Made by a program: the position numbers and the translations under genes. A DNA stretch of 49,115 nucleotides from Syntrophobacteraceae bacterium (GTDB lineage Bacteria; Desulfobacterota; Syntrophobacteria; Syntrophobacterales; Syntrophobacteraceae). Within the stretch, counting starts at the first letter, position 1. Each line of letters starts with the position of its first letter. The notes beneath the pieces are model-generated. The model did not search any database. It was not told the DNA's origin and was given only the letters and a program-made list of their open reading frames with translations. This document shows positions 1 to 49,115 of this stretch, piece after piece. The stretch is taken from assembly GCA_031292215.1 (NCBI GenBank), contig JARLHO010000047.1, forward strand, positions 1 through 49,115, read 5' to 3'.

Positions 1-2
1 GC

Positions 3-77
3 GGCACGGCCTGCATGCCTTTTGCCACGACGCCTGAAAAGGCAGATACGATGGAAGCATGTGGCCTAAACATCTGA
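3..77 (+). CDS. Possible 3' end of a gene entering from the left
   Basis: The third frame is open from the first base to a TGA at 75-77 and reads ...TACMPFATTPEKADTMEACGLNI. The composition is protein-like, while the other two forward frames close earlier or read poorly. Only 24 codons are visible, so no family can be named. It may be chance. Confidence 0.2.
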   Translation, partial: GTACMPFATTPEKADTMEACGLNI

Positions 78-622
78 TGTCTCCCTCTCTACTCTACTGG
101 TTGACTACTGACCCGCAGGTCTGAACGGGCAGCAGGACTAAGATTCAACCACGAAGGACAGGAAGAGCACGAAGGAAAAATGGGGCTTCGTGGTGAACGC
201 TTACCATTCCCGGAATAGTTATCGGTCGAAAAGGGAATTTTGTTAATTGTAATTTTTCCCATCGATGATTTGGCAGTTGTCCATCAAGGGGCAAAGGGCG
301 GATTTTAGACGGAAATATCCCGTTCCGCGCAGATGCGGGAGGGGGATTTCCGGCTAAGGTGGCCTGAAAAATATTGATTTGGTTGAGGTGCTGTTATATT
401 TGCTCCGATTTTAGTTTAGCCATCCAGGGGAAAGCTCAAATGATTTAATAAACCTTTTCCGCTGGCAAGTTTAATCCGCTTGTGGTACTATCAGTCAGCA
501 TTATTGGGTGCTTCTCATTTACTATTCCGTATAGCATCAAGTTCTCGCCATTTTCCGCTTTTGCTGTTCACCTCTTATGAGGCTTTTCTGCGACGAGGAC
601 CTGCCACGCAAGGGAGCTGCGC
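78..622. other. Intergenic region with a CCACGAAG inverted repeat
   Basis: No convincing gene is seen in this 545-base stretch. ACCACGAAG at 148-156 is repeated in inverted form at 186-194 (CTTCGTGGT), with further direct copies of ACGAAG between them. Motifs of this kind are often dispersed intergenic repeats. Bases 230-560 are A+T-richer than the genes and should hold the promoter of the kinase that starts at 623, but no clear -35/-10 pair stands out. Confidence 0.4.
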
Positions 623-2785
623 ATGCTCGATGCCGCCATGACAAAAGATCAACTTTTAGCCGAACTGGGCGCGTTGCGTGAGCGGGTTTTCCAATTGGAG
701 CGGGAGAAAAAAGAGACGGCTCTGGCCCTGAAGCGGTATCGGCATGCGGAAGAGGGGCCATCGGATAGCGAGGCCGGGTATCGGGATGAAAAGGCGCCGA
801 TCGCCCTTGATATCTCCGGCCGAGCGGAAAGGGAGGAGGCGCTTCGCAAATCTGAGGAAAAGCATCGCCACATTATCGAACACTCAACGGAGGGCATTTT
901 CCAGATGTCCCCCGACGGGAGACTTCTTAGCGCAAACCCTGCATTTGCCGCGATGTTTGGATTTGAATCCGCCAGGCAGATCGTGGGGGAGGGTAACGAC
1001 TTCTGTGAAAAACTCTGCGTCGATCCGCAGGATCGTTCGAAGCTCCTGGAGCTGGTAAACGGGGGAAAGAGCTTCCCGGGTTTTGAAATGAAGATGAGGC
1101 GGCGAAACGGAGACGTTTTCCTGATGTCCTTAAACGTTGGTTGCATCCGCGACAGCCATGGCGATCTACTCCACTGCGACGGGTTTGCAACCGACATAAC
1201 GGACCGTAAGCGGGCAGAGGAGGCGCTGCGGGAGGCCGAGATGGAAATGAGACGGCAGTCCGCCATGATAGGCTCACTGCTTGACTCCATCCCCGACTTC
1301 ATTTTCTATAAGGACCTAAACGGCGTCTACCTGGGTTGCAATCACCCCTTTGCCGAGCTTGTCGGGCGGCCGCGCGATCAAATCGTTGGCAAGACAGACT
1401 ATGATCTTGTCGAAAGAAAAAAGGCCGATTTCTACCGGGAGCATGACAAGCGCATGCTGGAGTCATCGGCGCCAAGGCAAAATGAGGAATGGATCGCCTA
1501 TCCGGATGGTCGGGAAAAACTTGTCGAAACCCTAAAAACCCCCCTTCGGGGACCCGACGGGGCGCCGATCGGTATCCTTGGCATAAGCCGGGACATAACC
1601 GAGCGCAAACGGATGGAGCAACAACAGCAGCAGTTGCTAAAGGCCGAGAGTCTCACCCGCATGGCCGGGGCCATCGCCCACCACTTCAACAATCAGCTCG
1701 CCGTGGTCATGGGGGGGCTGGAAATGGCCAGGGAAGACCTGGGGGCCGACCACAGCATCGCGGCGCTATTGACCGAGTCTTGCCAGGCGGCCGGTAAGGC
1801 CGCCGATATCAGCACCCGCATGCTTGCCTGTCTGGGCCAGACCTCGGCAGAGCTCACCGCTCTCGATCTTGTCCAAACCTGTAACCGGGCCATTGACCGG
1901 CAGGTCGCCTCTTTTCCGCAGTCAATCCGTATAGAGTCTTCCATGCCCTCCGAACCCATTGCGATAAGGGGACACGGCCCGAAGGTGGAGCAGGTGTTGT
2001 CCAATTTGATCGCTAATGCGCAAGAGGCAATTAGCGACGATAAGGGAACGATTCGGATCTCGGTTCGAGTTGTTTCGGCCCGTGAGGCGAGAGCAACTCA
2101 CCTCTTTCCGGCCGGCTGGACGCCGCAAAGCGATCTTTATGGCTGCCTGGAAGTCTGCGATACCGGCTGCGGTATTGCCGTGGAACAAATTGACTCGATC
2201 TTTGATCCCTTCTTTTCCACCAAGTTTACCGGCCGGGGGCTGGGACTGGCGGAGGTGCAAGGGATTGTGCGAATGCACGGGGGGGCGGTCTCTGTGGAAA
2301 GCGCTCCGGGCCTTGGGTCGGTTTTTAGCGTGTTTTGGCCTCTGGCGCCGATAGAGGCGGCGTCTTTGCCAAAGCGGGCGCCCCGATCGGCCCCGCCCGG
2401 TGAGGGCGCGGGTTTTGTCCTTGTCGTCGATGATGACTGCGCGCTGCGCAATCTGGCGGCAAAGATGCTCGGCCGGTTGGGGCGCCGGGTTCTTACTGCC
2501 GCCGGGGGCCTTGAGGCCATTGAGGTTTTGCGGGCGCGCGAAAGTGAAACCCGGTTGGTGCTTTTGGATCTTACCATGCCGGGTATGAACGGCTGGGAAA
2601 CCCTGGCGGGGCTTAGGGCTCTTCGGCCTGATATTGCGGTCATCCTGGCCAGCGGCTACGACAAGGCCCAGGCCATGGAAGGTAGCCACACCGAATTTCC
2701 CCAAACTTTCTTGCACAAACCATACGGAATGATGGAACTGAAACAGGCGATAGATAAGGTGCTCGGAGCGCCGATACCCGATTGA
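623..2785 (+). CDS. PAS-PAS hybrid histidine kinase with C-terminal receiver
   Basis: This is a soluble sensor kinase of 720 residues with no membrane segment. A short coiled coil (about 5-45) is followed by two PAS domains (about 80-195 and 210-330). A HisKA-type motif GAIAHHFNNQ has the predicted phospho-histidine at about 353. The HATPase has an N box (NLIANAQEAI, about 461), G1 (DTGCGI) and GRGLGL. A CheY-like receiver (about 598-715) has the DDD acidic cluster, Asp649 in LLDLTMPG and Lys in HKPYG. The receiver fused behind the kinase suggests an internal phosphorelay. The start at 623 follows GGGAG; Met6 at 638 is an alternative. The signal is unknown. It lies tail to tail with the sigma-54 activator at 2977-4410. 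Confidence 0.93.
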   Translation: MLDAAMTKDQLLAELGALRERVFQLEREKKETALALKRYRHAEEGPSDSEAGYRDEKAPIALDISGRAEREEALRKSEEKHRHIIEHSTEGIFQMSPDGRLLSANPAFAAMFGFESARQIVGEGNDFCEKLCVDPQDRSKLLELVNGGKSFPGFEMKMRRRNGDVFLMSLNVGCIRDSHGDLLHCDGFATDITDRKRAEEALREAEMEMRRQSAMIGSLLDSIPDFIFYKDLNGVYLGCNHPFAELVGRPRDQIVGKTDYDLVERKKADFYREHDKRMLESSAPRQNEEWIAYPDGREKLVETLKTPLRGPDGAPIGILGISRDITERKRMEQQQQQLLKAESLTRMAGAIAHHFNNQLAVVMGGLEMAREDLGADHSIAALLTESCQAAGKAADISTRMLACLGQTSAELTALDLVQTCNRAIDRQVASFPQSIRIESSMPSEPIAIRGHGPKVEQVLSNLIANAQEAISDDKGTIRISVRVVSAREARATHLFPAGWTPQSDLYGCLEVCDTGCGIAVEQIDSIFDPFFSTKFTGRGLGLAEVQGIVRMHGGAVSVESAPGLGSVFSVFWPLAPIEAASLPKRAPRSAPPGEGAGFVLVVDDDCALRNLAAKMLGRLGRRVLTAAGGLEAIEVLRARESETRLVLLDLTMPGMNGWETLAGLRALRPDIAVILASGYDKAQAMEGSHTEFPQTFLHKPYGMMELKQAIDKVLGAPIPD

Positions 2786-2832
2786 GCAAACGATCCGCAA
2801 CACTTCGGCGTCAAGGCGCCGGCAAAGACCCC

Positions 2833-2890
2833 CATGGACGGGCGAGGCTCAATCACCCCTTTTTTTTGCAAAGGGGGGCCGGGGGGATTT
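2833..2890. repeat. Dispersed G/C-tract repeat, copy 1
   Basis: The block reads CATGGACGGGCGAGGCTC, then a T run and GCAAAGGGGGG, then GGGGGGATTTA. It matches related blocks at 46160-46218, 46511-46565 and 46657-46710. All carry a CATGGNNGGG...GGCTCNATC arm next to complementary C and G tracts that can form a hairpin. It lies between two convergent genes, so it could also act as a terminator. Confidence 0.6.
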
Positions 2891-2976
2891 ACTCTCCCGC
2901 ACGCTTGCAATGACGCCCATGGGGGGAATGGGACTTCCTGGTGAGAGCTTGCCCTAAAGCAACAGAATTGCCCCGG

Positions 2977-4410
2977 CTAGCGCGGGTTTGCCCCCTTTAT
3001 ATCGATATCGTGGACATGCTTTATACCGAAGCGCTTCATCTGGTTCCAGACAGTCACCCGGGAGACGCCAAGCATTTCGGCTGCGAGCGACTGGTTGCAA
3101 TTGGCCCGGGAAAGCGCCTCTATCAGTTGCTTTTTTTTGAGTTCTTCCCTGTTTGTTTTTTGGGGGTTTCTGGTGCGTTTCTCCAAGTGCTTTTCCCTGC
3201 GGATATCCGGCGGGAGGTGATGTGACTGGATCATATTTTCCCGGCAGGTTACGAAGGCATATTCGAGGGCGCCCTTTAGCTCCCGGACATTGCCCGGCCA
3301 GTCATAGTCCATGAGAAGCTCCATCGCGTAATTGCTTATGCCCGTTATGTCTTTTCCGCTCTTTAGGCGGATCTTTTGAAAGAAAGACTCGGCCAGCAAC
3401 GGGATGTCTTCGGCGCGCTCCCGTAGCGGGGGTAAATTTATGGGTATGACGTTTATGCGAAAGTAGAGGTCTTTTCTAAACAGCCCTTTTTCCACCAGTT
3501 GCGTAAGGTTTTTGTTCGTTGCCGAGATGATGCGTACGTCTACGGATATGGGAAAGCTGTCTCCGACGCGCTCGACTATCTTGTCTTCGAGGACGCGCAG
3601 CAGCTTTACCTGGGTGGCAAGCGGCAGATCGCCGATTTCATCGAGGAAAATATCGCCCCCCTGCGCCATTTCGAACCTGCCCGCCCGGCTCTTGTAGGCC
3701 CCCGTGTAGGCCCCCTTGACATGGCCGAAAAGCTCGCTTTCAAGGAGCGACTCGGTTAGGGCCGCGCAATTTACCTTTACAAACGGAGCGCTCTTGCGCT
3801 CCCCGATCTGGTGGATCGCCCTTGCCGCGAGCTCCTTGCCCGTTCCGCTCTCACCCAGGAGGATCACCGGGGCATCGGATCGGGAGGCATTCTCTATTAT
3901 GTCAAACACTTGCCTTGCCGCAACCGATGAGCCGACGATTCCGTAGAACCGGTCACCAGCGCCGGGTTCGCGCCTAAAGGCGGCAATTTGTCTATCTTTT
4001 TCGACTATTTCAGTAATATCGGTAATCGTTTCGACAGCCCCTATTATCTTTCCGCGCGCGTCGTAGAGGGGGGAACCATTTTTTAGCACCTGGACATGGG
4101 TCCCGTCGCGTCTCATGAGCGTGCATCGTCTCTGGCCAAGCTCCCCCGCCCGAAACAGGACGCACCAGTGGGAGAGGCCCTTGTCTCGGGCCGACTTATA
4201 GAGGCTGCAGTTTAAAATCGAGCACTTCTGCCCGATCAGTTCTTCGCGCCGATACCCGAGGATGGTTTCCACGGCGTTATTTACCGATACAATCGATCCG
4301 CGGGTGTCTATGATTATGATTCCATCCTGGATGGTGGTAAAAACCGCCCTCCAATACCTGTCGCTATCCTCGCCAAATGAGCTTTCCAGTGCACGTTCCA
4401 ATGTGTTCAA
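2977..4410 (-). CDS. PAS domain sigma-54-dependent transcriptional activator (Fis HTH)
   Basis: This bacterial enhancer-binding protein has 477 residues. The N-terminal PAS domain (about 20-135) is cysteine-rich (C63, C68, C83, C96), a pattern that would suit redox or Fe-S sensing; that is inference. The AAA+ core has Walker A GESGTGKE (186-193), the sigma-54 contact loop as GAYTGA (233-238, Tyr instead of the usual Phe) and Walker B IFLDE (254-258). A Fis-type helix-turn-helix ends the protein (SLAAEMLGVSRVTVWNQMKRFGI). It needs RNA polymerase with sigma-54. The window holds at least six sigma-54 promoters at 16.5-21.2 kb, so this is a candidate activator for them. An inverted repeat (4456-4490) lies just upstream of its start. 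Confidence 0.95.
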   Translation of the reverse strand: MNTLERALESSFGEDSDRYWRAVFTTIQDGIIIIDTRGSIVSVNNAVETILGYRREELIGQKCSILNCSLYKSARDKGLSHWCVLFRAGELGQRRCTLMRRDGTHVQVLKNGSPLYDARGKIIGAVETITDITEIVEKDRQIAAFRREPGAGDRFYGIVGSSVAARQVFDIIENASRSDAPVILLGESGTGKELAARAIHQIGERKSAPFVKVNCAALTESLLESELFGHVKGAYTGAYKSRAGRFEMAQGGDIFLDEIGDLPLATQVKLLRVLEDKIVERVGDSFPISVDVRIISATNKNLTQLVEKGLFRKDLYFRINVIPINLPPLRERAEDIPLLAESFFQKIRLKSGKDITGISNYAMELLMDYDWPGNVRELKGALEYAFVTCRENMIQSHHLPPDIRREKHLEKRTRNPQKTNREELKKKQLIEALSRANCNQSLAAEMLGVSRVTVWNQMKRFGIKHVHDIDIKGANPR

Positions 4411-4455
4411 TTTTTGATACCTGCTAATTTTTAATGGTTTACCATTTCCCGTTAC

Positions 4456-4490
4456 ATCTGTTTAAAATTGGCGTGCGGTTTTTAACAGAT
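4456..4490. promoter_or_regulatory. Inverted repeat upstream of the sigma-54 activator gene
   Basis: ATCTGTTTAAAA (4456-4467) is mirrored by TTTTTAACAGAT (4479-4490), 11 of 12 positions, with an 11-base spacer. A third half-site-like GTTGTAAACAG follows near 4500-4511. Placed 46 bases upstream of the activator start, this is a plausible autoregulatory or enhancer site. The binding protein is not known. Confidence 0.5.
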
Positions 4491-4787
4491 CGACGCAACA
4501 GTTGTAAACAGAAAAACCGGTGTGCGATCGGTTCATGCAAAAACAGCGCCTGATGAGGCGGGTCCTCGACCGTGCGCCATTGCCGGAAAAATTATCCTTT
4601 TCGGGCTCCGGTGATAACCATGAGCGCATCCCCGGTCTTTTCTCTTTAAAAAAAGTAGGCTACACTGCACCCCGTGGCGCCAACTTTGCCAGGAAAAATC
4701 CGGATCGAAATCAGCCGGACACTCTCGCTTGGCTCCCGCAAAGGAGCGCTCAATTAAAGGACAAGCCCGATTTTGTCCTCGATTTAG

Positions 4788-4980
4788 TGTACAAAATCAT
4801 CTCCTTTGCCCTTCCCGGGCGCGGGGGGAAGATCGAAGCCGGCGAGGTCCTCGAAATTATCGCTCGCGACTCGCGCGCAGGAATGGTATAGTGAAGAGAT
4901 CCCGAGGCGCGATGTGCTGAGCCGATTACCATGCAACTCTACAATGGCGCCGATTGTCGCCGGATCCGGTTAAACTGGAA
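4788..4980 (+). pseudogene. Possible decayed TusA-like sulfur-carrier gene
   Basis: One frame reads KIEAGEVLEIIARDS, which resembles the TusA/YeeD core (GEVLEVxATDPG). After the TAG at 4889-4891, another frame gives EIPRRDVL, where TusA proteins have DIPRWC. The CPxP motif that should lie upstream is absent (FALPGRG). The resemblance is short and the reading frame is broken, so a remnant is possible but unproven. The rest of 4491-5097 holds no gene I can support; a 123-codon frame at 4520-4891 that contains the fragment has no other family features. Confidence 0.25.
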
Positions 4981-5097
4981 TGCACCATCCCGGGTCAAAG
5001 CGCTTTTGGCCATGTCTTCCATATCAACAGGAGAGGATCGTTCTCGCTGGGCGGTTCTAAATCGATGAATTTGCAATGACAAACGAAAAGGGGATTT

Positions 5098-5970
5098 ATG
5101 AGTTTTCAGAAGCGACTCCTGTCAGGCGAATTTGTGGTCCTTGCGGAAATGAATACGCCCAAGGGCGTGGACACTTCGCAATTAATCCAGAACGCGCGCA
5201 GGATCAAGGGTCGTGTAGACGCAGTCATCGTGCCTGATATGGACGACGGCGTCATGAAGATGAGCGCCCTTGGCGGTGCCGTGCTGATGCACCAGCAGGG
5301 CATGGAAGCCCTCATTCACGTCTACTGCCGGGACCGAAACCGCATGGCGCTGCAGGGGGACCTGCTCGCGGCTTACGCGCTTGGCGTTCAGAGCCTGATC
5401 GTGGTTTCCGGTGAAGATATCTGCAATGGAGATCATCGTGACGCCAGGGCGGTGGACGATCTGGACGAACTGGGCCTCTTGCGGGCCCTTGGTTTACTCG
5501 AACAGGGAACCGACCTGGGCGGAAGCGATCTGCAGGGCGCTCCGAGCTTTACGGTCGGGTGTGTCATCCCGCAGTGCAAAGATGAACAGTCCCTTGATTG
5601 CGCCTTGGAACTTGCGGGGAAAAAGGTGGAGGCCGGCGCTAAATTCGTCCTGACTCCGCCTGTTTTCGATATTGGCCGTTTCGAATCCTTCATGGACAAG
5701 GCAAAGAGTTTGAAGATACCCGTAATCTCCACGGTGTACCTGCTAAAGTCGGTTGGCGCGGCTCGCTATATCGCCACCAACGAGCCTGAAGCCGGCATCT
5801 CGGAGGAGTTGATCCGGCGTATTCGCAAGGCCTCGGACCGTGAGATGGAATGCGTGCGCATAGCCGCTGAGACCGTCGCCTCGCTAAAGCTTCTCTCGCA
5901 GGGAGTGCGGATCGTGACTCTGGGATGGGAGCACAGGCTGCCCGATGTCCTTGACTATGCGGGCCTTTGA
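5098..5970 (+). CDS. metF: Methylenetetrahydrofolate reductase, MetF family (copy 1)
   Basis: This TIM-barrel flavoprotein family reduces 5,10-methylene-H4folate to 5-methyl-H4folate, or the reverse. At 290 residues it has the length of the catalytic MetF subunit. The conserved Glu sits in VLAEMNTP near the N-terminus (E18), the CRDRNRMALQGDLL helix matches the MTHFR folate/FAD region, and the C-terminus has the typical TLGWEHRLPDVLDYAGL ending. It begins an operon metF-hdrA-mvhD-metV-metF, as in acetogens and sulfate reducers where MetF works with MetV and Hdr-type electron-transfer proteins. It differs clearly from the second copy at 10291. The start follows AAAAGGGG. Confidence 0.9.
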   Translation: MSFQKRLLSGEFVVLAEMNTPKGVDTSQLIQNARRIKGRVDAVIVPDMDDGVMKMSALGGAVLMHQQGMEALIHVYCRDRNRMALQGDLLAAYALGVQSLIVVSGEDICNGDHRDARAVDDLDELGLLRALGLLEQGTDLGGSDLQGAPSFTVGCVIPQCKDEQSLDCALELAGKKVEAGAKFVLTPPVFDIGRFESFMDKAKSLKIPVISTVYLLKSVGAARYIATNEPEAGISEELIRRIRKASDREMECVRIAAETVASLKLLSQGVRIVTLGWEHRLPDVLDYAGL

Positions 5971-6033
5971 TCGTTTTCCTTTCCCAATTATCGCGGACTC
6001 AAATTTATCTACACACAAAGGACCGGAACGGCA

Positions 6034-9000
6034 ATGCAAGAGCAAAGAAATTCCGAATTGAGCAATAAGGTTCTGATAGTCGGCGGAGGCATGGGCGGCA
6101 TACGGGCTGCGCTCGACCTTGCGGAGGCAGGGCGCGACGTCGTGCTCGTGGATAAGTCGTATTCGATCGGCGGTCTCATGACGAGCCTCGACCGTACTTT
6201 TCCCACCAATAACTGCGATCTGTGCACCTTGTCACCGCGCTTGTCGGAGAGCGGCCGCCAACTCCACATCGAACTCATGACGATGACCGAAGTCGGAAGC
6301 CTTACGGGAAGTGTTGGCAAGTTCAAGGCGGGACTTACCACGCGGCCACGCTATATCGATTTGCACAAATGCACCGCCTGCGGCGAATGCTACCGGCAGT
6401 TTCCGGAGTGCGTTCGGTTTACGCCCGGCCTCGACCACCGCGCGCCGACCTGTATGCGCTATCCCCAGGCGACCCCTTATGCTTTTTCAATCGACATCGA
6501 TGCCTGTAAAGACATCGAGGCGCTGGTGGGGGTGTGCCCGGCCGGGGCGATCCTGCCAGACGATCGCCAAACGACCCATGAGGTCGATGCGGGAGCGATC
6601 ATCCTTGCGGCGGGCTCCGAGCTCTTCGATCCGCGAGTCCTGGATACCTATGGATACGGGGTGTACCCAAATGTAGTCACAAGCCTTGAGTACGAGCGGA
6701 TTCTCTCGGCATCGGGCCCCACGGGGGGAGCGCTGGTGCGGCCATCGGATGGCAAAAAGCCCCGAAAGGTCGCCTGGATACAGTGCGTGGGCTCAAGGGG
6801 GCTCCAGAAGGGTTCGGTTCCCTATTGCTCGAGCGCTTGCTGCATGTACGCGCTAAAAGAAGCCATGGTTACCCGGGAGAGGTTTTTAGAAGATATCGAG
6901 ACCACCATCTTCTATATGGACATGCGCACCTACGGAAAAGACTACGAGCTCTACTTGCAGCGGGCCAAAAACGACTATGGGGTGCGCTTTGTGCGCAGCC
7001 GTCCGCACAGCATCGACCCCGCCTTTAGCGACGGGGCAATGACCGGTGCGCTCGACATCGGTTACATGCCCTACGGGTCCAACCTGCCGGCGGCCGAAGA
7101 GTTCGACATGGTGGTGTTAACTGTTGGTTTCCGTGTTTCTAACGAGGTGCGGGAGCTTGCCGCAAGACTTGGCGTCGAGTTAAACGATCATGGTTTTGCA
7201 AAGACCGAAACTTTTGAGCCCGTTGCCTCCTCGACTCCCGGAATCTATGTCTGCGGTCTTTTCGAAACCCCCAAAGACATTCCGGAGACCCTTGTCCAGG
7301 CGGGCGCTGCCGCCTGCTGCGCCTCGGCTCACTTGAGCTCCCTGCGGGTGGTAAACGATAAGAAAGACGATCTGCCGCCCGAGCGCGACATAACCGGTGA
7401 GGACAAAAGAATCGGGGTCTTTGTTTGCGACTGCGAAAACAACATTGGCGGCGTAATAGATGTTAAGGCCATTGCGGCTGAACTCTTAGGGCTCCCCGAC
7501 GTAGTGGCCGCCGAAACGATTGGACACGGCTGCAGCCGCGACTCGCTCGAGCGGATCCAGGAAGTCATCCGCAAGGAGAAGTTAAACCGCGTGGTGATCG
7601 GCGCATGCTCGCCCAGAACCCATGAGGCGGTTTTCCAGGACACGCTGCGAAAGGCCGGACTAAATAAATACCTCGTAGAGATTGTCAACCTCCGCGACCA
7701 GGACACCTGGGTCCATCCGGACAAGCCCGCTTTTGCGGCCTCCAAGGCCAAGGAACTGATGCACATGGGAGTGGGCGCGGTTCGCATGACCCACCCCCTT
7801 ACCGACTACACCCTGCCGATGAACAAAGACGTCCTGGTGGTTGGCGGTGGCGTAACGGGCATGAAGGCCGCCCTAAGCCTTGCCGATGGCGGCTTTAAGG
7901 TCTCTTTGATCGAAAGGTCCCAGCATCTGGGCGGCAATGCCCGCAAGTTGCGAAGAACGCTTGGCGGCGACGACGTTCAGGCCTACCTGGCGACGCTTGT
8001 CGCAAAGGTCGAAGGAAACGAAAACATCCAGGTCTTAAAACAGGCTGTGGTCGTAGACCACACGGGCATGGCCGGCATGTTTAAAACCGGCGTCCAGGTC
8101 GGCCCGAGAATGGTCTATCGGCAACTGGTTCACGGCATAACGATCCTTGCGACCGGGGCTTTGCCCAACCGGCCAAGCGAAATGCTTCTGGGAAAACACA
8201 AGGCGGTAGTCACCCAGCTCGACCTCGACTCGGTCATCGAAGACGACCCGGAGAAGGTAAAAGCGCTCCAAAACATCGTGATGGTCCAGTGCGTTGGCTC
8301 GCGAGTTCCGGAAAATCCCAACTGTTCGAGGATCTGCTGCCAGTCCGCGGTGAAAAACGCCCTGAGGATCAAAGCCTTAAACCCGGATGCCTCCATATAC
8401 GTTTTGTACCGTGACATGCGCATGCCCGGAATGCAGGAAGAGTACTACACAAGGGCAAGGGAAAAGGGCGTTGTCTTCGTTCCCTACGAGTTGGACGACA
8501 TGCCCGTGGTTGGAGCCGACGGCGACAAGATATCGGTCACCTTTACCGATCCGGTCCTTGGGAGCACGGTAAATGTGCCCAGCGACTGTCTTGTGCTCAG
8601 CACCGGTTTTGTGGCCGACGAGGAATCAACCGAAGACCTGGGTATCATCTTCCACCTTCCCAGAACCTCGGATGGCTATTTTCTCGAAGACCACGTAAAG
8701 CTTCGGCCGGTGGACCTGCCAACGCCTGGATTTTTTGTGGCCGGCGCCGCCCATTCCCCCAAGAACCTAAGAGACAGCATCGCTCAGGCCCAGGCCGTTG
8801 CAAGCCGCGCCCAGACCTTCCTTGCCGGGGATGCGATCAACATGGGAGCGGCGATCGCCAAGGTTGACAGCAACCGATGCGCTGCCTGCCTCATTTGTGT
8901 GCGCGCCTGCCCCTTCGATGTGCCCTTTATCAATTCCGAGGGCCATTCGGAAATAGACCCGGCCAAGTGCCACGGCTGCGGCACCTGCGCCTCCGCATGC

Positions 9001-9084
9001 CCGGCAGAGGCGATTGCGTTAATGCAGTATGAAGACGATTTGATATTTGCCAAGTTGGACGGACTATTTGAAAGGACGGCGTAA
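6034..9084 (+). CDS. hdrA: HdrA-like iron-sulfur flavoprotein, double-length
   Basis: HdrA is the FAD- and Fe-S-containing core of heterodisulfide-reductase-type electron-transfer or bifurcating complexes. This 1016-residue protein has two HdrA-like halves. The N-terminal half has a GGGMGG FAD site (17-22), a ferredoxin insert (113-168) and a C-x13-C-x3-CC cluster site (C251, C265, C269, C270). The second half has the usual HdrA N-domain (C465, C467; CSPRTHE at 525-531), a second GGGVTG FAD site (604-609), a second cluster site (C753...CC769) and a full 2[4Fe-4S] ferredoxin tail (C949-C959, C979-C989). The first ferredoxin insert is incomplete: the fourth Cys of motif 1 is Phe123 and motif 2 keeps only C158 and C168. 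The stop overlaps the mvhD start (TAATG). Confidence 0.95.
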   Translation: MQEQRNSELSNKVLIVGGGMGGIRAALDLAEAGRDVVLVDKSYSIGGLMTSLDRTFPTNNCDLCTLSPRLSESGRQLHIELMTMTEVGSLTGSVGKFKAGLTTRPRYIDLHKCTACGECYRQFPECVRFTPGLDHRAPTCMRYPQATPYAFSIDIDACKDIEALVGVCPAGAILPDDRQTTHEVDAGAIILAAGSELFDPRVLDTYGYGVYPNVVTSLEYERILSASGPTGGALVRPSDGKKPRKVAWIQCVGSRGLQKGSVPYCSSACCMYALKEAMVTRERFLEDIETTIFYMDMRTYGKDYELYLQRAKNDYGVRFVRSRPHSIDPAFSDGAMTGALDIGYMPYGSNLPAAEEFDMVVLTVGFRVSNEVRELAARLGVELNDHGFAKTETFEPVASSTPGIYVCGLFETPKDIPETLVQAGAAACCASAHLSSLRVVNDKKDDLPPERDITGEDKRIGVFVCDCENNIGGVIDVKAIAAELLGLPDVVAAETIGHGCSRDSLERIQEVIRKEKLNRVVIGACSPRTHEAVFQDTLRKAGLNKYLVEIVNLRDQDTWVHPDKPAFAASKAKELMHMGVGAVRMTHPLTDYTLPMNKDVLVVGGGVTGMKAALSLADGGFKVSLIERSQHLGGNARKLRRTLGGDDVQAYLATLVAKVEGNENIQVLKQAVVVDHTGMAGMFKTGVQVGPRMVYRQLVHGITILATGALPNRPSEMLLGKHKAVVTQLDLDSVIEDDPEKVKALQNIVMVQCVGSRVPENPNCSRICCQSAVKNALRIKALNPDASIYVLYRDMRMPGMQEEYYTRAREKGVVFVPYELDDMPVVGADGDKISVTFTDPVLGSTVNVPSDCLVLSTGFVADEESTEDLGIIFHLPRTSDGYFLEDHVKLRPVDLPTPGFFVAGAAHSPKNLRDSIAQAQAVASRAQTFLAGDAINMGAAIAKVDSNRCAACLICVRACPFDVPFINSEGHSEIDPAKCHGCGTCASACPAEAIALMQYEDDLIFAKLDGLFERTA

Positions 9085-9530
9085 TGGAAAGCTTTCAACC
9101 GGTTATCGTAGCTTTTTGCTGCCACTACTGCGCCTATACGGCTGCGGATATGGCCGGGAGCAAAAGGCTTCATTATCCTGCGAACGTGAAGATTATACGG
9201 GTGCCCTGCACGGGCAAGGTGTCCGCGCTCCACATTATGGAAGCCTTGAGAAAGGGCGCAGACGGCGTGTATGTGGCCGGCTGCCTTGACGGAGACTGCC
9301 ACTTCCGGTCGGGAAACACCTGTGCTACAAAACGGGTGGCTTACGTAAAGAAGTTGCTCGATGAAATCGGGATTGGCGGGGAGCGCGTCGAGATGTTTGC
9401 GATGTCCGCCGGGATGGGGGAAGTGTTTGCCCGCACCGCCACCGATTTTACGGAAAAGATTCGCGACCTGGGTCCAAACCCCGCAAGGGTAGGGCTCGAC
9501 AAACTCGGATGCGTTGGCGCGGGGGCGTGA
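9084..9530 (+). CDS. mvhD: MvhD-like [2Fe-2S] subunit (hydrogenase delta subunit family)
   Basis: MvhD carries electrons between HdrA and a hydrogenase, formate dehydrogenase or other donor. In 148 residues the family signature is complete: FCCHYCAY (C12, C13, C16), PCTGK (C42), GC-DGDCHFxxGN (C67, C72) and C80. It overlaps the hdrA stop by one base, which suggests translational coupling and a stoichiometric complex. No hdrB or hdrC is present nearby, so the HdrA-MvhD pair probably serves the MetV-MetF module, as in acetogen met operons. The 95-base gap before metV holds no gene. Confidence 0.93.
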   Translation: MESFQPVIVAFCCHYCAYTAADMAGSKRLHYPANVKIIRVPCTGKVSALHIMEALRKGADGVYVAGCLDGDCHFRSGNTCATKRVAYVKKLLDEIGIGGERVEMFAMSAGMGEVFARTATDFTEKIRDLGPNPARVGLDKLGCVGAGA

Positions 9531-9625
9531 CCATTTGCGTAGCGCCCGGCGATTTTGCAGGGGCGCAATCTGCCTGAGGCGCCACGCCTCGCTGATTTCC
9601 AAGAAAAAGGAGAAAGTTAGCTGAC

Positions 9626-10291
9626 ATGATTACCGCCGAACGTAAACCCATCGAAGATCTTATTCAATCTGTTAGCCCCTACCGGCGAATACTTCTCGTC
9701 GGCTGTAACGAGTGCGTTACGGTGTGCTCCGCGGGGGGGCGAAAAGAGGTGGCGCTGCTATCCTCGGCCCTGCAGATGCACTTTATGAAGGAAGCCAAGC
9801 CTTTTGAAATAAAAGAGATCACTCTGGAAAGACAGTGCGATCCGGAATATATCGAGGAACTCGTTCCCATAATCGACCAGGCCGATGCGGTGCTCTCGAT
9901 GGCCTGCGGATGCGGTGTGCAGGAAATCGCCCGAAGGTTTAAGGAAAAACCCGTTCTGCCGGCGGTAAACACCACGTTCATGGGCGCCTCGGAGCGGCAG
10001 GGGGTGTGGGCTGAGCGTTGCGCCGGCTGTGGGGACTGCGTGCTGGGCGTAACGGGCGGGGTGTGCCCGATCGCGCGCTGCTCCAAGCAGCTCTTAAACG
10101 GTCCGTGCGGGGGCTCTACCCGCGGCAAGTGCGAAGTCGACCCGGATATCGACTGCGCCTGGCAGCTCATCTGGGACAGGCTAAAGGCGCTCGGAATGAC
10201 TGAGAGATATGAGGAAAACATTCCTGCTAAGGACTGGCGCACTGGACGGGGCGGTGGCCCGAGGAAAATTGTAAGAGAGGACCTGGCATAA
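9626..10291 (+). CDS. metV: MetV-like zinc/Fe-S subunit of methylenetetrahydrofolate reductase
   Basis: This 221-residue protein is of the 'MTHFR C-terminal domain' type that partners MetF in anaerobes. An N-terminal CNECVTVC motif (C27, C30, C34) is followed by GCGCGVQE near 95. A cysteine-rich tail has CAGCGDC, GVCPIARC and LLNGPCGG (C132-C169), the signature of the family. In known MetVF enzymes this subunit binds an Fe-S cluster and stabilises the flavin subunit. Its stop overlaps the metF2 start by one base (TAATG), which supports metF2 as its direct partner. The start has the GGAGAAAG ribosome site. Confidence 0.92.
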   Translation: MITAERKPIEDLIQSVSPYRRILLVGCNECVTVCSAGGRKEVALLSSALQMHFMKEAKPFEIKEITLERQCDPEYIEELVPIIDQADAVLSMACGCGVQEIARRFKEKPVLPAVNTTFMGASERQGVWAERCAGCGDCVLGVTGGVCPIARCSKQLLNGPCGGSTRGKCEVDPDIDCAWQLIWDRLKALGMTERYEENIPAKDWRTGRGGGPRKIVREDLA

Positions 10292-11214
10292 TGAAGACGG
10301 AAAGCATACTCGAAAAAATATTGACATCGGGACAACTGGCTGTAACGTCTGAATGCGGTCCCCCACGCGGCGCCCTTCCCGACAAGGTAAAGGAAAAGGC
10401 TGAATTTCTTCGTGGATGCGTCGACGCGGTAAACGTCACCGACAACCAGACGGCCATGGTGAGAATGTCTAGCCTTGCGGCCTGCATCATCATTAAGCAG
10501 ATGGGGCTAAACCCTCTTCTCCAGATGGTCACAAGGGACAGAAACCGCCTTGCCATGCAAAGCGAAGTCATCGGCGCCTATGCGCACGGCATTGACACGA
10601 TGCTTTGTCTTTCCGGCGACCACCCCCGTTTCGGAGACCATCCGATGGCGGCCTCCGTACACGACATCGACTCCGTCCAGGCCGTAACCATGGTGACAAA
10701 GATGCGAGACGATGGCCTCTTTCAGGGTGGCCAGAAAATCGACGGTCCTCCCAAGATGTTTGTGGGCGCTGCGGCAAACCCCTTCGCCGACCCCTTCGAA
10801 TTGCGCGTCGCAAGACTTGCCAAAAAGGTGAAGGCAGGAGTTGATTTCATCCAGACCCAGTGTATCTACAACGTCGACAAGTTCGAAAAGTGGATGGAAG
10901 GCGTTCGGGACCGCGGGCTGGATGAGAAGGTCTACATCCTGGCGGGTATTACGCCCATGAAATCGGTCGGGATGGCCAAATACATGAAGAATAAAGTGCC
11001 CGGGATGGATGTGCCTGACGATCTGATAAAGCGCATGGCCGGTGTTCCCAAGGAAAATCAGGCCGAAGAAGGTATCAAAGTGTGCCTGGAGACGATCGAG
11101 CGGTTAAGAAACGTCAAGGGTGTGGCAGGTTTTCACCTCATGGCGATCGAATGGGAACACAGAGTGGCTGAAATTGTGGAAAGGGCCGGGCTTTTGCCCA
11201 GACCCTCATTCTAA
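10291..11214 (+). CDS. metF: Methylenetetrahydrofolate reductase, MetF family (copy 2)
   Basis: This is the catalytic FAD subunit for methylene-/methyl-H4folate conversion, 307 residues. Conserved features include the catalytic Glu in VTSECGPPRG (E22), DNQTAMVRMSS, TRDRNRLAMQSEVIGA, LCLSGDHPRFGDHP and FIQTQCIYNVDKFEKWM, ending with IEWEHRVAEIVERAGL. It matches canonical MetF more closely than the copy at 5098, and its one-base overlap with metV makes it the likely genuine MetVF subunit. The upstream paralog may have a different donor or direction. Confidence 0.95.
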   Translation: MKTESILEKILTSGQLAVTSECGPPRGALPDKVKEKAEFLRGCVDAVNVTDNQTAMVRMSSLAACIIIKQMGLNPLLQMVTRDRNRLAMQSEVIGAYAHGIDTMLCLSGDHPRFGDHPMAASVHDIDSVQAVTMVTKMRDDGLFQGGQKIDGPPKMFVGAAANPFADPFELRVARLAKKVKAGVDFIQTQCIYNVDKFEKWMEGVRDRGLDEKVYILAGITPMKSVGMAKYMKNKVPGMDVPDDLIKRMAGVPKENQAEEGIKVCLETIERLRNVKGVAGFHLMAIEWEHRVAEIVERAGLLPRPSF

Positions 11215-11311
11215 GGGAGCCTGCCGGAGAAAAGCTGGCCAAAGCGAGCGCAACGAATGCCCGGTGCTATGCAGCCCTGCTAAAACCGGCCAAACAAAGG
11301 AGAAGGCAAAC

Positions 11312-11698
11312 ATGAGCGACAAACACCTTATTTTGGTGGTCGATGACGATCCTGATCTGGTTGAGTCCGTTTCGATGAAGCTCGAAAGCAGCGGCTTCCG
11401 GGTCGCCAAGGCCTACGACGGAGTCGAGGCGTGGGAAAAGATCGGGCAGGAAAAGCCCGACCTGGTGCTCCTGGACGTCATGATGCCCAGAAAGGACGGC
11501 TACGAGCTTTGCCGGGAGATAAAAGCCGACCCCGGGTCAAAAGATATCGTGGTCGTATTGCTGACTGCGGTGGCTGAAAATGTTAAAAGCAGCAAATACA
11601 CTCATCAGGATGGAAAATCCACCCCGGCCGACGACTATATCGCCAAGCCCATAGACCTCGACAAGCTCATGGAAGTCGTAAAGGACAACCTGAATTGA
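11312..11698 (+). CDS. Single-domain CheY-like response regulator
   Basis: This stand-alone receiver has 128 residues. The acidic pocket DDD is at 11-13, the phospho-acceptor Asp lies in LLDVMMPRKDGYE, the Thr in LLTA and the Lys in YIAKPID. The start ATG at 11312 follows AAAGGAGAAGG, and the frame upstream of it has no family features. It lies 97 bases behind metF2 and ends at a strong terminator, so it is probably the last gene of the metF-hdrA operon. There is no output domain; it may relay phosphate to or from the kinases downstream. Confidence 0.93.
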   Translation: MSDKHLILVVDDDPDLVESVSMKLESSGFRVAKAYDGVEAWEKIGQEKPDLVLLDVMMPRKDGYELCREIKADPGSKDIVVVLLTAVAENVKSSKYTHQDGKSTPADDYIAKPIDLDKLMEVVKDNLN

Positions 11699-11736
11699 TG
11701 TCGTTTTGAGTTTGCAGGACTGTTTGCGGCTCGATC

Positions 11737-11801
11737 AACCTAACGCTCCGCGCCCCCGGGGAGGGGCAACGCCTTTGGAGGCCGGAGCGTCAGGTTTTTT
11801 T
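11737..11801 (+). terminator. Rho-independent terminator
   Basis: AACCTAACGCTCCG (11737-11750) pairs with CGGAGCGTCAGGTT (11783-11796) at 13 of 14 positions around a C/G-rich loop, and a run of seven T follows. It ends the metF...receiver transcript. Confidence 0.85.
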
Positions 11802-11887
11802 AAAACCGCCGCGGCGCTCCGCTCTTAGGTGGTATGGCGCTTGGAACGGGAATCGGTGCAGTTGGGGCTGCAGGCAGGCGGCTGATT

Positions 11888-13393
11888 ATGGAAACGGATA
11901 AAAACGGAGAATTCGACTGGAAGGTCCGGGTCTTCGACACGCTCTCTTTTCCCACGCTGATTTTGAAGCCGGATACCACCATTTTGAGCGTCAACGGCAA
12001 CTTCGTCAAAAAGTACGGAATTTCCAAAGAACAGGTGATCGGCAAAAAGTGTCATAGCTTCTTTTACCCCAAAAATTCCTGTCCGCGCGACGGCTGTCCG
12101 CTTCCGGCCGTGTTGGAAAGTGGCGAAGGCCAGACGGTTTTAAGCCATGTGGAAACCCAGAGCGGGGAGGAAAAATGGGAGGACAGGGTCTTTTCGCCCA
12201 TTTTAGACGAGTCGGGTCGGGTCAGGTATATCATTGAAAGTATTCGCGATGTAACGCGAATAAAGACGCTGGAAAAGGAGCTGACCGAACTTCGAGCGTT
12301 TTTGGAAAAAGCCATTCATGGTTCGACAAGCGCCATAGTGGCCGCGGATCTTAAAGGACACATCCTGGTCATGAACAGGGCCGCTGAAGAGATAACCGGT
12401 TTCACTCTAAAGGAGGCCAAGGAGAAGATAACGGTTAAGGACCTCTATCCGCCCGGCCAGGCGCAGGAGGTCATGAAAAAGCTGCGAGCCCATGAAATAG
12501 GCGGCAGGGGGAGATTCCCCTGCACCCGGATAGATATCGTCAATGCCCGGGGCGATTTGATTCCCGTCGAACTCTCGGCCGCCATTGTCTACGAGGGCGA
12601 AGAAGAGTTGGCCACGATGGGGATTTTTAACGACCTGCGAGAAAAAATCGCCCAGGAGCAGCGCATGCGGGAAATGATGACCCGGGTCGCGCATGCCGAA
12701 AAGATGGCCTCTCTTGGCCGGCTCGCCGCCGGTGTCGCCCACGAAATCAACAATCCCCTGACCGGCATCCTCCTCTATGCCAACCTCATGGTCGAAGGCA
12801 TGGAAGAAAGCGACCCGTGCAAGGGCGACTTGCGCTTTATTATCGAGGACGCCAACCGGTGCAAGGAAATCGTTAAAAACCTGCTGGCTTACAGCCGCCA
12901 AAATCCCCCCGACAAGGGCGCCCTGGAGTTAAACGACCTGGTCGAGCAAAGCCTGCGTCTTATCCGGGATCAACGCCTCTTTTTGCGAGTCGAAGTCATA
13001 AAGGACCTCGCCGATGAGGATCTATTGATCCATGCCGACAAAAACCAGCTAAGCCAGGTGCTCATAAACCTCATCATAAACGCCATAGACGCCATGGAAA
13101 GAGTCGGAACGCTAACTCTTACGACCTACCGGAGCGAAGACGGACATGATGCCTGCCTCGAAGTATCCGATACGGGCTACGGCATCTCCGAGGAAAACCT
13201 TCAAAAGATATTCGATCCCTTTTTTACGACCAAAGAGCCCGGAAAGGGCACAGGTCTTGGGCTCAGCACGGCCTACGGCATTGTAAAAGACAATGAAGGC
13301 ATTATAAAGGTTAAGGAAACAGGCCGAACCGGGACGACCTTTCTCTTGATACTCCCACTATATCAAGGTGCATTGGAAACAGAATCTATTTGA
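11888..13393 (+). CDS. PAS-PAS sensor histidine kinase
   Basis: This soluble kinase has about 501 residues from the ATG at 11888, preceded by AGGCGG. A start at 11834 would add 18 residues of non-conserved sequence. The first PAS has cysteines near its end (KCHSFFYPKNSCPRDGCPL), a pattern common in redox-sensing PAS proteins; a second PAS follows. The phospho-His is in RLAAGVAHEINNPL, the N box is LIINAIDAM, then DTGYGI, FDPFFTTK and GTGLGLSTAYGIV. It is NtrB-like in layout. The receiver-kinase gene begins 25 bases after its stop, so the two are probably co-transcribed. Confidence 0.9.
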   Translation: METDKNGEFDWKVRVFDTLSFPTLILKPDTTILSVNGNFVKKYGISKEQVIGKKCHSFFYPKNSCPRDGCPLPAVLESGEGQTVLSHVETQSGEEKWEDRVFSPILDESGRVRYIIESIRDVTRIKTLEKELTELRAFLEKAIHGSTSAIVAADLKGHILVMNRAAEEITGFTLKEAKEKITVKDLYPPGQAQEVMKKLRAHEIGGRGRFPCTRIDIVNARGDLIPVELSAAIVYEGEEELATMGIFNDLREKIAQEQRMREMMTRVAHAEKMASLGRLAAGVAHEINNPLTGILLYANLMVEGMEESDPCKGDLRFIIEDANRCKEIVKNLLAYSRQNPPDKGALELNDLVEQSLRLIRDQRLFLRVEVIKDLADEDLLIHADKNQLSQVLINLIINAIDAMERVGTLTLTTYRSEDGHDACLEVSDTGYGISEENLQKIFDPFFTTKEPGKGTGLGLSTAYGIVKDNEGIIKVKETGRTGTTFLLILPLYQGALETESI

Positions 13394-13418
13394 GCGCGGA
13401 CGGGAGGCGCCCCACATC

Positions 13419-14894
13419 ATGAATGGCGTAGCGACGTTACAAAACTTTGGAGGTCCTTCTATTCTCGTTATCGACGACGAGGAACGCATTCGCGAAGGTT
13501 GTCGAAAGGTGCTGTGCAAGGAAGGGTTCGACGTCGAAACGGCGGCTTCCGGCGAAATCGGTCTCAAAATGATCGAAGAAAAATACTATGACATCGTTTT
13601 GCTAGACCTTATGATGCCCAATCTCTCGGGCTTCGATGTCCTCTCGCAGGTAAAGTACCTCCATCCGGATGCGGTGATCATCGTGATCAGCGGCTACGCA
13701 ACGATCGAATACTCCATAAAGGCCATGAAAAACGGGGCCTTCGATTTTATCCCCAAGCCCTTTACGCCCGATCAGTTGCGGGTTCTTGTGACCAAGGCGA
13801 TCGAATACACGAGGGCCCTAAAGGACATCGCAAACGAAAAATCCAGGATGCGGGTGCTCATTAATCACTTGCGAGACGGAGTCCTGGCGGTCGATGCCGA
13901 GAAGCGCCTGGTGCTCGCAAATCCCGCTTTCTTTCAGATGTTTGGCTGCGACGGCGAGGCAAAAGTCGGGCTAAGCGTTAGCGAGCTGTGCGGCGGAAGC
14001 CGGGTAGAATCTCTTATAGACGGCGCTCTTTCGATGCCCGAAGGCGAGTTCCGGGAGCATGCCGAGGAATTGGTTTGCGAGGACGCCGGAGGTCTGCCGG
14101 AGGCCTATATCAGCGCGAGTTGCGTCCCCTTTAGAGACCGGGCGGGCAGAAACCTGGGGGCGATAACGGTTCTCCACGACATTACCGCCCAGAAAAAAAT
14201 GGAGCATATAAAGTCCGATTTCGTCTCGATGGTTTCCCATGAGGTCCGCAGCCCGCTTAATTCGGTCCTTGCCCAGTTGCACGTCATAACCGACGGGCTG
14301 GCCGGGGAGGTGACCCCCAAGCAGATGGAAATTCTTGGCAGGGCCTCTGAAAAAATAAAAAGCCTGCTTAGCCTTTCAACCGAACTCCTAGACCTTGCCC
14401 GTGTCGAATCGGGTCTTGCGACAATCGAAAAAGAACGGGTAAACCCGGCGGAAATTCTCGAAGACCAGGCCGCCTTCCATGAGCCGGCTGCCCGGGAAAA
14501 ACAGATTACCCTTGAGCTTTTGCCGCTGCCCGAACTGCCCCCCCTGTTCGTAAACAGGCGAAATTTCGAAGAAGTGCTCTCCAATCTCATTATAAACGCC
14601 ATAAAATACACTCCTCCCGGGGGCAAGGTGGTCGTATCCGCTGCCACCGAGGATAAGTTTCTAAAGATTACCGTTTGCGACAACGGTTTTGGAATTGCTG
14701 CCGAAGAACAGGACAGAGTCTTTGCTCCCTTCTACCGGATAAAAAACGAAAAGACGCGCTATACCATCGGTACAGGCTTGGGGCTTGCGATCGTAAAGAG
14801 CATCATAGAGGCCCACGGAGGCTTTATACGGCTGCAAAGCGAAGCGGACAGGGGGAGTGTTTTCGACGTCTATTTCCCCCTGGCCGACTCCTGA
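13419..14894 (+). CDS. Receiver-PAS-histidine kinase
   Basis: The N-terminal receiver has DDEERIREG and LLDLMMPNLSG, with the Lys in PKPF. A PAS domain follows, then a HisKA with MVSHEVRSPLNSVLAQL and a HATPase with NLIINAIKYTPPGG, DNGFGI and GTGLGLAIVKSI. Length is about 491 residues from the ATG at 13419, which has GGGAGG upstream. The frame is open back to 13368, but that would overlap the preceding gene. With an input receiver and a kinase domain it probably sits inside a phosphorelay with the kinase at 11888 and the receiver at 11312. The output is not visible. Confidence 0.9.
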   Translation: MNGVATLQNFGGPSILVIDDEERIREGCRKVLCKEGFDVETAASGEIGLKMIEEKYYDIVLLDLMMPNLSGFDVLSQVKYLHPDAVIIVISGYATIEYSIKAMKNGAFDFIPKPFTPDQLRVLVTKAIEYTRALKDIANEKSRMRVLINHLRDGVLAVDAEKRLVLANPAFFQMFGCDGEAKVGLSVSELCGGSRVESLIDGALSMPEGEFREHAEELVCEDAGGLPEAYISASCVPFRDRAGRNLGAITVLHDITAQKKMEHIKSDFVSMVSHEVRSPLNSVLAQLHVITDGLAGEVTPKQMEILGRASEKIKSLLSLSTELLDLARVESGLATIEKERVNPAEILEDQAAFHEPAAREKQITLELLPLPELPPLFVNRRNFEEVLSNLIINAIKYTPPGGKVVVSAATEDKFLKITVCDNGFGIAAEEQDRVFAPFYRIKNEKTRYTIGTGLGLAIVKSIIEAHGGFIRLQSEADRGSVFDVYFPLADS

Positions 14895-15024
14895 GGGGTT
14901 TACAGGAAATGGTCCTGCGAGTCTTTGAAGGGGGGAGGGTCGCTTTTCGGGAGATGGCCCAGTAATTGCTACCATTAAAGGCACTTGGTGCTACCTCCGT
15001 ATAGGTTCTTTCTTCCACAAGACG

Positions 15025-15061
15025 GGCCGATCCGCCGGCAAACACCGCCGGCGGATCGGCC
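15025..15061. other. Perfect 15-bp hairpin
   Basis: GGCCGATCCGCCGGC (15025-15039) is exactly complementary to 15047-15061, with a 7-base loop. No T run follows, so it is not a classical terminator. It lies between the receiver-kinase and the FmdB gene and may be an mRNA end stabiliser, a bidirectional stop or a dispersed palindrome. Confidence 0.6.
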
Positions 15062-15090
15062 TGCTCCTAATACATCCGGGGAATCAGAAC

Positions 15091-15297
15091 ATGCCTATCC
15101 ATGAATTTAAATGCAAAAAATGCGCTAACGTTTTTGAATTCCTTATTTTCCGAAGCGACGATAAGGACAAGGTGCTTTGCCCCCATTGCGGCCATGGCGA
15201 GGTGGAACCGCTAATTTCCACCTTTTCTCTCTGCGGTTCGACGGCTGGCAAGGGGAACCAATCGTCCTCCTGTTCTTCTTCGAACAGGTTTTCCTGA
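15091..15297 (+). CDS. FmdB-family zinc ribbon protein
   Basis: This 68-residue protein begins MPIHEFKCKKC, the FmdB/regulatory zinc-ribbon signature. CxxC pairs at C8-C11 and C30-C33 would bind one zinc. The tail is Ser/Cys-rich (SSSCSSSNRFS). The function of the family is poorly known. A paralog lies at 19168-19422 inside the NifX/MBL operon, which links both to the metal-cofactor gene group here. Confidence 0.85.
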   Translation: MPIHEFKCKKCANVFEFLIFRSDDKDKVLCPHCGHGEVEPLISTFSLCGSTAGKGNQSSSCSSSNRFS

Positions 15298-15535
15298 GGC
15301 TGATTTTTTGGCCGCAGGTTGCGGCCCCGATTTCAGTGAAGTTTTTTCACGCAAAGAAGCGAAGAAATCTTTTCATAGTTTCGAGTAGCCGCTCTTTTTG
15401 CGCCCCGCACCCGAAAGAAATCGTTTCCCGCAGTCCGGGAAAAAATCTCGCGCGGGCGCCGGTAGGTGGGCAGGGAACATTTCGCCCCCTGCCTCTCCGG
15501 GCGGACCGGGTGTGAAATAGACCCGCTGTGAGGTG
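15298..15535. other. Intergenic, no gene seen
   Basis: There is no ORF with family features. A short palindrome, GGCCGCA-N3/4-TGCGGCC, lies near 15310-15327. The rest looks like ordinary spacer between two convergent genes. Confidence 0.4.
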
Positions 15536-15600
15536 ATTAAAAATCCACCGCGGAAAGTCCGGGGAAAGAAAAATCGGGTCCCTCGGTTTCCGCAGTGGAT
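15536..15600 (-). terminator. Terminator of the Mrp ATPase transcript
   Basis: Read on the minus strand, a 14-base arm (ATCCACTGCGGAAA, from 15600) pairs with its near-complement ending at 15543, with one mismatch. A run of T then gives TTTTTAATC. It lies 25 bases beyond the Mrp stop codon. Confidence 0.7.
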
Positions 15601-15625
15601 GTAACGCGGCGCCGCCCCAACGGCG

Positions 15626-16525
15626 CTATTTGTTGGGGCACCCTCCGCCCTGGCACATCTTAAGGAGTGTCCCGACATTTCCGCACCGCTTCAGCACATC
15701 GGCTGTGAAGTGTTCCAGAGCGGTTAAAAGAGGACTGGCCTCAGGGTTTTCCAAAAGAGGCTTGCCTGCATCGGATGCCTGCACCATGCGCGGGTCAAAC
15801 GGGAGGCTTCCCAGGAAAGGTATGTCCATCTGGTTGGCGGTCCTTGCGCCTCCGCCTTTTCCGAGCAGCGGGGTTTCCACGTTGCAGTGGGGACACACAA
15901 AGCCGCTCATGTTTTCGACGAGCCCAAGTATCGGCATGTGAACCTGCTTGCAGAAGTTGATCGACTTTCTTACATCCGCCAGCGCGATCTCCTGCGGAGT
16001 CGTAACGATTATCGATTTGGCGTCCGGGATCGTTTGAATCACGCTAAGCGGTTCATCTCCTGTCCCGGGAGGTGAATCTATTACCAGGAAGTCCAAATCT
16101 CCCCACTCCACATCCGAGACAAACTGCTTTATTACCCCGTGCTTTATCGGACCGCGCCAGATTACGGCGGAATCCCTGTCTTCCAGAAGACATTCGATCG
16201 AAATGACGTGCAACTTCTCATTGTAGGCATGCGGTATCATGCGCTTTTCGGGGCTGAAGGCGAAAACGCCCTCTAAGCCTAGCATGCGCGGGATGCTCGG
16301 TCCGTGGAGATCGACGTCCAGCAGGCCGACCCGGTGGCCCAACTTCGCCAGGCCAAGGGCTAGATAGGCAGCCACACTGCTTTTGCCGACCCCGCCCTTG
16401 CCGCTCATGACGAGCAGCTTATGGCCGATTCGGCCAAGTTGCTCCTGGATACGAGCGTTTTCCTCGGCCTCCTGCTGTTGATGCTGCTGACCGTGGCCGC
16501 ACTGTACACCTTCGGATGAACTCAT
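15626..16525 (-). CDS. Mrp/NBP35-family Fe-S carrier ATPase
   Basis: Mrp/ApbC proteins bind and transfer [4Fe-4S] clusters using a deviant P-loop. The 299 residues show GKGGVGKSS (42-50), DVDLHGPSIPR, DSPPGTGDE and the bridging CPHC motif in MSGFVCPHC. The N-terminus is His/Gln-rich (CGHGQQHQQQ), and a C-terminal CGNVGTLLKMCQGGGC tail adds cysteines. In Desulfovibrio, MinD/Mrp-type ATPases belong to the orange-protein complex transcribed with sigma-54. This gene has a consensus sigma-54 promoter at 16573-16587, about 50 bases upstream. The divergent partner is only a stump (16797-16823). Confidence 0.95.
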   Translation of the reverse strand: MSSSEGVQCGHGQQHQQQEAEENARIQEQLGRIGHKLLVMSGKGGVGKSSVAAYLALGLAKLGHRVGLLDVDLHGPSIPRMLGLEGVFAFSPEKRMIPHAYNEKLHVISIECLLEDRDSAVIWRGPIKHGVIKQFVSDVEWGDLDFLVIDSPPGTGDEPLSVIQTIPDAKSIIVTTPQEIALADVRKSINFCKQVHMPILGLVENMSGFVCPHCNVETPLLGKGGGARTANQMDIPFLGSLPFDPRMVQASDAGKPLLENPEASPLLTALEHFTADVLKRCGNVGTLLKMCQGGGCPNK

Positions 16526-16572
16526 GAAATATATACCCCTTTCTCTATTGTTGATTCAGCGATAAAATTCGA

Positions 16573-16587
16573 GCAACCTCCGTGCCA
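16573..16587 (-). promoter_or_regulatory. Sigma-54 promoter of the Mrp gene
   Basis: On the minus strand the sequence is TGGCACGGAGGTTGC, a full match to the -24/-12 consensus TGGCAC-N5-TTGC. The ATG of the Mrp gene lies 48 bases downstream of the -12 element. Confidence 0.88.
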
Positions 16588-16657
16588 CTGGAAGCCAAAA
16601 GGCAAAAGTAAGGCCATCTTTTTACCAAAAGGATACGAAAGCCGTGGAGTCCTCTCG

Positions 16658-16680
16658 GGGGGAACAATGGGTTCCCTCCA
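16658..16680. promoter_or_regulatory. GGGAAC-GTTCCC dyad between divergent sigma-54 promoters
   Basis: GGGGGGAAC (16658-16666) is mirrored by GTTCCCTCC around a 5-base spacer, 8 of 9 positions. It lies between the divergent sigma-54 promoters at 16573 and 16706, where an enhancer-binding protein would be expected to bind. Binding is inferred. Confidence 0.45.
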
Positions 16681-16705
16681 AATCGCCCCCACTGCTTGAG
16701 GCCTC

Positions 16706-16720
16706 TGGCACAGTCGTTGC
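16706..16720 (+). promoter_or_regulatory. Orphan sigma-54 promoter
   Basis: TGGCACAGTCGTTGC matches the -24/-12 consensus fully. It points away from the Mrp gene, but only the 8-codon frame at 16797 lies downstream, followed by the end of the convergent DtxR-like gene. Confidence 0.82.
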
Positions 16721-16796
16721 CTGCAGGTTATGGCCGGAGACTAAGATCTTACTAATTCCAGGTTTAAACGCCAAGCGTAAAAAAGGAGAAAAACCG

Positions 16797-16823
16797 ATGA
16801 AGAAAGTGGCTGTCGTAGCCTGA
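16797..16823 (+). pseudogene. Truncated gene stump MKKVAVVA behind a sigma-54 promoter
   Basis: A strong ribosome site (AAAAAAGGAG) precedes ATG and the codons MKKVAVVA, then TGA. The beginning resembles small NifX/orange-protein-type genes (beta-strand start, as in MTMVAIPV of the gene at 20336). A repeat of the GGTGAAT family begins exactly at the stop (16821-16850) and then runs into the 3' end of the convergent DtxR-like gene. I infer that the rest of the gene was deleted when the repeat-containing junction formed. An 8-residue leader peptide is the alternative. Confidence 0.55.
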
Positions 16824-16850
16824 ATCGGTGAATGGGGGAACGGGGGAACG
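16821..16850. repeat. GGTGAAT/GATTCACC-type short repeat
   Basis: TGAATCGGTGAATGGGGG then AACGGGGG repeats belong to the same minisatellite family as 17505-17546, 35205-35262 and the array at 49012-49115. It abuts the truncated stump and the stop codon of the DtxR-like gene. Confidence 0.6.
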
Positions 16851-16853
16851 CGC

Positions 16854-17408
16854 TCATGCCTGCGCTCTTTTCGGCTGGATCTGGTCGATTTCATCCAGGC
16901 ATGTCTTGAGACACTCTTTGCAACTCGATGGCCTTTGGCCGCCCTCGCAAAAAAGGGCGAAGGCCTCCGACCAGTTGACGCCGGTGCGCGGACAGCTTTT
17001 TAGAAACTCCAGAAAGCGGATTAGCCGGTTAACGGCTATGGAATCGATGGCATGTTCGATGCGGCCGGCGTTTAACTCGGCCCGCTCGGAATCGAGCTGT
17101 AAGGTGGAGGCGAAAAACTCCTTTAGTATCCCGTGGCGGTGCAGGAAATCGAGCCCGATCGTTCGTCCTTCGCTGGTAAGGGTAACGCAACTGTACGGGC
17201 TGTAGTGGATAAGGCCTCGGGCGGCCAGCACCTTGAGCGCTCCGGTTACCGAAGGACGCTGGACTCCCATCTGGTCGGCGATGTCTTTGGCTCGCGCCAC
17301 CCGGTTGGATTCTTCCAGGTGAAAGATCACTTGAATGTAGTCTTCCAGGCTGGCTGAGAGCCTTTGCCTTTTTACCGCGCGTGGTTTGGTTTGCCTGGTT
17401 TGCTTCAT
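16854..17408 (-). CDS. DtxR/MntR-family metal-dependent regulator
   Basis: This family represses metal-uptake genes when loaded with Fe(II) or Mn(II). The 184 residues start at ATG 17408 after GGAGAGG. The winged helix reads AKDIADQMGVQRPSVTGALKVLAARGLIHY (about 40-70). The dimer/metal region has HRHGILKEFF, E-rich LDSERAELNAGRIEHAID and a C-terminal CKECLKTC cluster not present in classical MntR, which could bind an extra metal. It lies between the NifU-like gene and Mrp, so iron-responsive control of Fe-S assembly is plausible. Confidence 0.88.
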   Translation of the reverse strand: MKQTRQTKPRAVKRQRLSASLEDYIQVIFHLEESNRVARAKDIADQMGVQRPSVTGALKVLAARGLIHYSPYSCVTLTSEGRTIGLDFLHRHGILKEFFASTLQLDSERAELNAGRIEHAIDSIAVNRLIRFLEFLKSCPRTGVNWSEAFALFCEGGQRPSSCKECLKTCLDEIDQIQPKRAQA

Positions 17409-17427
17409 ATCCTCTCCAACAAGAACT

Positions 17428-17546
17428 GGTGAGTGGGTGAATGGGGAAAAACCTACTCCACTCACCCAGTAGCTCATCATTTACCGGCAGGCGATGTCTT
17501 TGCCCCTACCCGATTCACCCATTCACCGATTCACCCATTCACCGGC
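17428..17546. repeat. GATTCACC/CATTCACC repeat cluster with inverted arms
   Basis: GGTGAGTGG (17428-17436) is mirrored by CCACTCACC (17458-17466). Alternating CGATTCACC and CATTCACC units follow at about 17511-17543. It fills the gap between the NifU-like and DtxR-like genes and is part of the short-repeat family seen at 16821, 35205 and 49012. Confidence 0.65.
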
Positions 17547-17553
17547 TCTTATC

Positions 17554-17949
17554 TCAGCGGCTTTTCTTATAGTAGTCCGCTATGGCCTCGCCCAGCGTAT
17601 TTACCGCAAGCCTTGCGCAGTGCAGGTGGTCGTCGGGCAGTCCACCGAGGATGTCGGCAATTTCACCAGGCTCTATGCGGAGCGCGTCGTCCAGGTTCCT
17701 GCCCTTTGCCAGCTCGCTCATCGCGCTCGAGCAGACCCACGTGTAGATGCAGCCATGCGGCGCGACCTTAATGTCTTTTATATTCTCGTTTGTAATTTCT
17801 AAAAACACCTCGACCGAATCGCCGCATTGGCCGACCGCGTTAGCCTTGGCATGGGCATTCTCAATGTGGCCGATATTTTCAGGCTGCTTTACCAGGCGCA
17901 AAAAATTTTCCCCCACCTGGTTTATCCCCGCGAATTTATCCTCAGACAT
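17554..17949 (-). CDS. NifU/IscU-like Fe-S scaffold protein
   Basis: IscU-type scaffolds assemble Fe-S clusters on three conserved cysteines. The 131 residues carry AVGQCGDSVEVFLEI (C1), HGCIYTWVCSSAMSELAKG (C2) and DHLHCARLAVNTL (C3), in the expected order. The start at 17949 follows AAGGAG. A sigma-54-like promoter (18011-18026) lies about 60 bases upstream. Genes of this kind beside NifX and Mrp homologs suggest a dedicated cofactor-assembly set rather than housekeeping Isc/Suf, which is not seen in the window. Confidence 0.9.
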   Translation of the reverse strand: MSEDKFAGINQVGENFLRLVKQPENIGHIENAHAKANAVGQCGDSVEVFLEITNENIKDIKVAPHGCIYTWVCSSAMSELAKGRNLDDALRIEPGEIADILGGLPDDHLHCARLAVNTLGEAIADYYKKSR

Positions 17950-18010
17950 CACTGTTTCTCCTTCTATAACGCCGTATTTTTTTAAAAAACATGTCAGCGG
18001 AATCACTAGA

Positions 18011-18026
18011 ATCAAAAAACGCGCCA
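18011..18026 (-). promoter_or_regulatory. Sigma-54-like promoter of the NifU-like gene
   Basis: On the minus strand this reads TGGCGCGTTTTTTGAT. The -24 TGGC and -12 TTG are present at correct spacing; the final GC of the -12 is replaced (GA). Its near-identical counterpart at 20981-20996 (TGGCGCGGTTTTTGAT) supports function. Confidence 0.7.
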
Positions 18027-18099
18027 TTCGCCACAATTACGCCCAATAACATCCCTCCGCCATTCGGTCTGGGTGGAGAAGGCGCGCAAAGGCGCTTTC

Positions 18100-18140
18100 A
18101 GTCCCCTGCAGTCGCATGCAAGGATGCAAATGGTTTCCAC
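18100..18140. promoter_or_regulatory. Conserved upstream activating element, copy A
   Basis: AGTCCCCTG (18100-18108), AAGGATGCAAAT (18120-18131) and GTTTCCAC (18133-18140) recur in the same order and spacing at 21071-21112. In both places the element lies between divergent sigma-54 promoters, 48-50 bases before the plus-strand -24. It is probably an enhancer-binding-protein or IHF-type site. Confidence 0.7.
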
Positions 18141-18187
18141 CTTCCCGGTCCGGCGCATCGCATCCCTGTTTAGGACCATAAGGGGCA

Positions 18188-18203
18188 TGGCGCAAAGATT
18201 GTA
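18188..18203 (+). promoter_or_regulatory. Sigma-54-like promoter of the GAF gene
   Basis: TGGCGCAAAGATTGTA has the -24 TGGC, the -12 TTG and exact consensus spacing. The -12 ends GTA as in the sister promoter at 21162. Confidence 0.72.
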
Positions 18204-18383
18204 CCGATCTTAGGTTAGGGCCATGATCTAGCATGGCCTTCCGGACAAGACTTTTTGTTCTCATTGAGATAGGTGAAATCGGCCGGTTCCGGCGCAGGCG
18301 AAAATCCGCCTGCATTGCAGCGGGTCGGCCGCGCCTGCCCCGGGAAAGCAGGGGCGGCCATTAAACTCAAAGGAGTAAAAGTC
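18204..18383 (+). other. Structured 5' leader of the GAF gene
   Basis: The untranslated leader is about 170 bases. Hairpins are CCATG...CATGG near 18221, GCAGGC/GCCTGC (18294-18299/18308-18313) and GGCCGCGCCTGC/GCAGGGGCGGCC (18327-18338/18348-18359, 11 of 12). The last ends 11 bases before AAAGGAG, the ribosome site. I see no match to a known riboswitch class. Confidence 0.5.
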
Positions 18384-19013
18384 ATGAAAAGACAACTTCT
18401 TAACTACGACACTCTACTCAAAATCTCCGGTGCTGTCTCCCACTCAAAGGATCCTGAAGAAGTCGTGCTGTTGACCGTGGAAAGTATAAAGACGGCCCTT
18501 GATGTCAAGGGGTGCGCGTTGTTTCTGGTCGACCGCCTAACCGACCAGCTCGATTTGGCCGCCTCTTTCGGGCTTGGCAAAGACTACATCTCTAAGGGGC
18601 CGCTCAGCGCATCGCGCTCCATAACACAATCTCTCGAAGATGGCCCGGTAGCAATCTACGATGTGGCCGACGATCCGAGAGTTCAGTACCCCGCAGAGGC
18701 CCAAAAAGAAGGAATCGTTTCCATTCTTTCCGTTCCCGTCGTTGCCTGCGGCCAGTCGATCGGGGCTTTGCGCGTCTACACCGCCGAGCCCTGGGATTTT
18801 ACCCTCGATGACGTCAATTTTGTTCAGGCCGTGGCCTCACTGGCCGGTATGGCCATCGAGATGGCCAGACTCTACAAGGGTTTCAAAGACAGCATCGAGG
18901 TGTTAAAGCAGTTTAGAGACCCGAAGACCCTCAAAAGCAAGAGGCTAACGCCCTATGAGGGGGTTCCGGTAAGCGTCCCCCGGGGTATCGCGAAAAAGGT
19001 CATGCCGGTGTAA
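18384..19013 (+). CDS. GAF domain protein
   Basis: This 209-residue cytosolic protein is one GAF domain (about 20-165) with short tails: DPEEVVLLTVESIKTAL, KGCALFLVD, ILSVPVVACGQSIGALRVYT, FVQAVASLAGMAIEMARLY. GAF domains bind small molecules, metals or cyclic nucleotides. There is no output domain, so it may sense for a partner. The ATG at 18384 follows AAAGGAG. Its promoter is sigma-54-like and divergent to the NifU-like gene, with the same control region as the DUF5320-like gene at 21224. That suggests a regulatory or metal-sensing role in the same regulon. Confidence 0.85.
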   Translation: MKRQLLNYDTLLKISGAVSHSKDPEEVVLLTVESIKTALDVKGCALFLVDRLTDQLDLAASFGLGKDYISKGPLSASRSITQSLEDGPVAIYDVADDPRVQYPAEAQKEGIVSILSVPVVACGQSIGALRVYTAEPWDFTLDDVNFVQAVASLAGMAIEMARLYKGFKDSIEVLKQFRDPKTLKSKRLTPYEGVPVSVPRGIAKKVMPV

Positions 19014-19167
19014 GGATGTAGCCGATTCCAGGTCATCGCCGGGGTGGAAAACGATTGCCCGTCTTTTGCTCTCGTATTGGAACTCCAGCGCGAAACCCCA
19101 AACGGGCCCCTTCATTTCAACTCCAACCGTTCCTTGCCGATTGGAGTCCATCCGCTCCGGCGCTTCC

Positions 19168-19422
19168 TCAGGACAGCGCTTTGCCGCAACAACTGCCGGG
19201 AACGCATCCTTTCGATGCCGCGGAGGCCCCGCAGCACCCGGTATCGCCTGCCCCCGGCAGTCTGTCCACGGACTTTACTCCGGAAAGACTCGACGGGGTG
19301 GACAGGAGCCTTTTTAAATCGGGACAGCCGCATTTTTCGCAGCGTAAATCCGGGCTGCCCGCAGACACGATCTTTTCAAAGACATTGCCGCAGGACGTGC
19401 ATTGGAACTCGAATATTGGCAT
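19168..19422 (-). CDS. FmdB-family zinc ribbon protein (second copy)
   Basis: This 84-residue protein starts MPIFEFQCTSCGNVFE, with a second CEKCGC pair, giving the FmdB zinc ribbon. A Cys-rich tail (GCCGASAASKGCVPGSCCGKALS) is unusual and might bind more metal. It is the last gene of the minus-strand operon NifX-like - MBL - FmdB (gaps of 39 and 31 bases), transcribed from the sigma-54-like promoter at 20981. Confidence 0.85.
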   Translation of the reverse strand: MPIFEFQCTSCGNVFEKIVSAGSPDLRCEKCGCPDLKRLLSTPSSLSGVKSVDRLPGAGDTGCCGASAASKGCVPGSCCGKALS

Positions 19423-19453
19423 GTGGAATTTTTCCTCTTCTTAAAAAAAGTTA

Positions 19454-20296
19454 CTAAATTTCGAGCACAAAACCTACGGAGCCAAAAGCGAACCGCTCGC
19501 CGAATTCGAAGGCCAGCCTGGCCATGGGCCCCAGTCCGGTACAGTGGCTAACGGCTAGCACCTGTATGTCGAACTCCCTTAGCGCCTCGATGCTGGGAGA
19601 AATTTGCGCTGCGGGGGAAAGGCCAAGATGGGTGCCGCCAAGAACGGCGTAAACGCGTTTTTCGCCGGTCTTTTGGACCGCGTGGGAAAGAATATTTACT
19701 ACCCCTGCGTGAGCGCACCCCAAAACGACCACCAACCCCCGGGACGTTGTTATGACCAGCGAGAAATCATCGAGAAAAGGGTCCTGGAAAAACCCGCCGT
19801 TTCGACGAACCACGAGCCTGGGGGCGCCCTGCTCGAAGTCCGTTTTTCTCGGGACCTCACCCGTTATGAAGACGTTATCGGCAATTTGGGCGAAATCGCG
19901 CCGCCAGTCAAACTTTGCCCCGCGGGTCGTAAGATGGGACTGGGTCCAGGGCATACCGTTTGCCCGCGGCTTTTCCTCCCCACCCTCGGATGGGATCAAC
20001 CGGAATCTTTCACTAAATACTTCCGGATGAGCTACTACGGGGCAGGGGCCTTTTACTTCCAAAAACGCGGGCAGCCCCCCCACGTGGTCCGAGTGTCCGT
20101 GGCTCAAAACGACTTGCGACACATCCCGGAGATCTTTTCCTAGCCGCATCGAGTTCGAAATGAGCCCCAAACCCTGCCCGGTGTCGAATAAAATATTTTG
20201 GCCGGGTGTTTCGATAAACGCAGCAAATCCGTGCTCACCCAGAAACCCCATACCAAAGACCGTATTTTCGCAAAGTACAGTTACTCTGCACTCCAT
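19454..20296 (-). CDS. MBL-fold metallo-hydrolase
   Basis: This 280-residue protein has the metallo-beta-lactamase fold. The metal motif HGHSDHVGG lies near residue 65, with later ligands in VLGCAHAGVVNIL and VSHCTG. The layout resembles the archaeal/bacterial 'dihydropteroate-synthase-related' MBL group (N-terminal LCENTVFGMGFLGEHGFAAFIE). Such genes often sit beside NifX/Mrp proteins in anaerobes. The substrate is unknown. It is second in the operon behind the NifX-like gene. Confidence 0.88.
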   Translation of the reverse strand: MECRVTVLCENTVFGMGFLGEHGFAAFIETPGQNILFDTGQGLGLISNSMRLGKDLRDVSQVVLSHGHSDHVGGLPAFLEVKGPCPVVAHPEVFSERFRLIPSEGGEEKPRANGMPWTQSHLTTRGAKFDWRRDFAQIADNVFITGEVPRKTDFEQGAPRLVVRRNGGFFQDPFLDDFSLVITTSRGLVVVLGCAHAGVVNILSHAVQKTGEKRVYAVLGGTHLGLSPAAQISPSIEALREFDIQVLAVSHCTGLGPMARLAFEFGERFAFGSVGFVLEI

Positions 20297-20335
20297 CTAT
20301 CGCGCCTCCCGGGAAAAGCTGTTTTTGCCAAATGT

Positions 20336-20920
20336 CTAGCGGGTCTTTCTGGTCATGGCGGACGAGCACGCAGGACAAAGGATTTGAGAGCAGGGGATGC
20401 CACGCTCGTGGCCTACCGTTTCCCCGCATCGGGGGCAGACGCAAAATCCCCCGGGGCCTGCCTGCGTTTTGTCTTCCGGCCCGGGATTGGGGGGGGACGT
20501 TTTCGCGGCCGCTCCAACACCTTCCGTGGTCGCTCCGGCCGTTTCCCTCGCGCATTTTGCGCCCACCTTGTAGCGGCGCTGTCCCCTGCATCCGGGGAGC
20601 CAGTACCTGGGGCAGTCGAGTTCGCCTTTGCAGTAAGCCTCAAGGACTTCTTGGATTTCGCCGGCAATTCCGTGGATAATTCTAAAACCCAGGCTTTCGG
20701 CGTAGCTTAACATCGCCGGGCTTAGCGCGCCGCAGATCACGGTATTTATCCCCTGCCGGCGCAGGGTGCGCATAAGAGCGAACCGGCTCTCATCCTTTAC
20801 GTGCATCTCACGGCTTGCCGTAGCCTCGGGCCCTTCCCCGGAGACGATCAGAATCTTCGAGCACCAATCCAGCACAGGCGCTACGCGGGTGCGAAAGACC
20901 GGGATGGCCACCATAGTCAT
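20336..20920 (-). CDS. NifX/NafY-like (orange-protein family) with C-terminal zinc ribbon
   Basis: The first ~120 residues match the dinitrogenase iron-molybdenum cofactor biosynthesis fold (MTMVAIPVFRTRVAPVLDWC, INTVICGALSPAM, GFRIIHGIAGEIQEVLEAY). Proteins of this fold bind FeMo-co precursors or, in orange protein, a Mo-Cu cluster. A Gly/Pro/Ala linker (about 130-160) leads to a zinc-ribbon tail with CVCPRCGE and ILCPACSSAM, so this is a fusion, 194 residues in all. It leads the operon with MBL and FmdB. No nifHDK is present here, so nitrogen fixation is not implied. Confidence 0.88.
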   Translation of the reverse strand: MTMVAIPVFRTRVAPVLDWCSKILIVSGEGPEATASREMHVKDESRFALMRTLRRQGINTVICGALSPAMLSYAESLGFRIIHGIAGEIQEVLEAYCKGELDCPRYWLPGCRGQRRYKVGAKCARETAGATTEGVGAAAKTSPPNPGPEDKTQAGPGGFCVCPRCGETVGHERGIPCSQILCPACSSAMTRKTR

Positions 20921-20980
20921 CTCCTCCTTGGACCATTAGTTTTAATAGCGCGGTCCGAATTCGGGCCGTTTGCTCTATTT

Positions 20981-20996
20981 ATCAAAAACCGCGCCA
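20981..20996 (-). promoter_or_regulatory. Sigma-54-like promoter of the NifX-like operon
   Basis: On the minus strand this reads TGGCGCGGTTTTTGAT, differing by one base from the NifU-like promoter at 18011. The NifX-like ATG is about 60 bases downstream, the same distance as at the sister locus. Confidence 0.72.
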
Positions 20997-21070
20997 TTGT
21001 CCTCGGGTGGTGCGGGGGCTGCTGTCCGGTCTTGCCGCCCAAAGGGGGCGCGATGGGAAAAGGTGTCTAT

Positions 21071-21112
21071 AGTCCCCTGTTTTCAGCCTGTAAGGATGCA
21101 AATTGTTTCCAC
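21071..21112. promoter_or_regulatory. Conserved upstream activating element, copy B
   Basis: AGTCCCCTG (21071-21079), AAGGATGCAAAT (21092-21103) and GTTTCCAC (21105-21112) match copy A (18100-18140) in order and spacing. The surrounding sequence is not conserved, so the match is unlikely to be a simple recent duplication. Confidence 0.72.
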
Positions 21113-21161
21113 TTTTTACGGCCTCGTTTTTCCTTCCGTCTACGCGGCCCAATCCGGCCAA

Positions 21162-21177
21162 TGGCACGGAGATTGTA
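21162..21177 (+). promoter_or_regulatory. Sigma-54 promoter of the DUF5320-like gene
   Basis: TGGCACGGAGATTGTA matches the consensus except C to T in the -12 GC. The ATG at 21224 lies 47 bases downstream. The gene's ribosome site is AAAGGAGG. Confidence 0.78.
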
Positions 21178-21223
21178 ATCTTTTACTGCTGCAGGAAATC
21201 TCTAGCAAAAGGAGGTATGCGAC

Positions 21224-21580
21224 ATGCCGGGTTTTGATAGAAGTGGACCGAATGGGGCAGGCCCCATGACGGGCGGGGTGAGAGGCTCCTGTGGGGGCCT
21301 TGGCGGGCGCGGCGTAAGGAATCGCTCTGAAGGTGGCGGAGTCCTTACGGGAAGAGGCGGTGGCGGCCGAGGGTGTAAAAACAGGTTTTTTAGCACCGCT
21401 GCTTCCGGGTTGGGCTTTTCCCGCGGGCCTCAAACGTTTGAGCAAGGTTTTGGGGGGGACGTGGAATCCGTTACTCACCTGGAAACGCTAAAGAAGAGGG
21501 CCGGGTATTTTGAAAAAATCCTGGATGGAATCAAGCGGCAAATTCAAAGGTTGGAGTCGGGAACGCCGGCCGGCCGGTAA
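21224..21580 (+). CDS. DUF5320-like glycine-rich small protein
   Basis: This 118-residue protein begins MPGFDRSGPNGAGPMTGG, the signature of the DUF5320 group, followed by about 50 residues of Gly/Arg-rich low complexity and a C-terminal coiled coil (THLETLKKRAGYFEKILDGIKRQIQRLES). The function is unknown. The group is repeatedly found next to NifX-like and Mrp genes in anaerobes. It is transcribed from the sigma-54 promoter at 21162, and the selenoprotein candidate follows 141 bases later. Confidence 0.85.
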   Translation: MPGFDRSGPNGAGPMTGGVRGSCGGLGGRGVRNRSEGGGVLTGRGGGGRGCKNRFFSTAASGLGFSRGPQTFEQGFGGDVESVTHLETLKKRAGYFEKILDGIKRQIQRLESGTPAGR

Positions 21581-21721
21581 GCTCGGTTTGTAAAGAGGCG
21601 CTTTTTAGCTGGATGAGGCTCCCCTCCGGGTCCCGCGGGGCTGACTTGGCTCCAATAGCCGGGCGGGGAGCATTGTTAAGAATCCGGGTTATAATCGGAC
21701 TGCAAGTCAAAGGAGGTGAGC

Positions 21722-23092
21722 GTGAAAAGCGGAGATAAATTGGTGATCGTTGGATGCGGCGGCGCGGGTGGTCCGGCGGCGATGCTGGCAAAAAAGCTGA
21801 TGCCCGAACTGGACGTTACCGTTATTCGCAAAGAAGAGTTTTTTATCGTACGGTGAGCTCTTCCTCACGTCGTGGCCGGTCTGGTCACAGGAGAATCCAT
21901 CATTGTCGCCGATAAGATGCTCGAAGGCGCCGGCATTAAGGTCGTAAAGGGCGAAGTCTTAAGAGTCGATGCGGCCGCAAGGAATGTCTTCGTCTCGGGC
22001 GGTGAAACGTTCGGATACGATAAGCTATTTCTTGCAACCGGCGCCGACGCGATCATGCCGCCCCTTGAGGGAAACGATCTCGAGGGCGTTTTGACATTGC
22101 GGGGACTTGCCGATGGCTGGAAAATAAAATCCTGCATAGCCGATAAAAACGCCGTAAATATCGTATTTATCGGCGCGGGTTTCATCAGCATGGAAATAGC
22201 CTCGCTACTTTCCGAAAACGTGGATCGATTGCTAAATATTTCGGTTATCGAATACCTGGACCGTCCTCTGCCCCTGATGCTCGATTATGACATGGCCGAT
22301 GTGGTTCGGCCGTACCTGGAACAAAAGGGGCTAAATATGTTTCTAAACGAAAAGGCGGAAAAACTGGTGGGTAGTAACGGCCAGGTCACCGGGGTCGTGT
22401 TGGGGTCCGGGAAAAAGCTCGATGCCGATGTGGTCATTGTAAACGTGGGCGCAAGGGCAAATGTGGAGCTTGCCGAGCAGATCGGCCTGGAGATGGGCCG
22501 GTTTGGCATCAAGGTGAACGGGTTCCAGGAGACTTCCAACCCCGATATCCTTGCGGGGGGCGATTGCGTGGAAAAAATCAATTTTATTACGAAAAAACCC
22601 ACCCCGGGTCGTCTTCGGGGACCCGCGGTAATGCAGGGGCGTCTTGCTGCAAAACGGCTTGCGGGCTACGATGTCGAGTTTCCGGGCGTACTGGATGCCG
22701 GGGGGTGTAAAATGTTTGATATGACGGTCGCAGCCACCGGCCTTACTGCGGCAAACGCGGCCCTTGAAGGTATCGAAACGGTATGTGCAACCGTTGATTC
22801 ACGGAGCAAACACGCGATGATTGCGGGGATGAAACCCTGGAAAATAAAGCTGGTCTTTGACAAAAAGACGCAAAAGCTTATCGGGGGCCAGATTGTGAGC
22901 CATGCGGTGGCCCCGGCAAAAGAGATCGACGCCCTCACCGCTTTTATCCTCGCCGGAAGGACAATTCCGGAGCTAACAACCTTTACTGCGGCCTGCAACC
23001 CGGATATCTCCTCTGAGCCAAGCGCTGAACCGATCACCCTTTGCGCGGAACAGGCGTGGCAAAAATTGCGTCAACTCGGCCGGACGCAATAA
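21722..23092 (+). CDS. Selenocysteine-containing FAD/NAD-dependent disulfide reductase (CoADR/NADH oxidase-like)
   Basis: The gene reads as 456 residues if the in-frame UGA at 21854-21856 (codon 45) is selenocysteine. GTG at 21722 follows AAAGGAGGTGAGC. The N-part has the FAD-binding VIVGCGGAGG (8-17). The UGA follows EEFFIVR and precedes ALPHVVAG, matching the CGLPYY motif that holds the single redox Cys (about 42-43) of CoA-disulfide reductase and NADH oxidase. Downstream are ATGAD (about 105), the NAD-binding IGAGFIS (151-156) and GGDC (about 280). Sequence on both sides of the UGA fits the family. The SECIS-like hairpin is at 21872-21888. A simple nonsense mutation or sequencing error is the alternative. 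Likely a thiol/peroxide/CoA redox enzyme. Confidence 0.85.
21854..21892 (+). promoter_or_regulatory. UGA (Sec) codon and bacterial SECIS-like hairpin
   Basis: After the UGA at 21854-21856, GUGGCC (21872-21877) pairs with GGUCAC (21883-21888), including one G-U pair, around the loop GGUCU. UCCU/AGGA extend the stem after a bulge. The loop starts 21 bases after the UGA; in E. coli fdhF the same GGUCU loop lies 18 bases after. These are the two features SelB requires. Confidence 0.78.
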
Positions 23093-23158
23093 TACGCCGA
23101 CATGTGCTTTGCGAGCGCGGGGTGGCACAGTCCCCCGCGCTTTTCTCCCCCAACCCGT

Positions 23159-23187
23159 TTGACTTTTTCGCGGACGCTTCTTATTTT
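23159..23187 (+). promoter_or_regulatory. Sigma-70-type promoter of the rubrerythrin gene
   Basis: TTGACT (23159-23164), a 17-base spacer and TATTTT (23182-23187). It leaves a leader of about 75 bases before the ATG at 23268. Confidence 0.55.
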
Positions 23188-23267
23188 GATCCAGTCGGCG
23201 AGGCTGTCGGCCGTTAACGGGGCTGTCTTTCTTCTATTCACTTATTTTAAAACGGGGGAGCATATAA

Positions 23268-23762
23268 ATGTCCAAGACCGAAAAGGACCTTATGGACGCC
23301 TTTGCCGGCGAATCGCAGGCAAACAGGAGATACCTGGCTTATTCGCAACGGGCCGAAGATGAGTTCCTGCACGGGGTGGCCAGGCTTTTCCGGGCCATAG
23401 CCGAGGCGGAAACCATTCACGCGATAAAACACCTGCGCACGGCGGGAAAGGTCAAGAGCACCAAAGAAAACATCGAAGACGCCATAGCCGGTGAGACTCA
23501 TGAATTCCGCACCATGTACCCGGAGATGATCGCGCATGCGAAAGAAGAAGGCAATAAGTCCGCCGAAATAGGCTTTGATTACGCCAACAAGGTGGAAGCC
23601 CTGCATGCGCAGTTGTATAAAAAAGCGCTCGAAGACCCGGAAAATTTTCCTCTGCAGGACTACTACATCTGTAAAATTTGCGGCTGCACCATCGCTAAAG
23701 ACATTCCGGACGTCTGCCCGGTATGCGGGGCGAATTCCAAGGCTTTTTTCAAGGTGGATTAG
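23268..23762 (+). CDS. Rubrerythrin
   Basis: Rubrerythrin reduces H2O2 in the anaerobe cytosol with a di-iron site and a rubredoxin-like centre. The 164 residues show the ferritin-like helices with Fe ligands in AGESQANRRY, EAETIHAIKH, AGETHEF and NKVEALHAQLY. The C-terminal rubredoxin domain has CKICGC and CPVCGA. The length is slightly short for the family but complete. It lies behind the Sec flavoprotein and upstream of FprA, a set that points to oxygen and peroxide defence. Confidence 0.95.
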   Translation: MSKTEKDLMDAFAGESQANRRYLAYSQRAEDEFLHGVARLFRAIAEAETIHAIKHLRTAGKVKSTKENIEDAIAGETHEFRTMYPEMIAHAKEEGNKSAEIGFDYANKVEALHAQLYKKALEDPENFPLQDYYICKICGCTIAKDIPDVCPVCGANSKAFFKVD

Positions 23763-23787
23763 GGCTTGTCCGTAAATTTCCCGGCCC

Positions 23788-24753
23788 TCAGCCGGAAATC
23801 CCGGGTATCCCGGGGATGGACCGGGCTTTGCGCACGCCCCGAAGGATCGCCTGCTCGACGGCTATTACCGCAAGGGCGCCGACCAGGCTCACCTCCATGC
23901 CCGCAAGATTCCCGCAGCTAAGGGCAAAGAGGGTGTCCCCGTCATACTGGGTGTGGGCCGGGAAAACAGTTCTTGCCAGCCCGTCGTGGGCCATTTGAGC
24001 TACCTTGGTCAACTCGACCTTGCTAAACAGGGCGTTTGTCGCAATGGCCCCGACAACGGTGTTCTGGCTCGAAAATCCCGTCTGGAAGCCGGTCATGCTC
24101 CTTAGGGCGGGTAGGGTGTCGATCGGCTCACCTGCCTCCCCGCCCGATCTTGCCCCGGCGACAAGGGCCCCTGTCGCCGGATCGTATACCTCTCCGAAGG
24201 CGTTTACCACGATCAAGGCGCCAACCTGTAGTCCAGCGGCCCCGGTGACCAGGCTGCTTCCTATCCCTGCCTTCACGCATCGGTTAAAGCCGAAAAGCTT
24301 TGCCACCGTAGCACCGCTTCCAGCGCCCACCCCGCCTTCTTCAACCGCCTGAGACGTTGCCATCCGGCAGGCTTTCGCCCCGAGTTGGGCGCCCGGATAG
24401 TTTCCGCTCGTGTTGACGCCCAGGTCGAAAATAATAGCGCCGGACACGATGGGCACGACTCCGTGGCCGGTTGCAAACCCCTCTTTTCGCTCCCTTAAGT
24501 ACTCCCGAACGCCGTCCGCGCAGCTCAACCCGAAGGCAGATCCTCCTGAGAAGAAAAGAGCGTTGACCGTATCGACCAGGTTGACGGGGTTTAGCGTATC
24601 GGTGCCGTAGGTGCCGGGGGCGCCCCCCCGGATGTCTACGCCCGCGATTGCCCCCCCGCGCGGCAAAATCACGGTGCACCCGCTGGGGATGGACTCAAGC
24701 TTTGCATGGCCCACCCGTATTCCCTCTATGGCCGTGATCGTGTCGTTTTCCAT
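23788..24753 (-). CDS. P1 (DmpA/NylC-like) family peptidase
   Basis: This 321-residue protein belongs to the N-terminal-nucleophile P1 family (L-aminopeptidase/D-esterase, nylon-oligomer hydrolase). Family blocks include GIRVGHA, GGAPGTYGTD, FFSGGSAFGL, GAGSGATVAK and GAIATNALFSK, then DGDTLFAL. The likely self-cleavage point is Asn231-Thr232 in SSQNTVVGA, as in the NylC type. The natural substrate is not predictable. It is the third gene of an operon with the HD protein (one-base gap) and the small protein at 25543. Confidence 0.9.
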   Translation of the reverse strand: MENDTITAIEGIRVGHAKLESIPSGCTVILPRGGAIAGVDIRGGAPGTYGTDTLNPVNLVDTVNALFFSGGSAFGLSCADGVREYLRERKEGFATGHGVVPIVSGAIIFDLGVNTSGNYPGAQLGAKACRMATSQAVEEGGVGAGSGATVAKLFGFNRCVKAGIGSSLVTGAAGLQVGALIVVNAFGEVYDPATGALVAGARSGGEAGEPIDTLPALRSMTGFQTGFSSQNTVVGAIATNALFSKVELTKVAQMAHDGLARTVFPAHTQYDGDTLFALSCGNLAGMEVSLVGALAVIAVEQAILRGVRKARSIPGIPGISG

Positions 24754-24754
24754 C

Positions 24755-25507
24755 TCACTCCCTGAAATGTTCGATCAGATACCGGTAAATTTCCTTGCCA
24801 ATTTCCAGCCCCTCTTCGACGATCTCGGGGCCAAATTGCCTGCCGGTAGCGCTCCGGAAAGTCTCGATGACGCTCGCAGCGCCCGACATTCCCCATGGGA
24901 ATTTTTCGATCAATTCCAGGGGGCTTAAGCTCTGGTAATCCATCATGTGCCACAGCATGTGCGTGAATGTGTCTGCCCCCCAGCGGAATTTGTCCGCATC
25001 GTAGAGACAGTTGCTAACGAGTTGGGCCCACTGCCGTCCTGAGGAAGCCGAAGAGGCGAAGGCCTCATGATTTCTAATGGCCTCGCTGACACAGGTAATT
25101 TCCTCCGGGGTGAGCAAAAAACCTTCCAGGAGCCCCTTTGCTCTTTGTGCTCCAATCAGGGCGTGGTCTTTTTCTTCGCGGCAGATATCGTGCAAGACCC
25201 CGGAGTAGATCCCGATCACCATCAGCCGCTCGACGGCTGCAGGCGCCATGTGGTCTCCATCCGTTTCGATTTGGATAAGGGCCGCGCAGTCGATGCTTAC
25301 GCGACTGCTGTGGAAGACGCCGTGGCCAAGCGCTTCGTTGTATTCGGGCTCGACGATCCCGCGCAGCCGCACGATTCCCGGATGGTTATAGAAAAGCCTT
25401 CTTGCCACGGCCAGCGGCGCCTTAAACCGGGTGTAAAACGCGGGCAGCGGATGCTTTGAAGCTATCCGTTGCGCCTCCTGCTGCAGCTTCGAGGTAATTT
25501 CGTCCAT
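24755..25507 (-). CDS. HD-domain protein
   Basis: This 250-residue cytosolic protein has the metal-dependent phosphohydrolase pattern: GHGVFHSSRV, GVLHDICR (HD dyad), RNHEAF and DADKFRW. The substrate is unknown; nucleotides are usual in the family. It is one base from the P1 peptidase start and 35 bases after the small gene at 25543-25806, so the three are co-transcribed. Confidence 0.85.
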   Translation of the reverse strand: MDEITSKLQQEAQRIASKHPLPAFYTRFKAPLAVARRLFYNHPGIVRLRGIVEPEYNEALGHGVFHSSRVSIDCAALIQIETDGDHMAPAAVERLMVIGIYSGVLHDICREEKDHALIGAQRAKGLLEGFLLTPEEITCVSEAIRNHEAFASSASSGRQWAQLVSNCLYDADKFRWGADTFTHMLWHMMDYQSLSPLELIEKFPWGMSGAASVIETFRSATGRQFGPEIVEEGLEIGKEIYRYLIEHFRE

Positions 25508-25542
25508 TCCTGGCCCTTCTGTCCGATGTGCAGCCGTCCATG

Positions 25543-25806
25543 TTACATCAGGCGGAATTTTTCGGCAATAAGGCGTCTAAAGCGAGGGGCGTACAGGAGT
25601 TCGAACGTTTCCTCTTTTCCGGGGAAAAGGGCTGTCGCCTGTCGCCTGACCCCTTGCACGACCCGTTGGGCCTCCTCCGAAGAGAGGGGCGACTGGGCGA
25701 TAAAGGCCAGGGAAAAGTCGACAAGTCTTCTTAGGCGTCTGATCCGCCGGTCTTCCTCCTGGATCTCGGCTTCGCTATATTTTCGTGCAGGTTCGCTTTC
25801 GTCCAT
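25543..25806 (-). CDS. Small helical conserved-looking protein
   Basis: From the ATG at 25806 (GGAGG upstream) this encodes 87 residues, highly charged and probably all-helical: MDESEPARKYSEAEIQEEDRRIRRLRRLV then SLAFIAQSPLSSEEAQRVVQGVRRQATALFPGKEETFELLY. No motif or family is recognised. Good coding character, its ribosome site and tight linkage to the HD protein support a real gene. Confidence 0.7.
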   Translation of the reverse strand: MDESEPARKYSEAEIQEEDRRIRRLRRLVDFSLAFIAQSPLSSEEAQRVVQGVRRQATALFPGKEETFELLYAPRFRRLIAEKFRLM

Positions 25807-26027
25807 GGCTCTTGCCTCCTTTTCCGTGGAATACATTCGCATATTCAATAATAACCTGTAAATCCATGGTTCCCCATCTCGGGCCATGGGGCTTTCTCTA
25901 GAGCCGGATTTAAATTTTTATTGCCCCGGGCTTTGATAATGTTTAATAATCCAGTCTCAAATAAAGATTGCTGTTGATACCGTTAACTTTCACGCTCAAG
26001 CGCGTAACCATTTTTAAAGGGGGTTCC

Positions 26028-27239
26028 ATGGGACCGGTTCAGATTAAAGAGGACATTTACTGGGTTGGGGCGTTGGATTGGGACATTCGTGATTTCCACG
26101 GGTATTCCACTCCTAAGGGAACCACTTATAACGCCTACCTGGTGATGGATGAGAAGATAACGCTCTTTGACGGGGTAAAAAAGCATTTCAAAGACGACCT
26201 GCTAAAGCGCATAAGCAAGATAGTCGATCCCCGGCGTATCGACTACCTTGTGGTCAACCATGTCGAACCCGACCATTCGGGCTCCATTCCCGAACTCGTG
26301 GAGCTGCTCGGCCCGGAGAAAGTAATCTGTTCGCCCATGGGCAAAAAGACCCTGATCGACCATTATCAGCGCGAAGATTGGCCCTTCCATGTGGTTGAAA
26401 CCGGCCAGGAGCTTAAGCTTGGGAAAAGGACGGTCACCTTTTTTGAAACCCGCATGCTTCACTGGCCAGACAGTATGATGTCTTACTTAAACGAAGACAG
26501 GATCCTTATTTCCAGCGACGCTTTCGGTGAGCATTGGGCCACCAGCCAGAGGTTTGACGACGAGGTCGATTCGGCCGAGCTCTTCTATCACGCGTCCAAG
26601 TACTACGCCAACATCCTGCTTCTCTATTCTCCCCTGGTGCAGAAACTGATGGCCAAGTTCGCCGAGCTTGGAATCTCTCCGGCCATGATAGCTCCCGACC
26701 ACGGGGTTATCTGGAGAAAGGACCTGGGGGGGATACTTTCGGCCTATGGAAAGTGGAGCAGGCAGGAGTCCAGCAGAAAAGCTCTCGTAATATATGACAC
26801 GATGTGGGAGGCGACCGCCAGGATGGCCGAGGCAATCGGCGAAGGGCTAAAGGAGGAGGGCGTAGATTTTAGGCTCCTAAACCTTAAGTACATTCATCGA
26901 AGCGATGTCATGACCGATGTGCTCGATTCCCGGGCCATTGTCATGGGTTCGCCGACGCTCAACAACGGCATGATGCCTGCTGTGGCCGATATGCTGACCT
27001 ACATGAAGGGTCTAAAACCCCACGGCAAGGTCGGCGCGGCCTTCGGTTCCTACGGCTGGAGCGGCGAAGCCGTAAAGCTCATCTCCGAATGGATGCGCGA
27101 GATGAATATCGGCATGGTGGGGGACGGCCTGAGAGTCAAATACACCCCCACAAAGCAGGATCTCGATAAATGCGTCGAACTCGGCCGCCAGGTGGCCCGC
27201 GCGGCCCTTGCGCTGGAAGCAGGCAAAGCCCCCGCGTGA
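26028..27239 (+). CDS. fprA: FprA-type flavodiiron protein
   Basis: Flavodiiron proteins reduce O2 to water and/or NO to N2O. The 403 residues include an MBL-like diiron domain (HVEPDHSGS, ETRMLHWPDSM, SSDAFGEH, APDHGVIWR) and a C-terminal flavodoxin (IYDTMWEATARMAEAIGEG, GSPTLNNGMMP, FGSYGWSGEA). The start at 26028 lies behind AAAGGGGG. There is no rubredoxin fused, so an outside donor is needed; the rubrerythrin and other redox proteins lie upstream. It is followed by a strong hairpin. Confidence 0.96.
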   Translation: MGPVQIKEDIYWVGALDWDIRDFHGYSTPKGTTYNAYLVMDEKITLFDGVKKHFKDDLLKRISKIVDPRRIDYLVVNHVEPDHSGSIPELVELLGPEKVICSPMGKKTLIDHYQREDWPFHVVETGQELKLGKRTVTFFETRMLHWPDSMMSYLNEDRILISSDAFGEHWATSQRFDDEVDSAELFYHASKYYANILLLYSPLVQKLMAKFAELGISPAMIAPDHGVIWRKDLGGILSAYGKWSRQESSRKALVIYDTMWEATARMAEAIGEGLKEEGVDFRLLNLKYIHRSDVMTDVLDSRAIVMGSPTLNNGMMPAVADMLTYMKGLKPHGKVGAAFGSYGWSGEAVKLISEWMREMNIGMVGDGLRVKYTPTKQDLDKCVELGRQVARAALALEAGKAPA

Positions 27240-27272
27240 TGCGGCCCAGGAGATGAGAAAAAGCAGGATCTG

Positions 27273-27315
27273 CCCGGGAAATGCGTGCCGAATCTCTGGC
27301 GCGCATTTTCCCGGG
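27273..27315 (+). terminator. Hairpin downstream of fprA
   Basis: CCCGGGAAATGCGTGCC (27273-27289) pairs with 27298-27315 over about 17 bp with one bulge, around an 8-base loop. No T run follows, so it may be a factor-aided terminator or an RNA-stabilising end. Confidence 0.55.
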
Positions 27316-27429
27316 GGAGTTATCCCTGCCTTAAAGGAGGCGGCTATTCCTACCGTCAAATCGACTATCTCGTAGACCTTTCCATGTGCCGACCCGCTCG
27401 CCGCATTCCGCCCTCTCCTCCCCGAAACT

Positions 27430-27794
27430 ATGAAGCTCTGCGTCAAACCTACGCTCCGCGTCTTTGGAAGGCGAGCCGACGAAGTTCACATCCTCCTCGA
27501 TCAGTTTTTCCCTAAATACCGCATCTCGCACCGGCGGCTTTTGCATCACCGCCTGTGGGATTCGCCCTGGCCGTCAAAAAGTTTGGCGAAAAGGCGTTGG
27601 GACCAGCTGAACGTCGTATCGTCGATGATCTTGGTCGTGTCCCGGGCACATGGCTCGCTCATGATCCCTATGTCATATATCTCGATCCCGGCGACGACGG
27701 GAAGCAAGAGGAAAATTTGATCCTTGAGCGACAGCCGCCGCCCCGCCCGGCCGCGGCGCCAGGGGGCGCGGACGGATGTGCAGCCCAATCATGA
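27430..27794 (+). pseudogene. Frameshifted small gene of unknown family
   Basis: One frame gives MKLCVKPTLRVFGRRADEVHILLDQFFPKYRISHRRLLHHR. After about 27553 the protein-like reading moves to the next frame: VGFALAVKKFGEKALGPAERRIVDDLGRVPGTW...AHDPYVIYLD. The HRRLLHH...FG...HI/RRIVxDLGxVP order vaguely recalls DUF6915-type proteins, but I am not sure. The rest of 27316-28213 has no intact gene. Confidence 0.35.
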
Positions 27795-28083
27795 TGAATC
27801 GGGGAAAGTCGGCAAGTTGGTATCACCCCGTACTCTTTATTCAAAAGGTGGATTTTTTTTCTTTCAATATTTCGTAGCTTCCTGCCGAAATGATAGGAAA
27901 CCGGGGGATATTTCGCGGGGGGCTTCCGTCCTTTACCAATGCTCGACGTGTTTAGAAATGATGACGGCATTCCAAACCCTTCTGTGCCTGGAGCACCAGG
28001 GGAGTGGAGGCTATTGATCACGGAATTCTGCATCGGGGCGCTTGTCTGGCAACTTGTCTCAGAATTTACCGAGAGGAGATTCA

Positions 28084-28160
28084 TGGCTCAAAACACCGGA
28101 ATACTCCTGGCGACCGGCACGAAGGAATTCTTGCCCTGAAAGCAAAAAAACGGTTCGTGG
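28084..28160 (+). pseudogene. cheV/cheW-like gene remnant
   Basis: GAGAGGAG precedes MAQNTGILLATGTKEFLP and TGA. CheV proteins of related bacteria begin MAQNTGILLESGTNELEIVEF. One base of frame change continues as ALKAKKRF before another stop. It looks like the first ~25 codons of a lost cheV, cut off just before the kinase at 28214. Confidence 0.45.
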
Positions 28161-28213
28161 CAGGCTAAAGAGCGCGAAGACAGCGGGATCGACGCGCGTC
28201 GAAAGGATCTAAA

Positions 28214-31144
28214 ATGCAACGAATGAAGCTTTCAACAAGAATCGTGTCCCTGGTGATAGGCGGACTCATCTGCATAGACTTGATCCTGGTTTGCGTTTAT
28301 TTCCGGATCGAAGCTTCATTGTACAACCAGGAGAAAATGTTCCTAAAGGGCGCCACCGAGGTGGCGTTCAGTTTGGTGGCGGAATATGAGGGGCGAGCAA
28401 AATCAGGAGAACTTACAGCCGAAGATGCCCGAAAAAGGGCGGCGTCCAGAATCGAAGGTCTCCGGTACAATGGCCAGGAGTATTTCTGGATAAATGACCT
28501 TAGCCCCAGGATGGTTATGCACCCGTTTAAACCCGAGTTGGACGGAAAAGATCTAAGCGGCTTCAAGGACCCGAACGGGAAGGCATTATTTGTTGAGATG
28601 GCCAGGGCATGCAAGGGCAAGGGCGAAGGTTTTGTGGATTATATGTGGCCCAAACCGGGTGAAAGCCAACCCGTGCCCAAACTCTCCTATGTGAAAGTGT
28701 TTGAGCCATGGGGTTGGGTCATCGGTTCCGGGGTCTACCTGGATGATTTCGCCAAAGAGCTCAACGCGATAAGATGTCTATTTTTAGGCGCTATCTCTTT
28801 CATCGTCGTCATCGGGTCGCTGCTGTGCTGGAAGATAGCAGGCTCCCTAAAGCCGATAGCACGCTTGACCTCTGCCGCACAGCGGCTCGGCGGAGGCGAC
28901 CTGACCACGCGTACCGGCCTGCCGCACGCACAGGAGGATCTTGGACAACTGGCAAAATCATTCGATGATATGGCCTCACTGCTGGAAAAGAGAAGTATCG
29001 AGCAAAGATTGGCCGAAGAGAAACTTTTTGCGGCCTATGACGGATTGGAGGTCGTGATATCCGAGCGAACCGCCGAGCTTGAGGCCGCTAACAAATACCT
29101 GGAAGATATCTTTGAAAATTCTCCCGATGTCATCGCCATAGTGGACGAACACGCTAAATTCATAAAATGTAATACGAAGACAGCCGAAGGATTGGGGTAC
29201 TCCCTTGAAGAACTCAAAGGCAAATCGGCCTTCGAGTTGTATCCGGACAAAAAACGCCTCGACGAAATGCTCACCGATTTGCGGCGTGACGGTTGCGTCA
29301 GGAATTTCGTTATGGATATGGCAAAAAAGCATGGAGAGGTTGTCGCTTTCGAGATTTCCATTTCTCTGCTCAAAGACAGCGCAGGCAAAGTTGTCGGCAG
29401 CATTTCAGTAGCCAGGGACTTAAGTGCTCTCAAAAAGGCCTATGAAGAACTCCATGGGGAGGTCGAACTGCGCAGAGCGATGGAAAAATCCCTTTGGGAA
29501 GCCGAAGCCGTTTCCCACGCGAATCAAGAAAAATACCGAAGCCTCTACCAGGAGTTTCAAGCTCTCCTGGACGCCATCCCCGATGTGCTGGTGCTCCTGA
29601 CGTCCGATTTCAGGGCGGTCTGGGCAAATCGAGCTTATGCCGCCAGGGCCGGAAAGGAGAAGGAACCATTATCTCTTGTCGGGCAGTTCTGCTACGCGGC
29701 ATTGCACGGCCGGGAGGAACCGTGTGAAGGTTGCCCGGCGCCAAATGCTTTCAACCTCGGGCAACCGTGGACTTCTGTTATCTCAACGGCAAGGGGAGAG
29801 TTATTCGAGGTGAGATCGGTGCCCGTAAAGGACGAGACCGGGACGGTATTAAAATTGATAAATGTGACAAGGGACATCACCGAGACCCGAAAAGCCGAGC
29901 AGGAACTGCGGAACGCTCATGCTGAATTGGCGCAGGTGTTTGCTTCCATACCATCTATTCTGATTGGTTTGACGGCTGAGGGCAAAATAATGAGATGGAA
30001 CAACGCAGCCGAAAAGACCTTCGGCATTGGAAGCAGCTCCGCTATGGGCAAGACTGTCCATCAATGCGGGATCGAGTGGGACTGGGTGAAAGTCTCCGAT
30101 GCTATCTCCTGCTGCCGGACCGGTACGGATACCGCCAAGCTCCACAATTGCCGTTTCCTGCGAAACGACGGCAAGGAGGGCTTCCTGGAAATTACGTTCA
30201 GTCCGCTAAACGGCGCCGGAGGCGATCCTTCCGGCGTCCTTCTTTTAGGCGCCGATGTTACGGAGCGAAGGATTCTCGAGAGTCAACTGGTCCAGGCGCA
30301 AAAGCTTGAATCCATCGGTCAGCTTGCAGCCGGAATTGCCCATGAGATTAACACCCCGGCGCAGTACGTGGCCGATAACGCCCGGTTCCTCCAGGAGGCT
30401 TGCATCGATCTGGAACGTATCTTTGGTCTTCATGATCAACTCCTTGATCGTGCAAGGTCTGAAAACTCGGCCCACGACCTGGTCGGAAAAATTGATGAGG
30501 TCTCAGCAGAAATCGATTTGAAATACTTAAGAGAAGAAGCCCCAAAGGCTGTCCTCCAGTCCATCGATGGAATAGGGCGCATAAGCAGGATCGTTCGCGC
30601 GATGAAGGAGTTCTCTCACCCCGGCACGGATTCCAAAACCAATATTGACCTGAACAAGGCAATCGAGAGCACCATCACCGTTGCGAGAAACGAATGGAAA
30701 TATGTGGCTGAAATGGTGACTGACCTGGACCCCAACCTGCCGTCGGTTCCCTGTCTTCCCGCAGAAATCAACCAGGTGATTTTGAACATGATAATTAATG
30801 CCAGCCATGCGATAGCAGACGTTCTGAAGAAAAACGGATCGGAGAAGAAAGGGACCATCACGATAACTACCCGGACCGGGAACAATTCGGTCGAGATCGG
30901 CATCCGAGATACCGGGACGGGGATTCCTGAAAATTTGAGACCGAAGGTTTTCGATCCTTTTTTTACGACCAAGGAGGTCGGAAAAGGGACCGGCCAGGGT
31001 CTGGCCATATCCCGTTCGGTTGTCGTGGACAAACACGGCGGAACGATAACGTTTGATTCGGAGGTGGGCAGGGGTACTGTTTTTTTTGTAAGGCTACCGC
31101 TCGAAGGTGAGGGATTGGGCGCCGGGACCCTCGGTGGAAATTAG
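28214..31144 (+). CDS. Membrane sCache-HAMP-PAS3 histidine kinase
   Basis: This 976-residue sensor has TM1 at about 10-30, an extracytoplasmic single-Cache domain (EYFWINDLSPRMVMHPFKPELDGKDLSGFKDPNG; MWPKPGE; EPWGWVIGSGVYLDDF), TM2 at about 187-210 and HAMP. It then has three PAS domains (about 300-420, 450-565, 575-690), the second containing CEGCPAPNAF. The kinase has AAGIAHEINTPAQYVADN (His about 709), NMIINASHAI, DTGTGI, FDPFFTTK and GTGQGLAIS. Such Cache domains bind small organic acids or similar ligands. The Cache domain is closely similar to that of the cyclase at 32520. Confidence 0.93.
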   Translation: MQRMKLSTRIVSLVIGGLICIDLILVCVYFRIEASLYNQEKMFLKGATEVAFSLVAEYEGRAKSGELTAEDARKRAASRIEGLRYNGQEYFWINDLSPRMVMHPFKPELDGKDLSGFKDPNGKALFVEMARACKGKGEGFVDYMWPKPGESQPVPKLSYVKVFEPWGWVIGSGVYLDDFAKELNAIRCLFLGAISFIVVIGSLLCWKIAGSLKPIARLTSAAQRLGGGDLTTRTGLPHAQEDLGQLAKSFDDMASLLEKRSIEQRLAEEKLFAAYDGLEVVISERTAELEAANKYLEDIFENSPDVIAIVDEHAKFIKCNTKTAEGLGYSLEELKGKSAFELYPDKKRLDEMLTDLRRDGCVRNFVMDMAKKHGEVVAFEISISLLKDSAGKVVGSISVARDLSALKKAYEELHGEVELRRAMEKSLWEAEAVSHANQEKYRSLYQEFQALLDAIPDVLVLLTSDFRAVWANRAYAARAGKEKEPLSLVGQFCYAALHGREEPCEGCPAPNAFNLGQPWTSVISTARGELFEVRSVPVKDETGTVLKLINVTRDITETRKAEQELRNAHAELAQVFASIPSILIGLTAEGKIMRWNNAAEKTFGIGSSSAMGKTVHQCGIEWDWVKVSDAISCCRTGTDTAKLHNCRFLRNDGKEGFLEITFSPLNGAGGDPSGVLLLGADVTERRILESQLVQAQKLESIGQLAAGIAHEINTPAQYVADNARFLQEACIDLERIFGLHDQLLDRARSENSAHDLVGKIDEVSAEIDLKYLREEAPKAVLQSIDGIGRISRIVRAMKEFSHPGTDSKTNIDLNKAIESTITVARNEWKYVAEMVTDLDPNLPSVPCLPAEINQVILNMIINASHAIADVLKKNGSEKKGTITITTRTGNNSVEIGIRDTGTGIPENLRPKVFDPFFTTKEVGKGTGQGLAISRSVVVDKHGGTITFDSEVGRGTVFFVRLPLEGEGLGAGTLGGN

Positions 31145-31270
31145 CGCCGGAAAAAAGAAAAATAGGTCGAAAAGAATTGTAAATTCCGGTAGACCGGCGC
31201 CGTGGCGACTGTGTTCTCACAACGTGCTGGTTTGATTGGGTTAAGCGACCAACTCCCAAGAGGCGGCATA

Positions 31271-32446
31271 ATGAAGAAAATCCTTTTTGTCGATGATGAA
31301 ATCAACCTGCTTGACGGGCTTAAGAGAATGCTGCGCGGCATGCGCAACGAATGGCAAATGGCGTTCGCCCCGGGCGCGCGCGAAGCGCTCGAAATCCTGG
31401 GCAACGATTCATTCGACGTGATAGTGACAGACATGCGGATGCCGGGCATGGATGGATGCCGGTTACTAAATGAGGTCAAAGAAAGATTTCCCAACATTGT
31501 GCGAATCATTCTCTCAGGGCATTCGGATAAAGAGGAAGTCCTGAAATCGATAGGTCCTGTACACCAGTACCTTTCCAAACCGTGCGATGCGCAAGTTTTG
31601 AAGTCTACAATAGCTCGTGCCTGTACGATGCAAGATCTCCTCGAAAACGATTCGCTTATAAAAATCGTCTCCAGGATAGAATCCTTGCCGAGCTTGCCCG
31701 CACTCTATGCCGAGGTAATCGAGGCGGTGAACTCCCCGGACGGCTCACTTGCCAGAGTAGGAGAAATCATATCGCAAGACCTCGGAATGGCCGCGAAAAT
31801 CCTTCAGCTTGTAAATTCCTCCTTTTTCGGGCTTCCGACACATGTTTCCAGCCCTGCCAGGGCCGTTGCCATGCTGGGCATCGAGACGGTCAAGGCCCTG
31901 GTGCTGGGTGTAAAGATCTTTTCGCAGTTTTCCATGCCCGATTTACAGGGCTACTCCATCGCAAGTCTCTGGAATCATAGTGTTGCAACGAGTTGTCTTG
32001 CTAAAAACATAGCGGAAAAGCTCAAACTGAAACAAACTGAGATTAACAACTCCTTCCTGGCAGGGCTGCTCCATGATACAGGCAAACTGATCCTTTTAGA
32101 TAGGCTGCCCACGGCATGCGAAGAGATAGTTGAGGTTGTGATCTCTTCAGGTTGCCCCCTGTTTGAGGCTGAGCAAAAAGTCCTGGGAGCTACTCATGCT
32201 CAGGTCGGGGCGTATTTGCTCGGAATATGGGGCTTCCCCCGGTCGATCGTAAATGGGATTGCCTTCCACCATTGTCCCGGCAAATGTTCCGATGAGGGTG
32301 TGAGCATTTTAACCGTCGTGCATCTCGCAAACGGATTCGAGCACAAGAATAGTCCTGACACCGCAAATAAGGCTTTGAATTTCGACCTCGATTATCTGTC
32401 AAAATTGGGGATCGGCGATCGATTGGATACGCTCCGGATACCTTGA
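31271..32446 (+). CDS. Response regulator with HDOD output domain
   Basis: This 391-residue protein starts at 31271 after AAGAGGCGG. The receiver (1-120) has FVDDE, VTDMRMPGMDG and LSKPCD. The HDOD domain (about 130-330) keeps LLHDTGKLILL and AFHHCP, so the HD metal site may be intact. HDOD proteins regulate motility, c-di-GMP or growth-phase behaviour in many bacteria. Its place between a Cache kinase and a Cache-GGDEF cyclase suggests it is the kinase's partner. Confidence 0.92.
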   Translation: MKKILFVDDEINLLDGLKRMLRGMRNEWQMAFAPGAREALEILGNDSFDVIVTDMRMPGMDGCRLLNEVKERFPNIVRIILSGHSDKEEVLKSIGPVHQYLSKPCDAQVLKSTIARACTMQDLLENDSLIKIVSRIESLPSLPALYAEVIEAVNSPDGSLARVGEIISQDLGMAAKILQLVNSSFFGLPTHVSSPARAVAMLGIETVKALVLGVKIFSQFSMPDLQGYSIASLWNHSVATSCLAKNIAEKLKLKQTEINNSFLAGLLHDTGKLILLDRLPTACEEIVEVVISSGCPLFEAEQKVLGATHAQVGAYLLGIWGFPRSIVNGIAFHHCPGKCSDEGVSILTVVHLANGFEHKNSPDTANKALNFDLDYLSKLGIGDRLDTLRIP

Positions 32447-32519
32447 AATATCATACGACAAAAGCAAAAGAGCCTTGGAATCGCTTTGTGCGGTCGTGCG
32501 ATTATGACGTGAGGGGACA

Positions 32520-34331
32520 ATGACGTATAAGACTAGATTCGGAGAGTGGCCGATCCTGGCCAAGATCATTACCATATCCATTATCAGCGTTGCTTTCGCT
32601 GCCTCGGTGATCCTCCTGTTTCTCATGCCGATCATCGAGAGTTCGATGATCGACGGAGAGAAAAAAGCGGTAAAAAATGTCGTCGATGTGGCCTGGACAA
32701 TGTTGCGCGACTATGACAACCAGGCTAAGAACGGGCAAAGAACCCTTGAGGATGCCAAGGAGAAGGTCGCCCTGCGCATAGCAAAAATGCGCTACGGCCA
32801 AAATGAATATTTATGGATCAACGACACCCGACCGGTCATGGTCATGCATCCGATGCAGCCCGAACTTAACGGAACTAATTTGAACGACTATAAGGACACG
32901 AACGGCAAATATATGTTTCGCGAGTTCGTGGCGAAATGCAGGGCGGATGGGAGTGGCTTTGTAAGGTACATGTGGCCCAAACCGGGAGAGCTGAAACCGG
33001 TTGAGAAGATATCCTATGTCAGGCTGTTCCAGCCGTGGGGTTGGATTATCGGCAGCGGCATCTACATTGACGATGTGCGAAAAGATGTCGGCCGCTTTCG
33101 TCTCTACGTGGTGATATGCTCCATGATCTTTGCGATGATGACGATCGTCCTCGCGGTTGTGATCGGTAACGGCATTACCCGGCCTCTCAAGAAAGTCATC
33201 AACGGTCTGCGGGACATTTCCAGAGGCACGGGGATGACGGACTTAAGCAAGCGCATAGCAATAACCTCCATGGATGAAATCGGTATGCTTTCGGCGGAGT
33301 TTAACGGCCTGATGGAATCCATCAACAGCATGTCCATATTCAAGAAAGTCATTGAAGAAGACAGCAGTCTGGAGGATGTGTACCGAAGACTGGGGGACTT
33401 ATTCACCGAGGACCTCGGCATCGACCGCTGTTTGATCTATCGGATAGACGATAAAAATGCGATTCAACTCGTTTATCCAACCGATTTCGATCAGGAGGAT
33501 CCGTTTTGCAGTCGCGATATTCTGGAGCATGGCGACCTCTGCAAGGCCCGACGGACCGGACATATTATTTCCTCGACCGCCTTTCGATCCATATGTCTGG
33601 AATTCATACCACAGAGGCGTCTGGTCCATTATTGCTTGCCGGCGGTGGTTGGCGGCAACACCGCCGCCGTGATACAGCTACTCTTCGACAAACCGGGGAG
33701 CCCGGAAGGAGTAACGGCGATGCAGGCCAAGGTCTTCAAAGCCGAGCAATATCTCAACGAATCCCTGTCGGTTATAGAAACCAAGCGCCTGATGGGCTAT
33801 CTTCGCGATACCGCGCTGAGTGATCCTTTGACCGGCCTCCACAACAGACGCTACCTTTCGGAGTATGCGGAAAAAATCGTTGCGGGCATTCTTCGCAGGG
33901 ACAAGGCGGTCGGGCTTGTCATGTGCGATCTGGATTACTTCAAACAGGTAAATGACACCTACGGACACAACGCCGGCGACGCCGTGCTCAAGGAAACAGC
34001 CAACGCCATCAAACGGAGTGTCCGCGAAGCGGACATAGTGATCCGCTTTGGCGGTGAAGAACTACTGGTGCTCCTGCTCGATATCAAAGAAGGGGAAACC
34101 ATGAAGGTTGCGGAAAAAATCCGTCTTGCCGTCGAGCAATTGAAAGTAAAGATTCCAGAGGGCGTGATCCAGAAGACGATCAGTCTAGGAATAAGTGAAT
34201 TTCCTACCGATGCCACGACCTTCTGGAGCTGCATCAAATTTTCTGACGTGGCGCTCTACCGGGCAAAAGAGGAAGGCCGCAATCGCTGTGTCAGGTTTAC
34301 CCCGGATATGTGGACTGAAGATCAGGTTTGA
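32520..34331 (+). CDS. Membrane sCache-HAMP-GGDEF diguanylate cyclase
   Basis: This 603-residue c-di-GMP synthase has TM1 at about 16-38, an sCache domain (NEYLWINDTRPVMVMHPMQPELNG; MWPKPGE; QPWGWIIGSGIYIDDV), TM2 at about 190-210, HAMP, a GAF-like segment (about 275-425) and a GGDEF domain. The active site is FGGEELLVLL. An RxxD inhibitory site (READ) lies five residues before it, so product inhibition is expected. The start at 32520 follows GAGGGG. The sensor is paralogous to that of the kinase at 28214, so both may respond to the same ligand. Confidence 0.94.
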   Translation: MTYKTRFGEWPILAKIITISIISVAFAASVILLFLMPIIESSMIDGEKKAVKNVVDVAWTMLRDYDNQAKNGQRTLEDAKEKVALRIAKMRYGQNEYLWINDTRPVMVMHPMQPELNGTNLNDYKDTNGKYMFREFVAKCRADGSGFVRYMWPKPGELKPVEKISYVRLFQPWGWIIGSGIYIDDVRKDVGRFRLYVVICSMIFAMMTIVLAVVIGNGITRPLKKVINGLRDISRGTGMTDLSKRIAITSMDEIGMLSAEFNGLMESINSMSIFKKVIEEDSSLEDVYRRLGDLFTEDLGIDRCLIYRIDDKNAIQLVYPTDFDQEDPFCSRDILEHGDLCKARRTGHIISSTAFRSICLEFIPQRRLVHYCLPAVVGGNTAAVIQLLFDKPGSPEGVTAMQAKVFKAEQYLNESLSVIETKRLMGYLRDTALSDPLTGLHNRRYLSEYAEKIVAGILRRDKAVGLVMCDLDYFKQVNDTYGHNAGDAVLKETANAIKRSVREADIVIRFGGEELLVLLLDIKEGETMKVAEKIRLAVEQLKVKIPEGVIQKTISLGISEFPTDATTFWSCIKFSDVALYRAKEEGRNRCVRFTPDMWTEDQV

Positions 34332-34416
34332 ACCTTCGACTTCTGCCCAATCCCGCCATGGACACCATAAGGCGGTGCGTCCTTGCGCCTGGTTTTTACA
34401 ACTGGAGATGGAGATT

Positions 34417-35169
34417 CTATCGATCTAAGATCTCGCCCCTTGTGGTTATCGTAATTTCTTCGAAAGGAATATTTTTACCCGCATCGCCCAGTGCTTTTCG
34501 AACTATGGCCGGCAAGGCTGAGCAGCACGGGACTTCCATGTCGAGCACCGTAACGCTGCGGATGTCGGCGGTGCGAAAAATCTCGGTAAATCTTTTAAGG
34601 AAATCCTGCTTGTCGTCGAACTTCGGGCAGCCGAGAAGGACGGCCTTTCCGCCTACGAATCTGCGGTGGAAATTTGGATACGCCACGGGCGCACAATCTG
34701 ATACCACGAGAAGATCGGCCCCTTTTAGAAACGGCGCGTTTGCGGGAACGAGCCTTATCTGGACCGGCCAGTGAGAAAGCTCGGAAATTTCGGCCCCCTC
34801 GCTTCCCGCCGGGTTTGCAGGAACTCCGGTTCCCTTTACCCTGGAGGGGGCTTGTGGGGCAAATACCTCGATCTTACTCGAAGGGCAACCGGAGGCCATT
34901 TTTAACTCTGCGGGGCCGGCCGGGTTTTGCCTTTCCAGGTGTTCTTCGACCTCTTCGGGGTCGAATTCTTCGGCTTCCCGCTCGATTACTCGCACCGCCC
35001 CCCGGGGGCAGCCCGAGAGGCAGGCGCCCAGGCCGTCGCAATAAGATTCCTTTATAAGCCGCGCTTTGCCCCCCTTTATCTCGAGGGCGCCCTCCGCGCA
35101 CGCAATAGCGCACATTCCGCACCCGTCGCAGAGTTCTTCGTCTATCTCAACTATTTTCCGTGTTCCCAT
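34417..35169 (-). CDS. 4Fe-4S ferredoxin-domain protein (FrdX-like, hcp operon)
   Basis: This 250-residue protein starts at 35169 behind GGAGG. The N-terminal 2[4Fe-4S] domain has CDGCGMCAIAC (14-24) and CDGLGACLSGC, where the second Cys of motif 2 is replaced (CDGLGAC keeps only C-x5-C-x3-C), so one cluster may be altered. The C-terminal ~150 residues form a conserved domain with SDCAPVAYPNFHRRF, LLGCPKFDD and EVPCCSAL. Proteins like this accompany Hcp and are thought to feed it electrons. It is third in the hcp operon. Confidence 0.88.
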   Translation of the reverse strand: MGTRKIVEIDEELCDGCGMCAIACAEGALEIKGGKARLIKESYCDGLGACLSGCPRGAVRVIEREAEEFDPEEVEEHLERQNPAGPAELKMASGCPSSKIEVFAPQAPSRVKGTGVPANPAGSEGAEISELSHWPVQIRLVPANAPFLKGADLLVVSDCAPVAYPNFHRRFVGGKAVLLGCPKFDDKQDFLKRFTEIFRTADIRSVTVLDMEVPCCSALPAIVRKALGDAGKNIPFEEITITTRGEILDR

Positions 35170-35204
35170 TGCCTTCCTCCGTTCATAGTCGATGAGTGCG
35201 TTTT

Positions 35205-35262
35205 TATAACCCACTCACCCACTCACCCATTCACCCATTCACTTCACTAATTCATTTACTCA
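35205..35262. repeat. CACTCACC/CATTCACC repeat
   Basis: Units are CCCACTCACC, CCATTCACC and degenerate TTCAC copies. It lies between the ferredoxin and zinc-finger genes of the hcp operon, and the zinc-finger gene's last codons overlap its end. It belongs to the same family as the arrays at 17428 and 49012. Confidence 0.6.
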
Positions 35263-35965
35263 CCTGTTCTATCAGTTTCCTGCCGGTTTCGGTCAAAAGC
35301 GGTGTGGCATCGGCCTCGCTTGTCCCAGCGGTCCGCCCGTCTTTTTCTTCGATCGCCTCGGCAATTCGCAGGGCGTCCGAGACGCACCTGTAATTGGCCA
35401 GGTCTTCCCCTCGGTATGATTGGCCACGGTTGCTCAGAATGGACATAACCCTGCGGGTCACCTCATCGGGTGCGCCGGCGGCCAAGAGAATGGATCGGGC
35501 AATGGCGTCGTCTTCTGCGGAAAACCTTGCTTCGCATGCTTCGGAGCCTTCCGATATCCCGGCTATGGCCGAAAGGCAGGCGGCAAGGGTAACGATGGCC
35601 GGGTCGCCTCCTTCGGTTTTTTGGATCTTTTCGCAGTATTGGATCACTTTGACCATCCGCCCGATGCGTTTGAAGTTTTTGCCAAGATATTTTTTCACCC
35701 CGGTCGCGGCGCGGTCCTTTAGCATCTCGCCCCTTTTGGCCAAAAGCTCGGGGGGCATATCGGTTCCCAGGCACTGCGAGGCAAACTTGCAGTAGAGCGC
35801 GCACCCAAAGTCCATCTTGGGGTTTAGGACCTTTTCGCCGCACTTGCGGCACTTCCTCGAACTCTCGTCCTTAAAAAACTCTATCGGTCCGCCGCATTTC
35901 GGGCAACTTATCTCGCTGACCGCTTCCGGCCCCCAGTAGCGCGTATCTTGACCCGGACACTTCAT
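35252..35965 (-). CDS. Zinc-finger protein with degenerate HD-like domain
   Basis: This 237-residue protein starts at 35965 behind GGAGGAAG. The N-terminal zinc finger has CPKCGG and CRKCGE, followed by a Cys-rich stretch (CALYCKFASQC). The remaining part aligns in style with HD-domain 'phosphohydrolases' found beside hcp in related anaerobes, but the place where AAYLHDIG is expected reads AACLSAIAG, so the HD dyad is missing. It is probably a non-enzymatic regulator or redox protein. Gaps are 60 bases to hcp and 82 bases to the ferredoxin. Confidence 0.8.
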   Translation of the reverse strand: MKCPGQDTRYWGPEAVSEISCPKCGGPIEFFKDESSRKCRKCGEKVLNPKMDFGCALYCKFASQCLGTDMPPELLAKRGEMLKDRAATGVKKYLGKNFKRIGRMVKVIQYCEKIQKTEGGDPAIVTLAACLSAIAGISEGSEACEARFSAEDDAIARSILLAAGAPDEVTRRVMSILSNRGQSYRGEDLANYRCVSDALRIAEAIEEKDGRTAGTSEADATPLLTETGRKLIEQVSK

Positions 35966-36025
35966 GACTTCCTCCATCCCCCTGGCGCGGGGGCGCATGC
36001 CTCCGCGCCGCACCGCTATTGAAAA

Positions 36026-37642
36026 CTAACCCAGAATCGCCTTGAGGTCTTCATCCGGAGTCGTAATCGGCTTTATCTCGAAATTTTTCACCAGCACATC
36101 GAGCACTCCCGGGCTGACAAAGGCCGGAAGAGAGGGGCCGAGCCGTATGTTCTTTATCCCCAGGTGGAAAAGTGTAAGAAGTATGGCCACCGCCTTTTGC
36201 TCATACCAGGAAAGGATCATCGATAGGGGCAGCTCGTTTACCCCGACATCGAACGCCTTGGCAAGAGCTACCGCGATCTGTATGGCCGAGTAGGCGTCGT
36301 TGCACTGCCCGATGTCCAAAAGGCGCGGTATCCCCTCGATGGTCCCCAGATCTTTATCGAAGAAACGGAACTTGCCGCAGGCAAGGGTTAGCACCACGCA
36401 GTCCTCGGGTACTTTTTCGACAAATTCGGTATAGTAGTTGCGTCCGGGTTTTGCGCCGTCGCAGCCGGCGACCAGGAAAAAGTGGCGGATTTTTTTGCCT
36501 TTTACCGCCTCGATCACTTTATCGGCAACGCCTAGAACGGCATTTCTGGCAAATCCGGCCAAAACCGTCTTTCCGTTGGAATCTTCGGAAAAGCCGGGCA
36601 GGGCCAGCGCCTTTTCGATAACCGGGGCGAAATCGCGATTTTCCAGGTGCACAACTCCCGGCCAACCCACGCAGCCGCTGGTAAAGAGGTTATCCGAGTA
36701 AACCGGTCCGGGCTTCTGGATGCAGTTGGTGGTCATAAGGATAGCGCCGGGAAAGCTCGCAAATTCCTTTTGTTGATTTTGCCAGGCCGTTCCGTAATGG
36801 CCGAAGAAATGGGGGAATTTTTTCAATCCCGGATAGCCGTGTGTGGGAAGCATCTCGCCGTGGGTGTAAACGTAGATGTCTTTGCCCTCGGTTTGCTTTA
36901 AGATGGCTTCAAGGTCCACCAGGTCATGTCCCGATACCAGGATCGCCTTGCCCTTCTTGTGGCCAAGAGGCACGGGTGTGGGCACCGGGTGGCCGTAGGC
37001 GCCGGTGTTGCCCGCATCCAGGAGCTCCATGGCTCGCAGATTGATTTCGCCGCACTTAAGGACGAGCCCGACCAGCTCATTTGCTCCCAAGTCGTCTTGG
37101 GTAATCGAGGCAAGCCCCTCGTGAATGAATGCGTAGACTCGGTTATCTTCCTGACCCAGGAGCTTGGCGTGGTCCGTGTAAGCCGCAACACCTTTCAGGC
37201 CGAAAAGAAGCGTGTGCTTTAGCGAGCGGATATCGACATTTTCCCCGGGGGCCGCTTTTAGGCCCGAGTCGGCGGCCTGCAAAAGCAGTCCATTGATGTC
37301 GCCTGCGGGCTGGAACCGGGCGGCGGGCGGGGCGCCGGCTACTTCTCCGGTCTTTCCCTTAAGCTTTTCCCTTAGTTTTACCGCGCGGGGAATCGCTTCG
37401 AGAAAATATTTTTGATCGAAATTGACGTTGGTAAGCGTGGAAAAAAGAGCCGAACAGGTAAAAGCGTTTACCTCCTCATCGGTTATGCCCTTTTTTGCGG
37501 CCTCTACCGCATAGATCGACAGCCCCTGGAGGGCATGAACGAGAAGGTCCTGCAGGTCTGAAACTTCGGGCTGCTTGCCGCAAACTCCGATTTTATCGCA
37601 TCCTTGGCCTTTTGCCGTTTGTTCGCACTGATAACAAAACAT
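36026..37642 (-). CDS. hcp: Hybrid cluster protein (hydroxylamine/NO reductase)
   Basis: Hcp carries a [4Fe-4S] and a hybrid Fe-S-O cluster and reduces NO or hydroxylamine in anaerobes. The 538 residues start at 37642 after AGGAGG with MFCYQCEQT, the C-x2-C-x8-C-x5-C motif of the strict-anaerobe type (C3, C6, C15, C21). Hybrid-cluster ligands fit in GHDLVD, TNCIQ, SGCVGWPG and DIGQCNDAYSA. It heads an operon with the zinc-finger protein and ferredoxin, and its promoter carries an FNR/HcpR box at -41.5. Confidence 0.97.
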   Translation of the reverse strand: MFCYQCEQTAKGQGCDKIGVCGKQPEVSDLQDLLVHALQGLSIYAVEAAKKGITDEEVNAFTCSALFSTLTNVNFDQKYFLEAIPRAVKLREKLKGKTGEVAGAPPAARFQPAGDINGLLLQAADSGLKAAPGENVDIRSLKHTLLFGLKGVAAYTDHAKLLGQEDNRVYAFIHEGLASITQDDLGANELVGLVLKCGEINLRAMELLDAGNTGAYGHPVPTPVPLGHKKGKAILVSGHDLVDLEAILKQTEGKDIYVYTHGEMLPTHGYPGLKKFPHFFGHYGTAWQNQQKEFASFPGAILMTTNCIQKPGPVYSDNLFTSGCVGWPGVVHLENRDFAPVIEKALALPGFSEDSNGKTVLAGFARNAVLGVADKVIEAVKGKKIRHFFLVAGCDGAKPGRNYYTEFVEKVPEDCVVLTLACGKFRFFDKDLGTIEGIPRLLDIGQCNDAYSAIQIAVALAKAFDVGVNELPLSMILSWYEQKAVAILLTLFHLGIKNIRLGPSLPAFVSPGVLDVLVKNFEIKPITTPDEDLKAILG

Positions 37643-37707
37643 CTCTATTGCCTCCTTGTGGAATTGAAGTTTATTCCAAAGTAATTGTAACTCCGCATTT
37701 GTAATGC

Positions 37708-37749
37708 AATATAGCCCCCGGACGAAAAAGAGTCCTTGACTTGGATCAA
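37708..37749 (-). promoter_or_regulatory. hcp promoter with FNR/HcpR box at -41.5
   Basis: On the minus strand the box TTGATCCAAGTCAA (37749-37736) is followed after 22 bases by TATATT (37713-37708) as -10. The box centre is 29.5 bases from the first base of the -10, that is at -41.5, the classical class II activator position. No -35 is recognisable, as expected for an activator-dependent promoter. Confidence 0.8.
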
Positions 37750-37884
37750 GAATTATTAAAAGGCTGACCGGACGGAAACGTCGCTGGAAAAAAGATAAAA
37801 TAGGGTTGTGCAATCACTTGTGCGCGGTGTGTGCCGACCTCGGTAGTTTGCCAAAAGATGAGGTTCGAGGAAGGGGAAAATCTG

Positions 37885-38574
37885 ATGACGACAAAGGCCG
37901 ACGAGATTTCAAAATGCCCGCTTTTTAACGGACTGCCGGCCCAGCAGATCGGCGAGCTGGCCAAAATCTGCCTGGAGCAAAGCTATGAAAAGGGCAGGGA
38001 GATTTTTTCGGAAGGAGATTCCGCCGAAGGGTTCTACCTTGTGACATCGGGCAAAATCAAAGTGTATAAACTTTCTTTCGAAGGTAAGGAGCAAATTCTC
38101 CATATTTTCGACGCCGGTGAAATTGCTGGAGAAGTCCCCGTGTTTACGGGAGGAAGTTATCCGGCCAGCGCCCAGGCCATCGAACCCGCCAGAACGCTTT
38201 TTTTCCCGAGGACCTCCTTTATGGAGCTCGTGGAAAGGGAGCCGACCATAGCCGTAAGCCTTTTGGCGCTTCTCTCGCACCGGCTGCGCCGCTTTACACA
38301 CATGATAGAAGATCTGTCGCTAAAGGATGTGCCGGGAAGGCTTGCGGCCCACCTGATCTATCTTGGCGAGCGTTACCCCGGCGGTCAAACGCTCGAGCTC
38401 GAAATTACCAAGACTCAGCTTGCAAGCCTTCTGGGAACCATTCCCGAGACCCTTTCGCGCATCCTTACCAGAATGGCCCAGCAGGGAATCCTAACTGTTG
38501 AAGGCCGAAAGATCCGGGTGCTCGACCGGGAGGCGTTGGAATCCCTGGCGGCGGGCGGTAAGGGTCTGGCATAA
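37885..38574 (+). CDS. Crp/Fnr-family regulator (HcpR-like)
   Basis: This 229-residue protein starts at 37885 (GGAAGGGG upstream; an in-frame ATG at 37858 is possible). A cyclic-nucleotide-binding-type sensor domain (about 15-125: EGDSAEGFYLVTSGKIKVYK, GEIAGEVPVFTGG) is followed by a dimer helix and the winged helix TKTQLASLLGTIPETLSRILTRMAQQGIL. It lacks the FNR N-terminal cysteine cluster, as HcpR does. It is divergent from hcp with the box at 37736-37749 between them. HcpR regulates hcp in Desulfovibrio relatives. Confidence 0.9.
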   Translation: MTTKADEISKCPLFNGLPAQQIGELAKICLEQSYEKGREIFSEGDSAEGFYLVTSGKIKVYKLSFEGKEQILHIFDAGEIAGEVPVFTGGSYPASAQAIEPARTLFFPRTSFMELVEREPTIAVSLLALLSHRLRRFTHMIEDLSLKDVPGRLAAHLIYLGERYPGGQTLELEITKTQLASLLGTIPETLSRILTRMAQQGILTVEGRKIRVLDREALESLAAGGKGLA

Positions 38575-38591
38575 AGCCGAGGAAAAACTCA

Positions 38592-39800
38592 ATGGCCAAA
38601 TCTTACTGTTTTGTCTCCTGGCTTATCGACGGGAGCGGGGCGCCGGTAAAAACCGACGTGCTGCTATGTGTCGAGGGCGGGCTGATATCATCGATTGCCT
38701 TCGCAAATCCCGGGGAACTGTTCCGTTCGGGGTTCGAAGGGGTTGACGGTTGCGCGCTGGAATCCTATCCGGCCTGCACCCTGGTGCCCGGCTTAATCGA
38801 CTGCCATGTCCATCTGAGCATGTCCGGAAAGACCGACCCGGGGCTTCGCGTGAGGCAGCTCGCATACGACTTCGAACAAAATAGACCTCTTATCGGGCAG
38901 AGGTTGGAGAAAATCCTTGCTCTGGGGATAATGGCGGTAAGAGACGGAGGCGATGCCGGGGGCCACGCCCTAAGGTATAGCCGGGAAAACCCCAACCCTT
39001 TCGTGCGGGTAAAGTGCGCCGGCAAGGGGTGGCGAGCTCCCGGCAGGTACGGAAAGATCATCGGTCGAGCACCTGAAAACGGCGCAACTCTTGCCGAAAG
39101 CATAAAGGCTGCGAGCCCACCCGCAGATCATGTGAAGATCTTAAATTCGGGCATAAACAGCCTAAACGAGTACGGGCGGGAAACCCCGCCCCAGTTTGAC
39201 CGCGAAGAACTTGGCGCGGCCTTTTTGCAGGCGCGAAATCTTGGCATGAAAATCATGGTCCACGCCAACGGAAGGCGCCCGGTGGAATTTGCAATAGATG
39301 CGGGATGCGATTCCATCGAACACGGCTTCTTTATGGGGGAGGAAAACCTCGAAAAAATGGCCGATCGCCAGGTCGTGTGGGTCCCAACGGCGTATACGAT
39401 GAAAGCCCTGTCTTGCGACACCTCTTTGGGGGCCGAACGGTCCGGGGTGGCAGGAAAGATTTTTGAAAATCAACTCGAACAAATGAGCCGGGCGCGAGAA
39501 CTCGGGGTCCAGGTCGCCTGCGGGACCGACGCCGGCTCCTTTGGGGTCCGACACGGCGCGGCCCTTTTCGAGGAATTAAAGCTCCTGAATGAGGCGGGGT
39601 TTTCCATCGAAAAGATTATCCGTTGCGCAACGCACGCGGGGGCTCGCCTTCTCGGGCTGGACCGCGAACTGGGGAGGCTCTGCCCCGGTATGCCCGCAAA
39701 TTTTCTAGTCGTTGCGGGACCGCCCGCAAATCTTCCCGGATCTCTAGCCGAGCCCATGGCGGTCTATAGGGCGGGAGAAAAAATTATCTCGCGAAAATGA
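38592..39800 (+). CDS. Amidohydrolase-family protein
   Basis: This 402-residue cytosolic metal hydrolase has GLIDCHVHLS (HxH), a Lys-containing VKILNSGIN strand, HANGRRPVEFAIDAGCDSIEHGFF (two metal His) and CGTDAGSF (Asp). The first and last parts form the small beta-domain of imidazolonepropionase/prolidase-like amidohydrolases. The substrate is unknown. It lies 17 bases behind the regulator gene, so it may share its transcript, and overlaps the convergent OsmC gene by 17 bases. Confidence 0.9.
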   Translation: MAKSYCFVSWLIDGSGAPVKTDVLLCVEGGLISSIAFANPGELFRSGFEGVDGCALESYPACTLVPGLIDCHVHLSMSGKTDPGLRVRQLAYDFEQNRPLIGQRLEKILALGIMAVRDGGDAGGHALRYSRENPNPFVRVKCAGKGWRAPGRYGKIIGRAPENGATLAESIKAASPPADHVKILNSGINSLNEYGRETPPQFDREELGAAFLQARNLGMKIMVHANGRRPVEFAIDAGCDSIEHGFFMGEENLEKMADRQVVWVPTAYTMKALSCDTSLGAERSGVAGKIFENQLEQMSRARELGVQVACGTDAGSFGVRHGAALFEELKLLNEAGFSIEKIIRCATHAGARLLGLDRELGRLCPGMPANFLVVAGPPANLPGSLAEPMAVYRAGEKIISRK

Positions 39801-40251
39801 CCTCAAGAGGTGTCGGGTTGGCTACGGTGTCGCATAGAGGGCACCTTTGGCGAAGTTCCCGGACAAATTCCTCTTTTTCGGCCTCTGAGAGCGCAGAGCA
39901 TTCGATCTGCGCTAAAAGGTGAGAAAACCCCGCCCTGGTCTGCGTGGGAATCCCGAAAGCCCTTGTCGGATCGACCTCCCCGCTGATCGAAACGCTCAGA
40001 TCTTCTAGAACGATCCCCTTTTGCATCGCCATAACGCGGCATATGTTGAGAATGCATCCGCCAAGGGCCATGGCCAGAAGTTCGGGCGGGGTCGCTCCGG
40101 CATCTTCGCCCCCGCGTACTTTGGAAACGTCCATTACGATTTCATGATCGCGCGCCCTGGCGATAATGCGGCGATTGGGGCCTGCGGTGATCGTTGCCAA
40201 AACCTTGATCGGCGCCAATTTGTCCTGCTTTTGGGCTTCGTTTTCGCTCAT
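39784..40251 (-). CDS. OsmC-family protein
   Basis: This 155-residue thiol-dependent peroxidase-type protein has the first redox Cys in ALGGCILNICRVMA (about C69) and the second in RQRCPLCDTVANPT near the C-terminus, as in OsmC/YhfA proteins. Ala/Gly-rich GATPPELLAMALGG is typical. It probably reduces organic hydroperoxides or is a reactive-sulfur-type OsmC protein. Its 3' end overlaps the amidohydrolase tail to tail. Confidence 0.9.
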   Translation of the reverse strand: MSENEAQKQDKLAPIKVLATITAGPNRRIIARARDHEIVMDVSKVRGGEDAGATPPELLAMALGGCILNICRVMAMQKGIVLEDLSVSISGEVDPTRAFGIPTQTRAGFSHLLAQIECSALSEAEKEEFVRELRQRCPLCDTVANPTPLEVIFAR

Positions 40252-40261
40252 GATTTTCCTC

Positions 40262-41515
40262 TCATTCGTATCTCAACGCTTCGATAGGGTTAAGGCGGGA
40301 GGCTTTGTGGGCTGGATAGAAGCCGAAAAAAATTCCTATCGCCGAACTTACGCCGAAGGCAAGGACGATCGATCCGGTGGAGACCACGGCCTCAAAGCCG
40401 GCCAGGACGCCGACCAGTTTAGACGCGCTCACCCCGGCCAGAACGCCGATGAGTCCGCCCAAAAAGCTCAAAGTAACGGCTTCGATCAGAAACTGCAGCC
40501 GGATGTCGCCGGGTTGAGCGCCTACGGCGATGCGAATGCCGATTTCGCGGGTGCGCTCGGTTACGCTCACCAGCATGATGTTCATTATGCCGATGCCGCC
40601 GACAAGGAGCGAGATGCCGGCCACCGCCCCCAGAAGCAACGTGATGATTTTCGAAACCGACTTCACCGTATCGGCTATCTCCTTCTGGTTGAAAATGTTG
40701 AAGTCGTTTTCCTGCCCGGCGCTCAAGTGATGACGCTGGCGGAGAAGGCTCGTTATCTGACCCTGTGCGCTTTCCATGCAATCTGCTCGGGAGATCTCCA
40801 CGTTTATCGAACGCAGGTATTTGTCGCCGGTTAGTCGCTTCATTGCCGTAGTGTACGGGATTATGATGCAATCGTCCTGGTTTTTTCCGCCCATGCCCGC
40901 GCCCTTGCTTTCGAGAAGGCCGATAATTACGAAGGGAATGTTTTTGATCCTGAGGTTTTGCCCCACGGGATCGAGAGGCCCGAAGAGTTCACTGGCGGTT
41001 TTCGAGCCGATGACTGCGACCTTTCCCGCGCGCATCAGATCGCGTTTGGTGAACATGTAACCGGAAGCCGGCTTCCAGTCGCGAATCCGCAGATAGTCCG
41101 GGGACTCTCCCATGACGGTGGTGGACCAGTTTCGTCCATTGGCGATCACCTGGGCCGTGGTGGAATCCTCCGAACTGGTGGACACCATGTCGGCCACTTC
41201 GCGTCTTATGGCCGCAGCGTCTGCCAGCGTGAGGGAACTGGCGCTGCCAAGCCCCGAGTACACACCGCCGGAATGACTGCTGCCGGCGAAAACGAGCAGA
41301 AGGTTTTGCCCGAGAGCGGATATCCGGCTTGCGATTTTCGCCTGCGCGCCGTTTCCCGCCGCAACCATCGCGACGACTGAAGCCACACCGATGATGATGC
41401 CCAGAGCGGTGAGGCTGGAGCGCAGTTTGTTGCGGCGAAGGGCGCGCAGGGCAATCAGGGCCGTTTGCAGAGCCCGGACAAAAAAAGCGTTAATTACCTT
41501 AAGGATAGCCATCAT
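40262..41515 (-). CDS. MacB-type ABC transporter permease (FtsX fold)
   Basis: This 417-residue inner-membrane protein has four predicted membrane segments: one near 33-53 and three C-terminal (about 290-310, 340-365, 378-400). Between them is a large periplasmic MacB domain. Typical sequence includes RRNKLRSSLTALGIIIGVASVV and GGIGIMNIMLVSVTERTREIGIRIAVGA, ending in ASRLNPIEALRYE. It overlaps the ATPase gene by 4 bases. Together with the adaptor and TolC genes it forms a tripartite macrolide/peptide efflux or outer-membrane export pump. Confidence 0.95.
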   Translation of the reverse strand: MMAILKVINAFFVRALQTALIALRALRRNKLRSSLTALGIIIGVASVVAMVAAGNGAQAKIASRISALGQNLLLVFAGSSHSGGVYSGLGSASSLTLADAAAIRREVADMVSTSSEDSTTAQVIANGRNWSTTVMGESPDYLRIRDWKPASGYMFTKRDLMRAGKVAVIGSKTASELFGPLDPVGQNLRIKNIPFVIIGLLESKGAGMGGKNQDDCIIIPYTTAMKRLTGDKYLRSINVEISRADCMESAQGQITSLLRQRHHLSAGQENDFNIFNQKEIADTVKSVSKIITLLLGAVAGISLLVGGIGIMNIMLVSVTERTREIGIRIAVGAQPGDIRLQFLIEAVTLSFLGGLIGVLAGVSASKLVGVLAGFEAVVSTGSIVLAFGVSSAIGIFFGFYPAHKASRLNPIEALRYE

Positions 41516-42288
41516 GCGAGTCGGGCCCTCTGTTCGTTCATGATCAGCGCGGCAAGTTCCTGCCGGGCGATACGGCGGTTTTCATTGGGCGTGTCACCCA
41601 CGACCAGGCCGTCGCGCATGACGACCGAGCGTTTGCAGTAGTCGGCGATGTCGAGTTCGTGAGTGACCATTATAATCGTGATGCCTGCCTCGTTTAATTC
41701 CTCGAACAACCCCATGATTTCAATGCTTGTGCGCGTGTCGAGATTTCCTGTGGGCTCGTCGGCAAGCACCAGTTCGGGATTGTTGACCAGGGCCCTGGCG
41801 ATGGCGACCCTTTGTTGCTGGCCGCCGGACAACTGGCTCGGGTAATGGTGGATTCTTTCCCCGAGCCCGACCTTTTCCAGTGCCTCGACAGCGCGCTTGC
41901 GCCGGTCTCTGAGCGATACGACCGGATGAGCGTAGGAGAGCGGCAACTCGACATTTTCCAGGGCCGAGGTGCGCGAGAGCAAGTTGAAGCTTTGGAACAC
42001 GAAGCCGAGCTTTTTATTGCGAAGATCGGCCAGTTCCTCTCGGTTGAGGTCCGCGACCGATACGCCGTTGAGTAAGTAACTTCCCGCCGTGGGCTGATCG
42101 AGGCAGCCAAGCATGTTCATCAGCGAGGATTTGCCCGAACCGCTTGCTCCCATGACGGCCACAAATTCACTGGAATCGATGCTGAGTGTAACGGAGCGCA
42201 CGGCCTTAACTTCGACTTCTCCCGTTTTGTATGTTTTTTCGAGATCGCGAAGCTCGATCACGGGCATATTGCCGGTTGGCTTTCTCAT
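41512..42288 (-). CDS. MacB-type ABC transporter ATPase
   Basis: This 258-residue ATPase of the LolD/MacB group has Walker [11 protein letters not shown]-loop VFQSFNL, signature [16 protein letters not shown], Walker [10 protein letters not shown] and the switch His in MVTHELD. It powers the permease at 40262. In E. coli MacB the ATPase and permease are fused; here they are separate genes. Confidence 0.96.
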
Positions 42289-42296
42289 GGCGTTTG

Positions 42297-43496
42297 CTAC
42301 ATCTGCGGGGGGGGACCGAGAGAGGCCTTCTTCGATCCGGATGAAATCGTTGATATGACAACGGGTGTGTTCTCCTTCAACCCGTCGGAAATTTCCGTAT
42401 ACACGCCGTCGCTTATCCCCGGGTTTACGATAAGAGGTCTCAGTTTAAGACCGTCCGCGCCGATCGTATAAACAAGGCGCTGGTCGCGCCGTAATCTGGC
42501 GGGCGGAGTTTTTTCATAAACGGCCTTGTCCGGCGGCGAAAAGCGCAGGGCGGCGTTCGGGATCCTGAGTGCGTTTGGCTTTTCCGCGACAAGAATGGAA
42601 ACGTTCGCGGTCATGCCCGGAAACAGTTTTTGCCCGGGATTTGCGACGGAAATGATGGTTTGGTAGGTAACGACATTCTGCGAGGTGGTAGCCGATTTTC
42701 TAACTTGCGTGACCGTGCCGTGGAAAATCTCGTCGGCGAATGCATCCACGGTGAAGTCGACGGGCTGGCCGTCCCTCACCTGGCCTATGTCGGCTTCGGA
42801 GACATCGGCCTTGATGCGCATTTTGGAGATGCCCTGCGCGATCGTGAAAAGTACCGGCGTGCTCATGGCGGCGTTGATGGTCTGGCCAAGGTCCACTTTG
42901 CGCGTGATGACCATACCATCTACAGGCGCGATAATTTTGCAGTAGCCAAGGTTTGCGCGAGCTTTTTGAAGCGCGGCCTGTTTTACGATAACCGTGGCTT
43001 TTGCTTCCGCCTGTTCGGCGACGGCCTGGTCAAGGTCCGATTGCGAGGCAACTTTTAGCGGGAAGAGAATTTTCTTTCTTTTCAGGTTTTCTCGCTTGAG
43101 CAAAACGTCGGCCTTCGCGCCGGCCAGTTCGCCTTCGGCCTGGAGGAGATCCGCCCGATAGGTCGTGGGGTCGATTTCCGCTACGACCTGGCCCTTTTTC
43201 ACCCGGGAGTTGAAATCGGCATCGAGTTCGGAAATTCTGCCCGAGACCTGGCTGCCCACATCCACACTCACAACGGCGCTCAATGTCCCGCTGGCCGTTA
43301 CGTACTCGACGATCCTGCCCTGCGAAGCGCGTGCGGTTTCGTAGCGCACGGCGTCATGTCCACACCCCGCTAGAATCGCAAGGCTTAATGCTGCGATCAA
43401 GGGAGCGCGGGAAATGATTTTGGGCGCAAACGCGATATTTTTGAAATACCTGTGTTGTATTTTCATCGATTTCACCGTTGGCCTTTTTATTTCCAT
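42297..43496 (-). CDS. MacA-like periplasmic adaptor lipoprotein (HlyD family)
   Basis: This 399-residue protein has a signal with lipobox SLAILAGC (about 38-45), barrel-sandwich/lipoyl halves (VSVDVGSQVSGRISELDADFNSRVKKGQVVAEIDP and VDGMVITRKVDLGQTI) and a central alpha-hairpin (GELAGAKADVLLKRENLKRKK...). It bridges MacB and TolC. The ATG at 43496 overlaps the end of the tolC-like gene by 10 bases; an ATG at 43466 would also retain the signal. Confidence 0.94.
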   Translation of the reverse strand: MEIKRPTVKSMKIQHRYFKNIAFAPKIISRAPLIAALSLAILAGCGHDAVRYETARASQGRIVEYVTASGTLSAVVSVDVGSQVSGRISELDADFNSRVKKGQVVAEIDPTTYRADLLQAEGELAGAKADVLLKRENLKRKKILFPLKVASQSDLDQAVAEQAEAKATVIVKQAALQKARANLGYCKIIAPVDGMVITRKVDLGQTINAAMSTPVLFTIAQGISKMRIKADVSEADIGQVRDGQPVDFTVDAFADEIFHGTVTQVRKSATTSQNVVTYQTIISVANPGQKLFPGMTANVSILVAEKPNALRIPNAALRFSPPDKAVYEKTPPARLRRDQRLVYTIGADGLKLRPLIVNPGISDGVYTEISDGLKENTPVVISTISSGSKKASLGPPPQM

Positions 43497-44950
43497 CCGC
43501 CGCCAAGCGCCTTGTAGAGCGAAATCCTGGCTGCCAGTTCGTTGAATCCGGCCTGGATCAGTCCCTGCTGTGCACTGAAAAGATCTTCCTGCGCGGTAAG
43601 AACGCTGAGGTAAGTGTCGTTTCCCTGGCGGTAGGAGGCATTGGCAAGTTCGTATCGTTTTTGCTGAGCCAAGACCAGCGCCTCTTCCTCTCTTGTCTGC
43701 CGCTCGTAGCTGCTCACGCCGGCAAGAGCGTCGGCGACCTCGCGGAACGCCGTTTGAACGGCTTTTTGGTAGGCTACGATTTCAATTCGTTTGCCAACCT
43801 TGGCGGCATCGAGGTTGGCGAGGTTTTTGCCGCCGGTGAAAATGGGAAGTGTAATTTGCGGCGAAAAGCTCCACACGCCCGTCCCCGCGCCGAAAAGTTG
43901 AGAAAGCTCCGAACTGCTCGACCCGACCGACCCGGTAAGCTCAATTGCGGGAAAGAATGCGGCGCGCATGGCCCCGATGTCGGCATTGGCCGCCTTGAGT
44001 GTGTGTTCGGCTTCCAGGATGTCGGGCCTTCGCTCAAGAAGCTCGGAAGGAAGACCCGCGGGGATCCCGGCCACAAGGTTTCGGTCCATGAATCCGCCCG
44101 GCGCGGGCAAATTCGCCGGGAGAGGACAACCGATCAGCAGCGTTAGATAATTTTGCGCCTCCGCTATCTGCCGTTCGAACGTAACCACGTTGATTGCGGC
44201 CGTTTGCACCTGGGCCTGCGCTTGGCGAAGATCGAGTTCGTTGCTTGCCCCGGCATCGAAGGAGGCCTTATTGAGCTTGTAGGACTCCCGCACCGCGCAC
44301 AGCGTCCGGCGTGAAAGCTCCAGCTCTTCTTCGGCTTCGCGCAGCGTGAAGTATTGCGTGGCTACTTCTGACACCATGCCGATCTGCTCACTGCGCCCTG
44401 CTTCGACGGTGGCGAAGTATTTTTCGAGGGCCTCCCGGTTCAAACTGCTCACCCGCCCCCATAAGTCCACTTCGTATGCCGTAGCGCCAAGGCTCGCGCT
44501 CCATTGACCGGATGTAAAAGAGCCATTTCCGCCGGTACCGTAGCCGCCCAGCGCATATCCGGCCAGAGAAGTTTTGGACCGGGTGTAATTCCCGGACGCA
44601 TCGACCTCCGGGAAGGAAGCCGAGCGCGTAACGCGATATTGCGCGCGGCTTTTTTCAATATTGAGAACGGCTGTTCTCATGTCCCTGTTGTTCGCCAACG
44701 CCAGTTCGATGAGTTTTTTGAGCCGGTTGTCGGTGAAGAAATTCCTCCATGCGATGTCTGCGCCGGGCCCCGGCTTACAGCTTGCCGGGGTCCGGGTTGC
44801 GGCCATGCTTTTTCGCGAAGATTCAAGACCTGGAAATTGCCGGGCCACACCTACCGCCGGGCGTTCGTACACAGGGATCATCGTGCAGCCGGACAGTGCG
44901 AACAGCGCCGCCAAAATAGCGATTACCAATTTGGACATGAAGAATTTCAT
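43487..44950 (-). CDS. TolC/NodT-family outer-membrane efflux lipoprotein
   Basis: This protein has about 487 residues. The start at 44950 overlaps the tetR stop (ATGA); an ATG at 44938 gives MSKLVIAILAALFALSGC, a neat lipoprotein signal with the lipid-bearing Cys. Two OEP repeats follow: LIELALANNRDMRTAVLNIEKSRAQYRVTRS and RRPDILEAEHTLKAANADIGAMRAAFFPAIELTGS. It forms the trimeric outer-membrane channel for the MacAB genes that follow. Confidence 0.94.
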   Translation of the reverse strand: MKFFMSKLVIAILAALFALSGCTMIPVYERPAVGVARQFPGLESSRKSMAATRTPASCKPGPGADIAWRNFFTDNRLKKLIELALANNRDMRTAVLNIEKSRAQYRVTRSASFPEVDASGNYTRSKTSLAGYALGGYGTGGNGSFTSGQWSASLGATAYEVDLWGRVSSLNREALEKYFATVEAGRSEQIGMVSEVATQYFTLREAEEELELSRRTLCAVRESYKLNKASFDAGASNELDLRQAQAQVQTAAINVVTFERQIAEAQNYLTLLIGCPLPANLPAPGGFMDRNLVAGIPAGLPSELLERRPDILEAEHTLKAANADIGAMRAAFFPAIELTGSVGSSSSELSQLFGAGTGVWSFSPQITLPIFTGGKNLANLDAAKVGKRIEIVAYQKAVQTAFREVADALAGVSSYERQTREEEALVLAQQKRYELANASYRQGNDTYLSVLTAQEDLFSAQQGLIQAGFNELAARISLYKALGGGWK

Positions 44951-45636
44951 CTCCGTTCGAAGTCCGGGGGGAAAGGAACGGGCAGCCATTCCTCCAGTGA
45001 AGGCGGCGACACGCTTTGCAAGCCTGCCGAGATGAAATGAACCATCTCCTTGAGGACGTTTTCGTTAAAAGTCGCGTCCCGCGCTAAAGGCATCCTGTCC
45101 ATCTGAACGGAAAATACCAGGAGCGCCCCCATTCCGAACATGGTTCGCAGATGCAATAGATTGTCCGGCATGCCGGGAAGAGATCGAAGGAGAGCGGTAT
45201 GGAACTCCATTATGTTCGGCTCGAGTTCCTTGCGGATCGCCTCGTGCAGGAAGGCCGGCGGCATGAAAAGGTTTCTCGCCAGCAGAAGCTGAAAAGACGG
45301 ATGCTCCAGCCCGGATTGGAATAGCGGCCGGATCATGCAGTCCACGATTTTACAAACCGGCAGCGGGTTGGCGCCGGCCTCCTCCTCGGCTTGGCGCAGC
45401 AGGCGAAGACGTTTGGCGTTCATCGTGCGGAAGCGGCGTAGAAACGTCTCGATGTAGAGCGCATCTTTCGATCCGAAATGATAGGTGGCGGCTCCGAGGT
45501 TTACTCCGGCTTCCTCGGCGAGCATTCGCATTCCCACGCCGTCGTAGCCGCGCAGACCGAAAAGGCGTTCGGCGGCGTCGAGCAGACGGTCCCTGGTGGT
45601 GTAGTCAGAACTCAATTTGGGAGCGGATTTTTTCAT
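44947..45636 (-). CDS. TetR-family repressor of the efflux operon
   Basis: This 229-residue regulator has an N-terminal helix-turn-helix (LLDAAERLFGLRGYDGVGMRMLAEEAGVNLGAATYHFGSKDALYIETF), which is CecR/DUF1956-like. Its C-terminal domain would bind the inducing drug or metabolite. It is first in the operon tetR-tolC-macA-macB and is expected to repress its own promoter through the palindrome at 45651-45660. No Shine-Dalgarno precedes the ATG, and the predicted transcript starts within about 2 bases of it. Confidence 0.93.
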   Translation of the reverse strand: MKKSAPKLSSDYTTRDRLLDAAERLFGLRGYDGVGMRMLAEEAGVNLGAATYHFGSKDALYIETFLRRFRTMNAKRLRLLRQAEEEAGANPLPVCKIVDCMIRPLFQSGLEHPSFQLLLARNLFMPPAFLHEAIRKELEPNIMEFHTALLRSLPGMPDNLLHLRTMFGMGALLVFSVQMDRMPLARDATFNENVLKEMVHFISAGLQSVSPPSLEEWLPVPFPPDFERR

Positions 45637-45644
45637 GGGGGAAA

Positions 45645-45673
45645 TTAATACATACGTATGAATTATGTGTCAA
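45645..45673 (-). promoter_or_regulatory. tetR operon promoter with operator inside the spacer
   Basis: On the minus strand TTGACA (45673-45668), a 17-base spacer and TATTAA (45650-45645) form a strong sigma-70 promoter. The spacer contains the perfect palindrome CATACGTATG (45651-45660), so a bound TetR dimer would block polymerase. Confidence 0.78.
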
Positions 45674-46253
45674 TGCTTTTTTCGCTCCGATATAATTCGC
45701 CTTCACTACTCTTAAAACGGTCTCCAAGCTCAAGTCCGGAAGATGTCTCTCGCAGAAGGCATCATTTCGCACGCATCGAGTAATTGAACATTGCGGCGAG
45801 TATGGTCTCCATTTCCTGCGCTGTCTTCCGATTCGGGTGCGGTTCTTTGTGACGAAGGACTCAATTTGCCGACAATGACGCTCTGCGCCGTATTCTTCAA
45901 ATCCAACAACGTCAAGACTCTGTTACCGGTAGTCCATCGAAAAAGCCGTCAAAAGCCTCCCTCGATTCGCTATTCCTTGCAGGCTGGAGGCGTCTAAATC
46001 GACCCAGGTTTTTGACTGGATACTTGCCTCTCGAATTGATGTGTATTGGGCGGTTGTTTCGTTTTTTCCCGCTCCGGCAGAGTACATCCCCCCGCCCCCC
46101 CTTTGAAAACTTGCAATTACCCACACGTGCGCCCACTTACCACCTTATGCAATGACTCGCATGGAGGGGCAAGGCTCGATCGCCTCCCTTTTTTTCAAAG
46201 GGGGGTTGGGGGGATTTAGGCGCCGGTCATAGACCGAGTGGCGATTTAGACGT
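45674..46253. other. Gene-poor region with long direct and inverted repeats
   Basis: There is no supported gene. AGTCCATCGA...TTCGCTATTCCTT at 45931-45979 recurs in direct orientation at 46720-46768. A ~40-base block at 46101-46142 (AATTACCCACACGTGCGCCC core) recurs inverted at 46624-46662 (GGGCGCATGTGTGGGTAATT). The two pairs bracket the DUF559 remnant and the G/C-tract repeats. Confidence 0.6.
46160..46218. repeat. Dispersed G/C-tract repeat, copy 2
   Basis: CATGGAGGGGCAAGGCTCGA, C/T tract, TTTCAAAGGGGGG, TTGGGGGGATTTA. Same family and orientation as 2833-2890. Confidence 0.65.
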
Positions 46254-46466
46254 TTGTACCATGCTTGCTTTAGCAGTAGCCTCCAACCATTCGCGAAAGA
46301 ATCACGCAAGAGGATGACCGAGGCAGAACAGGCTCTCTGGTCCAAAGTTAGGCGAAATCAACTCAATTGTCGGCTTTTTAATCGGCGGAAAGCTATCGGC
46401 GGTTATAATGTTACCTGCACCTGCCCGGTTATCTGTACTCTGGTTTTCCGATCTCGATATTTTTAA
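46254..46466 (+). pseudogene. Truncated DUF559-type (Vsr-like endonuclease fold) gene
   Basis: The frame reads KESRKRMTEAEQALWSKVRRNQLNCRLFNRRKAIGGYNV, which matches the N-terminal part of DUF559 proteins (MTxAExxLWxxLRxxQLxGxKFRRQxxIGxYIVDF). After GGYNV the resemblance ends, and the catalytic DF...E.DG region is missing. It is a remnant in a repeat-rich patch. Confidence 0.65.
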
Positions 46467-46510
46467 GAACACATGGACGGAGTTTTCTCCGTGCTGTACG
46501 TAAAGACTTG

Positions 46511-46612
46511 AAATCCCCCCAACCCCCCTTTGCAAAAAAGGGGGGCGATCGAGCCAAGCCCATCCTGGCGTTGAAAAAAAGGGAGTGATCGAGCCCAAGC
46601 CCCTCGTGCGAA
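46511..46612. repeat. Dispersed G/C-tract repeat, copy 3 plus partial tandem copy
   Basis: The orientation is reversed relative to copies 1 and 2: AAATCCCCCC, AACCCCCC, TTTGCAAAAAAGGGGGG, CGATCGAGCCAAGCCCATCC. A second partial unit (TTGAAAAAAAGGGAGTGATC...GAGCCCAAGCCC) follows at 46571-46612. Confidence 0.65.
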
Positions 46613-46656
46613 TCTCCGCTAAGGGGGTGAGTGGGCGCATGTGTGGGTAATTGGAA

Positions 46657-46710
46657 ACTTTGCAAAAAAGGGGGGCGACCGAGCCAAGCCCATCCAGGCG
46701 AGTCATCGCA
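46657..46710. repeat. Dispersed G/C-tract repeat, copy 4 (partial)
   Basis: ACTTTGCAAAAAAGGGGGG then CGACCGAGCCAAGCCCATCC; nearly identical to the second half of copy 3. Confidence 0.65.
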
Positions 46711-46790
46711 AAAGTCGGCAGTCCATCGAGAAAGGAGCCAACGCCCTCTTTCCGTTCGCTATTCCTTCTCTTTCTCCCTGAAATCCGAGA

Positions 46791-46838
46791 TTGACAGGCG
46801 GCGCAAGATTATCGTATACAGAACCGCATTCTGCATAC
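46791..46838 (+). promoter_or_regulatory. Promoter and operator of the 2-hydroxyacid dehydrogenase gene
   Basis: TTGACA (46791-46796), an 18-base spacer and TATACA (46815-46820). An inverted repeat GTATACAGAA (46814-46823) / TTCTGCATAC (46829-46838), 9 of 10, overlaps the -10. Its CAGAA/TTCTG halves also occur in the IclR-gene operator at 48892-48917. Confidence 0.65.
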
Positions 46839-46902
46839 GGAACTTACCCGTTCGAGTTCCGATAGACCTCCTCGGTTTACGCCATGGATGAAAGGAGAAC
46901 AC

Positions 46903-47946
46903 ATGTCTGCGATACGTGTCCTGATTGAGGCCAGGCCCTTTGCCGCGTTCGACCCCGCCCCTATGGAGCGCTTAAGGGACTGCGGCTTCGACCTGATAGA
47001 CAGGAGAGGCTTAGGAGTGAACGATCCCGCCTTTATGGAGGCGCTACAGCAGGTCGACCTGGTCCTTAGTGGAAACGATTTGGTCGTTTCCGCAGAGCTT
47101 CTGGACAGGGCCCCGAACCTTCGCGCGGTATGTAAACTCGGCGTGGGGCTCGATATGATAGACATGGGCGCGGCTACGGCCAGGGGCGTCATTGTTTTCC
47201 ACACGCCCGGAGCAAATGATCAGGCCGTGGCCGATCATACCTTTGCTCTCATACTTTCGCTTGCTCGCCAAATCGTTCGATTCCACACCGGCGTTCGGGC
47301 GGGCCTCTGGGAGCACACGACAGTCCTTGGAATGGAAATAGCCGAGAAAACCTTCGGGATCCTGGGCCTTGGCTCCATCGGGCGCAGCGTGGCTCTTCGC
47401 GCCAAGGGCTTCGGGTGCGAGGTGGTTGCCTGCGACCCTTTCTGGCCCCAAGCCTTTGCAAGCGAACATAAGATCCGGCAGGTCGAACTGGGTGAACTCC
47501 TAAGGGTCTCAGACATCGTCTCGCTCCATTGCCCCTATCTGCCGTCGAGCTACAAGCTGATAGGAGAACGGGAACTTTCCCTCATGAAGAAAACGGCCAT
47601 CCTGGTAAATACCGCCCGAGGCGAACTTGTCGATGAGGCGGCTCTTTGTCGTTTTCTAAAGGAAGGGCGAATCGCGGGGGCGGCTCTCGATGTTTTGGAG
47701 ACAGAACCCCCCAAAGAGTCTGAAATCCTTACGGCCCCCAATGTGATCGTTACACCGCACACAGCCGCGTTTACATTGGAGAGCATGAACAAGATGAGCA
47801 AAGGGTGCGTGGACCAGATCATCGAATATGCATCGGGACAATTGCCCCGCCATACCGTTAACCGGGAAGCTTTTTACCCTTATGGGACAGGCCTTTTGGG
47901 GGGCGCGGCGGGGATTGCGTGCGATCCCGGCCAGTGTTCGTCCTGA
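46903..47946 (+). CDS. D-2-hydroxyacid dehydrogenase (PGDH-like)
   Basis: This 347-residue NAD-dependent enzyme starts at 46903 after AAAGGAG. It has the NAD-binding FGILGLGSIGRSVALRAKGFG, catalytic Arg in NTARGELVDEAAL, Glu in LDVLETEPP and His in VTPHTAAFT. Substrate-side LCKLGVGLDMIDM and NDQAVADHTFALIL are typical of phosphoglycerate dehydrogenase-like members. It has no ACT domain. The Gly/Cys-rich tail is unusual. The convergent IclR regulator suggests a catabolic hydroxyacid rather than serine synthesis. Confidence 0.93.
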   Translation: MSAIRVLIEARPFAAFDPAPMERLRDCGFDLIDRRGLGVNDPAFMEALQQVDLVLSGNDLVVSAELLDRAPNLRAVCKLGVGLDMIDMGAATARGVIVFHTPGANDQAVADHTFALILSLARQIVRFHTGVRAGLWEHTTVLGMEIAEKTFGILGLGSIGRSVALRAKGFGCEVVACDPFWPQAFASEHKIRQVELGELLRVSDIVSLHCPYLPSSYKLIGERELSLMKKTAILVNTARGELVDEAALCRFLKEGRIAGAALDVLETEPPKESEILTAPNVIVTPHTAAFTLESMNKMSKGCVDQIIEYASGQLPRHTVNREAFYPYGTGLLGGAAGIACDPGQCSS

Positions 47947-48019
47947 CCCCCCCCGGGGTCGTGATGTGGCGGCGCGCGCGACGTCTTAGCGTGCGCCAAA
48001 AAGCTGTGCGGATGGAAGG

Positions 48020-48829
48020 CTAATCGAGGGTATCGGAAATGGAATCCGGATCGGCGCCCAGTTTGCGGGACATGGCCGCAGACGCGGCCGCGACTTTGGA
48101 CCCGTAGCTCCTTATTCTGGCCTTGGGAAAAGCTCCGAGGAGGATAATGCAGCCCATGATCTCCTCGTTTGCCCCGAAAACGGGCGCGCCGATCGCCATG
48201 ATGCCGCGATTGATCTCTCCCGCATCATAGGCGTAGCCCGTCTTGCGGCATTTTCCCAGCTCTTCGCGCAGCCTCGCCATATCGACCGGCTCTCCGTCGC
48301 CGTAAAAGCACAGATCGTTTCCCGCAAGAAGTCTTTCTCTTTTTTCGCGCGTCATGAAGGCGACGATCGCCTTGCCATGGGCGCTATGCGTAATGTGGTA
48401 GGAGTTTCCAAGACTTAGCGTATACCCGTACCTATAGCCGTCGCGGCCGACAACGATTTGGACCCGCTCGCCCTGGATCAGCCCGAAATAGGCCGCGCTG
48501 CTGGTTTCCTGAGCAAGATGGCTAAGAAATGGCGCCGCAATCTGTCCGGGATCGAGGCTGGTCATGATGTTGCGGGCCAGGTGCAGGATGGCCGACCCCA
48601 GCCGATAGGTCTTGGTCCGATCGTCTCTTTCGATAAGGTCAAATTGTTGCAATGTATTGAGAAGGGTATACCCTCTGCTCTTATGAATCCCCAGGCGGGC
48701 GCAAATTTCAGTAAGAGTAAGAGAGAGCCCCGCGTTTTCGCCAAGGCACATGAGCAACCGCCCGGCCTGATCAACAGCCGGGACAATGGGCGTGTAGCCT
48801 GAGTCCCGTTTTTCGTCAGTTTTTTGCAT
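48020..48829 (-). CDS. IclR-family transcriptional regulator
   Basis: The N-terminal winged helix reads LSLTLTEICARLGIHKSRGYTLLNTLQQFDLIERDDRTKTYRLG. The C-terminal effector domain has THSAHGKAIVAFMTREKRERLL, GYAYDAGEINRGIMAIGAPVF and GCIILLGAFPKARI. It has about 269 residues from ATG 48829; an ATG at 48844 is possible. The frame stays open to 48934, but the predicted transcription start (about 48908) lies inside that extension, so a longer protein is excluded. The likely target besides itself is the dehydrogenase at 46903. Confidence 0.93.
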   Translation of the reverse strand: MQKTDEKRDSGYTPIVPAVDQAGRLLMCLGENAGLSLTLTEICARLGIHKSRGYTLLNTLQQFDLIERDDRTKTYRLGSAILHLARNIMTSLDPGQIAAPFLSHLAQETSSAAYFGLIQGERVQIVVGRDGYRYGYTLSLGNSYHITHSAHGKAIVAFMTREKRERLLAGNDLCFYGDGEPVDMARLREELGKCRKTGYAYDAGEINRGIMAIGAPVFGANEEIMGCIILLGAFPKARIRSYGSKVAAASAAMSRKLGADPDSISDTLD

Positions 48830-48891
48830 TGGTTGTCTAATCATCCTGGCGAAAAAAATGTGGACGCCGTTTCGCAATCGAAGTGGAAGTT

Positions 48892-48941
48892 TAGAAATTC
48901 TGCTAACAGAATTTCTATAACGTATCCGGCGCACCTGTCAA
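48892..48941 (-). promoter_or_regulatory. IclR-gene promoter with overlapping perfect palindrome
   Basis: On the minus strand TTGACA (48941-48936), a 16-base spacer and TATAGA (48919-48914). The perfect 11-bp inverted repeat TAGAAATTCTG-N4-CAGAATTTCTA (48892-48917) covers the -10 and the start region, the expected place for autorepression. Confidence 0.82.
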
Positions 48942-48982
48942 CCCTTACATTTTTATCGCACCGCGGCTCCCAGCTCGGGCCG

Positions 48983-49011
48983 GGGCGGCTGCTTGCATTT
49001 GGCAGCCGCCC
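48983..49011. other. Perfect 10-bp hairpin
   Basis: GGGCGGCTGC (48983-48992) and GCAGCCGCCC (49002-49011) with a 9-base loop. It borders the tandem array directly. There is no T run, so it is not a clear terminator. Confidence 0.5.
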
Positions 49012-49115
49012 GATTCACCGATTCACCGATTCACCGATTCACCGATTCACCGATTCACCGATTCACCGATTCACCGATTCACCGATTCACCGATTCACCG
49101 ATTCACCGATTCACC
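49012..49115. repeat. GATTCACC tandem array (13 units, running off the window)
   Basis: Thirteen exact copies of the octamer GATTCACC occur head to tail up to the last base. With an 8-base period and no spacers it is a minisatellite, not a CRISPR. Degenerate relatives lie at 16821, 17428 and 35205. Confidence 0.95.

Follow-up and report, generated by a model that had tools for sequence, protein, structure and literature searches.

The window, by which the whole stretch of 49,115 nucleotides analysed here is meant, carries on its forward strand a reading frame that runs from GTG at 21722 to TAA at 23090–23092 and comprises 456 codons plus the stop, interrupted solely by a TGA at codon 45. The frame was read directly from the sequence and agrees with the preliminary description, which had placed it from GTG 21722 to 23092 with a break at codon 45 only; it stands behind AAGGAGG. 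The standard-code listing of open reading frames gives 21872–23092 alone, a protein of 406 amino acids, just as had been predicted for an automatic call, so that the FAD site and the selenocysteine (Sec) are lost from it. The gene and its parts are distributed as follows.

21710–21716, + strand: Shine–Dalgarno site AAGGAGG, 5 nt before the GTG, read directly; the orthologs have a purine-rich site at the matching position.
21722–23092, + strand: whole gene, almost certainly of a selenoprotein, encoding an FAD/NAD(P)-binding pyridine nucleotide-disulfide oxidoreductase with dimerisation domain, 456 residues with the TGA taken as Sec (domains, AlphaFold2 model, fold matches).
21752–21772, + strand: FAD-binding glycine motif, codons 11–17, 5' of the TGA and absent from the 406-residue reading.
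21854–21856, + strand: TGA codon 45, predicted Sec at the redox-active Cys position, motif FIVR-U-ALPHV (alignment, ortholog conservation).
21872–21888, + strand: SECIS-like hairpin GUGGCC-GGUCU-GGUCAC (consensus fold, silent-site and pair counts).
21878–21882, + strand: apical loop GGUCU, codons 53–54 (Gly GGT, Leu CTG); GGT in 32 of 35 rows, CTG in all 32 rows with Leu.
22817–22819, + strand: Met366, in a column where Tyr is commonest among relatives of the CoA-disulfide reductase (CoADR) type; Met in 36 of 38 family rows, Tyr in 35 of 57 others.
22994–22996, + strand: Cys425, in the column of the first YAPP Tyr of CoADR-type relatives (alignment); proposed partner, from the other subunit, of Sec45.

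The read-through protein was matched by Pyr_redox_2 (1.1e-47) and Pyr_redox_dim (3.3e-11), and its best sequence matches in the PDB were the persulfide reductase 6pfz (2.1e-56), 5l1n and 6ruz, in whose alignments the TGA column coincides with the Cys of the CGxPY motif, which bears out the earlier placement of the TGA at the redox-Cys position of a CoA-disulfide reductase or NADH oxidase. The AlphaFold2 model, computed from 28 aligned rows, reached a pLDDT of 84.4 and a pTM of 0.84, and its comparison with 3cgb and 6pfz gave Z scores of 41.7 each, over 430 and 440 residues, respectively. The score against the NCBIfam equivalog TIGR03385 (CoA-disulfide reductase) was 254 bits, below the cut-off of 578.8. 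A flavin reductase fold is practically certain, and the FAD- and NAD(P)H-dependent reductase is probably homodimeric.

Under one set of length limits the window holds 16 in-frame TGAs between two open stretches, the one at codon 45 counted, so that the break alone is unremarkable and the case rests on homology and conservation. Relatives were collected from 59 near genomes, from a contig scan of GTDB 220 (32 loci) and from 395 genomes of the phylum. The contig scan, which reaches close relatives only, was seeded with six peptides from the window protein that all lie outside codon 45, and is therefore not biased to TGA; in the phylum scan four candidates were scored per genome and matches with E up to 1e-90 were kept, yielding 10 genomes with a match, six of the Sec type and four of the Cys type. 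Duplicates were removed (L022–L026 and L113, the same contigs as L051, L052, L071, L079, L053 and L054), and the fragment L078, which does not span codon 45, the frameshifted L080 and the internally deleted L081 were left out of the count, the latter two also carrying the TGA. The resulting alignment has 36 rows with identities of about 54% or more, the window among them; 35 of these carry the TGA at codon 45, which is thus shared by 34 other genomes, and the sole exception was L116, with TGT for Cys, and the distant rows L117–L119 (41–42% identity) likewise have Cys in this column. Homologs with Sec or Cys aligning at codon 45, on which the preliminary description had staked its reading, are accordingly present. 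The TGA-carrying isolate genomes include Desulfosarcina widdelii (L075), D. alkanivorans (L074) and Desulfofustis glycolicus (L070), and six of the 35 TGA rows (L058, L067, L070, L074, L075 and L076) are not labelled as metagenome bins, which puts assembly error out of consideration. For codons 2–44, dN/dS between the window and five near rows was 0.036–0.147 (the pair L027/L028, one codon out of register, was dropped from the list), a range that marks the 43 codons upstream of the TGA, at the level of sequence comparison, as being under strong purifying selection as coding sequence.

The two broken copies were also observed in their own right. At L081:8001-8270 lies a gene remnant in which an internal deletion fuses the initial 80 or so codons to the final few, with the TGA retained. 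The copy at L080, in a record titled Desulfothermus okinawensis JCM 13304, is 79% identical and looks frameshift-broken; the match seems close for Desulfothermus, and the record itself may be a mixture or poor in quality.

Sixteen to thirty bases behind the TGA, the preliminary description had pointed to a hairpin with a GGUCU loop, as in the SECIS of E. coli fdhF. Such a hairpin was recovered from the 16th to the 32nd nucleotide after the TGA, with a stem of 6 bp (GTGGCC-GGTCT-GGTCAC), and the consensus fold of 35 rows is exactly this hairpin at 21872–21888. Third-base diversity at fourfold sites averaged 0.636 outside codons 46–57 (173 sites) and fell to 0.307 at codon 51, 0.057 at codon 52, 0.161 at codon 53 and 0.000 at codon 54, values as low being found in 3, 0, 1 and 0 of the 173 outside sites, respectively. 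At the other glycine codons of these genes, the third base T that codon 53 shows in its GGT rows is used in 312 of 1502 cases. Pairing was possible in 98.0% of 204 hairpin cells, against 17–52% with slid partners, and among 34 distinct rows the pair 21–33, which joins codon 51 to codon 55 at their third bases, was G-C in 22, A-U in 7 and G-U in 5. Two-sided change was seen in one hairpin pair only, in rows that are related to each other, and two of the five pair measures, two-sided-change pairs and further pair types, did not rise above shuffles (488 of 500 as high). The single-sequence fold energy is ordinary (z -0.11, 89 of 200 shuffles as good) with the hairpin itself present. Rfam gave no SECIS match at gathering scores over the whole window, and at E up to 10 over 21830–21930 it returned two unrelated sub-threshold matches and no SECIS. 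In L116, the nearest Cys relative, this hairpin does not form. Judged from the silent-site and pair counts, the hairpin is under RNA-level selection; the flanking homology, the conserved TGA itself and this silent-site selection together raise the TGA at codon 45 above the chance breaks.

The genome from which the window comes (4.89 Mb, 96.9% complete) encodes tRNA-Sec (74 bits, anticodon tca), selA (614 bits), selB (362 bits) and selD (384 bits), each over its curated cut-off, with selD having a TGA of its own, so that the search for selA, selB, selC and selD suggested earlier found all four. SelB, acting on the GGUCU hairpin behind the UGA, would deliver Sec-tRNA(Sec) to codon 45, as argued by the sequence conservation, the silent-site selection and the presence of the machinery. 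Among 21 genomes tested, selA was present in 19, and of the 12 with the Sec gene it was missing only from G391, which is 76% complete. Presence of selA was rejected as a correlate of Sec versus Cys, being missing from the Sec genome G391 and the Cys genome G219 and present in the Cys genomes G339, G194 and G166.

That the TGA is instead a true stop, either breaking the gene or preceding a start at 21872 of a 406-residue protein, agrees with the standard-code listing and with the frequency of chance TGA breaks in the window, but is hardly credible given the TGA counts and upstream dN/dS values above and the conservation of the N-terminal FAD motif and the Shine–Dalgarno site. Genome-wide reassignment of UGA to Trp, Gly or Cys, in place of Sec recoding, would account for the frame being open through the TGA and for nothing more; it is still less credible, with TGA terminating the same gene in the orthologs L056, L058, L071, L072, L074, L076 and L077, with tRNA-Sec, selA, selB and selD present, with the hairpin conserved and with Cys as the aligned residue. 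On the computed evidence the gene almost certainly encodes a selenoprotein, and the pseudogene reading is set aside; that the protein is at once a selenoprotein and of the CoADR/Npsr/NADH-oxidase fold is very likely.

Sec in this enzyme family is already known since 2006, and the UALPH clade is a separate branch of it. In the parts of the literature available to us, a Sec 'NADH oxidase' was published in that year for Geobacter metallireducens (Zhang 2006; PMC1794560), an 'NADH oxidase' selenoprotein is given for a marine metagenome (PMC2398784), an 'FAD-dependent oxidoreductase (CoA-disulfide reductase, NADH oxidase)' selenoprotein, WP_011365774.1, appears in a review of 2022 (PMC9312934), and a review of 2026 (PMC13188914) lists a CoA-disulfide reductase selenoprotein as UGxP, the sole such entry in its Table 1; the available portion of PMC8318568 names no such flavoprotein. 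Desulfosarcina widdelii PP31, the host of L075, has 38 known selenoproteins according to the accessible text of PMC12013277, and its gene may be among them. In a tree of 70 rows, 22 of them taken from the 35 Sec rows, the UALP sequences group together in a single clade (98/90), to which the Cys row L116 is sister and L117–L119 come next, and the UGIPYY and UPTPYY Sec groups lie far from it with Cys lineages between; being midpoint-rooted, the tree does not tell separate Sec gains from one gain with losses. The UGxP family (COG0446/TIGR03385, WP_011365774.1) is the same enzyme family, with Sec at the U of UxxP, which is the redox-Cys column in the UGIPYY rows, whereas the window enzyme has UALPH, no YAPP Tyr and Cys at 423/425. 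WP_011365774.1 was equated with the UGIPYY rows by motif alone, and their clade is separate from that of UALPH. In another Sec group of the same fold (L083–L087, L089, L092, L094, L031, L049 and L093) the redox position carries the motif U(P/E)TPYY, and the TGA is followed by a different hairpin, which reads TTACATCGGTGATGTAA in 7 of the 10 rows looked at; for CoA-disulfide reductase, Table 1 of PMC13188914 lists UGxP only.

Among characterised structures, the NADH-dependent persulfide reductase of Archaeoglobus fulgidus (6pfz) and the CoA disulfide/persulfide reductases 3cgb, 5l1n, 4fx9 and 8a56 share the full-length fold (Z 35.2–41.7, 28–32% identity) and hold a single redox chalcogen in the same place, but as Cys, in contrast to the Sec of the window enzyme; 6pfz moreover keeps the YAPP Tyr that the window enzyme is without. 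NADH peroxidase and NADH oxidase, which follow a single-Cys design, are alike in fold (1npx, 5vn0 and 2bc0; Z 38.4–40.8, 25–27% identity), again with Sec as the difference. Mercuric reductase and thioredoxin reductase are flavin reductases whose active sites are reached by Cys or Sec residues from the C-terminus of the other subunit; these enzymes have a CxxxxC-type redox pair and belong to other subfamilies, and the likeness to them would concern the proposed mechanism only. The A. fulgidus enzyme has a rhodanese tail, as stated in the available part of PMC7969121, and this tail is absent from the window enzyme. The Sec subtype of type III sulfide quinone reductase (NF049943), also an NAD(P)/FAD-dependent oxidoreductase with Sec, is another family, with the Sec motif HxxU according to the table of PMC13188914.

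Differential conservation was also observed for two tyrosine columns. The first YAPP Tyr column has Tyr in 50 of the 54 relatives outside the family; the 37 family rows show no Tyr there, 29 having Cys and 8 Gly. The eight Gly rows and three others have a Cys two residues before this column, so that every one of the 37 family rows covering this part has a Cys at 423, at 425 or at both, while no Cys was found anywhere in 421–433 among the 54 comparison rows, an unbalanced sample of the homologs fetched that includes the other Sec groups. The second Tyr column, mostly Met in the family as listed above, presumably corresponds to Tyr361 of S. aureus CoADR, and we take Tyr361 and Tyr419, the S. aureus residues of these two columns, to come from the partner subunit and to face the redox Cys. 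Y361F and Y419F structures are contained, by title, in the list of fold matches. A literature search found no paper on the role of Tyr361 or Tyr419 of S. aureus CoADR, and no statement on a tyrosine was found in the available parts of PMC7969121 and PMC6026696; the same part of PMC6026696 does state that in this group of enzymes the other subunit contributes residues to the active site. The C-terminal Cys is shared by the Cys relatives L116–L119 and is thus a trait of the wider family, predating or independent of Sec.

The boldest reading, to which a probability of roughly one in three is given, is that of a separately fixed Sec lineage on the CoADR/Npsr fold in sulfate reducers, in which both catalytic tyrosines have been lost and a C-terminal Cys of the partner subunit couples to the Sec, giving a two-centre selenoenzyme with a new substrate. 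For the Sec45–Cys425' pair across the dimer, taken by itself and judged from the alignment, the odds are about even. In the proposed cycle NAD(P)H would reduce FAD and FADH2 would reduce the bond to Sec45, the Sec45 selenolate would attack the substrate, Cys425' (or Cys423') from the C-terminal domain of the other subunit would resolve the Sec–substrate adduct or selenenic acid, and the resulting selenenylsulfide would be reopened by FADH2, making the enzyme a Sec version, on a single-Cys scaffold, of two-thiol reductases such as mercuric reductase and thioredoxin reductase. Candidate substrates in a sulfate reducer would be a low-mass disulfide, a per- or polysulfide, or a peroxide; a thiol or sulfane-sulfur substrate is slightly favoured, and peroxide or O2 is a somewhat unlikely one.

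The gene neighbourhood was compared among 40 loci, many of which end near the gene, so that absences of neighbours are weak. In the window the gene is followed on the same strand by a rubrerythrin (23268–23762), which is found again in the congeners G010 and G005 and, at a distance of about 7.5 kb, in L052, the rest of the 40 loci being without it; being confined to one genus, it was rejected as a functional link. Upstream, at 15626–21580, lie genes for a ParA/NUBPL-like ATPase, an iron-dependent repressor, a NifU-like protein, a metallo-beta-lactamase, a NifX-like protein (Nitro_FeMo-Co) and a DUF5320 protein; within the genus of the window the ParA-like and NifX-like genes were present in 5 of 5 loci and DUF5320 in 4 of 5, with the NifU-like and metallo-beta-lactamase genes also recurring, and outside it the NifU-like gene was seen only in L060, L067, L078 and L127 and the metallo-beta-lactamase in L067, L078, L125 and L127. 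A Cys homolog of the CGMP type (persulfide-reductase-like), with the motif CGMPYN, lies directly downstream in 5 of the 40 loci (L054, L055, L056, L064 and L125), where the Sec enzyme and the CGMPYN reductase may act together, and 6 of the 40 have a thioredoxin-like gene no more than 7 kb away, nearest in L058 and L061; these two neighbours are slight evidence for a thiol role. When 29 distinct ORFs of the window and 10 neighbours were scanned with Pfam, no single partner emerged, and none is common to the whole clade across the 40 loci. The neighbourhood, recurring inside the genus and only in patches outside it, was set aside as a guide to function, and DsrA was rejected as a correlate, since it is found in 10 of the 12 Sec-gene genomes but also in 3 of 5 genomes of the same genus that are without the gene.

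Two further accounts of the function were weighed against the two-centre reading. The enzyme might be an ordinary Sec CoADR/Npsr, in which a single Sec forms the mixed bond with CoA, CoA disulfide, persulfide or polysulfide is reduced and the C-terminal Cys is structural only; CoADR and Npsr are indeed the best-scoring families and folds, the CGMP-type homolog lies directly downstream at those five loci, and DsrA was over the cut-off in the Sec-gene genomes as counted above, but the TIGR03385 score falls far short of its cut-off, the YAPP Tyr is gone from every one of the 37 family rows and the second Tyr replaced by Met in nearly all, and DsrA also occurs in congeners without the gene, which leaves this account doubtful. 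An NADH peroxidase or oxidase, with Sec45 cycling through a selenenic acid with H2O2 or O2 and shielding the anaerobe from oxygen, would suit the same-strand rubrerythrin immediately downstream in the window, L071/L024 and L079/L025, the flavodiiron protein (25968–27239) and hybrid-cluster protein (36026–37813) of the window, and the near fold match of NADH peroxidase (1npx, Z 39.1); against it, the rubrerythrin is found among the 40 loci only in L071, L079 and the more distant L052, a distribution of one genus, and the account is unlikely.

For genome annotation, the standard reading, in dropping the FAD site and the Sec, would make the enzyme look like a headless reductase in any genome so annotated. 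The UALPH clade, which occurs in many sulfate-reducing bacteria, spans Desulfosarcina, Desulfofustis, Desulfoprunum, Desulforhopalus and Desulfatitalea (Desulfobacterota), and its Cys sister L116 offers a natural Sec/Cys comparison; if the Sec–Cys' pair is true, it would represent a route from single-cysteine to two-centre flavin reductases.

Other gene groups were observed in the window and among distant relatives. At 23268–27239 and 36026–38574 the window holds the rubrerythrin, the flavodiiron-type protein and a hybrid-cluster (prismane) protein beside a Crp-type regulator, a set that looks like the oxygen/NO defence of an anaerobe. Distant Cys relatives with CATPY or CAIPY (L121–L123) adjoin, or lie one gene from, a gene which we take from its N-terminus to be dihydroxy-acid-dehydratase-like. 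At 5098–11214 the window carries a MetF-Hdr type cluster, in which an MTHFR, an HdrA-like flavin/Fe-S protein of 1016 aa, an MTHFR C-terminal-type protein (DUF5981) and another MTHFR are encoded one after the other.
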